Shown here in pieces: positions 1 through 64,000 of a DNA stretch of 64,000 nt. This DNA is from Agroathelia rolfsii (taxonomy: Eukaryota; Basidiomycota; Agaricomycetes; Amylocorticiales; Amylocorticiaceae). Under the pieces are notes generated by a model that was given only the letters and a program-made list of their open reading frames with translations, was not told the DNA's origin and ran no database searches. Location of the stretch: assembly GCA_018343915.1 (NCBI GenBank), contig JABRWF010000001.1:992001-1056000 (forward strand), written 5' to 3'. How positions within the stretch are numbered: position 1 is the first letter of the stretch; each line of letters starts with the position of its first letter. The translations under genes were made by a program, and so were the position numbers.

Positions 1-419
1 CTATAAGCAGGGGGTGCTGGCACCCATAGGGACCAGCCCCTAGGCAGTCCAGGCCTGGATACGAGCGGATGCAAGTGCACATTTTTTGGCGCATTTTTTT
101 ATTCTTTCTCATTCCACTTCTAATTCCTTCTACATCATTATAACCTACATCTACCCTACATATATAGATCTCCTTTTCTTTTAGGTGGATTTTCTTAGGG
201 ATACATGCATGGATTGAGGGGGTGTGTTGGTATAGGCAATCCATTGTCTCAAAGGGAGTGATGTAGTCACAGTCACGTGGAGTATGACCATAGACATTAG
301 GTAGCCATGTGTTGCTTTTGTACTACTCATCCGTTTGTCCGCATACTGCGTCCATGTACAACAACAAGCAGAATACTATCTAGCTTTACACCATGCTGGC
401 TGGCTCACTTTTATGAACA
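1..419 (+). mobile_element. MIN-1 element, 3' part (interior end plus LTR)
   Basis: The window opens inside the non-coding interior of a MIN-1 element. A purine-rich tract at about 213-222 precedes a 195-bp LTR at 225-419 that starts TGTTGGTATAGG and ends in GAACA. The same order (GATTGAGGGGGTG, then TGTTAGAATAGG) recurs in other MIN-1 copies. The element sits inside the GYP-1 5' LTR, whose sequence resumes at 420. The 5' end of this copy is outside the window, so its TSD cannot be checked. Confidence 0.7.
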
Positions 420-1159
420 CTAGACTCATCATTCTAATTGGTTGCTCATCAGACTTAGGCACAAAGCACTGCCCCTGCATTTGACATGTTCCTGCTTATG
501 AACCCCAGCTGTGCATAGACCAACAAGGCTATGCATGGGCCCTTTCATTTATATATAAATACAAGCATGTAGCCCTTACCTGAACCTTAGCTTTGACCTT
601 CTTGCCTTTAGGTAAGGGCACCCCCATTTTGTATTCTCTTATATAAGACTAATATATCTTCTCACCTTCAGGCTTGTTTGCCCTAGCCCACATCTATACT
701 CTCTCCTCTCCCCTATTTAGTGTAAGGCCTTAACGGCATCTAAGTAGTGTATACATAAGCCCTAGTACCAGAGGGCTGCCTAAGTCATAAAAGTCCTTAA
801 TACACAGAGGCACTACACGTGATAAGAAAACCCAGTTTATTCTGGTCAAGGCAGTAACAAGTCCTTACAGGGATAATGTAGACCATAGTGGGCTAAGCCG
901 CCTGTCTCCAGTAAGAAACATCGTATAAACTATTTGACGCAAAGCAAGTACCCGGGAAGACGACAAGTCTAGAGTACTGATCACAAGCCTAGCAAAGTAG
1001 TTAATAGGGTGTCCTATTACGAAGAGCAGCAATGGGAGCACGTAGGTCCCTGATAAAATTCTGACCAAGTAATATATGTAAAACCTGGTCTTACGGCCCA
1101 TCTTTGTACCTTACAGAAGGTTGTGTTTGTCAGATAAGTCAAGTGCGCAAGCCTTGATA
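420..1159 (+). repeat. GYP-1 5' LTR (5'-truncated by MIN-1)
   Basis: It matches the last three quarters of the 1,010-bp LTR at 20999-22008, including the TTGATA terminus. It holds a TATA-like box at 552-561 (TATATAAATA) and, about 34 bases further on, the tract CTTAGCTTTGACCT (586-599) that is the exact reverse complement of the primer site just after the LTR. The first part of the LTR lies left of the MIN-1 insertion, outside the window. Confidence 0.75.
552..561 (+). promoter_or_regulatory. TATA-like box of GYP-1 LTR
   Basis: TATATAAATA lies about 34 bases before the self-primer tract at 586-599. Transcription would therefore begin at or near the complementary tract, the geometry expected for Tf1-type self-priming. 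This is inferred from spacing only. Confidence 0.5.
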
Positions 1160-1161
1160 TT

Positions 1162-1175
1162 AGGTCAAAGCTAAG
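1162..1175 (+). promoter_or_regulatory. GYP-1 primer binding site, self-priming type
   Basis: AGGTCAAAGCTAAG begins three bases after the LTR end and is perfectly complementary over 14 bases to 586-599 in the R region of the LTR. There is no TGG-type tRNA primer site here. Tf1/sushi-group elements are known to prime reverse transcription from the 5' end of their own RNA, and GYP-1 fits that arrangement. Confidence 0.6.
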
Positions 1176-1576
1176 CCTAAACCACCTGTTGAGCCTTTGC
1201 TCCAGGTGTACAGTTCCAGATATCTGCAAATTAGCATAAGCCAAAGAACCAGTTTTATATTTCTTATTTGTAAGCATACAAAAACCCCAAACTATTTGTG
1301 GAAGCAATTGGTAGAGATTAAAACCCTCTATTCAACCTATTTAGATTTAGGCTTGTTAGTACCTGTACTTCCAGGGAACACTTGTGTTGTTACCCAAAGG
1401 TGCTAGTGTGGAGTTAGTCCACTACTTTTAGGGACACCTTACCAAAGGTGCAAAACTGCTTAGTTTTCGTGTGCATTTTACTATACACTTTTATTACATT
1501 ACTAGAAGGTGGTTGGCTTACCGCCTTAAAGTTTGAAGAAGAAAAATCTGTATATTGAGCCTTTGCTCCACTATTT

Positions 1577-2722
1577 ATGAGCCAATCCAGAAAGGGAAAG
1601 GCACCCACACAACCCGCTGTCAAAACCTCTACTTGTCCTTCCATATCCATGCCTATACCCCAACCCACCTTCTCCCAACCACCTAAGGTTCCTACGCCTT
1701 CAAAAGCCCCCTCCCCACCTAAACCCGTAATACCCAAAGAATCCGAAGAAGAAGACAATGAGGAAGAGGAACCTGAGGAAGAAACCTATCCCTTCCCTTC
1801 CGAATACTAAGAACCCGAACCTGTTCCTAAACTGATTGCTTCCTGTACCCACTCACGTGTACCTACACCTGTTGTAACTCCAAGAATCCGTACTCCTATT
1901 CCTACCCCACAAACCCACACACCCGCTGTAACCCGCCCTTCTTCACCCACTATGTCAGGATTTGAGTAATTCATGAGGCAGATGCTTGAAATGCAACATC
2001 AAACAACAGAGATGATGTATCACATGATGGAGACACAAAGGAAGCTGGTGGAGATAGTAGACTGACTGGCACCTGCCTCCACACCAACACCTGCACTATA
2101 AGTTGTCACAGTGGCCTCAACAAAAGAAAGAGGTAAGGAACCTTCCAAGTTCATAGGTGACCATGAAAAATATAAGGATTTTATTCTGGGATTCAAGAAC
2201 TATCTAAGCCTGAACCCCACCTTGTATAGTACGGATCGTGACAAGGGCAGGCTATTGATTTCATTGTTGGAAGGGGGTCCAAGAAGATGGTCGGAGAAGT
2301 AGTCTGACATAATCAAAGCAGAAGAAGAAGGAGAAGTTAAGGGAGAGTCTCCTTTTATCTTTAACGACTTCTATAAGGCCTTCCGAGGGCTTTATGGTTC
2401 ATGGGATTATAAAAGGTTAGCCCTAGATAAGCTGAAGAACCTGAAGCAGGGGTTGCGCAGTTCCCAGGAATATATCATGGACTTCTGGTTAATGGTGCAG
2501 CAAACCGACCTATCTGAGGAAGATTGGCGTGTACAATTCTTGGACAGGTTAAATCCCAAAATCTGGAATGTACTTGGTGGGTGGGACCAGACTAACTTGG
2601 AAATAGTCCAGAAAGCTATGGATGCTGCATTACATGCAGAACAAGGATTGAGGTTGGCAGGCCTCTAGCAAGACACATGGTGTCCTTGGGTCCCTGTTGC
2701 TGGTTCTGCAACAAACCCTATC
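1577..2722 (+). pseudogene. GYP-1 gag, N-terminal and capsid part
   Basis: The ATG at 1577 follows a leader of about 400 bases. The first 77 codons are a proline-rich then acidic leader (EEEDNEEEEPEEE), as in the GYP-2 gag. The capsid-like part follows from about 2111 (KFIGDHEKYKDFILGFKNYL) and resembles GYP-2 gag (KWSGDWSKYQSFVFGFENHI). The frame has stops near 1808, 1967, 2061, 2097 and 2300. Several fit Gln or Arg codons changed by C to T. It is split by the GYP-1 solo LTR at 2723-3727 and continues at 3733. It would form the particle shell. Confidence 0.7.
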
Positions 2723-3727
2723 TGTTATGAGTTAGACATTTTTCACCGTTTCTTTACAAACATGTATATATTTTTATTGTATTTTTACGATTTTTATTCA
2801 TTGAGATATGAACGAAATACCTTGCAGGTGACATCTTGACGTGCATGTAACTGGCTGTGTTAGCCCCACGTGACAGGAGTGCTTGTGACAAGAGTATATT
2901 AGGAAGGCGGAGTCTAGATCATTCCTTTTCATCAAAAGGTCTAGACTCAGGAACCAGGGTCGTTCCGATCACTGTGCAATTACTAAGGAGTACTAGACTC
3001 ATCACTCCGATCAGTTGCTCATTGGACTTAGTCACAAAGCACTGCCCCTGCATTATTACATGTTCCTGCTTACGAACCCCAGCTGCGCACAGACCAACAA
3101 GGCTGCGCATGGGCCCTTTCATTTATATATAAATACAAGCATGTAACCCTTACCTGAACCTTAGCTTCGACCTTCTCGCCTTCAGGTAAGGGCACCCCCC
3201 CTTGTACTTACTACATATTACTAATATATTGTCTCGCCTTCAGGCTTACATAAGTCCTAGCCCACCTCTCTCTCTCTCATACCCTTCCCTGCTAAGTATA
3301 AGGCCTCAAGGGCGTCTTAGTAGTAGTTCACATAGGCCTTGTTATAAGAAGGCAAATAAGTCATAAGTCCTCAATACATAGAGGCAAGTGCGTGTGATAA
3401 AATCCTGTTCATTCAGGTAGAGGCAGAAACAAGTCCTCTTAGGCGTTTGTTGTAGTACAGAGGGCTAAGCCGCCTACTCCGAGTAAGAAAACCTTTTAAA
3501 GGCTATTTGACGCGAAGAGAGCACACGAGAAGCCTCAGGCTAGAGTACCAAAAGCAATCCTAGCAAAGTAGCGTTTTGAGGTTACTATTACAAAGGATAG
3601 CAACGGGAGCACGTACGCGCCTACAAAAGACCAGACATAGATACGTGTAAAAGGGACCTTACAGTCCACCCTCGTACCTTCAAGAGGGTTACATTGTTTG
3701 GTTAAGTCAAGAGCGTAAGCCTTGACA
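2723..3727 (+). repeat. GYP-1 solo LTR, TSD CTATC
   Basis: It is 1,005 bp, starts TGTTATGAGTTAG and ends CCTTGACA. It is flanked by CTATC at 2718-2722 and 3728-3732. It splits gag of the older GYP-1 copy, so the family inserted into itself. Confidence 0.9.
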
Positions 3728-3732
3728 CTATC

Positions 3733-3999
3733 TTGATAAATGCGGCCAAAGTTGCTGCACCTCCAACTAGTCAACCCTCTTTTTAGGGAAGACCATCGTT
3801 CCCACCTAGGGATTGGTCAAAGGTGCAATGCTTCTATTGTGGACAATTGGGCCATCCAAAACGCTGCTGTCCCCTCCTTGGGTATAAGCCAAGACTATAC
3901 GCACCACCTGGACAAGCTTTGGTCTCAGCCTTGGTTTAGCCTATCCCAGCACCAACAGCTGTTGCTACAGCCCTGCCCCCATCTTCTATAAGCCCTCCA
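3733..3999 (+). pseudogene. GYP-1 gag, nucleocapsid part
   Basis: After the solo LTR the gag frame resumes with a CCHC zinc knuckle at 3829-3870 (CFYCGQLGHPKRCC, C-x2-C-x4-H-x4-C). A proline-rich tail follows, with one in-frame TAG. It is cut by the LTR-4 insertion at 4000 and continues in short pieces at 4627-4640 and 5522-5601. The knuckle would bind RNA during packaging. Confidence 0.7.
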
Positions 4000-4621
4000 T
4001 GTCACACACCGCTTCCAGAACACCAATTCCGAAACCAACCTCCGCACCAGGCTAGCCCCATGCCCCACTTCCCATACCAGCTTAGGTGGAACTCTAGAGT
4101 CTAGTGCTCCGTCCTCTCCTGTGCGAATCTCCGCCAGACCTTTCTACTGTTCTGATCACTCCATTCTGCATTTCGCCTTCCATTTCATTGTTCCTTTCCC
4201 ATATGGCCTTTTGCCCCTTGTCCCTTGTTTCCACATGTATCCTTTTGTCTTTCAGTTTCTTTTTGTATAACTCACTCCATTCTATACCTTTCGGCTGATT
4301 GGCCTTACCCTTTCCTCTGAGTATGCTCCTAGAACAATTTAGTATAAATATAATGCCTTGCATGTACTTAGTTACTCAGTTTGGAAATTGACTAAACTTC
4401 TCAATCTCCTCTCTGTGCGATTCTCCCTCTCTACTGGACCGTGACTAGTCAAGGGCCTGATACATAAGTCTTGGCCAAGTCCAGTGCTCTCTGCAATAAT
4501 CTGCTCACCTATTCCTTCCATTTCATTACACATACCCCTGTGCTCCTCCAGACCTCCACCCTCCACCATCCGACACCTCCGCACTGTTTCTCCAGAGCTC
4601 CGCCTCTATACATATTTGACA
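4000..4621 (+). repeat. LTR-4 solo LTR, TSD CTCCA
   Basis: It is 622 bp, starts TGTCACACACC and ends TTTGACA. It is flanked by CTCCA at 3995-3999 and 4622-4626. A TATAAATA box lies near 4342. A decayed, oppositely oriented relative at 26371-26669 adjoins a gypsy-type tract GGGGGGGATAC, so this is probably a Ty3/gypsy LTR family. Confidence 0.88.
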
Positions 4622-4640
4622 CTCCAGCTTATACGGTTCC

Positions 4641-5516
4641 TGTCAAGAGCTGCCTTCACAGCTAGCTCGGGCAGTGCGGCAATGCCCCTGGAGCACTAAC
4701 TGCTATAGCTGCTCACTGCCAGATGGCAGCCCTGTAGGTTTGTGGAGTCGCCTCTTCGATATCTCGGAGCCTGCGGCGATACGGGTGTCACGGCAAATAG
4801 ACAAGCGTATGGCAGGTTAGTGCGGGTGTTCCGGCAAGATCAAGCGTAGAGCAGAGAGATCAAGCAAGAAAGAAGTAACTAGACAAGACACTCGAGGATG
4901 CTCGAGTCCACAGGTTGACCGCTGACGATGCAGCGAGTGTAGAGCTTGTTTAGGGCTAAACACACTTAATTTTCCGACTACTATAACTACTACATCAGGT
5001 ACAGTGCATATATACAAAGTATAGTAGTTGAGAAAATGATAAATAAAGAAATGAGTAAAGAACAATAAGAACAATAGGATCTAGCGCACACCACGCGCTC
5101 TGGTAGTCATGCCACGCTGTGCACGAAGGCGGGGATGTATTCCTTCGGAACCATTGGCGGTCTGATTGTTGATCAAAGCGTGATCATAGGAAAGTCCAAG
5201 CACAATCTTCCCAGATAGGAAGGATCTGCTGGTGCGGGCACATGGCAACTCAGGGATTAACATCGAGAAGTCCAGTTGGCATGTGGAACGCTCTGATGGA
5301 CAGAAGCGCATTGACAATGGGAAGGAAGCGCGAAGGGCGGCCTTGCACATGGCTCCAGAGAAACGTCGGTGGACACATCGGAAACACGTCCAATGCACGG
5401 GGTATGTGGCAACTCAGAAGGGAGGACATGGCCGGTGATTCTGTCGTAGGTGTTTGCATGTGTCGATGTGTGCAATCGGGATGTTTGGCGGCCAGGTGTG
5501 TTGGCGAGTCATGACA
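4641..5516 (-). repeat. LTR-3 solo LTR, TSD GTTCC
   Basis: It is 876 bp, reads TGTCAAGAGC...GTCATGACA on the plus strand, and is flanked by GTTCC at 4636-4640 and 5517-5521. The short ORFs here (up to 105 codons) overlap one another in several frames and are not conserved as proteins between copies. Confidence 0.9.
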
Positions 5517-5521
5517 GTTCC

Positions 5522-5601
5522 CAACTATATGATGCAAATCATGGAGGAACAAGCAGCTGCTATTGCGGCTCTTAAAGACCAGATGGGTTTTTCTTGAGGT
5601 C
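5522..5601 (+). pseudogene. GYP-1 gag C-terminus
   Basis: The last gag codons (MMQIMEEQAAAIAALKDQM) match the end of GYP-2 gag (MADLQALVEQQAMALAAFK). The gag frame stops at a TGA (5596-5598) five bases after the slippery heptamer. Pol lies in the -1 frame. Confidence 0.65.
5585..5591 (+). promoter_or_regulatory. Candidate -1 frameshift heptamer, GYP-1
   Basis: GGGTTTT reads G GGT TTT in the gag frame and fits X-XXY-YYZ. Translating the -1 frame downstream gives a product aligning with GYP-2 pol (AERAI...NHFSS). The same heptamer is at the same place in GYP-2. Confidence 0.6.
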
Positions 5602-6039
5602 AGCTGAAAGGGCTATTTAGTCTGACCAATATGTTCAGAATCATTTCTCTTCTCTTTCTTCTTGTAACAATATTTCTATTTCTTCATCTTCTTATTTTTC
5701 CCTTGCAGGTGTAAATGGACAGCACCTCAAGGTTTCTATCATGTTCCATAGACCTTTTAGAAATTTCTCTACTTCTGCTATGATTGATTCTAGTGCCTTA
5801 TCTTCTTTTGTAAATTACCAATACATAGAAAAACACAAAATTCCTACAAAAAAATTACCTTGTCCTATTCCCTTGTATAACATAGACAACTCTGCAAATC
5901 AGATTGGAAAAATAGAATCCATTGCCATACTTAATACCATAATTGGTTTGGAAAGGAAATATTTGCCACTCTGTGTGGTAGATATTGGTCAAGAAGATGT
6001 CATCCTTGGAATTGACTGGTTGCAACTTGAGAATCCTAT
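5592..6039 (+). pseudogene. GYP-1 pol, aspartic protease part
   Basis: The readable part starts near 5709 and aligns with the GYP-2 protease. The active-site motif expected as DSGA reads DSSA here (in MIDSSALSSF), a glycine to serine change that should abolish activity. The conserved EDVILGIDWLQLENP follows. It is split at 6040 by a GYP-2 solo LTR. A frame slip lies just before the protease. Confidence 0.7.
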
Positions 6040-6898
6040 TGTCATGAGAAGGGAAATTTTGCGGATTTTTCGAGTATCTTCTTGTAATATTTGGACTAGT
6101 AATTACGGAGTTATGATATTTTCTCTACCTTTTCATTTTTATTTTTCTATTTTTCTTATAAAAATTACCCTTTAGGGCGTGGACTGTGGGCAGTGCAGTG
6201 GTCATGTGATTGGCCCTCACGTGTTCCAAGCCGCACGTCACAGGAGTAATCTCGGGGCTGTGCAAACTTCTATTTCACCATCACGCGCAGCCTAGGAACA
6301 CAGCCTTCCTTCCCTGAGCAATTCCTAACGATTACCGGTATCGATCTAGAAACGGATCTCCACACGGATGCCCGGTGGAGTTAGGACAAAAGCTCTTTCC
6401 CTGCATTGCCACATTTACGCTTCTATTTCCCTCTGTGCACAGACCTTCAAGGCTGCGCATGGACCCTTCAATAGTAGTATAAATAACGCATGTAACTTGT
6501 CCTGAAGAGCTTAGCTTCGACCTCTTCGCCTTCAGGCAAGTAATTCAAGGTTTGTATTCATAAAGTAGATTGCTAATAAACTTCGCCTTCAGGGTACACT
6601 CTCTAGGCCTAGGCCATACGTCCTAGCCCCTCCTCTCTCTCTCTATCCCTCTCTCTCTACTTGAAGGTGGTGCAAATCCCCTTGCGTGTGAATTAAGACA
6701 TAAAGAGCATCGAGTACGCGTAAGCTAATAAAGTACCCGGGCACGCCTTCAATAGAATTAAGGCCGTGCTATCTGTGGGAAAACTTACGTGTAAGGTACT
6801 TCGTAAGATTTGGTGTTAAGAAGGGCTTTCTTTCGATTTGAAGATATTTGTGGGTGTTGACCCGTAATCTCGTCAAGTCAAGAAGTGCACCCTTGACA
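6040..6898 (+). repeat. GYP-2 solo LTR, TSD CCTAT
   Basis: It is 859 bp, starts TGTCATGAGAAGGG and ends CCTTGACA. It is flanked by CCTAT at 6035-6039 and 6899-6903. It carries the family TATA region and the tract AGCTTCGACCTC near 6512. Confidence 0.9.
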
Positions 6899-6903
6899 CC
6901 TAT

Positions 6904-7024
6904 AATTGACTGGAAATCTGCAGAAGTAACCTTCCTACCCAAAAAGGAAATTGTGCAAGCCACTACAACTATGCCTCCCGGATACAAGGACTTTGCCAAT
7001 GTATTCTCCAAAGAAGAAGCGAGT
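6904..7024 (+). pseudogene. GYP-1 pol, protease to RT linker
   Basis: The frame resumes with IDWKSAEVTFLP and runs to YKDFANVFSKEEA, matching the GYP-2 linker (EYAPVFSKEASQ). It ends at the LTR-3 insertion at 7025. Confidence 0.65.
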
Positions 7025-7899
7025 TGTCACAACCCGCCAATGCACCCAACCACCAAACGTCCCGATCGTGCATATCAATACATGCAAACACCTATAACAG
7101 AATCACCGGCGACATTCTCCCTTCTGAGTTGCTACATACCCCATGCATCAGACGCGTTTCCAATGTGTCTGCCGATGTTTCCCCAGAGCTATGTGCAAGG
7201 CTGCCCCTTGCACTTCCTTCCCATCATTGATGCGCTTCTGTCCATCAGAGCATTCCACATGCTGACTAGACTTCTCGAAGACATTTCCCAAGTCGCCATG
7301 TGTCCCCACCAGCAGATCCTTCCTATCTGGGAAGATCGCGCTTGGTTCTCCCTTATGATTGCACTCTGATCAACGATCAGACCACTGATGTCTCCAAAGG
7401 AATGCATCCCTGCCTTTGTGCATAGCATGGCATAACTACCAGAGCACACAGTGCATGCTATTCTTTATTGTTTCTATTGTTCTTTACTCATTTCTTTATT
7501 TATCTTTCTGCAACTACTGTATTCTAGTATATAGTACTGTACTTGGTGTAGTAGATACAGTAGTTGGAAAATTAAGTGTGTTTATCCCTAAACAAGCTCT
7601 ACACCTGCTGCATCGTCAGCGGTCAACCTGTGGACTTGAGCGTCCTCGAGCATCTCGTCTAGTATCTTGTCTCCGCTTGATCTCTCCGCTCTATGCCTGA
7701 TCTTGCCGGACCTTCCGCACCAACCTGCCGTGCGCTTGTCTGCTTGCCGCAACACCTGTATTGCCGCAGGCTCTGAGATATTAAAGAGGTGACTCCATGA
7801 ACCCACAGGGCTGCCATTCGGCAGTGAGCAGCTTTAGCAGTTAGTGCTCTAGGGGCATTGCCGCGCTGCCCAAGCTAGCTATAAAGGTAGCTCTTGATA
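7025..7899 (+). repeat. LTR-3 solo LTR, TSD CGAGT/CAAGT
   Basis: It is 875 bp, starts TGTCACAACCCGCC and ends in CTTGATA, so the terminal CA has become TA. The flanks CGAGT (7020-7024) and CAAGT (7900-7904) differ by one transition. It interrupts pol just before the RT domain. Confidence 0.85.
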
Positions 7900-7904
7900 C
7901 AAGT

Positions 7905-8545
7905 AGACTACCTAGCCACAAGTCATCTGATCACAAAATTGAGTTGCTTGATGAAACCAAGCTCAGACAAGGGTGTGTATACCCCCTCAGTAGTAACGAA
8001 ACTGATGCACTCAATGAATGGATAGATGACAACCTAGCTAAGGGGTATATTCATAAATCCAAAAGTGAATTCACTACCTCAATGTTCTTTGTCCCTAAGA
8101 AAAATGGGAAGCTTTGTCCAGCTTAGGATTACCAAGCCCTCAATAAGCAGACTATCAAAAATGCATATCCCCTCCCTCTGATTTCCAAAATCGTTGAATA
8201 CATAACCAAGTTCTGCTGGTTTACAAAAATCAACCTACGAGCTGGATTCAACAATATCCAAATTAGGGAAGGGGACAAGCACAAGGCTGCCTTTATTACA
8301 TCACAAGGGCTTTTTGAACCCTTGGTTATACCTTTCGGCCTCTGTAATGCTCCCTCCTCTATGCAGGCTTTAATGGACAACATTCTCCTCCACCTGGTTC
8401 AATTAGGATTTGTCTGGGTTTACATTGATGATGTCATTATTGGAGCTGAAACTAAGGAAAAACTATACAAAGTTACACGGGAAGTTCTTTCCATCCTGAG
8501 AAAACACAACCTCTATAGCAACCTAGACAAATTCAAAGTAGAGAA
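7905..8545 (+). pseudogene. GYP-1 pol, reverse transcriptase
   Basis: RT landmarks in order: YPLSSNETDALNEWIDDNL, SMFFVPKKNGK, INLRAGFNNIQIREGDKHKAAF, FGLCNAPSSMQALMD and the catalytic YIDD in WVYIDDVIIGA. An in-frame TAG follows KNGKLCPA. The family order protease, RT, RNase H, integrase places it in Ty3/gypsy. The frame breaks at 8546 at the tandem tTRIM insertion and resumes at 17395. Confidence 0.8.
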
Positions 8546-8668
8546 TGTTATAGTCAGAAGAATTCACACTCTAGTAATGGCAAGATAGCTCAGTTGGTAG
8601 AGCACCTGTATATATAATGGGAGGCCCTGGGTTCAATTCCTAGTCTAGCCAATTTTCTAGTTTTATCA
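8546..8668 (+). repeat. tTRIM LTR 1
   Basis: It is 123 bp, starts TGTTATAGTCAG and ends TTTTATCA. It consists of 33 bases, a 73-base tRNA-like sequence, then 17 bases that include TTTT runs resembling Pol III terminators. Confidence 0.9.
8579..8651 (+). tRNA. tRNA-like sequence inside tTRIM LTR
   Basis: The 73 bases fold as a cloverleaf without an intron: acceptor GGCAAGA/TCTAGCC (6 of 7 pairs), D arm GCTCAGTTGGTAGAGC, anticodon arm CCTGT/ATGGG with two G-T pairs, T arm CTGGG/CCTAG. The A box region (TAGCTCAGTTGG) and B box (GGTTCAATTCC) match Pol III consensus. The anticodon loop is ATATATA, formally anticodon ATA, with T at position 37, so a working translational tRNA is unlikely. It is better read as a promoter module of the element. 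Confidence 0.7.
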
Positions 8669-8682
8669 GGTTATGAGCCCTG
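8669..8682 (+). promoter_or_regulatory. tTRIM primer binding site, initiator tRNA-Met half
   Basis: GGTTATGAGCCCTG directly follows the LTR. It is complementary to the anticodon stem-loop of eukaryotic initiator tRNA-Met (CAGGGCTCATAACC in yeast). Drosophila copia is known to prime from such an internal tRNA-Met fragment. The COP elements here share GGTTATGAG. Confidence 0.7.
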
Positions 8683-8807
8683 AACATGCTAGCCCAATGA
8701 GAACAATGCTTATATAAGCAGGCACCTATAAGGAGCATCCATTTGGAGCAGAAATACTAAGAAAATTGGTTTCCAAGTGAAGACACAGAGTGTGACTTCA
8801 GGGGGAG

Positions 8808-8930
8808 TGTTATAATCAGAAGAATTCACACTCTAGTAATGGCAAGATAGCTCAGTTGGTAGAGCACCTGTATATATAACGGGAGGCCCTGGGTTCAATT
8901 CCTAGTCTAGCCAATTTTCTAGTTTTATCA
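8808..8930 (+). repeat. tTRIM LTR 2 (middle, shared)
   Basis: It is 123 bp with a tRNA-like sequence at 8841-8913. A polypurine tract, CAGGGGGAG, lies directly before it. It differs from LTR 1 at a few transition sites. Confidence 0.9.
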
Positions 8931-9029
8931 GGTTATGAGCCCTGAACATGCTAGCCCAATGAGAACAATGCTTATGTAAGCAGGCACCTATAAGGAGCAT
9001 CCATTTGGAGCAGAAATACTAAGAAAATT

Positions 9030-9876
9030 TGTCAAGGGTCTACTCCTTGACTATGTTACGTTGGGCATAGAGAGCCTACTTGTGACACAACCAAATAATA
9101 AACGCTCTCAACACCAAGACTAAGTACCTAAGAAAATAAGTTTTCCCACAGGTACGCAAATCCCTTATCTATTGGGGTGCACTGGGTACTCTGCTTAAGT
9201 TCTTACGATGCTCTTATGAATAATTCTCACACGCTTACGAGGGGATTTGCACCACCTCCTAGTATAAGGAAAAGGGAGAGAGAAAGGGAGAGTGTGCTAG
9301 GACGAGGGGCCTAGGCCTGAGGAATATACCCTGAAGGCAAAGTTTTTATTAGTAATCTATCTAATGAATACAATCCTTGGTTACTTGCCTGAAGGCAAAG
9401 AGGTCAAAGCTGAGCTCTTCAGGACAAGTTACATGCACTTTTTATACTACTATGGAATGGTCCGTGTGCGGCATGGATGGTCTGTGCACAGAGGGAAATA
9501 GAAGCATAGAATGTAGCAATGCAGGGAAAGAGCTTTTACCCTAACTCCACCGGGCATCCGTGTGGAGATCCGTTTCCAGACCAATACCGGTAATCATTAG
9601 GAATTGCTCAGGGAAGGAAGGCTGTGTTCCTGGGCTGTGCATAATGTTGAAATAGAAGTTTGCGCAGCCCCGAGATTACTCCTGTGACGTGCGGCTTGGT
9701 ACACGTGAGGGCCAATCACATGACCACTGCACTGCCCACAGTCCACGCCCTAAAGGGGTAACTTTTATAAGGAAAATAATAGGAAAAGAAAGGAAAATGT
9801 AATAATTAAATAAGTAGTAGTCCGAATAATACAAGAAAATAACCGAAAAATTGGCGAAAATTCCCAACTCATGACA
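9030..9876 (-). repeat. GYP-2 3' LTR
   Basis: It is 847 bp, reading TGTCAAGGGTC...ACTCATGACA on the plus strand. It matches 16375-17221 closely, with scattered transitions. A TATA box lies about 30 bases before the self-primer tract, as in the 5' LTR. Confidence 0.92.
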
Positions 9877-9896
9877 TTACCCCCTTCCTAAGGGGA
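9877..9896 (-). other. GYP-2 polypurine tract
   Basis: On the minus strand AGGAAGGGGGTAA runs straight into the LTR start TGTCATGAG. This is the expected plus-strand primer of an LTR retrotransposon. GYP-1 has a similar tract, GAGAAGGGGGTAA, at 20985-20998. Confidence 0.75.
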
Positions 9897-12800
9897 TTTC
9901 CTCTGGAACATCCCAAGTTCCCATGTTCCTCCGATCTTTTCCGTTGTCTCCGTAAAGTTCTCTATTGGTCTGAATGGTAAATCCGCAAAGACTGCAGCCA
10001 ATAAGCGTTTAGGTGCTTTGGGATTTTTTTTGTGGAAGTCCCTGATTAGTCGTGGTGCATTTGTAATGTTTGATTCCTTTTCCCACGAATCTTCTCCAGG
10101 ATATCCTCTCTATTCGACTAGGTATTCGAGCTTCTTGGTTCTTGGGCTTAGGCGGCTATCTTTGATACGCAAGACCTCATGTTCTTCTTCTCCTTCTATT
10201 TCCACAACCTCTGGGACGGGTACAAGGGGTCTAGATTCCACCTGGATATGTGGTTTGATTAAGGATACGTAGAACACATCATGGATCGTCCACCTTTTTG
10301 GAATCGCAAGCCGTACTGCCCGGTTTCCAATGAGTTCGGTGATCTTGTATGGTCCGATCCATTTTGCTCCGAGCTTTTTTGAGGGTTGTGCCAATTTGAT
10401 GTTCTCAGTGCTTAACCAGACCTTATTTCCCACAGCATATTTCGGAATTTCTGATGCGTGTTTGTCGAAGAAGTACTTCATTTGACTTACTGCATAGTCC
10501 AGGGCTGCCTTGGCGTCTTCTTGGAGCTCCTTGACTTTTTCCGTCCACAGTTGTGCTCCTTCTGTACTAGGGATTCCTACCGTTGTAAGGTTCATTTGGG
10601 GGGAGAAGCCGTAGTTCATTTCAAAAGGGGAGGAGCCTGTGGAAGCCTGTTGTCGGTTATTGAGCGCAAATTCCGCCAAAGGGAGGAGGCCTGCCCAATT
10701 ATCCTGCCGGTGGGAAATGTAGTTTCGGAGATAGACTTCGACTTCCTGGTTGAGACGTTCCGTTTGACCATCAGATTGCGGGTGATAGGCGGTGGACAGG
10801 GATGTCTTGATTTCCAGTCACTTGTGGATTTCCCTCATTACTTTTCCTGCAAACTGGGGTCCACGGTCCGAAGTCCATTGTTTAGGTAACCCGTGTAACC
10901 GGAAAACGTGTGCCAAATAGAGATCCGCCATTTCTGATGCCGTAATTGCTTCAACACAGGGTATCAGGTAGCACATCTTGGTCAGCCTGTCTACTACCAC
11001 TAAAATGGAATCGAAGCCTTGTGATTTTGGGAGTTTGACAATCATGTCGGAAGTAACGTGTTCCCAAGGTCTTTCAGGGGTTGGCAAGGGCGCTAGAGAT
11101 CCTACGGGCATAGATTGGGCTGTTTTAGAGGCTAGGCAGTTTGGGCATAAGGCAACATAATCATTAACTGCCTTTGTGAGTCCAGGCCACCAATAATTTC
11201 GGGAGACTAGTTCAAGGGTTTTGTGACGGCCGGGGTGGCCTGCTGACGGGACATCATGGTGTAATCTGATTATGTCATTGTGGAGCGTGGTATCACGTGG
11301 TACGTAAACCTTGCCAAGGTGCAGGATTAAACCATTTTCTTCATTCCATTCTTCTAACCCCTTTTGCAACTTGACCGGGCCAAGTTCCTTGACCAATCCT
11401 AAAGCGTTTGCTATTTCCGCATCTCTTCCCTTGCTTTGAATTCTGTCCAGAATATTCTTTTCTCCTTGTATTTCTATATGACCCCTTCTTGCGGCATTGA
11501 TTCGAAACAGTTTAGGATCTAAGACAACTTGGTCAAGGTTATCTTCTTCATCGGATCGTTGAAAATCCGGTCGGCAAGAAAGAGGGTCAGTGCGGCCGTT
11601 TTCGGATCCTCGGAGATAGGAGATAGTAAACCGGAATTTGGAAAGGAAGAGAGACCACCTTGCTTATCATCTGGTTAAGTTCCGAGCTGTTTTCCAGTAT
11701 TCCAGGTTTTTATGGTTGGTCCGGATTTTGAAGGGGTATGGGAGACCAATAAGGTAGTGGCGCTAAGCATCGAGAGCTCTGATAATACCTAACATTTCTT
11801 TGTCCCAGATGTTGTAATTATGTTCTGCATCATTCATGGCTTGGGACAGAAATGCAATTGGTCTCCACGAGCTGTCTTCCTGCTTCTGGAGGAGTACGGC
11901 ACTGGTGGCGAAGTTGGAGGCATCGGTTTCTAAGCGTGTTTCAGCAGTCTAGTTGTATGCTCCTAGTACTGGGGCTGAGGTAAAAGCTTTCTTCAGGCTA
12001 TCAAATGCTTCTTGTTCTTCCGGACCCCATTTCTATTCGGTTTTGCCGGTTAGCCGATCCAGGGGTTTACAGATTTGAGCAAAGTTCCAAATGAAGTGCC
12101 GGTAGTAGTTCGCGAGACCACGGAAACGTCGGACATCAGAGACCTTCTGGGGAACAGGCCACTCCAGAACCGCTTTAACCTTTTCGGGTGTCATACGGAT
12201 TGAGCCAAAGGAGACCAAAGCGCCTAATATGTCTACTTCGAGAACATCGTACTCAAACTTCTCGAGGTTTGTGAACAGATCATTTGCTTTGAGGACACTT
12301 AGTACTTCCAGGACTTGTTTGCATAGTTCAGCTTCTGTTTGTGCCCCGATAATGATGTCATCAATGTAATGGACCATCCATCCTAACTGGTTGAACTTGT
12401 AAAAGAGGTCGTCCATCATGGTTTGCATAGTCGCTGGCGCATTGTATAAGCCGAATGTCATAACAGTTGGCTCAAAAAGACCTTTGTTGGTGATAAATGC
12501 CGCTTTATGCTCGTCTCCTTCTTGAATTCGGATATTGTTGAAACCCCATCAAAGGTCGATTTTGCAAAAGGTTCGGAACTTAGTCATCTTATCTTGGAGT
12601 TCAGAAATAAGTGGGAGAGGGTAAGCATTTTCGATTGTTTCAGCATTAAGCTTCCGGTAGTCTTGGATGGGTCGAAGGGTACCATTCTTTTTTGGGACAA
12701 AAAACATTGGAGCGGCAATAGGGCTTTCTGATTTTCTGATGTACCCTTTCTCAAGGTTTTCTTTGAGGTAGTCTACCAACGCTTCTTCTTCTTTGACTGA

Positions 12801-13423
12801 AAGAGGATAGGCCTTGCTTCTTCGGAGTTGTGCTCCATCTTTTAGCTTGATCTTGTGGTCCCAAGGTTTTCTGAGTGGCATTCTTTGGGAGGCTTCCTTG
12901 GAGAAGACGGGCGCGTATTCTGATGCCCATTCTGGTAGGAGGCTGGAGGCAATGGTCATGCGGTCTGGGTGTGTGACTTTTCCTGCAGACCAGTCTATTA
13001 CTGGATTTTCCAACCGGAGCCAGTCTATTCCGAGGATTACGTTCTCAGGTCCTATATCTGTGACCAAAAAGGGAAGCTTCTTTTGGATACCCCCAATGCT
13101 TGTTTCAAGAATGGTAATTTCTTCGATTCTGCCTTGAGCATTTAGCAAATTGTCTATGTTATATACAGGTATGGTACAAGGTAATTTTTTTGTTTTTATT
13201 TTGTTTTCTTTTACAAACCGAGAATGGATAAAGAAAGAGGAAGCTCCTGAGTCTATTATTGCTACTGTTACAAGGGAGGAGAACTGTCCATGGAACATAA
13301 TAGGGATATGGAGGTGCTGTCCATGCGCACCAGAAATTGAAACTGAGTTAAGGGAGAGGAAAGAAGAAAAATGATTAGAGAGATAGGGGTCGGCCGAAAT
13401 GGCCCTTTCCGTCAACCCTTCTA
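9884..13423 (-). pseudogene. GYP-2 pol: protease, RT, RNase H, integrase, chromodomain
   Basis: Pol is in the -1 frame after gag. From 13415 downward: protease with AIIDSGASSFFI; RT start PMFFVPKKNGTLRPIQDYR; RT core with MVHYIDDIIIGA near 12360; RNase H region with TDAS near 11920; integrase zinc part (HPGRHKTLEL...CPNC) and catalytic D (TSDMIVKLP), D (TSDRGPQF) and E (SDGQTERLNQE) at 10720-11300; linker; chromodomain LEYLVE...GYPGEDSWE at 9990-10130. The frame is interrupted near 12550, 12033, 11950, 11766, 11676, 10818 and 10125. Nearly all stops fit Arg, Gln or Trp codons hit by C to T on one strand. The polyprotein would process, copy and integrate the element. Confidence 0.88.
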
Positions 13424-13430
13424 AAAACCC
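13424..13430 (-). promoter_or_regulatory. Candidate -1 frameshift heptamer, GYP-2
   Basis: G GGT TTT is followed at once by the gag stop TAG (13421-13423). Slipping back one base puts translation into the frame of TERAISADPY and the protease. The same heptamer is at the GYP-1 junction. Confidence 0.65.
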
Positions 13431-13574
13431 GCTTTATCCTTAAATGCGGCAAGCGCCATGGCCTGTTGTTCTACTAAGGCTTGTAGATCGGCCATTGTCA
13501 TCGTAGAAGATCCTTCATTGATGTCGTCATTGGCAGCAGAGGTGCCTAGTTGGTCAGCTGTCGGAGCAGGGGGT

Positions 13575-14582
13575 TGTCAAGGCTTATGCGCTTGACTAAT
13601 CCAATGAACACAACCCTCTGTAAGGTACAAGGGTGGGCTGTAAAGCCGGGTTTTACGTGTATGACTTGGTTGGATATATACAAATACCCACGTGCTCCCG
13701 TTGCTACCCTTTCATAATAGGGCACTCCCTTAGTACTTTACTAAGCTCGTGTATCGGTACTCTAGACGTTTTAGTCTTCCCGTGTTACTCGCTTCATGTC
13801 AAATACTGTGGTTGCGCTTCTTACTCAGAATAGGCGGCTTAGCCCACCGTGGTCTACAAATGTTTGCAGGGACTTGTTACTGCCCTGGCCTAAGTGAATA
13901 GGACTTCTTATCATACGTGTGCCCTCTAATGTATTAGGGACTTGCAGACTTAATGTGCCTTCTTGTATCAAGGCTTAATACGCTTACTAAGATGCCCTAA
14001 AGGCCTTACTCTTAATAAGAAAGGGGGGGAGAGAGAGAGGTTGGGCTAGGATGTGTGTAAGCCTAAAGGCAAAATATATTAGTTATATGTAGGGGATACA
14101 AGTGGGGAGGGTGCCCTTACCTGAAGGCGAAAAGGTTGAAGCTAAGGTTCAGGTAAGGGCTACATGCTTGTATTTATACATAAATGAAAGGGCCCGTGCG
14201 CAGCCTTGATGGTCTGTGCGCAGCCGGGGTTCGTAAGCAAGATCGTGTCAAATGCAGGGGCAGTGCTTTGTGACTAAGTCCGATGAGCAACCGATTGGAG
14301 TGATGAGTCTAGTACTCCTTAGTAATTGCACAGTGATCGGAACGACCCTGGTTCCTGAGTCTAGACCTTTTGATGAAAAGGAATGATCTAGACTCCGCCT
14401 TCCTAATATACTCTTGTCACAAGCACTCCTGTCACGTGGGGCTAACACAGCCAGTCACACGCGCGTCAAGATGTCGCCTGCAAGGTATTTTGTCCGTATC
14501 TCAGTCAATAAAAATCGTAAAAATACAATAAAAATATGTACATGTTTGTAAGAAAAAGGCAAAAAATGTCCAACTCATAACA
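13575..14582 (-). repeat. GYP-1 solo LTR, TSD GGGGT
   Basis: It is 1,008 bp, reading TGTCAAGGCTT...CAACTCATAACA on the plus strand. GGGGT flanks it at 13570-13574 and 14583-14587. It splits GYP-2 gag, so GYP-1 was active after this GYP-2 copy arrived. Confidence 0.92.
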
Positions 14583-15914
14583 GGGGTGCTGTCATTGTGG
14601 TTGCCTGGATCCTTGGCTTGGAACCTTGGTATCTCGAAACCCTAGGATTCATGCAGTTAGAGGCGAAGTGCCTCCATTGTTGGCAGTTATAGCACTGCAC
14701 CGTGCTTAGGTCACGAGGTGGACGACGAGAGCCTTGGGGAGCTGTGCCAGATGGGGGGAGGGGGGCTTGTGTAGCATTGATAGTGATTGGATTTGCTGCT
14801 ATTCCTTGGTTCTGGAAACGAGGTCGGGGTTTCCAGCCATCGGTCCAGATTCCCGCGTCTCGAAGCCCTTCTTCGGCATCAACCGCAGCTTCCATCAGGT
14901 GTTCCAGTGTGTCTCGGCGTTCCTTCGGATATCCACTGATTACTCCCTTGATTTTTGGGGACAAAGCTTGCCAGTATCGCACCCTAAGGTCCTCATCCGA
15001 CAATTTGGTCTGGTTCGCAAGGGTAGAGAAGGTTGCCGTAAAGTCCGCGATTGAGGATGTGCCCTGCTTCAAGTCCTGTAGTTTTTGTAGGGCGATCCTA
15101 CCAAAGTCTCTTGCACCATATAACGCTTTAAACTTGGCATATAGGTCTTTTTCAAAGTTGAATCCTTTTGTGTCAATGACGTCATCAAACTTCTGACTCC
15201 AAGCTTTTGGAGCGCCTTCTAACAGTCCTACAAAGAACCTGGCCTTTGTGTAGTTGGTAGCATAAATCTTTGGATTGAGTTTTATGTGGTTCTCAAATCC
15301 AAAGACAAACGACTGGTATTTTGACCAGTCTCCTGACCATTTCTCGGGAGCTTGTCCTATCTCCTTAGGGGTAGACAATGATGCGACGGTAACAGGGGCT
15401 GGTTGCTCTCGTTCAAGGAGGTCAGCAAAGCACACCTGAGTTTCTTGCATCTGCTCCATAGAAGCTTGGATGCGGGCTTGGTTAGATTGGAGAAGTACCA
15501 GGATCTGGCCTAGTTCTTGTGGTAGTGACATCTCAGCAGGTTCTTCTTCTTTGAGGGCTTCTCTGCATCTTTCTCTGCGGTGTTCGCGGTGGCTTTTAGA
15601 AGGAGAGGGGTGCGGTACGACGGGTGATTCGGGATACGAGGCTTCTGTAGTAAAGCGCCGACGGAATTCAGAAGGGGAGGGATATTCTGAAGGTGCTTCT
15701 TCTTGCCCTTCTGGAGTTTTGGGGGGGGATGCTTGAGTGGAGATGGCTTCTTCGCCGGATTCCTCTTCCTCTTCTTCAGAAATATGCGGAGCTGAGCTCG
15801 ACGCGACTTCTCTTGTGACCTCGGGGGGGGGAGGCGGTGGACTTGGCGGCCCAAGGGACCGGTACTTCTTTGGGCTGATAGGATGTGCCCTTACATGTAC
15901 TCATTCACAGAGCG

Positions 15915-16361
15915 TGATACGGTTTTCTTCGTCACCGGTGGTCGTACCGGTTTCCAGATGCGGTCAGCGAGATTTTCTTCTTCTTCTGGGGCTAGAGCTT
16001 GCCCGTATAGTAGTCACACAAAAATCACGCAAAAGTTTGAATGGCAGGGGGGGATGGTAAAAGTGCCACTCACGCTTAGCAATAATAAACTTTAATTCCC
16101 AGTGGGAACTCCTAGAACACCAGACTTTTTAGGCCTGTATTGTGCTTCAGATACAGCCAGAAAATCGCGTAGGACGTATACGCTATTTCTGTCTAGACGG
16201 AGTTGTAAACAGGCTTTGGAGGGCTCTGCACAATGGCTTTCTAAAGTAGTTTATTACTTACGTGCTCAGAAGTTGTTTTATGTAAAAGGAAAGAATGCGC
16301 TCTTTGTAAGCAATCACTAATTGCTTCTTCTCAGACCGCGAGAGTCCGAGGGAGGCCTGGT
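15915..16361 (-). other. GYP-2 5' leader, no gene seen
   Basis: About 450 bases lie between the primer site and the likely gag start. I see no coding signal. It should be the untranslated leader and packaging region. The GYP-1 leader (1176-1576) is of similar length. Confidence 0.5.
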
Positions 16362-16372
16362 AGCTTCAACCT
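16362..16372 (-). promoter_or_regulatory. GYP-2 primer binding site, self-priming type
   Basis: AGGTTGAAGCT on the minus strand begins two bases after the LTR. It pairs with AGCTTCGACCT (16746-16756) in the R region with ten Watson-Crick pairs and one G-U. The R tract lies about 30 bases after a TATA box (16784-16791). Confidence 0.55.
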
Positions 16373-16374
16373 AA

Positions 16375-17221
16375 TGTCAAGGGTCTACTCCTTGACTATG
16401 TTACGTTGGGCGTAGAGAGCCTACTTGTGACACAACCAAACAATAAATGCTCTCAACACCAAGACTAAGTACCTAAGAAAATAAGTTTTCCCACAGGTAC
16501 GCAAATCCCTTATCTATTGGGGTGCACCGGGTACTCTGCTTAAGTTCTTACGATGCTCTTATGAATAATTCTTATACGCTTACGAAGGGATTTGCACCAC
16601 CTCCTAGTATAAGGAAAAGGGAGAGAGAAAGGGAGAGTGTGCTAGGATGAGGGGCCTAGGCCTGAGGAATATACCCTGAAGGCAAAGTTTTTATTAGTAA
16701 TCTATCTAATGAATACAATCCTTGGTTACTTGCCTGAAGGCAAAGAGGTCGAAGCTGAGCTCTTCAGGACAAGTTACATGCACTTTTTATACTACTATGG
16801 AATAGTCCGTGTGCGGCATGGATGGTCTGTGCGCAGAGGGAAATAGAAGCATAGAATGTGGCAATGCAGGGGAAGAGCTTTTACCCTAACTCCACCGGGC
16901 ATCCGTGTGGAGATCCATTTCTGGACCGATACCGGTAATCGTTAGGAATTGCTCAGGGAAGGAAGGCTGTGTTCCTGGGCTGTGCATAATGTTGAAATAG
17001 AAGTTTGCGCAGCCCTGAGATTACTCCTGTGATGTGCGGCTTGGTACACGTAAGGGCCAATCACATGACCACTGCACTGCCCACAGTCCACGCCCTAAAG
17101 GGGTAACTTTTATAAGGAAAATAATAGGAAAAGAAAGGAAAATGTAATAATTAAATAAGTAGTAGTCCGAATAATACAAGAAAATAACCGAAAAATCGGC
17201 GAAAATTCCCAACTCATGACA
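16375..17221 (-). repeat. GYP-2 5' LTR
   Basis: It is 847 bp and ends ACTCATGACA on the plus strand. It holds a TATAAAAA box (16784-16791, minus strand) and the self-primer tract (16746-16756). Confidence 0.92.
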
Positions 17222-17266
17222 AAATTGGTTCCCAAGTGAAGACACAGAGTGTGACTTCAGGGGGAG

Positions 17267-17389
17267 TGTTATAATCAGAAGAATTCACACTCTAGTAATG
17301 GCAAGATAGCTCAGTTGGTAGAGCACCTGTATATATAACGGGAGGCCCTGGGTTCAATTCCTAGTCTAGCCAATTTTCTAGTTTTATCA
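17267..17389 (+). repeat. tTRIM LTR 3 (3' end of tandem array)
   Basis: It is 123 bp with a tRNA-like sequence at 17300-17372, preceded by the CAGGGGGAG polypurine tract and followed by the TSD GAGAA. Confidence 0.9.
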
Positions 17390-17394
17390 GAGAA

Positions 17395-17525
17395 ACCCAA
17401 AGTCAACATTCTCAGTTTTATTGTCTCCTACCGTCAAGTTTGTATAGATCCCGAAAAGGTTAAACCTATCCTAGACTGGCCAACCCCTAAGAATGTCAAG
17501 GAAGTCTGCAAGTTCCGTGGACTAG
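17395..17525 (+). pseudogene. GYP-1 pol, RT end
   Basis: The pol frame resumes with KPKVNILSFIVSYRQV and runs to PILDWPTPKNVKEVCKFRG, matching GYP-2 (AVLEWPVPQKVSDVRRFRG). It stops at the LTR-3 insertion at 17526. Confidence 0.7.
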
Positions 17526-18398
17526 TATCATGACCCGCCAATACACCCGGCTGCCGAACGTCCCAATCACGCACATCGACACACGCAAACACCTACGACA
17601 GAATCACCAGCAACGTCCTCCCTTCTGAGTCGCCACGTACCCCGTGCATCGGACACGTTTCCAATGTGTCCGCCGACATTTCCCCGGAGCCATGTGCAAA
17701 GCCGCCCTTTGCGCTTCCTTCCCATTATCGATGCGCTTCTGTCCATCAGAGTGTTCCACATGCCGACTAGACTTCTCAATGTCAATCCCCAAGTTGCCAT
17801 GTGTCCCCATCAGTGGATCCTTCCTATCTGGGAAGATCGCACTTGGACTTTCCCCATGATTGCGCTCTGATTGACAATCAGACCGCCGATGGTTCCAAAG
17901 GAATGCATCCCCACCTTTGTGCACAGCGTGGCACGACTACCAGAGCACACGGTGCGCGCTGGATCCTATTGTTCTTATTGTTTTTCATCCCTTTCTTTAT
18001 TTATCTTTCTGCGACTACTATATTCTAGTATATAGTACTATACTTGATGTAGTAGATACAGTAGTCGGAAAATTAAGTGTGTTTGGCCCTAAACAAGCCC
18101 TACACCTGCTACATCATCAGCGGTCAACCTGTGGACTCGAGCGTCCTCAAGTATCTCATCTAGTATCTCGTCTCCGCTTGGTCTCTCCGCTCTACGCATG
18201 ATCTCGCCGGACCTCCTGTTCAACCTGCTGAATGCTTGACTGCTCGCCGCACCACCCGTATCACCGCAGGCTCCGAGATATCGAAGAGGCGACTCCACGA
18301 ACCCACAGGGCTGCCATCTGGCAGTGAGCCGCTTAGCAGTTAGCACCCCAGGGGCATCGCCGCACCGCCTGAGCTAGCTACGAAGGCAGCTCTTGACA
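17526..18398 (+). repeat. LTR-3 solo LTR, TSD ACTAG
   Basis: It is 873 bp. ACTAG flanks it at 17521-17525 and 18399-18403. The first two bases are TA instead of TG, a G to A change at the terminus. It ends CTTGACA. Confidence 0.88.
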
Positions 18399-18403
18399 AC
18401 TAG

Positions 18404-19136
18404 CTAACTACTATAGGCGTTTCATTTGTGACTTTGGGAAAATCTGCAAACCTCTGGATTGTCTTATGGGTAAGGTTGACTGGACTTGGGGTTCCAAGGA
18501 GCAAGAAAGTTTTGACAATCTCAAGAAGGCTTTTAGTACTGCCCCTATACTATGGTCCTATGACTAAAGAGCCCCAACTCAAGTCAAAACAGATGCCTCC
18601 TCCTACACTACTGGTGCAGTTCTTAGTCAGAAGGATGAATCCAGTGCATGGCACCCCATTGCTTTCCTATCTCAATCCATGAATGATGCAGAAAGAAATT
18701 ATGACATTTGGGATAAAGAAATGCTTAGGGTCATTCGTGTGCTAGACCATTGGCACTACTTGCTCCAAGGACTACCTGAACCATTTGGAATCTGGATGGA
18801 CCATAAGAACCTTGAATACTAGACCACCGCTCGTAATCTTACTTGCTGATAAGCTTGCTGGTTGTTGTTCCTTGTGGATTATAACTTCCGGATCCATTAC
18901 TAAAAGGGTGCAGAAAATAGCAAGGCTGATACACTTTCTAGACGTCCTGATCTCCAAGTCTCCAATGCGGATGACAATCAAGATGTAATCCTACTGGATC
19001 CCAAGCTGTTCCAAATTAACACTGCTAGGAAAGGTCATGTTTTGATGAAAGGAGAATCCAAGCTGCTCAAAAAGATCCGGAATGCTTCTCCCAAAGCAGA
19101 GGTTGCAGAGGCACTATGACTAGTCAAAGACTTAGG
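18404..19136 (+). pseudogene. GYP-1 pol, RNase H part
   Basis: It begins ANYYRRFICDFGKICKPLD, then GSKEQESFDNLKKAF, KTDASSYTTGAVLSQK (first RNase H aspartate) and AFLSQSMNDAERNYDIWDKE. Several stops interrupt it, matching positions of Arg, Gln or Trp codons in GYP-2. It is cut at 19137 by a COP-B-type solo LTR. Confidence 0.7.
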
Positions 19137-19497
19137 TGTTAAAATTAGGGGTGTAATACTATAATATATTAACCTCGGCTGTATAAAGAGAAACAACTCT
19201 ATTTTATTCACCTATAATATATTACTACAAGAGTATTAGAATATATGTGAATATAAGAATGCTAAAGCACTTACACCTCAGCTGTATAAAGAGAAACAAC
19301 TGAGGTACAAAGGGTCTAAAGTGTGGCACAGTATAAACAGTAGTCATGTGACCACGGAAGCAAAAAACATGTAACGAGCTATATGTAGCGAGTAATGTAA
19401 AAGTCCATAATGCATCGTTCCATGAAGATTAAAGACAAGAGAGGAAAAGGAATAGAAAATGTTACACATATTTATGATCCAACTTTGTCCTTCAACA
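19137..19497 (-). repeat. COP-B-type solo LTR, TSD TTAGG
   Basis: It is 361 bp, reading TGTTAAAATTAGG...CTTCAACA on the plus strand. TTAGG flanks it at 19132-19136 and 19498-19502. It is very close to 38984-39344 and differs mostly by transitions. It carries the predicted LTR intron: donor GTGTAAGT, branch CTAAT, acceptor TATAG. Confidence 0.92.
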
Positions 19498-19502
19498 TTA
19501 GG

Positions 19503-20998
19503 ACCAGTCAAACTCCAAAGGGGTCTTGAGGAATGGAATCAAGAAAACGGTGTAATTCTATGTCAAGGAAGAGTCTACGTACCAGCAGATAAGGAAATAT
19601 ACATCCAGGTCATCTCTATATACCATGACAGTTTGCTTAGTGGTCACCCTGGCCAACACAAGACACTCAAATTAGTCTCACACAACTACTGGTGGCCTGG
19701 AATGACCAAAGTGGTAAATAAATATGTAGAAACCTACCAAACCTGTATCCAGAATAAGTCCTCACATCTCCCTGCTTTTGGTCCTTTTGAACCCCTTCCA
19801 ATACCCACTTGTCCCTGGGACCATATTACAATGGACATGATTATGAAGCTACCTAACTCCTAAGGTTACAATAGCATTCTAGTAGTGGTAGATAGGTTTT
19901 CTAAAATGACCCACATTATCCCTACTATGGAGAAAATTAATGCCATTGGGATAGCAGAGCTTTTCTAGTCACATGTCTTCAAGCTGCATGGGTTACTATC
20001 CAGAATTACTTCCAATCGAGGACCCCAATTTGCTAGTAAGGTCATGAAAGAAGTACATAAGCGCTTAGGAATTACTATAGCCATGTCCACTGCTTATCAC
20101 CCACAAATAGATGGACAATCTGAACGGGTTAATCAGGAACTAGAAGCATATCTCAGATTCTTTGTTTCACATTGACAAGATGATTGGGCTTGCTTACTAC
20201 CTTCTGCCGAGTTTGCCCTGAATAACCAACAACATTCTGCTACCAAGATATCACCTTTCAGGATGAACTATGGATTTGATCCACAAATGGACTTCTCCCT
20301 TACCAGAATCTTTGAAACCCCTGCTGTGGAAGATTGGTTACATGTGATCTCTGATGTACAGGCAGACGCACAAGCTGCCCTTAATTTAGCAGCAGAAAAG
20401 ATGAAGGAGTCTTTTGACAAGCATGTGTGGGATTCCCCCCAGTGGCAGAAAGGCAACAAGGTGTGGCTATCTACCAAGAACCTCAAGACTTCTCAACCAA
20501 CCAAGAAGCTCTCAGCTAAATTTGCAGGACCTTACGAAATCTTGGAAAGAATAGGTCCACTTGCCTATCACTTAAAGATTCCACATACATGGTCCATTCA
20601 CAACATCTTTTATGTTTCCCTGTTAACCAGTCACAAGCCATCAGAATGAGACCAACCTCCGCCTAAACCTGTGGAAGTAGAAGGAGAAGAAGAATGGGAG
20701 GTTGCACAAATCAAGGACTCTAGGATCTCAGGAAGACCAAAGCAGCTCGAATATCTTGTCAGTTGGAAGGATGTGCCAGGAGAAGATAATTGGGAACCCA
20801 CTAATAACCTAATACATGCTAAGGCCAGAATCCAAGATTTCCACAAGAAACACCCTAATGCACCTAAATACTTAAATGCTGCAGTTTTTGGGGAATTACC
20901 TTTCAGACCAATCAAAAATTACATGGAAACATTAACAAAGGAAAATACAGGATGGGAACTAGGGAAGTTCCGGAGTAACTCCCTTGAGAAGGGGGTAA
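19503..20998 (+). pseudogene. GYP-1 pol, integrase and chromodomain
   Basis: It resumes with GPVKLQRGLEEWNQENG. The zinc-binding part has HPGQHKTLKLVSHNYWW but its first cysteine is a tyrosine (YQTC). Core: MDMIMKLPNS with the first Asp; the second Asp is replaced (TSNRGPQF, expected TSD), a G to A change; the Glu is kept (DGQSERVNQE). The C-terminal part has KGNKVWLSTKNLK and SAKFAGPYEILERIG, then a chromodomain (LEYLVSWKDVPGEDNWEP) from about 20740. Stops lie near 19861, 19966, 20176 and 20647. Chromodomains bind histone marks and steer integration to heterochromatin in related elements. Confidence 0.82.
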
Positions 20999-22008
20999 TG
21001 TTATGAGTTGGATATTTTTCGCCTTTTCTTTACGGACATGTACATATTTTTATTGTATTTTTACGATTTTTATTGACTGAGATACGGATGAAATACCTTG
21101 CAGGCGACATCTTGACATGGGTATGACTGGCTGTGTTAGCCCCACATGACAGGAGTGCTCGTGACAAGAGTATATTAGGAAGGTGGAGTCTAGATCATTC
21201 CTTTTCATCAAAAGGTCTAGACTTAGGAACCAGAGTTGTTCCAATCACTGTGCAATTACTAAGGAGTACTAGACTCATCATTCCAATTGGTTGCTCATTG
21301 GACTTAGGCACAAAGCACTGCCCCTGCATTTAACATGTTCCTGCTTACAAACCCCAGCTGTGCACAGACCAACAAGGCTGCGTATGGGCCCTTTCATTTA
21401 TGTATAAATACAAGCATGTAGCCCTTACCTGAACCTTAGCTTTGACCTTCTTGCCTTTAGGTAAGGGCACCCCTATTTTGTATTCTCTTACATAAGACTA
21501 ATATATCTTCTCACCTTCAGGCTTGTTCGCCCTAGCCCACATCTATACTCTCTCCTCTCCCCTATTTAGTGTAAGGCCTTAACGGCATCTAAGTAGTGTA
21601 TACATAAGCCCTAGTACTAGAGGGCTGCCTAAGTCATAAAAGTCCTCAATACACAGAGGCACTGCACATGATAAGAAAACCCAGTTCATTCTGGTCAAGG
21701 TAGTAACAAGTCCTTACAGGGATAATATAGACCACAGTGGGCTAAGCCGCCTATCTCTAGTAAGAAATATCGTATAAACTATTTGACACAAAGCAAGTAC
21801 CCGGGAAGACGACAAGTCTAGAGTACCGATCACAAGCCTAGCAAAGTAGTTAATAGGGTATCCTATTATGAAGAGCAGCAATGGGAGCATGTGGGTCCCT
21901 GATAAAATTCTGACCAAGTAACACACATAAAACCCGGTCTTATAGCCCACCTTCATACCTTACAGAAGGTTGTGTTTGTCAGATAAGTCAAGCGCACAAG
22001 CCTTGATA
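20999..22008 (+). repeat. GYP-1 3' LTR
   Basis: It is 1,010 bp, starts TGTTATGAGTTGG directly after the tract GAGAAGGGGGTAA, and ends TTGATA like the 5' LTR. Confidence 0.85.
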
Positions 22009-22632
22009 TGCCTCTAAGTACTAGGGAATGAGAGAGAAAGAGAGAGAGTGCTAGGATAGAGGGCCTAGGCCTAAGGAATATACCCTAAAGACAAAGTTTT
22101 AAATTAGTAATCTACTTAAATAAATACAACCTTGGATTTACTTGCCTGAAGGTGAAGAGGTTGAAGCTGAGCTCTTTAGGATAAGTTACATGCACTATTT
22201 ATACTATTATTGAATGGTCCATGCACAGCATTAATGGTCTATGCACAGAGGGAGATAGAAGCATAAGAGTGGCAATGCAGGGGAAGAACTTTTACCCTAA
22301 CTCCACCAGGTATCTGTATAGAGATCTGTTTCTAGACCAATACCGGTAATTGTTAGGAATTGTTCAGGGAAGGAAGGCTGTGTTCCTAGGCTATATATGA
22401 TGATAAAATGGAAGTGCACATAGCCCCAAGATTACTCCTATAACATATGGCTTAGAAACACGTAAGGGTCAATCACATAACCACTGCACTGCCCATAGTC
22501 CATGCCCTAAAAGGGGTAACTTATATAAGAAAATAAAGAAAAAGGGAAGAAAATATGATAACTAATTAAATAATAGTCCAAATAATACAAGAAAATAACT
22601 AAAAAATCGGCAAAAATTCCCTTCTCATGACA
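22009..22632 (-). repeat. GYP-2 LTR, partial; host of the GYP-1 element
   Basis: It matches the GYP-2 LTR from its middle to CTCATGACA at 22632. It begins exactly where the GYP-1 3' LTR ends, as expected if GYP-1 had inserted into a GYP-2 LTR whose other part is left of this window. Confidence 0.7.
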
Positions 22633-22798
22633 AATAGACATGTAATATATTTTAACCATAATAAACACAGGGCAAGCCTTTGTTTACTTAAGTGCACTAA
22701 GCACTATATATGTGTATAGTTATGCAAGTGGTTAGCCAAGGGCCTAGATCTGTCTTATATATACTAATATAGAGGGGCACTGAGTAACTATTAGAATA
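22633..22798. other. AT-rich spacer, nothing recognised
   Basis: No gene or repeat is recognised between the GYP-2 LTR fragment and the MIN-1 LTR at 22799. Confidence 0.4.
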
Positions 22799-23084
22799 GG
22801 CAATCTATGTTGGAATGGCAATATATGCCTTGATGGGAGTGATGGAGTCATGGTCACATGTAGCATGACTACCTTATATAGTGACAATTTTTTGTAGTAG
22901 CTACTTTATTTGTTTGTCTGAATACTATGTCCAAGTATAATGACAAGCATAATTTAATCTAGCTTTGGACTTATTACTGGCTGGCTTGCTCTTTTCTCAT
23001 ACAAATGAATCTATGTAGCAGGATATAAAATTGCATTTCTCCTAGTCACTCAATAGACAAATGGCTATCTGACCAGATAGTGAG

Positions 23085-24688
23085 TGTGAGAAAAGCAAGC
23101 CAGCCAGATTTATATCAAAAGCATAATAGCATTATGCTTATCCTTGTACTTGGATGCGGTATACGGACAAACAAATAAAGTAACTACTACAAAAATCCGT
23201 AGCTACATACTATAGTCACACTCCACATGACTGTGACTCTGTCACTCCCATCGAGACATGGATTGCCTATTCTAACACACCCCCTCAATCCTTGCAATCA
23301 AACCCAAAGAAAATCCCACCAGAATAGAAGGAAAATCATGTCTAGGTAATGTAGATATAGGTAGTGTAAGGTGTATAGTAAGAGATATAAGTGAAGAGAA
23401 ATAAAATGAAAAATGCAAGATACCACTTGCACCCAAAAATCCAAAACAGAAATCGTGGCAGCCGTGCATGTGCGATTGGGCCATGGTGGTTAATTCCTGC
23501 ATATGCCAGCACCTTCTGGTTGCTGGTGCTATGCCAGACTTATTGTTTATGTTGAGCTAAATACAGCGGGTTTGGTCTTTGTGCGTTTAGCTCGATAGCC
23601 CGGGGCTGGGTGATGTTGAGCAAATGAAAATTATTAGCACAACGACGGAATAGCTATTGCCATTGTGCCTGGCACCCCCTGGTGTCTGTGCTCGTCCTAT
23701 AGGTTGTGATCCATCACAGTGTTGTCCCATTGCTCATCTTTGCAGCTGGGACGGTCCTTGTGGCTCAATGCCTCTTGATGGCGGGTTTGTGCTCATCCTG
23801 GGGTTGTGATCCATCACAGTGTTGTCCCATTGCTCATCTCTATGGCTGGGATGGTCCCGTGGCTCAATGCCTCTGGATGGTGGGTTGCACGGTATGGCAG
23901 TGGGCATGTTTGCCACTATTTCGTGCACATTTGTTGGGTGGTAAATTTTGGCTATGCTTGTGCTGAGCCCTTGGGTGAATAAACAAAGAGGTAGGGTGCA
24001 TCAGCACCCCCCTAACAACATTACTGGTGTGCGAGTGTGTGTGTATGTACGTGTGCATGCATGCGTGTCAAATTTGTCGCCCTGATTCAGGGGTCTTCCT
24101 GAATCCCCGTGCAAATCCCCTCCTGTTATGCCTACTCCGGTGGGTATGCCAAACCCTACACTAGCTCCTTGCCAGCTCCAATGACACCTTGTTGTGGCGG
24201 TTACCCGTCCCTCCAAGATTCTCTCATGGAATCCGGAGGCCTGTTATCCACCAACAGCTTATTGCTGCCCGGTTCGCGCATGTTGTCATGAGCCTATTGG
24301 CCAGTGGCCTGACACTGGGTGGGTCCTTAGATTTTGATTGCATTGCTGACTTCGTGTACATAAGAGAGCTCCCCAGGAGCTAATGAAAGCCCAGGGCTGC
24401 AAAAACTCACAGCTTGCTGCCTGGTCAGATGGCCATTTGTCTATTGAGTGACCAGGAGAAATGCAATTTTACGTGCTGCTACACGGATTTGTTTATATGA
24501 GAAAAGCAAGCCAGCCAGATTTATATCAAAAGCATGATAGCATTACGCTTGTCCTTGTACTTAGATGCGGTATGTGGACAAACAAATAAAGTAACTACTA
24601 CAAAAATCTGTAGCTATATACTATAGTCACGCTCCGTGTGACTGTGACTCTGTCACTCCCATCAAGGCATGGATTGCCTATTCTAACA
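23085..24688 (-). mobile_element. MIN-1 element, complete, TSD GTGAG
   Basis: Two 193-bp LTRs (23085-23277 and 24496-24688) flank a 1,218-bp interior. GTGAG occurs at 23080-23084 and 24689-24693. On the minus strand a GATTGAGGGGGTG polypurine tract directly precedes the 3' LTR. No protein domain is seen. A 76-codon ORF at 23272-23502 (minus) is shared with the copy at 31106-31336 only because the DNA is. I could not identify the primer site: the interior starts TAAACAAATCC, not with a tRNA 3'-end complement. Confidence 0.85.
23702..23901. repeat. Two-unit tandem repeat, period about 100, in MIN-1 interior
   Basis: GGTTGTGATCCATCACAGTG starts at 23702 and again at 23802, followed by similar text. 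The copy in the other MIN-1 element (from 31533 and 31634) has the same duplication, so it is ancestral to the family. Confidence 0.7.
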
Positions 24689-25821
24689 GTGAGCTATGAG
24701 TTTCTACAGCCCTGGGCTTTCATTAGCTCCTGGGGAGCTTTCTCATGTGCATGAAGTCAGCAATGCAATTGAAATCTAAGGACCCACCCAGTATTAGGCT
24801 ACTAGCCAATAGGCTCATGACAACATGCATGAACTAGATAGCAATAAGCTGTTAGTGGATAACAGGCCTCTAGATTCCATGAGAGAATCTCAGAGGGATG
24901 GGTAACCACCATGACAAGGCATTATTGAAGCTAGTGAGGAGCCAGTATAGGGTTTTGCATACCTACTGGAGTAGGCATAACAGAAGGGGATTTGCATAGG
25001 GATTCAGGAAGACCTCTGAATCAGGGCAATGAATTCAACATGCATGCATGCATATACATATACACACATACTTGTACACTAGTAATGCTATTAGGGGGGT
25101 GCCAATGCACCCTACCTCTTTATTCATTTACCTAAGGGCTTAGCACAAGTATAGTCAAATTCACCACCTAATAAACATGCATAAAATAGCAGCAAATATA
25201 CCTACTACTATACTATACAACCTGCTATCCAGAGGCATTGAGCCATAGGACTTTCCCAGCTATAGAGATGAGCAACGGGACAACACTGTAATGGATCATA
25301 ACCCTAGGATAAGTACAAACTTGCTGTTAAGAGTTATTGAGCTATAAGGACTATCCTAGCCACAGAGATAAGCAATGGGACAACACTATAATGGATCATA
25401 ACTTATAGAATAAGCATAAATACTAGGGGGTACTAGGCACAATAGCAATGGCCATTCCATTATTGTACAATTATTTTTATTTGCTCAACATTATCTAGCC
25501 CTAGACTATTAAGCTAAATGCATGAAGACCAAACCCACTGCATATAGCTCAACACAAACAACAAGTCCAGCATAGTACTAGTAACCAGAAAGTGCTGGCA
25601 TATATAGAAATTAACCACTATAGCCCAATCACATACACATGGCTGCCACAATTTCTGTTTTGGATTTTTAGGCATAAGTAGTATCTTGTATTTTTCATTT
25701 CTTTCTCTTTATTCTCATTTCTTATTGCATACACCACTCTATCTACATCTACACTACCTACATAGGATTTTCTTTTCTCTTTAGTTGGATTTCCTTTAGG
25801 TTTGATTGCAAGGATTGAGGG

Positions 25822-26168
25822 TGTAAAATGCTAATGCCAATATTAAACTTCAGTTTATTGTAGTGAACTCAAGTAAGTACCTAATGCCAATATTAACTAT
25901 AGGAATAATGAGCATATGAAAAGGGAATAAGGAAATATAACAAGGTACTCACACTTCAGTTTATTGTAGTGAACTGAAGTATGTCAAAGGAGAAAACAGC
26001 GGAGGAATAGATGCATCAGTCATATGACACTGGAAGTAAAATAATATGTACTGTATTTGTACGAAATTAGAGTAAGGGAGTAAATAAATAAATGAAATGA
26101 AATGAAATGGAACACAAGCATGATTAGCATATATAAACATTACAGTCTATACTGCTTGTACCACAACA
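25822..26168 (-). repeat. COP-C-type solo LTR, TSD GAGGG
   Basis: It is 347 bp, reading TGTAAAATGC...CCACAACA on the plus strand. GAGGG flanks it at 25817-25821 and 26169-26173. It is a diverged relative of the COP-C LTRs, inserted in the polypurine tract of a MIN-1 element. Confidence 0.9.
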
Positions 26169-26370
26169 GAGGGGGTGTATTAGAATAGGCAATCTATGCC
26201 TCAATAGGAGTGATGGAGTCATAGTTATGCAAAGCATGACTGTAATATATAGCTATAGATTTTTGTAGTAGTTACTTTATTTGTTTGTCTATATACCATG
26301 TCCAAGTATAAGGACAAGCACAATGCAAACTTTCTTTTGACATATCACTAGCTGGCTTGCTTTTATCACA

Positions 26371-26669
26371 AAGAATACATGTGGAAATAAGGAACAAGGA
26401 GCAGGAGCCATATAGGAAAAAGGGATAATGGAATAGAAGGTAGAATGGGAATGTAGTGATCAAAATAGTAGGAAACTCTAGCAGAGAACCCATGTCATCT
26501 TGAATGCAGTATATTGGAAGCAAATAGGAAAGTAGCAGAGATTTGGATAGAAGGGAGCAGAGCATAGGACTTTGGAGTTCTGCCTAAGCTAGTATAGGAA
26601 TTAGAGCACAAAGCTAGCCTGGTGCAGAGATTGGTCCCAGAGTTAGTGTTCTGGGAGTAGGACATGACA
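26371..26669 (-). repeat. LTR-4 partial, decayed
   Basis: It aligns in reverse with 4000-4300 (AGAATACATGTGGAAATAAG against AGGATACATGTGGAAACAAG) and ends ACATGACA at 26669. The other end is cut at the MIN-1 LTR. Confidence 0.6.
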
Positions 26670-26832
26670 GTATCCCCCCCTTAGGTCCTGAGCCCATGAA
26701 GGATGGAGAAAAAGGTTAATATATTGGAGCTTGAAAACCTTGGAGGTCCTCTAATGGGAGAGATATTGCCATGGGATTTCTGCAACCCTGAATCAATCCT
26801 CTGCTTCCTCTAACCACCACTAAGCAACAATC
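26670..26832 (-). pseudogene. Remnant of a gypsy pol end next to LTR-4
   Basis: On the minus strand GGGGGGGATAC runs into the LTR-4 start, a polypurine tract. The sequence before it resembles the tail of a chromodomain but is too decayed for a firm assignment. Confidence 0.35.
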
Positions 26833-27311
26833 TGTCATAAGTTGGAAAATATGGACAGAATTTTTGCAAATTATTTAATTTTTATTGGAACTATTTTTAC
26901 AAATTTTCATCTCCTTTTATCTTTTTCTTTTATTACCCTTAGGGCATGAACTGTAGGCAGTGAATAGTCAGGTGATTGGCCCTCATGTGACTAAGCTACA
27001 TGCTACAGGAGTAATCATAAGTTGTGTATTTCCTGTTCACTATTCTGCACAACTCTGGAGTACAAACCTCCAACTACTGACTAGTTCCTAATGGATACTG
27101 GTTCTATTACACACCTCTAAGCTTTCACTCCTGAGCTTCTGTGGAGCTCTGCTCCTAAGCACAGAACCTCCAGAAGTATTGTATCTCTATACAGCTGCCT
27201 GTTGGAGTTAGGGAAAAGGTCTTCCCCTGTATAATCTACTTTCTCTATTCTTTGTCTCTACATTAGAACTAGCATGGAACTTCCACAAGTAGTATAAGTA
27301 GTCTATGTAAC
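26833..27311 (+). repeat. GYP-2-like LTR, 5' part, decayed
   Basis: It starts TGTCATAAGTTGG and follows the GYP-2 LTR plan, including TTACCCTTAGGGCATG and GATTGGCCCTCATGTG. A COP-B-type solo LTR interrupts it at 27312. The downstream end could not be found. Confidence 0.6.
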
Positions 27312-27665
27312 TGTTGTAATTAGGGGTGTAATACTATATAATATTAACCTCAGTTGTAGTAAAGGAAACAACTCTGATATTCACCTATATAATATTACTA
27401 CAAAGGAATTAGTAGTGAATATAAAACAGGAGAATAAGTGTCCACTTACACCTCAGTTATAGTAAAGGAAACAACTGAGATGCATGAAGTTCAAATGCAT
27501 CACAGAAGTAAACACTAGTCATGTGACCACAGAAGTAAATAACATATATAACAAGTTATGTACAGTATATAATGTAAATGTCCGTTTATTGTTCCATGTG
27601 AATTAGGAAAAGGAAAAGAGTTTGGAATATACATATAAACCTTTATCCAGCTTTGCCCTTCAACA
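27312..27665 (-). repeat. COP-B-type solo LTR, TSD GTAAC
   Basis: It is 354 bp, reading TGTTGTAATTAGG...CCTTCAACA on the plus strand. GTAAC flanks it at 27307-27311 and 27666-27670. It keeps a predicted LTR intron with donor GTGTAAGT, branch TACTAAT and acceptor ATATAG on the minus strand. Confidence 0.9.
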
Positions 27666-27670
27666 GTAAC

Positions 27671-27863
27671 TTCCTCCACACATCAAAATCAATGATGGTG
27701 CTGTCGGGTCATGCAGCATGTTGTGTGCATATGTCTGGGCTGCTTCAATTGCCAATCAGGCTATACAGCGTATGATGTGTATGCAACAGGGTCAGAAGAA
27801 AACTTTTTTCATGCACCGTGTAATGCTGTGACCGTGCAACTACTCTTGCTTCAGTATATAACC
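27671..27863. other. Spacer before the Zn2Cys6-like pseudogene
   Basis: No gene or repeat recognised. It could hold the promoter of the pseudogene that starts at 27864. Confidence 0.3.
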
Positions 27864-28766
27864 ATGGCTCCTTGCAATAACAAGGAAAAAGGCAAGGCCA
27901 GAGCTCCTAGCTCTGACATTAACCATGAAGAAGAGCTTGAGCACCAGATGCATGAGCATGAGGAGATGATGGTGCATCTGCGCAAAGAATGGGATACAGC
28001 GCGACGAAAATACAAAGCAGCGGAGTGTGCGGCAGAAGAGAAGAAAAAACAGGAGGAGGAGGAGAGATGACACAAGGCGGAGGCAGAGAAGCAGTGCACG
28101 GCTGAGGCAGCAAAGCAGGCAGAGTGGTGGAAACCTGCCTATATCATGTCTAAAGGTGGCAGGGCATGTAAATGCGCTGGCAATGCTAAAGTCGTTGAGG
28201 TTGAGGCCCCCACAATGAAGTAAAGGGTGACAGAGCCATTATCTCTAGTGGTGAGTCCTCCTAATAAAACAACAAAATAATTTTTTTCCTCAACAGCAAT
28301 TGGACAGGCATGCGATACATGCCAATGACAATTCAAGGCCTGCAAGTAGCCACAAGATGGTGGGGCCAAGTGCATACCGTGTTAGGCCAGCCACCTCAAA
28401 TGCAATGGAATTGACCTTGTTGGGCCTAGGAATAGGCTAGGGGCTAACAACCCCCTCATTGTGGGGCTCCTGGGTGCCCTAAAAAGGATCACTGAGGTCT
28501 TCAAGACCATTATAGGTGGACTGGCAGGATGAGCAACAAGCAGAGGTGCCGGCGTGCAGCACGTCAAGGCTGTCAAGCCACCCTTAATAGAGGAGTTGGC
28601 CACAGAGTCGATTGCCAGACCCTCTGGTATAGCGAGGGATGAGGTTGCTGAGGAGGAGATAGAAGAGTGGCTTGCGGAGGATGAGGTGGTAGACAAGAAC
28701 AAGGAGGGGAAGGTCAAGGAGGGAGACATCGCCAAAGGCTCTGGCACATCTTTGCCTTCCCAGTAA
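27864..28766 (+). pseudogene. Decayed gene with Zn2Cys6-like cysteine cluster and coiled coil
   Basis: The ATG at 27864 (MAPCNNKEKGKARAP) opens a frame that can be followed to a TAA at 28764-28766. The first part is a charged coiled coil rich in Glu, Lys and Arg. A predicted 57-nt intron (GTGAGT...GGACAG, about 28244-28300) links it to a cluster with spacing C-x2-C-x6-C-x9-C-x2-C-x6-C, the pattern of fungal binuclear zinc DNA-binding domains. An acidic tail follows. About six in-frame stops are present: TGA, TAA, TGA, TAG, TAG and TGA. Each fits one C to T change. It could be a host gene or element cargo. Function is unknown beyond the DNA-binding motif. Confidence 0.5.
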
Positions 28767-29125
28767 TTGATATTGTATATCCATCATAGTCATTGTGGCA
28801 CATGGCTGCTAATAAATCCTACATTGATGTCCAAATATGTGAAAAAGGAAAATATAGAGGTAGAAAGATAACAGGCACTAAGGCCAGGAAAACCATGATA
28901 AGCAGAGAAGAATGAAAAGATAAGTCTTGTCAAGGAGAACAATGATGGTACAGCAATACTGTCAAAGTATAGGGAAGTCCAAAAGGAAGGTGATTTGTAA
29001 AGGAATGGCAAGACCACAGGGAAATATAAAAAATGGAAGGTCTTGTCATAAAACATAATGATACTACAAAATACTGTCGAAGTATAACGTAGTTACAAAG
29101 AAATTAAAAGGACAATTAAAGGAGT
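28767..29125. other. Spacer, nothing firm
   Basis: AT-rich sequence with several degenerate copies of AATACTGTC...AAGTATA spaced irregularly. No ORF. Confidence 0.35.
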
Positions 29126-29290
29126 AGTTGGAAAATACTGTCAAACAGGATTTTCTGACTCAAAGGTCAGGAAGAAGAAAAGGAAGGACAATTAAGAAAG
29201 TACTCAGAAAATACTGTTAAACAGGATTTTCTGACTTAAAGATCAGGAAGAAGAAAAGGAAGGATAATTAAGAAAGTAGTTGGAAAATAC
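29126..29290. repeat. Tandem repeat, period 76
   Basis: GAAAATACTG recurs at 29131, 29207 and (as GAAAATAC) 29283. The two full units differ by a few transitions. The third unit is cut by the LTR-3 insertion at 29291. Confidence 0.75.
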
Positions 29291-30055
29291 TGTCAAGAGC
29301 TGCCTTCGCAGCTAGCTCAGGCAGTGCAGCAATGCCCTGGGAGTGCTAACTACTAAGTAGCTCACTGCCAGATGGCAGTCCTATGGGTTTATGGAGTTGC
29401 CTCTTTGATATGTTGGGGCCTGCGGTGATACGGATGACGCAGCAAGTAGATAAGCACATAGCAGGTTGGTGCGGGTAGTTCAGCAAGATCAGGCATAGAG
29501 CAGAAGATGACAAGCCAGAGGGAGAGAGCAGAATAAGATACTCAAGGACACTTGAGTCTACAGGTTGACTACTAACAATGCAGCGGGTGTAGGGCTTGTT
29601 TAGGGTGATACACACTTAATTTTCTAACTACTGTAACTACTACATCAGGTACAGTACTATATACTAAGTACAGTAGTTGAGAAAATGATAAATAAGGAAA
29701 GGCAAGGAAAACAATAAAGACAATAAAGAATAGCGTGCACTGCATGCTCTGGTAGTTGTGCCACACTGTGTATGAAGTTGGGATGTATTCCTTTGGAACC
29801 ATCGGCAGTCTGATTGTCAATCAGAGTGTGATTATGGGGGAAGTCCAAGCACAATCTTCCCAGATAGGAAGGATCTGCTGGTGGGGATACATAGCGACTC
29901 GGGGATTGTCTTCGAGAAGTCTGGTTGGTATGTGGAATGCTCTGATGGACAGAAGCACATTAATGATGAGAAGGAAGCGTAAAGGGCAGCCTTGCACATA
30001 GCTCCAGGGAAACATTGGCGGACACATCAGAAATGCTTCTGATGCATAGAGTATG

Positions 30056-32524
30056 TGTAAGAAAAGCAAGCCAGCTAGTAAATGTGTTAAAAGCTAGATA
30101 GCATTACACTTATCCTTGTACTTGGATGTGGTACGTGGACAAATAAATAAAGTAACTACTACAAAAAATATATAGCTATATTGTCATGGGTCACTCATGA
30201 CTCAAACCAACCAAACACATCTAGCCTAGGAAGGCTAGGCAAAGGGGGGGGTACTACTGATATCTTTAATCTCCCCTAGTAGGGAGGTGCAACTCATGTT
30301 TAAAGACCTAGAGGCAAGGTCTCCTACTGTTTCATGAAGGCTTTCATGCAATATATAATCACTGGTATTCTTTAAAGTCCCTTTGCCAGATGGGACATGC
30401 TGTCTTGGACTAGACATAATTCTTTATACTCCCTGATCCTAGGAGTCCATGTTCACACATTATAGTGACACATGCTTTCACTCAGTATTATACTCCCTTA
30501 GAGCATGGAGTCACAGCATATCCCCTTAACCTTGGGGTCCAGGTATAACAAGTCAAAGATGATGATAGGGGGGGGGGGGTAAAATATATAAGAGAGAGAG
30601 TGGGAGATGAGAACTTTCAGGTGTGAGTGAGAATGACTCAGAGGGCAAAAGGTGGTCAAGCTGAATTGCAAAGGCCCCAAGGGCAGGCCTCTATATACTG
30701 TTTACAAGTACTCTAAGAATAGTCCTTAACTCCACATCAAGGGAAATAGAAGAAAGGAAAGAGAAAGGATTAGAGGAGTTAGAACAGAAGTACAGTGTGG
30801 GAAAGATCAATGATAGAAGAAGCATCAAAGATGGGAGAAGCAAATCAATAATGTATATCAGAAGATCAGGAAGCATACCCAAATGAAGTACAGTACTATA
30901 TAAACAATGCAGCAATAAACCCAAAATAAAGAAGTAAAGCCTATACACTCAAATCAAAAGATAAAAATTCAAGAAAAATAGTAGAAAATATAGAAAAATT
31001 AGGAGAACAGGATAGACCACAAGATCAACTCATGACATACATACTATAGTCACGCTCCATGTGACTGTGACTCTGTTACTCCCATTGAGGTATGGATTGC
31101 CTATTCTAACACACCCCCTCAATCCTTGCAATCAAACCCAAAGAAAATCCCACCAGAATAGAAGGAAAATCATGTCTAGGTAATGTAGATGTAGGTAGTG
31201 TAAGGTGTATAGTAAGAGATATAAGTGAAGAGAAATAAAATGAAAAATGCAAGATACCACTTGCACCCAAAAATCCAAAACAGAAATCACGGCAGCCGTG
31301 CGCGCATGATTGGGCCATGGCAGTTAATTCCTGCATGTGCTGGCACCTTCTGGTTGCTGGTGCTATGCCGGACTTGTTGTTTGTATTGAGCTAAATATGG
31401 CAGGTTTGGTCTTCACACATTTGGCTCAATAGCCCAGGGCTAGGTGATGTTGAGCAAATAAAAATGATTTGCACAATGACGGAATGTCCATTGCCATTGT
31501 GCCTAGCACCCCCTGGTGTCCGTGCTTGTCCTATAGGTTGTGATCCATTGTGGTGTTGTCCCATTGCTTATCTTTGCGGCTGGGACGGTCCTCACAGCTT
31601 AATGCCTCTTGACGGTAGGTTTGTGCTCATCCTGGGGTCATGATCCATCATGGTGTTGTCCTGTTGCTCATCTTCTATGGCTGGTATGGTCCCGTGGCTC
31701 AATGCCTCTGGATGGCAGGTTGCATGGCATGGTAGTGGATGTGTTTGCTGCCATTTCATGCATGTTTGTTAGGTGGTGAATTTGACTATGCTTGTGCTAA
31801 GCCCTCGGGTGAATGAATAAAGAGGTAGGGTGCATTGGCACCCCCTTAACAGCATTACTGGTGTGCAAAAGTGTGTGTATGTACATGTGTGTGTATGCAT
31901 GTTGAATTTATCACCCTGATTCAGGGGTCTTCCTAAATCCCCGTGCAAATCCCCTCCTGTTATGCCTACTCCGGTGGGTATGCAAAACCCTATACTAGCT
32001 CCTCACCAGCTCCGGTAATGCATTGTTATAGCAGTTACCCATCCCTCTGAGATTCTCTCATGGAATCCGGAGGCCTGTTATCTGCTGACAGCTCATTGCT
32101 GTCCGGTTCATGCATGTTGTTGTGAGCCTATTGGCTAGTGGCCTAACACTAGGTAGGTCCTTAGATTTTGATTGCATTGCTAACTTCATGCACATGAGAG
32201 AGCTCCCCAGGAGCTAATGAAAGCCCAGGGCTGCAGAAACTCATGGCTCGCTGCCTAGTTAGACGGCCATTCATCTATTGAGTGACCAGGTGAAATGCAA
32301 TTTTACGTGCTGCTACACAGATTCATTTGTGTGAAAAAAATGAGCCAGCCAGTAAATGTGTTAAAAGCTAGATAGCATTACGCTTATCCTTGTACTTGGA
32401 CACAGTATGCAAACAAATGAATAAAGTAACTACTACAAAAAATATGTAGCTATATACTATAGTCATGCTCTGCGTGACTGTGACTCTGTCACTCCCATTG
32501 AGGCATGGATTGCCTATTCTAACA
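30056..32524 (-). mobile_element. MIN-1 element, complete but interrupted, TSD GTATG
   Basis: Left LTR 30056-31111 (holding an LTR-5 insertion), interior 31112-32329 (1,218 bp), right LTR 32330-32524 (195 bp). GTATG flanks it at 30051-30055 and 32525-32529. The interior has exactly the length of the copy at 23278-24495. Confidence 0.88.
30182..31037 (-). repeat. LTR-5 solo LTR, TSD TATAT/TACAT
   Basis: It is 856 bp, reading TGTCATGGGTCAC...AACTCATGACA on the plus strand. The flanks TATAT (30177-30181) and TACAT (31038-31042) differ by one transition. Removing it restores the MIN-1 LTR text AGCTATATACTATAG. It holds a run of ten or more G near 30569. Confidence 0.8.
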
Positions 32525-33230
32525 GTATGTGGCAACTCAGAAGGGAGGACATTGCCGGTAATTCTGTCATAAGAGTTCGCAAATATTGATGTGCACAATT
32601 GGGACGTTTGGCGGCTGGGTGCATTGGCAGGTCATAATATAGTTAGCTAAAACTCAATACTATAAATGTCAAGGCTTGTGCGCTTAACTTATCCAACAAA
32701 CACAACCCTCTGTAAGGTATAAGGGTGGGCTGTAAAGCTGGGTTTTACATGTATTGCTTGGTTGGATTTATGACAAACACCCACATGCTCCTGTTGCTAT
32801 CTTTTGTAATGGTATACCCTAATAGCCTACTTTGCTAGAATTGCGTTTGGTACTCTAGACCTTGTAGTCTTCCTGTGTGCTTTCTTTGCATTAAATAGGT
32901 TATTCTGGTATTTCTTACTCAGAACAGGTGGCTTAGCCTACCATGGTCAACTGATGTTCATAGGGACTTGTTACTGCCCTAGCCTAAATGAATAGGGCTT
33001 AATATCACATGTATGCCCTCTGATATATTAGGGACTTATAGACTTTAGGCCTTTTTATATCAAGGCTTATATATATACTTACTAAGCTGCCCTAAAGGCC
33101 TTACACTTAATAAGGGATAGGGGGAGAGAGAGAGGGGGGTGTGGCTAGGATGGATATAAGCCTGAAGGTGAAAGTTATATTAGTTTTTATATAAGGGATA
33201 TAAGTAGGGGGTGTGATAAAACTAGAAAAT

Positions 33231-33303
33231 TGGCTAGACTAGGAATTGAACCCAGGGCCTCCCATTATATATACAGGTGCTCTACCAACTGAGCTATCTT
33301 GCC
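33231..33303 (-). tRNA. tRNA-like sequence in tTRIM 3' LTR
   Basis: The same 73-base cloverleaf as at 8579, with intact A box and B box text and a TATATATA anticodon loop. It is unlikely to act in translation. Confidence 0.65.
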
Positions 33304-33492
33304 ATTACTAGAGTGTGAATTCTTCTGATTACAACACTCCCTCTGAAGTCACACTCTGTGTCTTCACTTGGGAACCAATTTTCTTAGTATTTCTGCTCCA
33401 AATGGATGCTCCTTATAGGTGCCTGCTTACATAAGCATTGTTCTCATTGGGCTAGCATGTTCAGGGCTCATAACCTGATAAAACTAGAAAAT

Positions 33493-33565
33493 TGGCTAGA
33501 CTAGGAATTGAACCCAGGGCCTCCCATTATATATATAGGTGCTCTACCAACTGAGCTATCTTGCC
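33493..33565 (-). tRNA. tRNA-like sequence in tTRIM 5' LTR
   Basis: The same cloverleaf. The anticodon arm reads CCTATATATATAATGGG, so one stem pair is lost relative to the other copies while A and B boxes are kept. Confidence 0.65.
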
Positions 33566-33957
33566 ATTACTAGAGTGTGAATTCTTCTGATTACAACAGG
33601 GTGCCCTTACCTAAAGGCAAAAAGGTCAAAGCTAAGGTTCAGGTAAGAGCTACAGGCTTGTATTTATACATAAATGAAAGGGCCTGTATACAGCCTTAAT
33701 GGTCTGTATATAGCCGGGGTTTGTAAGTAGGAACATGTAATAATGCAGGGGCAGTGCTTTGTGTCTAAGTCCAATGAGCAACTAATCAGAATGATGAGTC
33801 TAGTACTCCTTAGTAATCACACAGTAATCAGAATAACCCTGGTTCCTAAGTCTAGACCTTTTAATGAAAAGGAATGATCTAGACTCCGCCTTCCTAATAT
33901 ACTCTTGTTACAAGTACTCCTGTCATGTGGGGCTAACACAGCTAGTCATATGCATAT

Positions 33958-34832
33958 TGTCATGACTTGCCAACGCACCTGGCTGCCAAACATCCTGATC
34001 ATGTACATCGACATCCACAAACAACTACGATGGAGCCACCAGCAACATCCTCCCTTCTGCATCACTGTGTGTCCCGTACATCGGAAGCATTTCCGATGTG
34101 ACTGCCAATATTTCCCTGGAGCCATATGCATGGCCGTCTTTCATGCTTCCTTTCCATCATTGATGCGCTTCTGTCCATTAGAGCATTCCACATGCTAACT
34201 AGACTTCTCAATGTCAATTCCCAAGTCACCATGTGCCTGCACCAGCAGATCCTTTCTATCTGGGAAGATTGCGCTTGGACTCTCCTATGATCGCACTTTG
34301 ATTGACGATTAGACCACCAATAGTTCTGAAGGAACATACCCCCACCTTTGTGCACAGTGTGGCATGACTACCAGAGCACACAGCGCGTGCTATTACTTAT
34401 TGTCTCTATTGTCTTTTATCCATTTCTTTATTTATCATTTTCACAACTACTATACTTTGTATATATGTACTGTACCTGATGTAGTAGATACAGTAGTCGG
34501 AAAATTAAGTGTGTATCACCCTAAACAAGCCCTACACCCGCTGCATAGCTAGCAGTCAACCTGTGGACTTGAGCGTCCTTAAGTATCTTGTCTAGTTTCT
34601 TATCTCCTGCTTGATCTCTCTATCTATACACAATCTTGCCAGACCACCCGTTCAACTTGCCATATGCCATGCCTATTTGCCACGTCACCCGTATTGCTGC
34701 AAGCCCTGAGATACCAAAGAGGCATCTCTACAAACCCACAGGGCTGCCATCCGATAGTGAGCAGCTTTAGCAGTTAGCGCTCCAGGGGCATTGCCGCACT
34801 GCCTGAGCTAGCTGTGAAGGCAGCTCTTGACA
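33958..34832 (+). repeat. LTR-3 solo LTR, TSD CATAT
   Basis: It is 875 bp, TGTCATGACTTGCC...CTCTTGACA. CATAT flanks it at 33953-33957 and 34833-34837. Confidence 0.9.
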
Positions 34833-34953
34833 CATATCAAGACATCACCTGCAAGGTATTTTATCTATATCTCAATGAATAAAAATCGTAAAAATATAGT
34901 AAAAATATGTATATGTTTATAGTGAGAATGCAAAAAATGTCTAACTCATAACA

Positions 34954-35150
34954 ATGAAGAGGAGGAGCACAAGCAGGTGGAGGAGAAAACTCAGTGTAAG
35001 TAGGAGGAAGCTGAGAGAAGGGCAGCTAAGGAGGAGTACAAATAGGAGGAGGCAGAGCATGCATAAGAAAAGAAGACTTGGCATATGCAGCAGGGGGCAT
35101 AGGCATCCAAGAAACACACCTGGGGTAGTTCCAATAATGAGTCAGAGGTT
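34954..35150 (+). pseudogene. Coiled-coil coding remnant, possibly related to 27864-28766
   Basis: The frame starting NEEEEHKQVEEKTQ continues through three stops with E/K/A-rich text (EEAERRAAKEEYK), like the coiled coil of the Zn2Cys6-like pseudogene. No cysteine cluster survives. Confidence 0.35.
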
Positions 35151-35370
35151 ATAGAGTATTACAGTACAATCTATGACATTGTGACATTGTGACTACAGAC
35201 TAGAGTAGCATTAAAATTTTGTAGTAGCTACTTATCTGTTTGACTCCATATGATGACACTGTATAAGACAAGCAGAATTTTATTCTCTACTGAGTCTATG
35301 TCTGAACTAGTCTAAGGCTTGCATTTCATTATATAAATGGATCCATATAGCAGCACATAAAATTGCCTAG

Positions 35371-36245
35371 TGTCAAGAGCTGCCTTTGCAGCTAGCTTGG
35401 GTGGTGCGGCAATACCCCTGGAGTGCTAACTGCTAAGCTGCTCACTACTAGATAGTAGCTCTGTAGGTTTATGGAGTCGCCTCTTTGATATCTTGGAGCC
35501 TGTGGCAATACGGGTGTTGCAGTGAGTAGACAAATGCATGGTAGGTTGGTGTGGGTGTTCCGGCAAGATTAAGCATAGAGTGGAGAGATCAAGCAAGAAT
35601 AGAGAAGCTAGACAAGATACTCAAGGATGCTCAAGTCCACAGGTTGACCACTGGCTATGTAGTGGGTGTAGAGCTTATTTAGGGCTAAACACACTTAATT
35701 TTCTGACTACTGTATCTACTACATCAAGTATAGTACTATATACTAAGTATAGTAGTCATGAAAATGATAAATAAAGAAATAGAGGAAAAACAATAAGAAT
35801 AATAAGATCTAGTATGTGCTATATGCTCTGGTAGTTGTGCCATACTGTGCACAAAGTTGGGGATGTGTTCCTTTGGAACCATTGGTAGTCTGATCATCAA
35901 TTAGAGTGCAATCATAGTAGGGAACTAAGTGCAATCTTCCTAGATAGGAAGAATCTGCTAGTGCAGGTATATAGCAACTTGGGGAATGTCTTTGAGAAGT
36001 CCAGTTGGCATATAGAATGCTCTGATAGGTAGAAGTGCATTGGTGATGGAAAGGAAGTGCAGGAAGGTGCTGTGTATATAGCTCTGGGAAAACATTGGCA
36101 GACACATTAGAAATGCTTCTGATGTACGAGACACATAGTGATGCAGAAGGGGGGATATCACTAGTAACTCCATCATAGTTGTTTGTGAATATCAATGTGC
36201 ACAATTGGGACATTTGGTAGCTGGGTGTATTAGCGGGTTATGATA
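35371..36245 (-). repeat. LTR-3 solo LTR, TSD CCTAG
   Basis: It is 875 bp, TGTCAAGAGC...GTTATGATA (terminal CA to TA). CCTAG flanks it at 35366-35370 and 36246-36250. Confidence 0.88.
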
Positions 36246-36503
36246 CCTAGCTCTGGTCATCAAATAGACAAATAGCTATCTGACCAGATAGCAAGCTGCT
36301 CCCCTGCCAACTTGTTTCTCAGCTCTCAGGCAATAGCTCTAGGGGAGCTCTTCTCATATGTAAGACTAGTTGCAGCATCACTAGGATACATTCTCCCATA
36401 TCAATACTAGACTAGATCCTTGCCTAGACTACCTCAAGAATAATGTCACAGCTAAATAGCTAAATTCAATAGGCTTGGTATACTCATTAAGGGAGGTCTA
36501 GAG

Positions 36504-37698
36504 TGTCAAGGGTAAACTTCTTGACTTTGTAACATTGGGCATGGGGTGCCTACTTATACACTCAATTAAATAATTCACCTCTTAACACTAAGTACTCAAG
36601 TACCTATAAGTAAGTTTTCCCACAGATATTACCACCCTTATCTTATTAAGGGGGCAACCAGGTACTTTTTTATCTCACTTATAATCATTGCTCTTTAAAT
36701 GCACATACACACACACAAGGGGATTTGTACTGCCTCTAAATGAAGAGAGAAAGAGAGAGAGAGAGAGATGAGGAGGCTAGGACGGAGAGCCTAGGCCTAA
36801 GAGTATTTACCCTGAAGGTGAAGTTTAATTAGTAATCTGTCTATATGAATACTGTAAAATGCTAATGCCAATATTAAACTTCAGTTTATTGTAATGAACT
36901 CTAGTAAGTACCTAATGCCAATATTAACTATAGGAATAATAAGCATATAAAAAGGGAATAAGGAAATATAACAAGGTACTCACACTTTAGTTTATTGTAA
37001 TGAACTGAAGTGTGTCAAAGGAGAAAATGGCAGAGGAATAGATGTGTCAGTCACATGACACCGGAAGTAAAATAATATGTACCATATTTATATAAAGTTA
37101 GAGTAAGGGAGTAAATGAAATAAAATGAAATGAAATACAAGTATAATTAGCATATATAAACATTACAGTCCATACTGCTTGTATCACAATAAATACAAGC
37201 CTTTTTACTTGCCTGAAGGCAAAGAGGTCAAAGCTGAGCTCTTCAGGACAAGTTATATACACTATTTATACTACTATGAAATGGTCCATGTACAGCCTTA
37301 GTGGTCTATGCATAGAGGGAGATAGAAGTGTAAGAGTGGCAATGCAGGGGAAGAATTTTCATCCTAACTCCACCAGGCATCTGTGTGGAAGTCTGTTTCC
37401 AGACTAGTACTGGTAACTATTAGGAATTATTTAGGGAAGGAAGGCTGTGTTCCTAGGCTGCACATAGTGATGAAAGAGAAGTATGCACAGCCTCAAGATT
37501 ACTCCTGTGACGTATGGCTTGGAAATACATAAGGACCAATCACATGACCACTGCACTGCCCATAGTCCATGCCCTAAGGGGTAATTTTTATAAGAAAGAG
37601 TAAAAGAAAAAGGAGAAAATGTGATAAATAATTAAATATTGGTCCAAATAATACAAGAAAATATCCAAAAAATTGGCAAAAATTCCCTACTCATGACA
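36504..37698 (-). repeat. GYP-2 solo LTR, TSD TAGAG
   Basis: TGTCAAGGGTAAAC...CTACTCATGACA. TAGAG flanks it at 36499-36503 and 37699-37703. Without the nested COP-C LTR it is 851 bp. Confidence 0.9.
36853..37191 (-). repeat. COP-C-type solo LTR, TSD AATAC
   Basis: It is 339 bp, TGTAAAATGC...ATCACAATA with terminal CA changed to TA. AATAC flanks it at 36848-36852 and 37192-37196. Confidence 0.88.
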
Positions 37699-37802
37699 TA
37701 GAGCAGGAGGAGAATTCACTAGACAACATAGGTGTGTGTGCTTTCTTGCATATATACATGTATATTTTATGCATAAAAACTACATCTAAAGGGCTGGCAT
37801 TA

Positions 37803-38437
37803 TACTGCCCTCTTATATTAGGGCCTACATGTATGCTTACTAAGCTGCCCTAGAGGCCTTATACTTAATAAGGGATGAAAAAGAAAGGGGGGTGTGAGCT
37901 AGGATATGTGTAAGCCTGAAGGTGAAAATATATTAGTAAATATGTAAAAGAATATAAGTGGGGATGCCCTTACCTGAAGGTGAAAAGGTCAAAGCTAAGG
38001 TTCAGGTAAGAGCTACATGCTTGTATTTATACATAAATGAAAGGGCCCATATGCAGCCTTGATGGTCTGTGTACAGCTGGGGTTTGTAAGCAGGAACATA
38101 TAATAATACAGGGGCAGTACTTTGTGCCTAAGTCCGATGAGCAACCAATCAGAATGATGAGTCTAGTACTCCTTAGTAATTGCACAGTGATCAGAACATC
38201 CCTGGTTCCTGAGTCTAGACCTTTTGGTGAAAAGGAATGATCTAGACTCTGCCTTCCTAATATACTCTTGTCATGAGCACTCCTGTTATGTAGGGCTAAC
38301 ACAGCCAGTCACATGCATGTCAAAATGTCACCTGCAAGGTATTTTATCCATAACTCAGTCAATAAAAATCGTAAAAATACAATAAAAATATGTATATATT
38401 TGTAAGAAAAAGGCAAAAAAATGTCCAACTTATAACA
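37803..38437 (-). repeat. GYP-1 LTR, partial
   Basis: It matches the U3-R part of the GYP-1 LTR in reverse and ends CAACTTATAACA at 38437. The other end is truncated near 37803. Confidence 0.75.
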
Positions 38438-38525
38438 CTCTTATGCATATGCTTTTCTTTTGCTCAACACTATTGCTGCTAGGGAGCTATATGCCCCTAT
38501 TTTCTTTTGCTTAATTGAGACCTAA

Positions 38526-38648
38526 TGATAAAACTAGAAAATTGGCTAGACTAGGAATTGAACCCAGGGCCTCCCATTATATATACAGGTGCTCTACCAA
38601 CTGAGCTATCTTGCCATTACTAGAGTGTGAATTCTTCTGATTACAACA
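38526..38648 (-). repeat. tTRIM solo LTR, TSD CCTAA
   Basis: A lone 123-bp LTR with CCTAA at 38521-38525 and 38649-38653. It shows that this tiny LTR undergoes LTR-LTR recombination, or can insert alone. Confidence 0.92.
38543..38615 (-). tRNA. tRNA-like sequence in tTRIM solo LTR
   Basis: The same 73-base cloverleaf with A box, B box and TATATATA loop as at 8579. TTTT follows it on the minus strand. Confidence 0.65.
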
Positions 38649-38983
38649 CCTAATAGGAGCATTAAATACACCAAACACCACTATATCTGCACTGTTATAG
38701 AGCACTATTGCACAGAGCAAATGACTGCTGAGCAACCCAAGCCATTAAGTTAGGCATAGCTGACTGCTGAACAAGCAAGAGAGTCAACAAGTCAAGCCTG
38801 CTATATAAGTGCACTGGCACATACACTGCAGCCATTAGACATGACCATAGAGGGTAAAAGGGACTGCTGAGCAACCCTATAGCCATTAAGTCAGGCATGG
38901 CCAACCACTGAACAAGCAATAAGAGGGGTTGACAAGTCAAGCCTACAGTATGAAAGTGCTGGCATATACAAGCAGGGGGTATT

Positions 38984-39344
38984 TGTTGAAGGACAAAGTT
39001 GGATCATAAATATGTGTAACATTTTCTATTCCTTTTCCTCTCTTGTCTTTAATCTTCATGGAACGATGCATTACAGACTTTTACATTACTTGCTACATAT
39101 AGCTTGTTACATGTTTTTTGCTTCCGCGGTCACATGACTACTGTTTATACTGTGCCACACTTTAGACCCTTTGTACCTCAGTTGTTTCTCTTTATACAGC
39201 TGAGGTATAAGTGCTTTAGCATTCTTATATTCACATATACTCTAATACTCTTGTAGTAATATATTATAGGTGAATAAAATAGAGTTGTTTCTCTTTATAT
39301 AGCTGAGGTTAATATATTATAGTATTACACCCCTAATTTTAACA
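38984..39344 (+). repeat. COP-B-type solo LTR, TSD GTATT
   Basis: It is 361 bp, TGTTGAAGGACAAAG...AATTTTAACA. GTATT flanks it at 38979-38983 and 39345-39349. Predicted LTR intron at about 39205-39269 with branch CTAAT at 39242. Confidence 0.92.
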
Positions 39345-39767
39345 GTATTATGCAAGCAACAGTGCTGGGCTTTCTGCTGCTGCAGCCTATTAAGGACCTG
39401 GACTTTTCATACACACATACTTTTGTGCATTTTCACTTTTATTTGATGTGCAGTGTATATTCATTTTATTTTTATTATGCTTTATTCTCTTCACACTACA
39501 TCTTCCTACTACTACCTCACCTTACATACATAGGTTACATATTTGTTTTGTTTTGTGAGGACTTTCTATTCTGCACAGATTGAGGGGGTATGTTATGGTA
39601 TAATCTATAACATTATAATATTGTGACTACAGACTAGAGTAGCATTGAAATTTTATAGTAGCTACTTATCCATTTGACTCTATACAATGACACTGTACAA
39701 GACAAGCAGAATTTTATTCTCCACTAAGTCTGTATCTGAACTAGTCTAAGGCTTGCATTTCATTATA

Positions 39768-40045
39768 GTCAACCTGTGGACTCAAGCATCCTTAAGTATC
39801 TTGTCTAGTTTCTCCCTTCTTGCTTAATCTCTCCACTCTACACTCAATCTTGCTGGAACACCTGCACCAACCTACTATGTGCTTGTCTGCTTGCCATAAC
39901 ACCTGTATCACTGTAGGCTCCAAGATATCAAAGAGGCAACTCCAAAAACCCATAGGGCTGCCATCCAGTAGTGAGCAGCTTAGCAACTAGTACCCTAGGG
40001 GCATCACTGTACTGCCTAAGCTAGCTGTAAAGGCAGCTCTTGACA
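39768..40045 (+). repeat. LTR-3 3' fragment
   Basis: It matches the last 280 bases of LTR-3 (GTCAACCTGTGG...GCTCTTGACA). It is truncated at the MIN-2 LTR. Confidence 0.75.
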
Positions 40046-40357
40046 GGACTGATTAGAATTGATATAAATCAGATAAGATTTTATCTTATCACTGTAGTAG
40101 ATAATCAATATCTTTACATAGTAAATTTGCATATATTCATTTAAATATTTATTTATTTGAGTATATGCTACATGGATTGAAACTTATTTATCTCTATAAG
40201 TAAAATTCGGATAAATTCAAATAAATTTGTGTAAGTACATAAGATAGTGTATTATTTATTCAAGTACTTATTGTATATATATATGAAGTTGTTTCATTGT
40301 AATAAATACAACTTTCAACAACTATAAGAACAAATAAATTGTTATATTGTGTAGGTA
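40046..40357. other. AT-rich spacer with a small palindrome
   Basis: No gene. GATAAGATTTTATCTTATC near 40072-40090 is a near-perfect hairpin. The COP-A TSD follows. Confidence 0.35.
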
Positions 40358-40362
40358 TAATG

Positions 40363-40683
40363 TGTTGAGGGATACAATCCGAACATTTACATTTGTATAT
40401 ATCTTAATTGTTGCCCTTCTATTTTGTTTCTCTTTTATTTCCTCTCTTAATTGACGAGCACCTACGATACACGTCACATGACTTTACATACTAAATCCGT
40501 ATGCTTCCGACTTATGCCGCTTCAGTTCATTGTTATTTACTGAAGCGTGCGTATGCCTTATTATAATTTTTCTCCTACTTTTACTAACACTATTGTAGTA
40601 ACTTTGTGTTAGGTATAAATAATATAGAGTTCATTGTTATTCACTGAAGCTAACTTTGTGTTAGCTTTGCCTTTCATTCAACA
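40363..40683 (+). repeat. COP-A 5' LTR
   Basis: TGTTGAGGGATAC...TTCATTCAACA. TATATAT at 40396-40402 could position transcription inside the LTR, so almost all of the 5' leader is LTR sequence. Hairpins GCTTCAGT/ACTGAAGC flank a predicted intron. Confidence 0.95.
40547..40612 (+). other. Predicted spliceosomal intron in COP-A LTR (66 nt)
   Basis: Donor GTGCGT, a perfect TACTAAC branch site at 40582-40588, acceptor TGTTAG. The length is typical of basidiomycete introns. It lies between two copies of the hairpin text TTCATTGTTATT, at the same relative position as in COP-B and COP-C. No transcript evidence is available. Confidence 0.5.
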
Positions 40684-40693
40684 GGTTATGAGC
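40684..40693 (+). promoter_or_regulatory. COP-A primer binding site overlapping the Gag start
   Basis: GGTTATGAGC directly follows the LTR and is complementary to the initiator tRNA-Met anticodon region. The ATG within it (40688-40690) is the best Gag start codon. Confidence 0.65.
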
Positions 40694-43600
40694 ACCTCAA
40701 CGGCTTCCAGCGCATCCGAATCAAGCTCGTCAACAGTGCGGATCACGAAGCTTGACGAAAGCGGCGAAAACTGGCTTCTGTACTCCCGCCAGCTCAAGTC
40801 ATACGTTATTGGACGTGGTCTCAAGCAGTACCTCTCTGGAGAAGCAGCCCCACCCAAACGCCCCTCCACCACCCTCGACAAAGAAGGGAATCCCATAAAG
40901 GTTGAAGATCGCAATCTCACCGAGTACCAGAAGACGTACGATGCATGGGAGGTGAAGGATGAGCAAGTACGAACAGTGCTATATCAGACCATCCCAGAGA
41001 CTTTGCAAATGGACACCATTGACTGTAGCACAGCTGCAGACGTATGGAAGAGCCTATGTGACCGCTTCTCAGAGGACGACGACCTTATACAGGCAGACTA
41101 CAGTGGACTCATCCACTCCATGAAGTGCCCCGAGGGTGAAGACCCACGGAAGACAATAGACAAGATGCAACGACTGCGTAAGAAACATGCAGCTGCTGGA
41201 GGCACGATGCAGGACAAAGAGTTCGCGGCAGCAATCTTACGGGCTATGCCCAACTCATGGCGCGAATCAATTCGAACCTACCGACAGCATCAGCGAACAA
41301 GCAAGATTGCTCTCTCGTCAGTCGATGTCATCAAGACCATTCGGCTTATGGCCCAAGATGATGAAACATTGATGAGAAACTCACACTCATCAACGACAAC
41401 GTCTTCAGCACTTATGGCACGCATGGGCTCACACCAGAAGGGGAAGTCTCCTCTCACCTGTTCGAACTGCAGTAGACCAGGTCACGCGATTGAAGACTGT
41501 TGGTCGAAAGGGGGAGGCAAGGAGGGTCAGGGCCCAAAGCGTTTTAGGCGTCCAAAAGGAAAAGGAAAGGCCAGTGCAAACGTGGCTACAACCAATGCTC
41601 AACCAGCTACTACAGCTGAAAATGAGTATGCCTTCGTAGCAACAACAGCTAGCGCAGCAAAGCCTATGGACAGCAAATCCGGGGGTCAACATGTCCGTTT
41701 ACTTGACTCTGGAGCCTCACGTCACTTCGAGCCGGTACGGGAGAACTTCACCACATATCACTCGATACCCCCAATCACAGTCATGTCTGCCGATGGTCAC
41801 AACTGTCAGGCCATTGGCGAGGGGGAGGTTCCTGTCAAAATCCAGACAAACAAGGGTGAGATTACCCTGCGCCTGTTACGAGTGTTGCACGCACCTTCAA
41901 TGTCCCAATCACTCGTCTCCGTGAGCGCAATGACACGAGCAAAGTTTGCCGTGCATTTCAAAGGTCGAGCCGCCCACATCTACTCCCCCGCTGGTGACGA
42001 AATCACCTGTATCCCCGAGAAGGAAGGCCTATACCCTATCGAGGGCCAGACCACCACCGTACCATCAAAATCCACACCCGTCAAGCCAAACACACCTACC
42101 GCAATGGCTGTTGCACCAACCAAGGTGTCAATAGCTGAGTTCCACCGTCGCATGGGGCATGCCAATGCTCCAGCCCTGCAGAAGATGATCAAAGACGGCA
42201 TTGTCAATGGCGTAGAGATTACAGATAGAGACTTGCCTGTCTGTGAACCCTGCATTCGTGCCAAACATACCCGCAAACCATGTCCGCAGGAGAGCATCAC
42301 ACCATCGTGCACACGCTATGGTGAACGCGTACACAGCGATGTATGGGGACCAGCACAGGTGAAATCGTTGGGTGGGAAGAGCTACTATTGCTCATTTATC
42401 GATGACTATACGGATGAGGTGGTCCTGCACTTCATATCAGCAAAATCTGAGACTTTCGATCGATACAAGGCTTACGAGTCGTGGGCCAAGGTGCAACGTG
42501 GAGCTCCTAACATCAAGGAACTCCAGACCGATCGAGGGGGAGAATACACCAGCGATGCATTCAATCGTCACCTCGAAGCCGCTGGCACCATACGTCGTCT
42601 TGCGGTGCATGATTCCTCGCAACAAAATGGAAAAGCAGAGCGGCTAAACCGCACGCTTGTCGAGCACATGCGCGCAATGCTATTAGACGCAAGTCTACCA
42701 CAGTTCCTGTGGGCAGAAGCACTGCGACATGCAGCGTGGTTGAGGAACAGAACGACAACAGCAAACACACCTGGCTCAACGCCCTACGAAAAAGCCACAG
42801 GTCAAAAGCCTGATCTCTCGCACCTCCGCCGTTTTGGTGAGACCGCTTGGGTACGACTTGAGAATGCCGGCAAGCTGGAACCGCGTTCTGTTGCCGCACA
42901 TTGGCTCGGATATGACACAGAGAGCAAGGGCCATAGAGTCTACTGGCCTGAGACTCGTCGCATCTCTGTTGAACGCAATGTCCGCTTTGGCAGAAGAAGG
43001 CCAGGGGCCGTCGTACGCATTGAGGGGGAGGAGCAGAGTGTTAGTTCCAACTCGCACGACAGCCAAACGGGCGATAAAACCACCGCACCATCACAACCAT
43101 CCACCAAATCGCGTCCACCATCTCCTATCAAGGGTATGGCCGACCTACCACAGCCCTCAGCTGACAACAGCAAACCGACCGAGCCTGAAAACCAACCGGA
43201 ACCGTCTGAGAAAGGTCCAGAACTGGCTCCACCGGCGGTTGAGACTATGGAGGAGTTGGGGAGAGGAAAGCGGACCAAGAAACCCTCACCTATCCTGAAG
43301 GCCATACAGCAGGGGGAGGGAAGCACAGGCGATAAAGCGACGAAGAAAGCTGACAAGACCCCGACTACACCGAGTGCAAAAGCCGCAATCACCAAGATGA
43401 TCACGGAGTGGTTGGTGGAAGACGATGGTGCTGATGAAGTTATTCCAACAGCGATGGCTGCAATGGCTGGCGACGAGCCATCTTTTTGAGAGGCTCTTGC
43501 TGGACCCGACAGAGATCGCTGGATCGAGGCATGTGAAGCAGAGTTAACGGCGTTAGAGAAAACGGGAACGTTCGAGCTGGTTGCGAGACCTAGTGACGAT

Positions 43601-45037
43601 GACGTCAACATCGTTGGTAACACGTGGGCGTTACGCCGCAAGCGTGACAAGAATAACGTGATTACCAAATACAAAGCCCGGCTATGCGCACAAGGCTTTA
43701 CGCAAGTGCCCGGCCTCGACTACCACCAAACGGCTGCCCCTACTGCTTGCACCTCATCTCTCCGCTTGATTCTCTCAGTCGCCGCTATCGATGACCTGGA
43801 ACTACACCAGGTAGACTTCAAGAATGCATACCTCAATGCCGATCTCGACGACGTGACTATCTACATGAAACAGCCGACTGGTTTCGAGCACCCCGACAAG
43901 CCGAATCATGTTTGGCAACTCAAGAAGGCGTTGTATGGACTCAAACAGGCTGGGCACCAGTGGTACCGCAAAGTCTGTGAGTTATTTCATAGTGTCGGAC
44001 TAACGCGGTCGAAATACGACCCCGCCGTGTTTTTCAAGATCACACCTACGTCTACTGTCATTGTCGCCGTCTATGTGGACGATCTCACCATTGCAACCAC
44101 GACAATCAGCGAAATGAACACACTCAAGAAGCAGCTCGCCGATCGTTACGAGCTTGCCGACCTCGGTGAAGCTCGTTGGCTTCTGGGATTCGAAATACGA
44201 CGCGATCGCGCTGCCCGTACACTCACCATGTCCCAGGGGGCGTACATCGACCAGCTCTTGCTACGAGCTGAGATGCAAGACTGTCGGACGCTTGACACGC
44301 CGATGGACGTTCATGTCCACCTCTCCACGAAACCACCAACCGAGGACAAGCATGAAGCTATGAAAGGGAGGCCCTATTCGGCCCTCGTCGGCTCACTGCT
44401 GTACGCGGCTGTTGGAACTCGTCCAGACATTGCGTTTGTGACGTCCCAACTAGCCCGTGTTCTCTCTTGTCCCACACCCGCGCATTGGAATGCTGCACGC
44501 CGCGTTATTCGATATCTCAAAGGCACACGCGACGTCGGGCTCACATTCAGTGCAGCCAATCATGCTGGTCTCGAAGCATTCACGGACGCGGATTGGGCCG
44601 GACAGGAGGACAGACACTCTATCTCGGGTGCTGTCTTTATGTACGGTGGAGCCGCTGTCAGCTGGTCTTCAAAGAGGCAATCTTTAATTGCTCTCTCTTC
44701 AACTGAGGCTGAATATATTGCCGCGACGGACGCGTGTCGTGAGCTATCATGGCTTCGACTACTTATCAAGGAACTCACCCATCACGAGCTTCCTAACACC
44801 ATCACCCTACACTGTGACAACCAAAGTGCCATCGCCCTTGCTCGCAACGGACTCTACAGCGCATGTACAAAGCACATCGATATTCGCTACCATTATATAC
44901 GTGAGGCTGTGGCTCGTGGCGACATCAACCTACAATATCTTAACACCAATGAAATGCGTGCGGATATGTTCACCAAGGCGTTACCGGTATCAAAACTTGA
45001 TTATTTCAAGCATTTGGTGGGTTTAGGCACGGATTGA
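40688..45037 (+). pseudogene. COP-A Gag-Pol polyprotein, one in-frame stop
   Basis: 1,450 codons including the terminal stop, interrupted by TGA at 43487-43489 between integrase and RT. Order: Gag with LYSRQLKSYVIGRGLKQYL; CCHC knuckle CSNCSRPGHAIEDC near residue 259; protease LLDSGASRHF near 339; zinc part of integrase HRRMGHANAPAL...CEPCIRAKH; integrase core D (HSDVWGP), D615 and E651, spaced D-35-E; RT with VDFKNAYLN and YVDD near 1128; RNase H with TDADWAGQEDRHSISG, STEAEYIA and CDNQSA. The stop falls where COP-B has Arg (a CGA to TGA change would suffice). An upstream in-frame ATG at 40634 lies inside the LTR and is less likely. Truncation removes RT and RNase H, so this copy should not move alone. 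Confidence 0.93.
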
Positions 45038-45044
45038 GGGGGAG

Positions 45045-45365
45045 TGTTGAGGGATACAATCCGAACATTTACATTTGTATATATCTTAATTGTTGCCCTT
45101 CTATTTTGTTTCTCTTTTATTTCCTCTCTTAATTGACGAGCACCTACGATACACGTCACATGACTTTACATACTAAATCCGTATGCTTCCGACTTATGCC
45201 GCTTCAGTTCATTGTTATTCACTGAAGCGTGCGTATGCCTTATTATAATTTTTCTCCTACTTTTACTAACACTATTGTAGTAACTTTGTGTTAGGTATAA
45301 ATAATATAGAGTTCATTGTTATTCACTGAAGCTAACTTTGTGTTAGCTTTGCCTTTCATTCAACA
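45045..45365 (+). repeat. COP-A 3' LTR
   Basis: It is 321 bp, starting directly after GGGGGAG and ending CAACA before the TSD TAATG. Confidence 0.95.
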
Positions 45366-45370
45366 TAATG

Positions 45371-45564
45371 TGCCCTCTCTATATACTACAAGGTATTTAG
45401 AATAAGTCTAAAGTCCATAGCTATGCACTACCATAAATGTCCATATATAGAAGGCAGCTGGATGACTGCTGCACATAGCTACTGTGTATATACATGGTTT
45501 GATCAGGTGCTCTTACTAGGTACACTAATTAGGCTGCTATTATAGGCCATTTCTGTGGAGCTCC
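45371..45564. other. Spacer, nothing recognised
   Basis: AT-rich with no ORF or repeat identified. It ends at the MIN-1 solo LTR with TSD GCTCC. Confidence 0.35.
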
Positions 45565-46965
45565 TGTAAGAAAAAGCAAGCAAGCAAGCTAGCCAAGATA
45601 AAATCAAATAGCTAAAATAATGCCATTAAAGGCAAACACTTGTCATTGTACATGGTGTTATTTTGTCGAGCGAGCCAGCCAGCCAAAATCAATATAAAAA
45701 GCAAGATACTATTCTGCTTGTCATTGTACTTGGTCACGGTACGCCGACAAACAGATGCGGTACAAACTACAATGCGCGGCTACTCTAAATACTATGTCAC
45801 GCTACGCATGACTGTGACTATGTCACACATGCTCCATAGCTACGGATTGCTATTCCAACACACCCCCTCAATCCTTGCCTTCAACCCAAATAAAATCCCC
45901 TAAATAAGAAAGAGACCATGTAGGTAGTGGTGTAGGTAGAGATATAGGTAGTGAATAAAGATGGAGATGAAAAGAGTAAAAAAATTTGCATTGAGAATGA
46001 AAGTGAAAATTGTGCAGTGGCGGTCGCATGCACATCCCGGTCCTTTCAATTGATGGTCTAGGCCAGGTAACACCCCCTAGTTGTCCGGGGTGTTATGGAT
46101 AAGGTGGACAAGCACCGTGCATGGCGAGTCCGGGGCTTCGTGATGATGAGCAAAGGGAACATGATGACGGAATGGCCGTCGTTGTCATGTTTATGTACAC
46201 CTCCCTGGTTTGACCTTGCTCGTTCTGGGCATTCGTGCCACTTGACGGCGAATTCGTGCGCTGGTTTGCGCTTGTGCGGTGAGCCGGCTTTTGACTCGGG
46301 TAACGGCGGTGGACGTGTTTGCCGCTGTCGGGTGTGCACGTTTAGTGGATGGTGTAATGTTGATGCTTGTGCAGAGCCCTTGAGTGAATTTTTTTGGGAG
46401 CCGTTGGGCCTCCCTTCAGCATGATGGCTGGCATGCGAGTGTCGTGGATGCGGATGATTGCGCGTCCGTGTTTTCGTGCGGTCGATGAGCTGACGAGCTA
46501 GCCAGGCTCATCCTGCGTGCTCTTGGTATGCTGCGCTAGCTCATATGTGGCTGCACGCGTACTCGGTGTGCGGTTGACATCCTCCGGTGAATTCCCTGTT
46601 GCCTGTGCTTCTGCCCAAATGGTGTGCAAAACCAGTTGCCAGCATATGCCAGCAATTTCCAATGACTCATGGTCATGACAGTTGCCTGTCACTCTCTTCT
46701 GGAGCCCTGTTATCCGCCGGCAGCCTAGTGCTGCCTGGTTCAAGCACGTTAATTGGGGAGCTGGGCGTGTCATGAGAAGAGAATTTTCGCCGATTTTTCG
46801 GTTATTTTCTTGTATTATTTGAATTATTATTTAATTAGTTATCGCATTTTCTTTCTTTTCTTTTAAATTTTTATAAGAATTACCCTTTAAGGGCGTGGAC
46901 TGTGGGCAGTGTAGCGGTCATGTGATTGGCCCTCATGTGTTCCCAAGCCGCACGTCACAGGAGTA

Positions 46966-47319
46966 TGTTGAAGGGCAAAGCTGGATTATAAATATGTGTA
47001 ATATTTTATTCCTTTCTCCTTTCTCTTAATTCTCATGGAACGATGCGCTACGGACATTTTACCTTACGAATGTATATTGCTCGTTACATGTTTTGCTTCC
47101 GTGTCACATGACTAATGTTTATACTGACGCGTCCGCACTTCGTAGCGCTCCATCTGTTTGTTTCTTACTACAGTTGGAGTGTGAGTTATTATTCTTTTGT
47201 TTCTCTTTCGCACCTCTAATTCCTTTATAGTAATATTATATTAGGTGCAATAAACATCTGTTTGTTTCTTACTACAGTTGGAGTTAATATTATATTAGTA
47301 TTCTCCCTTAATTTTAACA
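46966..47319 (+). repeat. COP-B 5' LTR
   Basis: A TATAAATA box at 46987-46994 lies only about 20 bases from the LTR start, giving a short U3 and long R-U5. Two copies of CATCTGTTTGTTTCTTACTA (47151 and about 47249) flank a predicted intron. Confidence 0.95.
47181..47244 (+). other. Predicted spliceosomal intron in COP-B LTR (64 nt)
   Basis: Donor GTGAGT, branch CTAAT at 47216-47220, acceptor ATTAG. It sits between two hairpins (CTCCA-CTG/CAG-TGGAG) in the 5' leader, upstream of the start codon. Confidence 0.5.
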
Positions 47320-47328
47320 GGTTATGAG
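47320..47328 (+). promoter_or_regulatory. COP-B primer binding site overlapping the Gag start
   Basis: GGTTATGAG directly follows the LTR. The ATG at 47324 is the first codon of the 1,476-codon ORF. Confidence 0.65.
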
Positions 47329-50300
47329 TACGAACGCTTCCACGTCCGTCAAGTCTACTCGCTACCACTCTACTAGCCGCACAACTCACGTCCGGCTACC
47401 TCATCTTGCTGATGATGGATCAAATTGGCTTCTCTACTCTAAGGAGATGTCCAATTACCTTACCTCGAAAGGACTCAAACGCTTTCTCAATGGCACCACA
47501 AAAGTCCCTATATATCCACCTAATACAAAGGATGAAAAGGGCAATGAGGTCAAGCCAACAAGTGACCGAGTCAAAGCTTATGAGGAGGAGGTTGATGAGT
47601 GGGAAGAGAAGGACAAAGACGCGCAGGTCACGATAACGCAGACTCTCTCAGAGACTCTCAAAATCGAAGTTATCGATTGCGTGACTGCAGCCGGCATGTG
47701 GGCCATCCTTACAAAGAGGTTCACACAGGTCAACTTTATGACCAAAGCCGAGTTCATCAAGAAGATGTTCATGACCCAATGTCTTGAAGATGGAGACCCG
47801 CGCGATACCATCAACGAGCTCGAACTCCTACGCAAGCAACACGCCAGCGTTGGAGGGAAGATTGAGGATGGAACATACTCCTCAATCATCCTTATGGCTA
47901 TGCCTGAACGCTACAAACCCCTCCTTCTTTCCTACCTTAGTGGCAAGGAGGCCGCTAATATCGACCCTACCGCTGACGATATCGTGAAAGCCATCCGCTC
48001 CATAGCGCAGGATGACAAGACCCTTGGCAGCAATGCCACCCAACCTACACCATCAGCAGCACTTGTTGCAGCTGCCCCAGCCTCTCAATCTAGCTCATCA
48101 AAACCACCTGGAAGAATGAGCAAGGACTCACTGCAGTGCTACAACTGCAAGCAGTTTGGGCACTCAAAACCCGAATGTCCTACCAGAGGGGGGGGGAAGG
48201 AGGGACAGGATCAGGGACAGGGACAACATCGAAGCAAAAAGAAGGGTAAAGCGAAAGCGAAAGCAGCAGTAGCAAAGGCGGCCGACAGCGACGACGAGGA
48301 TGATGAAATTTATGCATTCGCAGTGGCCACAAACTTCTCTGTGGTCGCACATGCAAATTCGACTGGCAGCAAGTACACTCGCCTTCTAGATTCAGGTGCA
48401 TCAAAACACTTCGAACCACGGCGAGAGAACTTCACGACGTACCGAGAAATCCCACCATCCCCTATCACATCAGCCGATGGCCACACGTTTCAAGCCATAG
48501 GGGAAGGAGAGGTCATTATCCGTGTTAAGACCAACCGCGGCCATGCTAAGCTCAAGCTGCAAAAGGTCCTACATGCCCCGTCAATGCCAACAGCGCTGAT
48601 ATCAGTCAGTGCAATGATGAAAGCGAAATACGATATGCATTTCAAATCCGACCGCGCAGCTCACCTTTACTCTCCGGAGGGCCAGCTCATCATCCGCATT
48701 CCCGAGAAAGGTGGCCTCTTCCCTATTGAGGGGGAGGCAATAGTCCCATCGAAGGAGAAGAAATCGTCCAAACCAGGGTCCACACCCCAGTCTGAACCTG
48801 CCAGCGCCATGTCAGCTACGGTGAAGACAAAGATGACTATGGCTGAGTTCCATAGATGCATGGGTCATGCGAACGCACCTGCACTGCTGAAGATGGTGAA
48901 GGAGGGAGTAGTTGAGGGAATTGAGCTCACCGAAACCGACATGCCAACATGCGAGGTCTGCATAAAAGCAAAGCACGCACGTACCTCGTTCCCCAAACAA
49001 CGATCCAGCCCCCCAACTACCCGCTACGGCGAACGCATTCACTGCGATGTATGGGGACCCGCTCAAGTACGCTCGACGGGCGGCAAATATTACTACGCCA
49101 CCCACCTCGATGACTATACAGATGAGGCAATGATCCTATTTATGTCAGCCAAATCTGAGACATTCGAGAAATACAAGACGTACGAAGCATGGGCTAAAGC
49201 CCAGAGAGGGTGCTCCGTGATCAAGGAGCTGCAATCGGATCGAGGAGGCGAATATACGAGCGAAGAATTCACTCGGCATCTCGAAGCCCAGGGGACTGCT
49301 CGTAGAATGGCAGCACACGACTCACCACAGCAAAACGGCAAGGCCGAGCGCCTAAACCGTACCATCGTCGAACACGCTCGAGCCCTCTTATTTGACGCCC
49401 AACTACCCAAGTCCATATGGCCAGAGGCTATACGGCATGCGGTGTATCTTCGCAATCGAACGACAACAGTCCAGACAAAGGGTACAACACCGTACGAGCG
49501 CGCAACTGGTCAGAAACCAGACCTCTCTAAGCTACGGCGCTTTGGAGAGACAGTATGGGTGAGGGTTGAAGGAGCTGGAAAGCTTGATCCTAAATCGACA
49601 TCGGCGAAGTGGCTTGGAATCGACACTGAAAGTAAGGCGCATCGAGTTTACTGGGAAGGAACCGGACGCATTTCTGTCGAACGCAACGTCAGGTTTGGCG
49701 ATATGCCGAAGACCGTCGTATCCGTTGAGGGGGAGACGCAGACCACAATGACTGTGAAGACCACCAGAAACGACAAGAAACCAGACAAGCCGAGCGTTGA
49801 GGGGGAGCAAGCAAAGACCTCTCCTAGTGAAGGTCAGACCCCCGTCGAGCCCCTACCCGCATCAGGATCGTCATCAGCTGAACCGGCAATCGAGAAAGCC
49901 GGCAATGACGCAACCGAGTCACAGCCTCAGCCACAGGCCCAGACCGTGCCTGAGCCTGAACCCGATACCAAATTGCGCCGATCCGAGCGAGAGCGCAAAC
50001 CCACCCAGTGGGCAAAGGATGTTCAGAAGGACAGCAAGGCCAACGGTGGACGAGGAGCGCAGAAAATTCCTAAGAGCTTGATACCAGCAATTGCAAAGCT
50101 GGCAATGAGTTTTGAGGATGTTGATGAGGATGAGTGGACTGTTGAAGGCGACGACGCCGACACCAGCCCTCTGTTTGCCCTAGCAGCAATGGTTGGAGAC
50201 GAGCCTACATACAGGCAGGCAATGGCGAGTCCAGACCGCAATCAGTGGATATCAGCATGCGAAGCAGAGCTCGACGCGCTACGCAGGACGGGCACATATC

Positions 50301-51754
50301 GATTAGTCGAAGCGCCCAAAGACGCTCACGTGATCGGCTGCACGTGGGCCCTACGACGCAAGCGAAACGAGCGGAACGAAATCGTCAAACACAAGGCTCG
50401 ACTCTGTGCTCAAGGCTTCACACAAATCCCTGGCGTCGATTACTCTGATACCAGTGCTCCTACTGCTCGCCCCTCTTCACTGCGCATTATTATTGCTCTG
50501 GCTGCCGTACACGATCTTGAACTCCATCAAGTTGACTTCAAGAACGCGTATCTGAATGGCGACCTCGATGAAGATATCTACATGCGCCAGCCCACCGGAT
50601 TCGTCGACTCCCAGCACCCCTCATTTGTCTGGAAGCTCGAGAAAGCTCTGTATGGTTTGAAGCAGGCAGGGCATCAATGGTACAAAAAGGTACGCGCTCT
50701 ATTTGAACGCGTTGGGCTGAAACGGTCCGTCCACGACCCCGCCGTTTTCCTCAAGGTCACCCCGACATCCACCATCATCATCGCTGTGCACGTCGATGAC
50801 TGCACCATTGTCACCACCACCCTCGCTGAGATGACGGATCTCAAACGCCGTCTCAACGATCAATATGAGCTCGTCGATCTCGGCGAGGCTCGCTGGCTCT
50901 TAGGATACGAAATCCGTCGAGACAGGCCAAATCGCCAAATCACGATGCACCAGGCCGCCTACATTGACCAGATCATCGAACGAGCGCAAATGCTCGATTC
51001 TCGACCTCTCTCGATACCCCTAGACCAGCACACCAACCTCAGAACACTCGAAGCTGACGAATCCGATCGTCAGGTCATGCATGGCAAACCATATGCTATG
51101 CTCGTCGGTTCACTCATGTACGCAGCCGTAGGAACCCGCCCCGATATCTCTTTTGCTGTATCCCTGCTCGCTCGCGTCTTGGCCAACCCCACGGTCTCTC
51201 ACTGGAGTGCCGCTCGTCGAACCGTGCGGTATCTAAAGTACACTCGCGACAACGCCCTTACTTTCAGCGCCGATGCCCACGAAGGGCTTGTCTCTTACTC
51301 GGATGCGGACTTTGCTGGCCAGGATGATCGGCATTCGATCTCGGGCTCAGTCTTCCTGTACGGCGGCGGCGCCATCAGCTGGTCGTCTCGCAAGCAACCC
51401 CTCGTTGCTCTCTCTTCGACTGAGGCAGAGTACATCTCTGCATCCGATGCCTGTCGGGAACTCAAATGGCTTCGCGGCCTCATCAATGAGCTTACCCGCG
51501 ATTCCCTCGATACCACCCAGGTGCTTTTCTGTGACAATCAAAGTGCTATCAAGCTCGCTCGCAACTGCCTGTTTAGCTCACGAACAAAGCACATTGATGT
51601 ACGCTATCACTACATCCGGGAGCAGATCGAGCAAGGCTTCGTCGATCTCAAATATTGCAACACCAATGAGATGGCGGCGGATCTTTTCACAAAGGCGCTC
51701 GGCTCGAAGAAGCTCGAGTACTTCAAGTTCATGATTGGACTTCATCCACTTTGA
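47324..51754 (+). CDS. COP-B Gag-Pol polyprotein, intact (1,476 aa)
   Basis: A single ORF as in the copia group. Residues 1-260: Gag with retrotransposon Gag/UBN2-like capsid (NWLLYSKEMSNYLTSKGLKRFL). Residues 271-284: CCHC knuckle (CYNCKQFGHSKPEC). Residue 356: protease Asp in LLDSGASKHF. About 505-550: integrase zinc part (HRCMGHANAPALLKM...CEVCIKAKH). Integrase core D575, D639 and E675 with exact D-35-E spacing. RT: VDFKNAYLNGDL (Asp 1071) and HVDD at 1156-1159. RNase H: SDADFAGQDDRHSISG (about 1327), STEAEYIS (about 1367) and CDNQSA (Asp 1404). All key residues are present. The start is the ATG within the primer site; there is no space for another leader. The polyprotein would be cut by its own protease and act in cytoplasmic particles, then integrate in the nucleus. 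Confidence 0.96.
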   Translation: MSTNASTSVKSTRYHSTSRTTHVRLPHLADDGSNWLLYSKEMSNYLTSKGLKRFLNGTTKVPIYPPNTKDEKGNEVKPTSDRVKAYEEEVDEWEEKDKDAQVTITQTLSETLKIEVIDCVTAAGMWAILTKRFTQVNFMTKAEFIKKMFMTQCLEDGDPRDTINELELLRKQHASVGGKIEDGTYSSIILMAMPERYKPLLLSYLSGKEAANIDPTADDIVKAIRSIAQDDKTLGSNATQPTPSAALVAAAPASQSSSSKPPGRMSKDSLQCYNCKQFGHSKPECPTRGGGKEGQDQGQGQHRSKKKGKAKAKAAVAKAADSDDEDDEIYAFAVATNFSVVAHANSTGSKYTRLLDSGASKHFEPRRENFTTYREIPPSPITSADGHTFQAIGEGEVIIRVKTNRGHAKLKLQKVLHAPSMPTALISVSAMMKAKYDMHFKSDRAAHLYSPEGQLIIRIPEKGGLFPIEGEAIVPSKEKKSSKPGSTPQSEPASAMSATVKTKMTMAEFHRCMGHANAPALLKMVKEGVVEGIELTETDMPTCEVCIKAKHARTSFPKQRSSPPTTRYGERIHCDVWGPAQVRSTGGKYYYATHLDDYTDEAMILFMSAKSETFEKYKTYEAWAKAQRGCSVIKELQSDRGGEYTSEEFTRHLEAQGTARRMAAHDSPQQNGKAERLNRTIVEHARALLFDAQLPKSIWPEAIRHAVYLRNRTTTVQTKGTTPYERATGQKPDLSKLRRFGETVWVRVEGAGKLDPKSTSAKWLGIDTESKAHRVYWEGTGRISVERNVRFGDMPKTVVSVEGETQTTMTVKTTRNDKKPDKPSVEGEQAKTSPSEGQTPVEPLPASGSSSAEPAIEKAGNDATESQPQPQAQTVPEPEPDTKLRRSERERKPTQWAKDVQKDSKANGGRGAQKIPKSLIPAIAKLAMSFEDVDEDEWTVEGDDADTSPLFALAAMVGDEPTYRQAMASPDRNQWISACEAELDALRRTGTYRLVEAPKDAHVIGCTWALRRKRNERNEIVKHKARLCAQGFTQIPGVDYSDTSAPTARPSSLRIIIALAAVHDLELHQVDFKNAYLNGDLDEDIYMRQPTGFVDSQHPSFVWKLEKALYGLKQAGHQWYKKVRALFERVGLKRSVHDPAVFLKVTPTSTIIIAVHVDDCTIVTTTLAEMTDLKRRLNDQYELVDLGEARWLLGYEIRRDRPNRQITMHQAAYIDQIIERAQMLDSRPLSIPLDQHTNLRTLEADESDRQVMHGKPYAMLVGSLMYAAVGTRPDISFAVSLLARVLANPTVSHWSAARRTVRYLKYTRDNALTFSADAHEGLVSYSDADFAGQDDRHSISGSVFLYGGGAISWSSRKQPLVALSSTEAEYISASDACRELKWLRGLINELTRDSLDTTQVLFCDNQSAIKLARNCLFSSRTKHIDVRYHYIREQIEQGFVDLKYCNTNEMAADLFTKALGSKKLEYFKFMIGLHPL

Positions 51755-51761
51755 GGGGGAG

Positions 51762-52115
51762 TGTTGAAGGGCAAAGCTGGATTATAAATATGTGTAATAT
51801 TTTATTCCTTTCTCCTTTCTCTTAATTCTCATGGAACGATGCGCTACGGACATTTTACCTTACGAATGTATATTGCTCGTTACATGTTTTGCTTCCGTGT
51901 CACATGACTAATGTTTATACTGACGCGTCCGCACTTCGTAGCGCTCCATCTGTTTGTTTCTTACTACAGTTGGAGTGTGAGTTATTATTCTTTTGTTTCT
52001 CTTTCGCACCTCTAATTCCTTTATAGTAATATTATATTAGGTGCAATAAACATCTGTTTGTTTCTTACTACAGTTGGAGTTAATATTATATTAGTATTCT
52101 CCCTTAATTTTAACA
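51762..52115 (+). repeat. COP-B 3' LTR
   Basis: It is 354 bp with no difference seen from the 5' LTR. TG...CA ends. Confidence 0.95.
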
Positions 52116-52817
52116 GAGTAATCTCGGGGCTGTGCATACTTCTCTTTCATCATCGTGCACAGCCTAGGAACACAGCCTTCCTTTCCCTGAACTATTCCTA
52201 ACAGTTACCGGTACTGATCCGGAAACGGATCTCCACACGGATGCCCGGTGGAGTTAGGCAAAACGTTCTTCCCCTGCATTGCCACTATTATGCTTCTATC
52301 TCCCTCTGCGCACAGACCATCAAAGCTGCGCACGGACCATTTCATTATAGTATAAATAGTGCATGTAACTTGTCCTGAAGAGCTCAGCTTCGACCTCTTT
52401 GCCTTCAGGCAAGTAAAACCAAGGTTGTATTCACTACATAAGATTACTAATCAAATCTTCGCCTTCAGGGTATATTCTTTTGGCCTAGCGCCAGGTTCCT
52501 AGCCCCTCTTCTCTCTCTCTCCCCTCTTCTACTTGTAGGTGGTGAAAATCCCCTAACGTGTGCGCGTGAACTTAAGAGCCTCGAATATAAGTGAGATAAC
52601 GGAGTACCCGGCGCATCCCCAATAGATTAGGGAATTGCGTATCTGTGGGAAACCTCATTTATAGGTACTTCATAAGACTTAAATCGTTGAGAAGGGCATT
52701 CATTGTACTTGAAGTCATTTGTGGGTGTTGACCTGCGATTTCATCAAGTCAAGGAGTGTACCCTTGACAGGGCGGTGGCTTGACTCCGGTGTTTTGGATG
52801 TTTATTCCGGCACGGTA

Positions 52818-53160
52818 TGTAAAATGCTAATGCCAATATTAAAACTTCAGTTTATTGTAATGAACTGGGTATATACCTAATGCCAATATTAAACTATAGA
52901 AGTAATGAGCATAGAAATAGAAGTGAGGAAATATAACAGGATACTTACACTTCAGTTTATTGTAATGAACTGAAGTGTGTCGAAGGAGAAAACAACGGAG
53001 AAAAGGACGCGTCAGTCATGTGACGCCGGAAGCAAAATAACATGTACCGTATCCGTATAGAATTAATGCAACAAATAAAAGGAGGAAAAGACAAGGAAAT
53101 GAAGTGAAACAAGTATGAGTTATAGATGAAATGAATATTATACTGCTTGGAATCACAACA
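52818..53160 (-). repeat. COP-C 3' LTR
   Basis: 343 bp, reading TGTAAAATGC...ATCACAACA on the plus strand. Confidence 0.95.
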
Positions 53161-53167
53161 CTCCCCC

Positions 53168-56100
53168 TCAAGCAGGATCCAGTCCAATAATATGCTTGAA
53201 ATAGTCCAGTTTCGACTGCCCGAGCGCCTTTGTGAATAGATCCGCCGCCATTTCGTTGGTATTGATGTAGACCATGTCGAAATGACCATTCTCGATTGCC
53301 TCGCGAATGTTGTGATAACGAATGTCGATATGCTTGGTACGAGCACTATAGAGGCCATTGTGGGCCAGTTTAATGGCGGCCTGGTTGTCACACAACAAAA
53401 CGGCGGTTTTGTGACCACTTTCGTGATTGGTGAGTTCGCGGAGGAGAGAGCGGAGCCAAATAAGCTCGCGATAGGCGTCTGAAGCCGCGATATATTCGGC
53501 TTCGCAGGTGGAGAGCGCGATGAGGGACTGACGGCGGGCAGACCAGCTAACGGCGGCTCCCCCGTACATGAAGATGGAGCCGGAGATGGAGTGCCGGTCA
53601 TCCTGACTGGCCCAGTCGGCGTCTGTGTAAGCGACGAGTCCTTGGTGCTGTTCCGCGCTGTATGTGAGTGCGAGTGTGCGCGTGGTCTTGAGATATCGAA
53701 TTAGCCGGCGGACAGCATTCCAGTGAGCGTACGACGGGTCAGAAAGTACCCGAGTGAGCTGGGACATCACGAACGCGATGTCTGGGCGTGTTCCGACAGC
53801 GGCATACATTGCAGAGCCCACAAGTATTGCGTAGGGCTTGTCTTGCATGAATTCGCGGTCGTCCGCCGTGATATTGCGGGTGCTGAGGTGTGTGTGTGGA
53901 TCCATGGGGACGAAGATGTTGCTGGCATCGTGCATGCCTGCGCGGTCGACAATTTGATCGATATACGCTGTCTGCTTCATGGTGAGACGGCGGTTTGGGC
54001 GGTCGCGGCGAATCTCGTAGCCCAGGAGGAATCGGACCTCCCCGAGATCACTGAGTTCGTACGCATCAGCGAGACGTTTCTTGAAGCTTGTCATGAGCGT
54101 GGGTGAAGTGGTAGCGATGGTGCAATCGTCGACATGGATAGCGACGATGATGGAAAATTCGGCGGTGACCTTGAGAAAGACTGCGGGGTCGTACCCCGAG
54201 CGTGTGAGTCCGAGACTCTCAAAAAGAGCTCGTACCTTCTTATACCACTCATGCCCAGCCTGCTTTAACCCATAGAGAGCCTTCCTCAGCCGCCAGACGT
54301 AATGCGGCTTGTCGGGTGATTTGAAACCGTCGGGTTGGCGCATGTAGACAGTGTCTTCAAGTTCAGCATTAAGATATGCATTCTTGAAGTCAATTTGATG
54401 GAGCTCGAGGTCGTCAATAGCAGCTATGGCCAGAATAAGTCTCAGGGAAGCAGGACGAGCAGTAGGTGCGGCGGTTTCGTTGAAATCGATGCCGGGGATT
54501 TGGCTGAAGCCTTGTGCGCAAAGGCGGGCCTTGTATTTGGTGACGTTATTGTTTTCGTCACGCTTGCGTCGTAGGACCCATGTATTGCCAACCACGTTGG
54601 CTCCCTGCGGCTTCTCAACCAGCTCGAACGTCTCGGTTCGTTTCAATGCCTCTAGCTCAGCTTCACAGGCATCTACCCATCTGTCTCTGTCTGGGCCTGC
54701 TAGTGCCTGTTTGATACTTGGTTCATCTCCTGCCATAGCAGCTAATGCAATTGCTTCTGGGGCGTCAACCTCGTCGTCGTCGATGATCCATTCGTCGGCA
54801 TCGCCGTAGATTACAGCTGCCTGAGCAACTGCTTTGGCTTTGGTTTTCGGCTTCGAGCTCTCGACAGCCTCTCGGGCGCGTGCGGACGGCTTACGTTCGC
54901 GTTCACTGCGTCTGGGTGCCGGTGACTCGGCTCTGCCGATTGCCGGTTGCTTGCTGGCAGCATCTTCTGATAGGTCGGCTGTGGGCGAAGGGGGTAATGG
55001 GATGATCTGTGGGTTGACTGATGCTCCCCCTCTCCCCTCTGGCTCGGAGGTCTTTACGGTTGTGACTGGTCGGCTTGATTCTGTGCTCGTTGCTTTTCTA
55101 GGGCGATCGTCACTGTTGGACTCATCTGCTGGCTCCCCCTCAACGTGCACGGTCGCGGTAGGTCGTTCGAAGCATACGTTCCGTTCGATGGAAATCTTAC
55201 GGCTTAGTGGCCAGTAGATTCGATGGCCTTTGCTCTCGACGTCCCATCCTAGCCATTTTCCAACCATTGACTTTGCCTCAAGTTTGTTTGCACCCTCAAG
55301 CTTCACCCATGCTGTCTCGCCAAAGCGTCGTAGCTGGGACAGGTCAGGTTTCTGTCCTGTTGCTCGCTCATACGGCGTTGTGCCTACGGTCTTCGCTGTT
55401 GTGGTCCGGTTTCGTAGCCAGATCACATGTCGCATAGCCTCTGCCCAGAGGGACTGTGGTAGGCTGGCATCGAGCAGCATTGCACGCGTGTGCTCGGCAA
55501 CCGTGCGGTTAAGGCGCTCAGCTTTACCGTTTTGTGGTGACGAGTCATGAACGGCAAGTCGGCGGGCGGTCCCAGCAGCTGCAAGGTGCTTGTTGAACTC
55601 GGTACTGGTGTACTCTCCCCCTCGATCGGACTGGAGTTCTTTGATGTTTGGGGCATTGCGTTGCACCTTGGCCCAGGCTTCGTAAGTCTTGTATTTGTCG
55701 AATGTCTCTGACTTTGCTGGCATAAAGTAGATCATCGCCTCATCCGTGTAGTCGTCAATGAATGAGCACATGTAAGACTTTCCACCCATTGACCGGACTG
55801 GTGCTGGACCCCAGACATCCGAGTGGACTCGTTCGCCATACCGTTTGCATTGTGGGCTTGACCGCTCATCGGGGTATGGTTGCCGGGTTTGCTTGGCCTG
55901 GATACATGTAGTGCAGGTGGGTAGCTCATTGTCTGTAAGCTCGATTCCCTCGATGATGCTGTCTCTGACCATCTTTTTCAGTGCATTTGCACCAGCGTGG
56001 CCCATACGACGGTGGAATTCCTTCATCGTCATGCGCGTTCTAGGTATGGCGGCCACGGCGGCGACCTTCGGTGAGTCCTTCTTTATTGGTAAGGTCTCGA

Positions 56101-57463
56101 TGTGAAATAGGCCATCCTTGTCGGGGATTCGCAGGATGTGGTCGTCCGATGGCGTGAAGATATGGGCGGCCCGGTCAGCCTCAAAACGAATAGGGAACTG
56201 GGCCTTCAACATTGCGCTAATCGACATAAGTGCAAACGGCATTGTTGGTGCATGCAGCACCTTGCGGAGTCGCAGGATAACACTCCCCGTCTCCGTCTTT
56301 GCTCGAATGGGCACTTCGCCCTCGCCGATGGCATAGAATGTGCCACCTTCAGCAGATGTAATTGGCATAGGGGGAATCTCTTGGTATGTGACGAAGTTGT
56401 TCTTCTTTGGGTCCAGGTGCCTCGATGCTCCTGAATCCAGAATCCATACATCACTGTCCTTGGGCATGGTCGATCTCGATACGGCGGCAAAACTCGTTGC
56501 CACCACGAACGCATATTCGCTCTCGTCTTCACCGTTGCCATTAGGCTCTGTGCTCACAACGGCTACGTTCGCTGATGCTTTTCCTCTTGATTTTGGCTTC
56601 CATGTCCTCTTTGGCCACTGGCCCTCTTGACCCCCTCCTTTCTGCCAACACATATCCTTGGTATGCCCCGGCCGTCCACAGTTCTGGCAACTAGGGGAGT
56701 TCCCTGATGAAGTGGCATTTGATGATTGTTGTGCGTAAGCATGAAGTGCTGTAGCAGAGGCTAACGACGTGCTCTTCTGTAGGTTCTTGTCGTCTTGTGC
56801 CATCTGCCGAATAGCGCGAATGATATCGGTGGATGTGAGGGCAACCTTGCCCTGTCGCTGGTTCTGCCGGTAAGCCCGTAGGGATGCATGGTACGATTGC
56901 GGCATAGCCTGCATGATTGCTACTGCATATTCCTTGTCACCAATTGTTCCACCAGCATGCGCTAACTTCTGTCGCAGTCGTTGCATCTCGTCAATTGTGG
57001 TCCGAGGGTCATCACCCTCTGCACACTGCATTGTGTATATCTGACGCAGGTATACGCCTTGAATAAGCTCGTCGTCTTCGTCAAAACGGTCGCGTAGGTA
57101 TTGCCACATAGCTGCTGCTGTCGTGCAGCTAACCATGTCCACTTGCAACACCTCAGGTACTGTCTGGTATAGCACCGTGCGTACGGCTTCATCCTTCCGT
57201 TCCCACTCATCGAATTTTGTCTCGTATTCATCCATTTCTGATGCTAGTACCACCATGGGTTGCCCCTTCTCGTCGGCTGTTGCAGTAGGGAGCTTAGGGG
57301 GGGCTTCGCGACCATCAAGGTAACGCTTCCAGCCGCGTGCGGTAATGAATGAGATGAGTTGGCGAGAATAGAGCATCCAGTTCTTGCCATCTTCTTCTAG
57401 CTTCGTGATACGTATTGTAGAAGATTCGGTGGTGGTTGGGGTGGAGGCGATTAAGGGACTCAT
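53168..57463 (-). CDS. COP-C Gag-Pol polyprotein, intact (1,431 aa)
   Basis: Gag with MLYSRQLISFITARGWKRYL; CCHC knuckle CQNCGRPGHTKDMC near residue 260; protease ILDSGASRHLD near 343; integrase zinc part HRRMGHAGANALKKM...CTTCIQAKQ; integrase core D549, D613 and E649 (D-35-E exact); RT with IDFKNAYLNAEL and HVDD at about 1110-1113; RNase H with TDADWASQDDRHSISG, STCEAEYIAA (a CEAE variant of TEAE) and CDNQAA. All catalytic residues I can check are present. It is closer to COP-A than to COP-B in Gag and linker regions. The start codon is the ATG in the primer site. Confidence 0.96.
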   Translation of the reverse strand: MSPLIASTPTTTESSTIRITKLEEDGKNWMLYSRQLISFITARGWKRYLDGREAPPKLPTATADEKGQPMVVLASEMDEYETKFDEWERKDEAVRTVLYQTVPEVLQVDMVSCTTAAAMWQYLRDRFDEDDELIQGVYLRQIYTMQCAEGDDPRTTIDEMQRLRQKLAHAGGTIGDKEYAVAIMQAMPQSYHASLRAYRQNQRQGKVALTSTDIIRAIRQMAQDDKNLQKSTSLASATALHAYAQQSSNATSSGNSPSCQNCGRPGHTKDMCWQKGGGQEGQWPKRTWKPKSRGKASANVAVVSTEPNGNGEDESEYAFVVATSFAAVSRSTMPKDSDVWILDSGASRHLDPKKNNFVTYQEIPPMPITSAEGGTFYAIGEGEVPIRAKTETGSVILRLRKVLHAPTMPFALMSISAMLKAQFPIRFEADRAAHIFTPSDDHILRIPDKDGLFHIETLPIKKDSPKVAAVAAIPRTRMTMKEFHRRMGHAGANALKKMVRDSIIEGIELTDNELPTCTTCIQAKQTRQPYPDERSSPQCKRYGERVHSDVWGPAPVRSMGGKSYMCSFIDDYTDEAMIYFMPAKSETFDKYKTYEAWAKVQRNAPNIKELQSDRGGEYTSTEFNKHLAAAGTARRLAVHDSSPQNGKAERLNRTVAEHTRAMLLDASLPQSLWAEAMRHVIWLRNRTTTAKTVGTTPYERATGQKPDLSQLRRFGETAWVKLEGANKLEAKSMVGKWLGWDVESKGHRIYWPLSRKISIERNVCFERPTATVHVEGEPADESNSDDRPRKATSTESSRPVTTVKTSEPEGRGGASVNPQIIPLPPSPTADLSEDAASKQPAIGRAESPAPRRSERERKPSARAREAVESSKPKTKAKAVAQAAVIYGDADEWIIDDDEVDAPEAIALAAMAGDEPSIKQALAGPDRDRWVDACEAELEALKRTETFELVEKPQGANVVGNTWVLRRKRDENNNVTKYKARLCAQGFSQIPGIDFNETAAPTARPASLRLILAIAAIDDLELHQIDFKNAYLNAELEDTVYMRQPDGFKSPDKPHYVWRLRKALYGLKQAGHEWYKKVRALFESLGLTRSGYDPAVFLKVTAEFSIIVAIHVDDCTIATTSPTLMTSFKKRLADAYELSDLGEVRFLLGYEIRRDRPNRRLTMKQTAYIDQIVDRAGMHDASNIFVPMDPHTHLSTRNITADDREFMQDKPYAILVGSAMYAAVGTRPDIAFVMSQLTRVLSDPSYAHWNAVRRLIRYLKTTRTLALTYSAEQHQGLVAYTDADWASQDDRHSISGSIFMYGGAAVSWSARRQSLIALSTCEAEYIAASDAYRELIWLRSLLRELTNHESGHKTAVLLCDNQAAIKLAHNGLYSARTKHIDIRYHNIREAIENGHFDMVYINTNEMAADLFTKALGQSKLDYFKHIIGLDPA

Positions 57464-57467
57464 AACC
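57459..57467 (-). promoter_or_regulatory. COP-C primer binding site overlapping the Gag start
   Basis: GGTTATGAG on the minus strand directly follows the 5' LTR. The ATG is 57461-57463. Confidence 0.65.
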
Positions 57468-57810
57468 TGTAAAATGCTAATGCCAATATTAAAACTTCAG
57501 TTTATTGTAATGAACTGGGTATATACCTAATGCCAATATTAAACTATAGAAGTAATGAGCATAGAAATAGAAGTGAGGAAATATAACAGGATACTTACAC
57601 TTCAGTTTATTGTAATGAACTGAAGTGTGTCGAAGGAGAAAACAACGGAGAAAAGGACGCGTCAGTCATGTGACGCCGGAAGCAAAATAACATGTACCGT
57701 ATCCGTATAGAATTAATGCAACAAATAAAAGGAGGAAAAGACAAGGAAATGAAGTGAAACAAGTATGAGTTATAGATGAAATGAATATTATACTGCTTGG
57801 AATCACAACA
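57468..57810 (-). repeat. COP-C 5' LTR
   Basis: 343 bp. A TATAATATT box lies at 57784-57792, close to the LTR start. The hairpin CTTCAGTT/AACTGAAG is present, and its text occurs twice around the predicted intron. Confidence 0.95.
57527..57598 (-). other. Predicted spliceosomal intron in COP-C LTR (72 nt)
   Basis: Canonical donor GTAAGT and acceptor GGCATTAG. The branch site is weaker (CTCAT). It lies between hairpin copies as in COP-A and COP-B. Confidence 0.45.
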
Positions 57811-58184
57811 CGGTATGTTGACCTTCATGCACGTGAAGCTCCCCAGGAGCTGAGATTGTCGAGGGGGCTAGAGTAAGACACATTGCGGCTCACTGCCTGG
57901 TCAGACGGCCGTTCGTCTATTGAGTGACCAGGAGAATGCAATTTTACGTGCTGCTACATGGATCTGTTTGTGTTATTTTGTCGAGCGAGCCAGCCAGCCA
58001 AAATCAATATAAAAAGCAAGATACTATTCTGCTTGTCATTGTACTTGGTCACGGTACGCCGACAAACAGATGCGGTACAAACTACAATGCGCGGCTACTC
58101 TAAATACTATGTCACGCTACGCGTGACTGTGACTATGTCACACATGCTCCATAGCTACGGATTGCTATTCCAACACATAGTTAT

Positions 58185-58377
58185 TATTGGAATGGGCAAT
58201 CCATGCCTTGATGGGAGTGATGGAGTCACAGTCACATGTAGTGTGACCATGTTATGTAGCTGCACATTTTTGTAGTAGTTACTTTATTTGTTTGTCCGCA
58301 TACCGCATCCAAGTACAAGGACAAGCGTAATGCAATCTTGCTTTTGACTTATTACTGGCTGGCTCGCTTTTCTCACA
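58185..58377 (+). repeat. MIN-1-type solo LTR, TSD GTTAT/GTCAT
   Basis: 193 bp, TATTGGAATGGGC...TTCTCACA. The flanks GTTAT (58180-58184) and GTCAT (58378-58382) differ by one transition. Confidence 0.75.
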
Positions 58378-58469
58378 GTCATAGTATGTGGACAAATGAA
58401 TGAAGTACATACTACAACGCGCAGCTACTCTAAAGACCTGGTCACGCTGCGCGTGACTGTGACTCCATC

Positions 58470-58741
58470 TGTGACGGGTAGTCACGAAATCGAACGTGGG
58501 GATAGTAGGCACAGGGTTGGATTCAAGAACACTGCGGTAACACACACATAGTAGTCTAGTATTTATACAAAATGCAATCTCCTTCCAAGCCCATCGTCCA
58601 CATGCAATAGATAAGAAATGCGACCAATCATGACCAAGCAGAAGAGAATATGAAATTAGGAACGTTGCCCACTGCCCTGTGCGGCGGACAAGATGGATTA
58701 AGCCGCGGCGGGGCTGTAACAAGTAACGCTGCGCCGTTACA
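58470..58741 (-). repeat. LTR-6 solo LTR, TSD CCATC
   Basis: 272 bp, TGTGACGGGTAG...GCGCCGTTACA on the plus strand. CCATC flanks it at 58465-58469 and 58742-58746. A TATAAATA box lies on the minus strand near 58563. The internal region of this family is not in the window. Confidence 0.82.
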
Positions 58742-58818
58742 CCATCACACCTATCCTCTATAGCAATGGATTGCCATTTTAACAGCTCCTCCTTGAGTAG
58801 GTCGCTCTAAGCTCAACA

Positions 58819-58902
58819 ATCTGTAGCTAATAAACCATAGTCACACTACATGTGACCGTGACTCCATCACACCCATCGAGGCATGGATTGCCTATATTAA
58901 CA
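58819..58902 (-). repeat. MIN-1 LTR end fragment
   Basis: It matches the last 80 bases of the MIN-1 LTR in reverse (CATAGTCACACTACATGTGAC...TATTAACA). It lies 10 bases from the oxidase stop codon. Confidence 0.6.
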
Positions 58903-58912
58903 AGCATGGTGT

Positions 58913-60797
58913 TTACAATTTCGATCCTACATAATTATGAACTTCTAGATTACTTCTTCCAGAACCTTCATAACTTCGGTTGGCTTGAAGTTGAGATATC
59001 CAATTTTTCCAAGATGCATCGCTAATAATGGGCGAAGATACATACTCTTGAATGTTAAGATTATTGGTAAGCTCCGTCACGTGATGAAGCGATTTGTTGA
59101 CCATTTGTCCCTCTAGGTCTCGAGTTTCTATGCCATCACTCTTAGAGAGGTAAATAGACGAAGATTTTTGCAGTGCTCGAATCTCGAATAGAGTTAGTAG
59201 AGCAGAGGGAACTCCAGCCTGTGCTGCGGAGGAGTACGCCAATGCTTGGCCTAAGACGAAGACCGCTTCTTCAGCTTGTGGTAAAATCACCTGGTTGAAG
59301 AGTGGGTCGCGATGGCCTAATGGGAAGCTTTGAACCTTCGCCTTGCATTTGGAGTATATCTCTTTGTAGTGACGTCCAAGAACAGAATCGAGTTGGTCCA
59401 GGCATGGCGCCTCATACCTCTCGAGGAGAAGTTCAGTAAATAGTCGAATACAGAGGACAAGGATATCCCCCTCAGCGATTGATATGCCTCTTCCATCCAT
59501 CTAAATGCAATGCAGTAAATACAGAATCATCTATACCGTACTAAATAGCGGCTTTGATGCTATTATAGAACTTACCTCTATTTGACTGATAAGATTGTAA
59601 TTGAAGGTACCCTGAGCCCCAAGGCGCTCACCAACATCGCGTGAGTGAGAAGTCAATAGACGTAGTGCGGTCGTTTTGAATATGACAGACATTGCGTTTC
59701 GAGATGGCCATTTAACGGACTCGTCCATGATTTTCGCTATGGCATAGGGTCTCCAGGCACGGAGAACATACGCAGAAGCAATTGCATGTACAACTGGGAG
59801 CTGTTGTGTTCGGAAGGCCATAATTGGAACCCTTTCCTGTTCTTTTCCCTGTACATGACGCCTCTGTGAGTATTTCAATCCTATGTAGGCTATCATGCTT
59901 AACGCAGAGGTAGAGGCCGCCGCAAGTGTTGCACCGCCAATAGAGATGCGCCAGATAGAGCGATTGAGAGCTTCGTGAGGGTTACCAGGAAGAGATAAGT
60001 CATCCCCGAGGAGAGCGTTTAATGGTATCTTGACGTGATTGAATGTAGTAATGGAGTAATCAAGAGGTGACGACCCACATCGAGGAGGTAAAGGTATAGA
60101 TTTGATGCCGTGGCACATTTGAACATTATCAGATGTAGCGACAACGAATGGACGTATTCCGCGGTAATCATCATCAACGATAAGCCTAGCAAATACGATC
60201 GCAAATTTTGGGAAGCCTTGTATCGGGGTAGTCGGGGGCATAAATCTTTAACGCAGTGAGACGACAATATACTGCTACTATATACAAAAAACATACTTTG
60301 CAGCGTCGGGATGAGGTGTATGAAGAACGAAACCATCTTCTACTTTAGTTGCTGTTGTCTCTAAGCTAGAGATATCCAGGCCGTGCCCGACCTCCGTCAG
60401 AAGTAGATTACCGATGATATCGAAGTTTAAGGCTTTTGTCAATAAGGGCTTTAAATCGGGGCGTCTATGGGCAAATGGTGCCACTGTCCCTACAAAGAGG
60501 TTCAAATGGCATGCAAGTATGTTATTACACCCGACATCACGGACGAGGATAGGGTCGTTTTGCATATCCCAGAATTTCTGTGAGCACATGAGGATATCGG
60601 TGAGCGAGAGACCTAAAGAAATGTGTTGGCATATGAAATTAAAAATCAATATTCGTTTCAAACCAACTCCATGTTCTTCCAACAACACGAGCTCGCGCAT
60701 AGGCAAGCTCAACCTGCTCTTGATAACTAAGAAACTCTTGACGTATCGTATATAGTGGATGTTGATGCAACTGATTTTTAGCAATTTTTGAGGCCAT
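58913..60797 (-). CDS. Peroxisomal acyl-CoA oxidase, four exons (about 567 aa)
   Basis: Exons by my splice calls: 60668-60797, 60297-60612, 59576-60245 and 58913-59500; introns of 55, 51 and 75 nt, all GT...AG (one is GTAAGT...TTTAG). The coding sum is 1,704 bases, an exact multiple of three. The start is the ATG at 60797 (MASKIAKNQLHQHPLYTIRQ). LSLTDILMCSQKFWDMQNDPI opens the N-terminal helical part. LTEVGHG at residues 116-121, followed by LETTAT, is the acyl-CoA dehydrogenase/oxidase flavin-domain signature. LHTPHPDAAK and RGIRPFVV follow, then a helical C-terminal half. The protein ends SKL, a PTS1 peroxisomal import signal. The reaction is FAD- and O2-dependent conversion of fatty acyl-CoA to trans-2-enoyl-CoA plus hydrogen peroxide, the first step of peroxisomal beta-oxidation. 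The protein is shorter than classic oxidases of about 650-700 aa. Exon 1's donor is the least certain choice. It is the only apparent host gene. Confidence 0.85.
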
Positions 60798-61984
60798 GGT
60801 ATTTCGCGTCTTCTGTATTACAGTACGTTCAAATTAACGGAGATGATGGTGGGGATTAGACGTTAAACTGTAACGTATAAATGCCTTGATATATATATAT
60901 ATATATAACGAGTACTAGGCCGAACTCATGTTTATAACCCTGACACTATCTTTCATCGATCATCTTGCAAGGGCAAATTGATCTTTAAAACCTTAACATC
61001 TCAAGAATGATGATATATCGTAATGATATGCTCGCTAGAAGTTTGAGACATATGCACTAATTGATCACATCAAAAAAACCATATGCCTTCCTTGTATTAG
61101 AAGGTTAAAGATATTGATATTAATCATTATTGTACATATTTCCATCCATCTATTCATTTATAGCCCGTTAAAGCTGGTTGTCGTTCCTGAGAAAAGATTA
61201 ATCAGTCATGTTTTACAAGTTAATACTATACTTGGATGGCATGCTGGGACACTTTCTGATGGTTGATATATTCCTCAAATCATTACATGTTTGATCATCA
61301 TTCGAACCAGGTCTAAATTCTTATATAAATAATGGAGATACTATTATAACTATATACCTGAGAAATGTTTGCTGATGCCCTGGAGAAAGATCCGCTTTAT
61401 ATCCATTGTTTGATGTCTACATGCACTCATAATCAGTATCTACGGCTGTTGTGTACAAAATACAATTTCTTTTTCAATATATATATATGTATATTTCTGT
61501 ATATTTTCATATATCAAGGCACAACCTAGGCGTAGACTAATTAATGTGATGGTACGGCCTTGGCTTGGCTTACAGCCACCGGTTCGGCCTAACCTAGGCA
61601 TGTGCTGTTACTTGTAACATATGACATATATATATATATTTACATTTATATACCATATCATGTACTAAAAACAAACTATGGTATCATAAAGGCTATAGTG
61701 TAAGTTATGCAGTATAGGGAAGTATGGAGTGTAGTGGCATAGAGGTTATTATAATGGAGATACTGGAAAGGTTAACAAACTAGATAATTGTGTTGAGGTA
61801 GTTAACAAGGTAAGGAGGGGAGGGGTAAATATATAGTTAAAGATTGGGGGGTGTTAACAAATGAATTTCCTTCTTTGGTGGAAAAATTGAGGGTATTTTT
61901 ATTGTAAGGTTGATCTAGCAATTTTTGTAAAGGCATTTAAGCCTGATACAAACTTTGCTAGTGCTGTAAGGCCTTTATGTGTAC
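60798..61984. other. Spacer with AT microsatellites, nothing else recognised
   Basis: An (AT)n run at 60889-60907 and shorter ones near 61480 and 61627. No ORF or LTR found. The first few hundred bases should hold the oxidase promoter. I see no clear element there. Confidence 0.45.
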
Positions 61985-62699
61985 TGAGGATAATTAGGGA
62001 GGAGAGGCTACTAGAGGCCTTAACAATGTAGTGTCATTGACTATCATAAAGGGGGCAGTTAGCAATAATGTGGTTATGTGTTTGGAAAGTAGAGTTGTTG
62101 CATAGGCATAAGACTGACTCAGAGGGAATAAAGTGGGCATAGTAGTCACCTCTAAAGCCATAGCCTAAGATAGTTTGGATTATTCAGGTGTGAACATCTT
62201 GACAGCCATTAAAGTTGCAGTGGAAAAGGGTGAGCTTAGTGGAAGGTGGTGTATAAAGAGCTATGGCAGCTAAGTTATTATGAGGAAGGGTAGCCTATTC
62301 CAAGCACCAATCTTTAAGTGTGGTGGCTTTGGCTTTCTTGCATACCTATAATATAGATGCATAGAATATGGGGTTGGCACCTCCTCTTACAGCTTCTTTT
62401 GTGAGTGTATCAATACAGTTATTGCCTTGGATTCCCTAGTGCCCTGGGATCCATTGAATTGTAATTTTGGATTGGGGTAGTTTATTGAGGATCTCATCTA
62501 CTTTTTCACAGAAAAGGATGGAATAGATTTGGGCTAGATGGGCTAAGGTGTCTGTAATTGTTGAAATTGCTGATTGATTATCAGCAAGGAAGAGGATGCA
62601 TGAGAGGAGTAGATATTTGTTTGTGTAGGCTGCTGCAGCTCTTGTGCCACTAGCTAGGGCAAGCATTTCTACATTATAAATGCCTAACATGACATACAA
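61985..62699 (-). pseudogene. LINE (non-LTR) remnant: RNase H and C-terminal domain
   Basis: The open part at 62436-62699 reads LADNQSAISTITDT and ITIQWIPGH, typical of the RNase H domain of Tad-like LINEs. The same frame continues through stops into RGDYYAHFIPSES...CLCNNSTFQTHNHIIANC near 62030-62130, matching the C-terminal zinc-like tail such elements carry. RT and endonuclease are absent. Several stops fit C to T changes. Confidence 0.65.
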
Positions 62700-62810
62700 A
62701 TAGCTTACAGCAAGTTATACATTCAAGTTATACATTAGGAAAAAAGGACATTAATATATAACTCAATGTAGCCAATATAGTAGTGGTAACATAGTTGCAA
62801 GGTACCCCTA

Positions 62811-63300
62811 TATAAGAAAAGCAAGTGAGCAAGCCAGCTAAGACTAAAGCAAAAAGCTAGAATAATGCCATTGAAGGCATCTACTTGTTATTGTATATGG
62901 ACATGGTATACAGACAAATGAATGAAATACATACTACAACACATAGCTACTCCAAAGGCCTTAAACCCAATGAAATCTCCAAATAGGAAAGAAAACATGT
63001 ATGAAGTTATGTAGGTAGATGTAGAGGCAAAGGTAATAATAAAGATGAAGGTTAAGAAAGGAAAATGTATAAAGTTTGAAAAAAAGCATTGAGAATGAAA
63101 TAAGAAACATTATGCTGTGGCAGCTGCATGTACATCCTGGTCCCTTTAATTAATAGTCTAGACCAGGCAATACCCCCTGGTTATCCTGGGTATTATAGAT
63201 GAGGTAGACAAGTGCTATGTATAGTGAGTCTAGGGCTTTATGATAATGAGCAAAAGGAATATAATAGCAGTATAGCCATCATCATCATATTTATGTATAC
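62811..63300 (-). repeat. MIN-1 remnant, strongly decayed
   Basis: It aligns with the young MIN-1 copy from its LTR (45565 onward) into its interior (about 45880-46205), with a deletion joining LTR to interior near 62964. CG in the young copy is mostly TG or CA here. Confidence 0.65.
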
Positions 63301-63926
63301 CTCCTGTTAGAATATGTGATCTATGTGCCAGGTCACATGATTCTGCCTTATATTTACAGTGTGAGAAAAGTGAGCAAGCCGGTTTATTGTTCAAAAAGCT
63401 AGATAGTATTGCGCTTGTCCTTGTACTTAATAAATGTTAGTAGTAATGGGTGTAATATAGACTACTTGTAGTCCACTAGTTACCTATGTAAAAGACAATA
63501 CACTTACTTGTTAGAAAAGGTATGGTCTATTTAAGATATAGGTAAAGGTAAGTTAAAATCTATATATGTGAAAGTGGTTAGTAACTGTTTATACCTAAGA
63601 TAACACTTTAGCTGGTGTCTCGTAAGAATACTTACTTATTACTCCTTTAGAGTAAGGCTTTGTGTTTATCTTGTTGTAGACTTTGTAAGTCTATAAAGTG
63701 AAGTTAGTATGTGAGCTAGTCCTTAGACTATTTAACTCACTTATTTCTGATGAAATAACTTGTCATTTCCAGCCAATTTTGCTAGTGCTTATATAATACA
63801 AAATATTCTAATTTCTACAAGATTAGTAAGCCAATCCTGTGCTTATCTAATCTGCTTAGTAAGAGAAGTTACTTATAAATCTGCTTATAAATCAGCTTAG
63901 TAATATTCCTACTTGCTGAATAATAT

Positions 63927-64000
63927 GCTTGGTAAGTAGTTTGTGTGCTTGGTAAGCAATCTGTATGCTTAGTCAGTAATTTGTATAGTATTAGTAAGTA
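63927..64000. repeat. Degenerate 20-bp tandem repeat at window end
   Basis: GCTTGGTAAG or close variants at 63927, 63947 and 63967, continuing to the window edge. Looser copies of GCTTAGTAA occur upstream from about 63850. Confidence 0.5.

Follow-up and report, generated by a model that had tools for sequence, protein, structure and literature searches.

A miniature LTR retrotransposon with tRNA-like LTRs in Agroathelia rolfsii, a likely member of the Helenus group

We analyzed a window of 64,000 nucleotides of the Agroathelia rolfsii genome (C1:992001-1056000 of a 37.7-Mb assembly in eight contigs, C1-C8). Self-comparison of the window revealed at 8546-8930 a unit composed of two LTRs of 123 bp surrounding an interior of 139 bp. 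The first LTR (8546..8668, on the + strand like all parts of this copy) has TG...CA ends and contains a tRNA-like sequence (8579..8651) that is recognized by Rfam RF00005 with 52.1 bits and by ARAGORN, and that is followed by two runs of four T (T4). Within it we take TAGCTCAGTTGG to be the A box and GGTTCAATTCC to be the B box. The interior (8669..8807) begins with a primer binding site (PBS), GGTTATGAGCCCTGA (8669..8683), whose first 14 nt pair with the host initiator-Met tRNA (iMet) at linear positions 26-39, and it ends with a polypurine tract (PPT), AGGGGGAG (8800..8807), which abuts the second LTR (8808..8930). Self-comparison and inspection of the flanks indicate that this second LTR is common to both units of a dimer. 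It is followed by the first 99 bp of a second interior (8931..9029, locus L004), which is broken by a nested LTR retrotransposon, by the remainder of that interior with its polypurine tract (17222..17266, L012) and by a third LTR (17267..17389) carrying a tRNA-like sequence at 17300-17372 (RF00005). The nested element (9030..17221, - strand) does not belong to the miniature element; it is of the Gypsy type according to its gag and protease domains, its two LTRs of 847 bp (9030-9876 and 16375-17221) are 97.4% identical and its target-site duplication (TSD) is AAATT. The dimer itself is bordered by GAGAA on the left (8541..8545) and by the identical GAGAA on the right (17390..17394). The span 8546-17389 is a single dimeric insertion (LTR-interior-LTR-interior-LTR) that was later split by the nested element and, by our reading, it sits in a Gypsy reverse-transcriptase region.

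Two further copies lie on the - strand of the window. Copy 2 (33214..33598) is a complete LTR-interior-LTR element, 97.9% identical over 385 bp and flanked by GGGTG (+ strand letters) at 33209-33213 and 33599-33603. Copy 3 (38526..38648) is, from self-comparison and its flanks, a solo LTR with the TSD CCTAA (+ strand letters). A first-pass annotation of this DNA had described a 385-bp LTR-interior-LTR unit with TG...CA ends, a primer site, a polypurine tract and 5-bp TSDs, inserted three separate times. Every one of these features is present in the sequence, and GAGAA, GGGTG and CCTAA are all exact. The longest open reading frame touching copy 2 is 40 aa, so that the element, at less than 1000 bp, is a TRIM without mobilisation proteins. 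In each of the six LTRs of the window TTTT occurs at LTR positions 108-111 and 116-119, 3' of the tRNA-like sequence, and no T4 run was found on the sense strand of the interior as counted on copy 2.

ARAGORN and RF00005 both identified six tRNA-like sequences in the window, one per LTR, with RF00005 scores (52.1-55.2 bits) above the gathering score of 29. The first-pass annotation had presented this part of the LTR as a complete cloverleaf and as a tRNA gene. Its tRNA-like character holds, with the tRNA calls, both boxes and the trailing T4 runs; the term gene is doubtful because the anticodon, AUA ('Tyr') within the loop AUAUAUA, belongs to a sequence whose likeness to the host locus that we read as tRNA-Tyr (L048, which starts with a C at position 1; score 13.5) does not exceed its likeness to other tRNAs of the host. 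In a comparison with 30 tRNA loci, five of them TRIM copies, the best score outside the TRIM was 19 and those of the TRIM copies were 61.5-69.5; the AUA anticodon agrees with neither an isotype nor a host counterpart. An A-A mismatch interrupts the acceptor stem (seen in the sequence and unpaired in the predicted fold), the commonest form of the sequence has G-U pairs in two stems, and its RNA fold is no more stable than that of shuffled sequences (z +0.49). A genome search with the 73-nt tRNA-like part returned 34 matches at E<=10, every one inside copies of the TRIM family, and neither these matches nor the 30 tRNA loci include a donor tRNA or a SINE from which it could derive. The possibility raised by the first-pass annotation that the tRNA is a chance passenger of a few copies is not borne out by this search. 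One might suppose that the whole repeat is a device that spreads a working tRNA-Tyr-AUA gene decoding UAU, the LTR structure being secondary, given that a full tRNA is called by ARAGORN and Rfam in all six window copies and that the best copy, L040, reaches 62.4 bits with anticodon and T stems that pair perfectly by our reading. We consider this very improbable in view of the AUAUAUA loop, the score of only 13.5 against L048, the acceptor-stem mismatch and the restriction of all matches at E<=10 to the family; disagreement with the isotype is moreover reported for many families of the Helenus group of TRIMs (PMC10886601). That the tRNA-like part is a working tRNA or was captured recently is unlikely in view of the AUA loop, the stem defects and the confinement of all 34 matches to the family. 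The natural reading of the tRNA-like part is use as a promoter, putatively for Pol III. TRIM LTRs that mimic tRNA genes also call for caution by tRNA annotators: of the 63 genomic tRNA matches that were scored, out of 1248 tRNA candidates, 27 are TRIM LTRs as counted by eye.

Searching the genome with the TRIM gave 28 matches that we merged by hand into 23 loci, joining the halves of one interrupted copy or the overlapping halves of a dimer as one locus. Inspection of the flanks revealed exact 5-bp TSDs at 18 of the 21 evaluable loci. Among the others, L020 agrees at 4 of 5 bases and L007 and L022 have no match; truncation of L010 and L028 precluded their evaluation. Several TSDs were read by eye from the flanks, and those of L008+L027 and L011+L024 allow for a mutated second LTR base. 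With exact TSDs at 18 of the 21 evaluable loci, the outcome that the first-pass annotation named as a refutation, other genomic copies devoid of TSDs or LTR structure, did not arise, and the unit is a real miniature LTR retrotransposon, not a chance arrangement. Both dimers and solo LTRs with TSDs are present in the family.

We then joined the flanks of 17 loci after removal of the element and of one TSD copy and searched for relatives of the resulting empty sites. Among the sequence stretches compared, matches reaching across the junction by at least 10 bases on each side exist for 10 of the 17 joined sites, and for 7 of these 10 at least one spanning match is free of gaps. Six spanning sites were aligned letter by letter, L001 with small gaps and L016 with only 30 bases of left flank; the ten include L020 and L022, whose TSDs are inexact, and in L025 the join is one base off. 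A genome-wide search of six of the remaining seven sites, the seventh being L023, recovered a spanning relative for three (L014, L015 and L017) and none for L013, L018 and L021, so that in total 13 of the 17 tested sites have an uninterrupted relative. The empty relative of L015, which is on C7, is C6:802430-802586 (85% identical), probably on the homeologous chromosome. A tRNA-derived SINE or a tandem duplicate of a tRNA gene could also be short, repeated and tRNA-bearing and could appear as a dimer, merely resembling an LTR element. The probability that we attach to such an origin is negligible: TG...CA ends, a PBS and a PPT at the LTR borders and the uninterrupted relatives of insertion sites all stand against it, and the fixed 5-bp TSDs together with the solo LTRs refute it.

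Between the two LTRs of one insertion, 0-10 of the 123 positions are different (nine pairs compared), and among the 31 near-complete LTRs 7 are identical to the line of commonest bases. Since LTR pairs differ so little and these seven LTRs match that line exactly, the TRIM was active recently. Differences from the commonest-base line are G>A or C>T in 49 of 67 cases, an excess that suggests cytosine methylation or a RIP-like process.

Among the 31 near-complete LTRs the T4 runs are unchanged in all 31, the B box GGTTCAATTCC in 28 and the A box TAGCTCAGTTGG in 25. This corresponds to 0 differences per site in the T4 runs, 0.0117 in the B box and 0.0215 in the A box, compared with 0.0176 over the whole LTR. 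Such conservation is weak evidence for function; in a family so young, conservation of the boxes carries little information. Alternatively, Pol II might transcribe the element, as an ordinary TRIM, from the region upstream of the tRNA-like part, which is only 33 bp long, the tRNA-like part being an old passenger that entered the LTR and spread with it. This would fit an A box that is no better conserved than the background. It would also fit the upstream stretches, which by eye are AT-rich or TATA-like at host tRNA loci, with little of this kind in the LTR. We nevertheless judge a Pol II start unlikely. Both boxes and the trailing T4 runs are kept in most near-complete LTRs, and all six window LTRs score above the Rfam cut-off. 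Many Helenus families, and Cassandra with its 5S sequence, are arranged in the same way (PMC10886601, PMC7215508). As for termination, the first T-run after host tRNA loci is T4 at 12 of 25 loci and T5 or longer at 13 of 25, some of these loci being homeologous pairs. T4 may thus represent the leaky end of the host terminator range. It may also be an efficient terminator, since it is the first T-run at 12 of the 25 loci, and this would count against read-through.

To place the PBS on the host's own iMet genes we searched the genome with the yeast initiator-Met tRNA. Two full-length matches of 85% (C1:3995775-3995846 and C2:3959792-3959863) and a third match covering positions 6-60 (C3:495653-495707, 89%) were found. 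In all three, GGTTATGAGCCCTGC lies on the opposite strand and covers linear positions 25-39 of the tRNA, which makes the TRIM PBS complementary to iMet positions 26-39 with a mismatch at position 25. From this 14-nt complementarity we predict half-tRNA priming of the copia type. Three Copia elements of the window have related end signals. The first (52818..57810, - strand; self-comparison and domains) has 100% identical LTRs, an open frame of 1431 aa, the TSD TACCG, the PBS core GGTTATGAG and the PPT GAGGGGGAG followed by the LTR start TGTTGTGAT. The second (46966..52115, + strand, TSD GAGTA) has an open frame of 1476 aa, and in the third (40363..45365, + strand, TSD TAATG) the frame is split into 951 and 459 aa; both share the PBS core and PPT of the first. 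Thus all three window Copia elements have GGTTATGAG at the place of the PBS and GAGGGGGAG followed by TGTTG at the other border, and the purine tract and LTR start of the TRIM (GGGGGAG followed by TGTTG) are the same as in 3/3 of them. Neither the GGTTATGAG core nor this border was found in the one Gypsy-type element examined (9030-17221). Among the Copia elements of the window, the end signals of 52818..57810 are the nearest to those of the TRIM and make it a candidate for the helper type.

The fit of the window Copia PBS to the host iMet covers the first 9-10 nt only, compared with 14 in the TRIM. Two Copia open frames, each 1359 aa long (C8:3206489 and C1:730752), have an exact copy of the TRIM PBS 2.7 kb before their reverse-transcriptase (RT) match. 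Comparison of the TRIM with 38 Copia stretches (eight PBS stretches and 30 RT loci) revealed nothing in common beyond the 14-15-bp PBS, the next-best hits having E values of 1.8 or worse. Allowing 3 mismatches, the pattern of PPT plus LTR start has 142 sites in comparison with 152 for a reversed control; since this is no higher than the control, the agreement with Copia rests on the position of the pattern. An apparent resemblance of the TRIM to the end of the L063 Copia was rejected, its score of 21 falling short of the 95% level of shuffled sequences (22). The LTRs of the window Copia elements (40363-45365, 46966-52115 and 52818-57810) are 99.7-100% identical and each element has 5-bp TSDs. 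Near-identical LTRs and two open frames (1431 and 1476 aa) argue for recent Copia activity. Relatives of the Copia polyprotein are distant, with 17 proteins at E<=1e-50 and a best identity of 41%.

In all, we consider it likely that the repeat is a Helenus-type TRIM, that is, a non-autonomous LTR retrotransposon of 385 bp with a tRNA-like putative promoter that is mobilised by Copia proteins and primed by iMet. In the mechanism that we propose, transcription would start just before the tRNA-like part, presumably by Pol III, and part of the transcripts would end at the pair of T4 runs close to the LTR end. Other transcripts would continue through these runs in the 5' LTR and stop at their counterparts in the 3' LTR, and such read-through RNA would carry R at each end, as strand transfer needs. 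To judge from the end signals, this RNA could be packaged and copied by host Copia proteins. The first strand would be primed by the 5' half of the initiator-Met tRNA on GGTTATGAGCCCTG, to which it is complementary, and the plus strand would begin at the GGGGGAG tract found at the expected border. Integration produces the 5-bp target duplication seen at the loci. Because the putative promoter sits in the transcribed repeat, every new copy would gain two fresh promoters. Recombination between LTRs, their usual cause, would account for the solo LTRs and dimers.

The PBS of the TRIM pairs with the anticodon arm of iMet, as in Ty5 and Drosophila copia; unlike these autonomous elements, which encode their own proteins, the TRIM encodes none. 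In both of these Copia elements priming takes place at the anticodon loop of a tRNA (PMC10886601). TRIMs with tRNA-like LTRs were named Helenus by Kojima in 2024 (PMC10886601) and were reported from rusts, Agaricus and Coprinopsis, with Agaricomycetes among the hosts. A HIS4-type frame of the present genome gave 1318 protein hits; among the 120 listed, those that carry an organism name (Hericium, Auriscalpium, Cerioporus, Mycena, Lactarius, Stygiomarasmius, Armillaria and Hebeloma) are all from Agaricomycetes, at 56-61% identity, and the best hit of the list reaches 91%, in keeping with a host of this class. They make 5-bp duplications, primer sites for the iMet anticodon loop are dominant in fungi, and the Pol III promoter is stated to be unvalidated for the published families (PMC10886601). 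The idea of such elements is therefore already published, and the A. rolfsii TRIM probably adds a further member, matching the features described there. Like Helenus it is a TRIM under 1 kb with a tRNA-like sequence within both LTRs, it retains an A box TRGCY...YGG and a B box GGTTC, and it has a PBS and a PPT at the inner LTR borders (GGTTATGAGCCCTG compared with the host iMet, and GGGGGAG before the 3' LTR). It shares with fungal Helenus the 5-bp TSDs, a PBS to the anticodon region of tRNA-iMet, solo LTRs and the disagreement with the isotype. It differs in its AUA anticodon, a type without mention in the accessible portion of PMC10886601, and, unlike LTR-1_PTrit and Copia-9_PGr, its interior has no Copia homology among the 38 stretches compared. 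Besides Kojima 2024 (PMC10886601) we found no account of tRNA-bearing Helenus retrotransposons in the literature searched.

The plant TRIM Cassandra carries a 5S rRNA promoter in its LTR (PMC7215508, PMC10853983); its LTRs contain terminators, and its multi-unit transcripts are presumed to read through the LTRs (PMC7215508). The A. rolfsii element resembles it as a miniature with putative Pol III promoter and terminator signals in the LTR and with tandem LTR-interior arrays. It differs from Cassandra in its tRNA-like instead of 5S sequence, in its fungal host and in a PBS that fits the anticodon arm of iMet, whereas the PBS quoted for Cassandra is TGGTATCAGAGC. The suggestion of the first-pass annotation that the element is a tRNA counterpart of Cassandra with a putative Pol III promoter is still the best reading of the tRNA calls, the census, the TSDs and the iMet PBS. 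The TRIM adds a well-resolved TRIMp3 example with young copies bearing TSDs, empty sites, dimers and solo LTRs, and with a primer site compared with iMet genes of the same genome. A small, near-identical family in a 37.7-Mb genome should be a handy test bed for the Helenus Pol III promoter.

Three TRIM LTRs, L009/L026, L010 and L008/L027 (near C4:4379128, C1:1059277 and C1:41544), carry within their tRNA-like part a DNA transposon with inverted repeats of 211 bp that start with CACTGAGTGACA and with a TA duplication. Twice the transposon lies at the same TA of the A box. The far end of the L010 insertion was not found.

Comparison of ten pairs of tRNA loci showed that five have flanks 85-91% identical over 1.4-3.1 kb, namely one pair each for C6/C7, C1/C2 and C4/C5 and two pairs that link the ends of C2 and C8; the other five pairs have little in common beyond the tRNA. 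It appears that the assembly consists of two homeologous sets of chromosomes, with the pairing of C3 and C8 assigned by elimination alone. All 23 TRIM loci are on C1, C4, C7 or C8, which hold 48% of the bases (binomial 4e-8, a merely indicative value because the loci are not independent samples). The same four contigs carry all 83 sites of the DNA-transposon ends (up to one mismatch). Each of the eight contigs has Copia RT matches, 34 of the 102 lying on C1, C4, C7 and C8 and 68 on the other four. The simplest reading of this distribution would be a hybrid genome with parent-specific elements. That the TRIM and the unrelated TA-target DNA transposon are confined to one homeologous set of a hybrid or two-nucleus genome is a tentative proposal, to which we give somewhat less than even weight. 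If it is true, the TRIM multiplied within one parent without passing into the partner set, although Copia RT is common in both, and the strain would be a natural test of silencing of a Pol III-driven TRIM or of nuclear confinement after hybridisation.

Within contig C1, the region C1:1-1100000 holds 16 of the 23 TRIM loci, compared with 10 of 102 RVT_2 and 19 of 150 RVT_1 matches, the last two counted by eye and the RVT_1 matches being the 150 scored out of 358 candidates. The window also contains two related tandem arrays with a unit of ~100 bp, at 23687-23886 and 31541-31721, and the regions around them repeat each other at about 88%.
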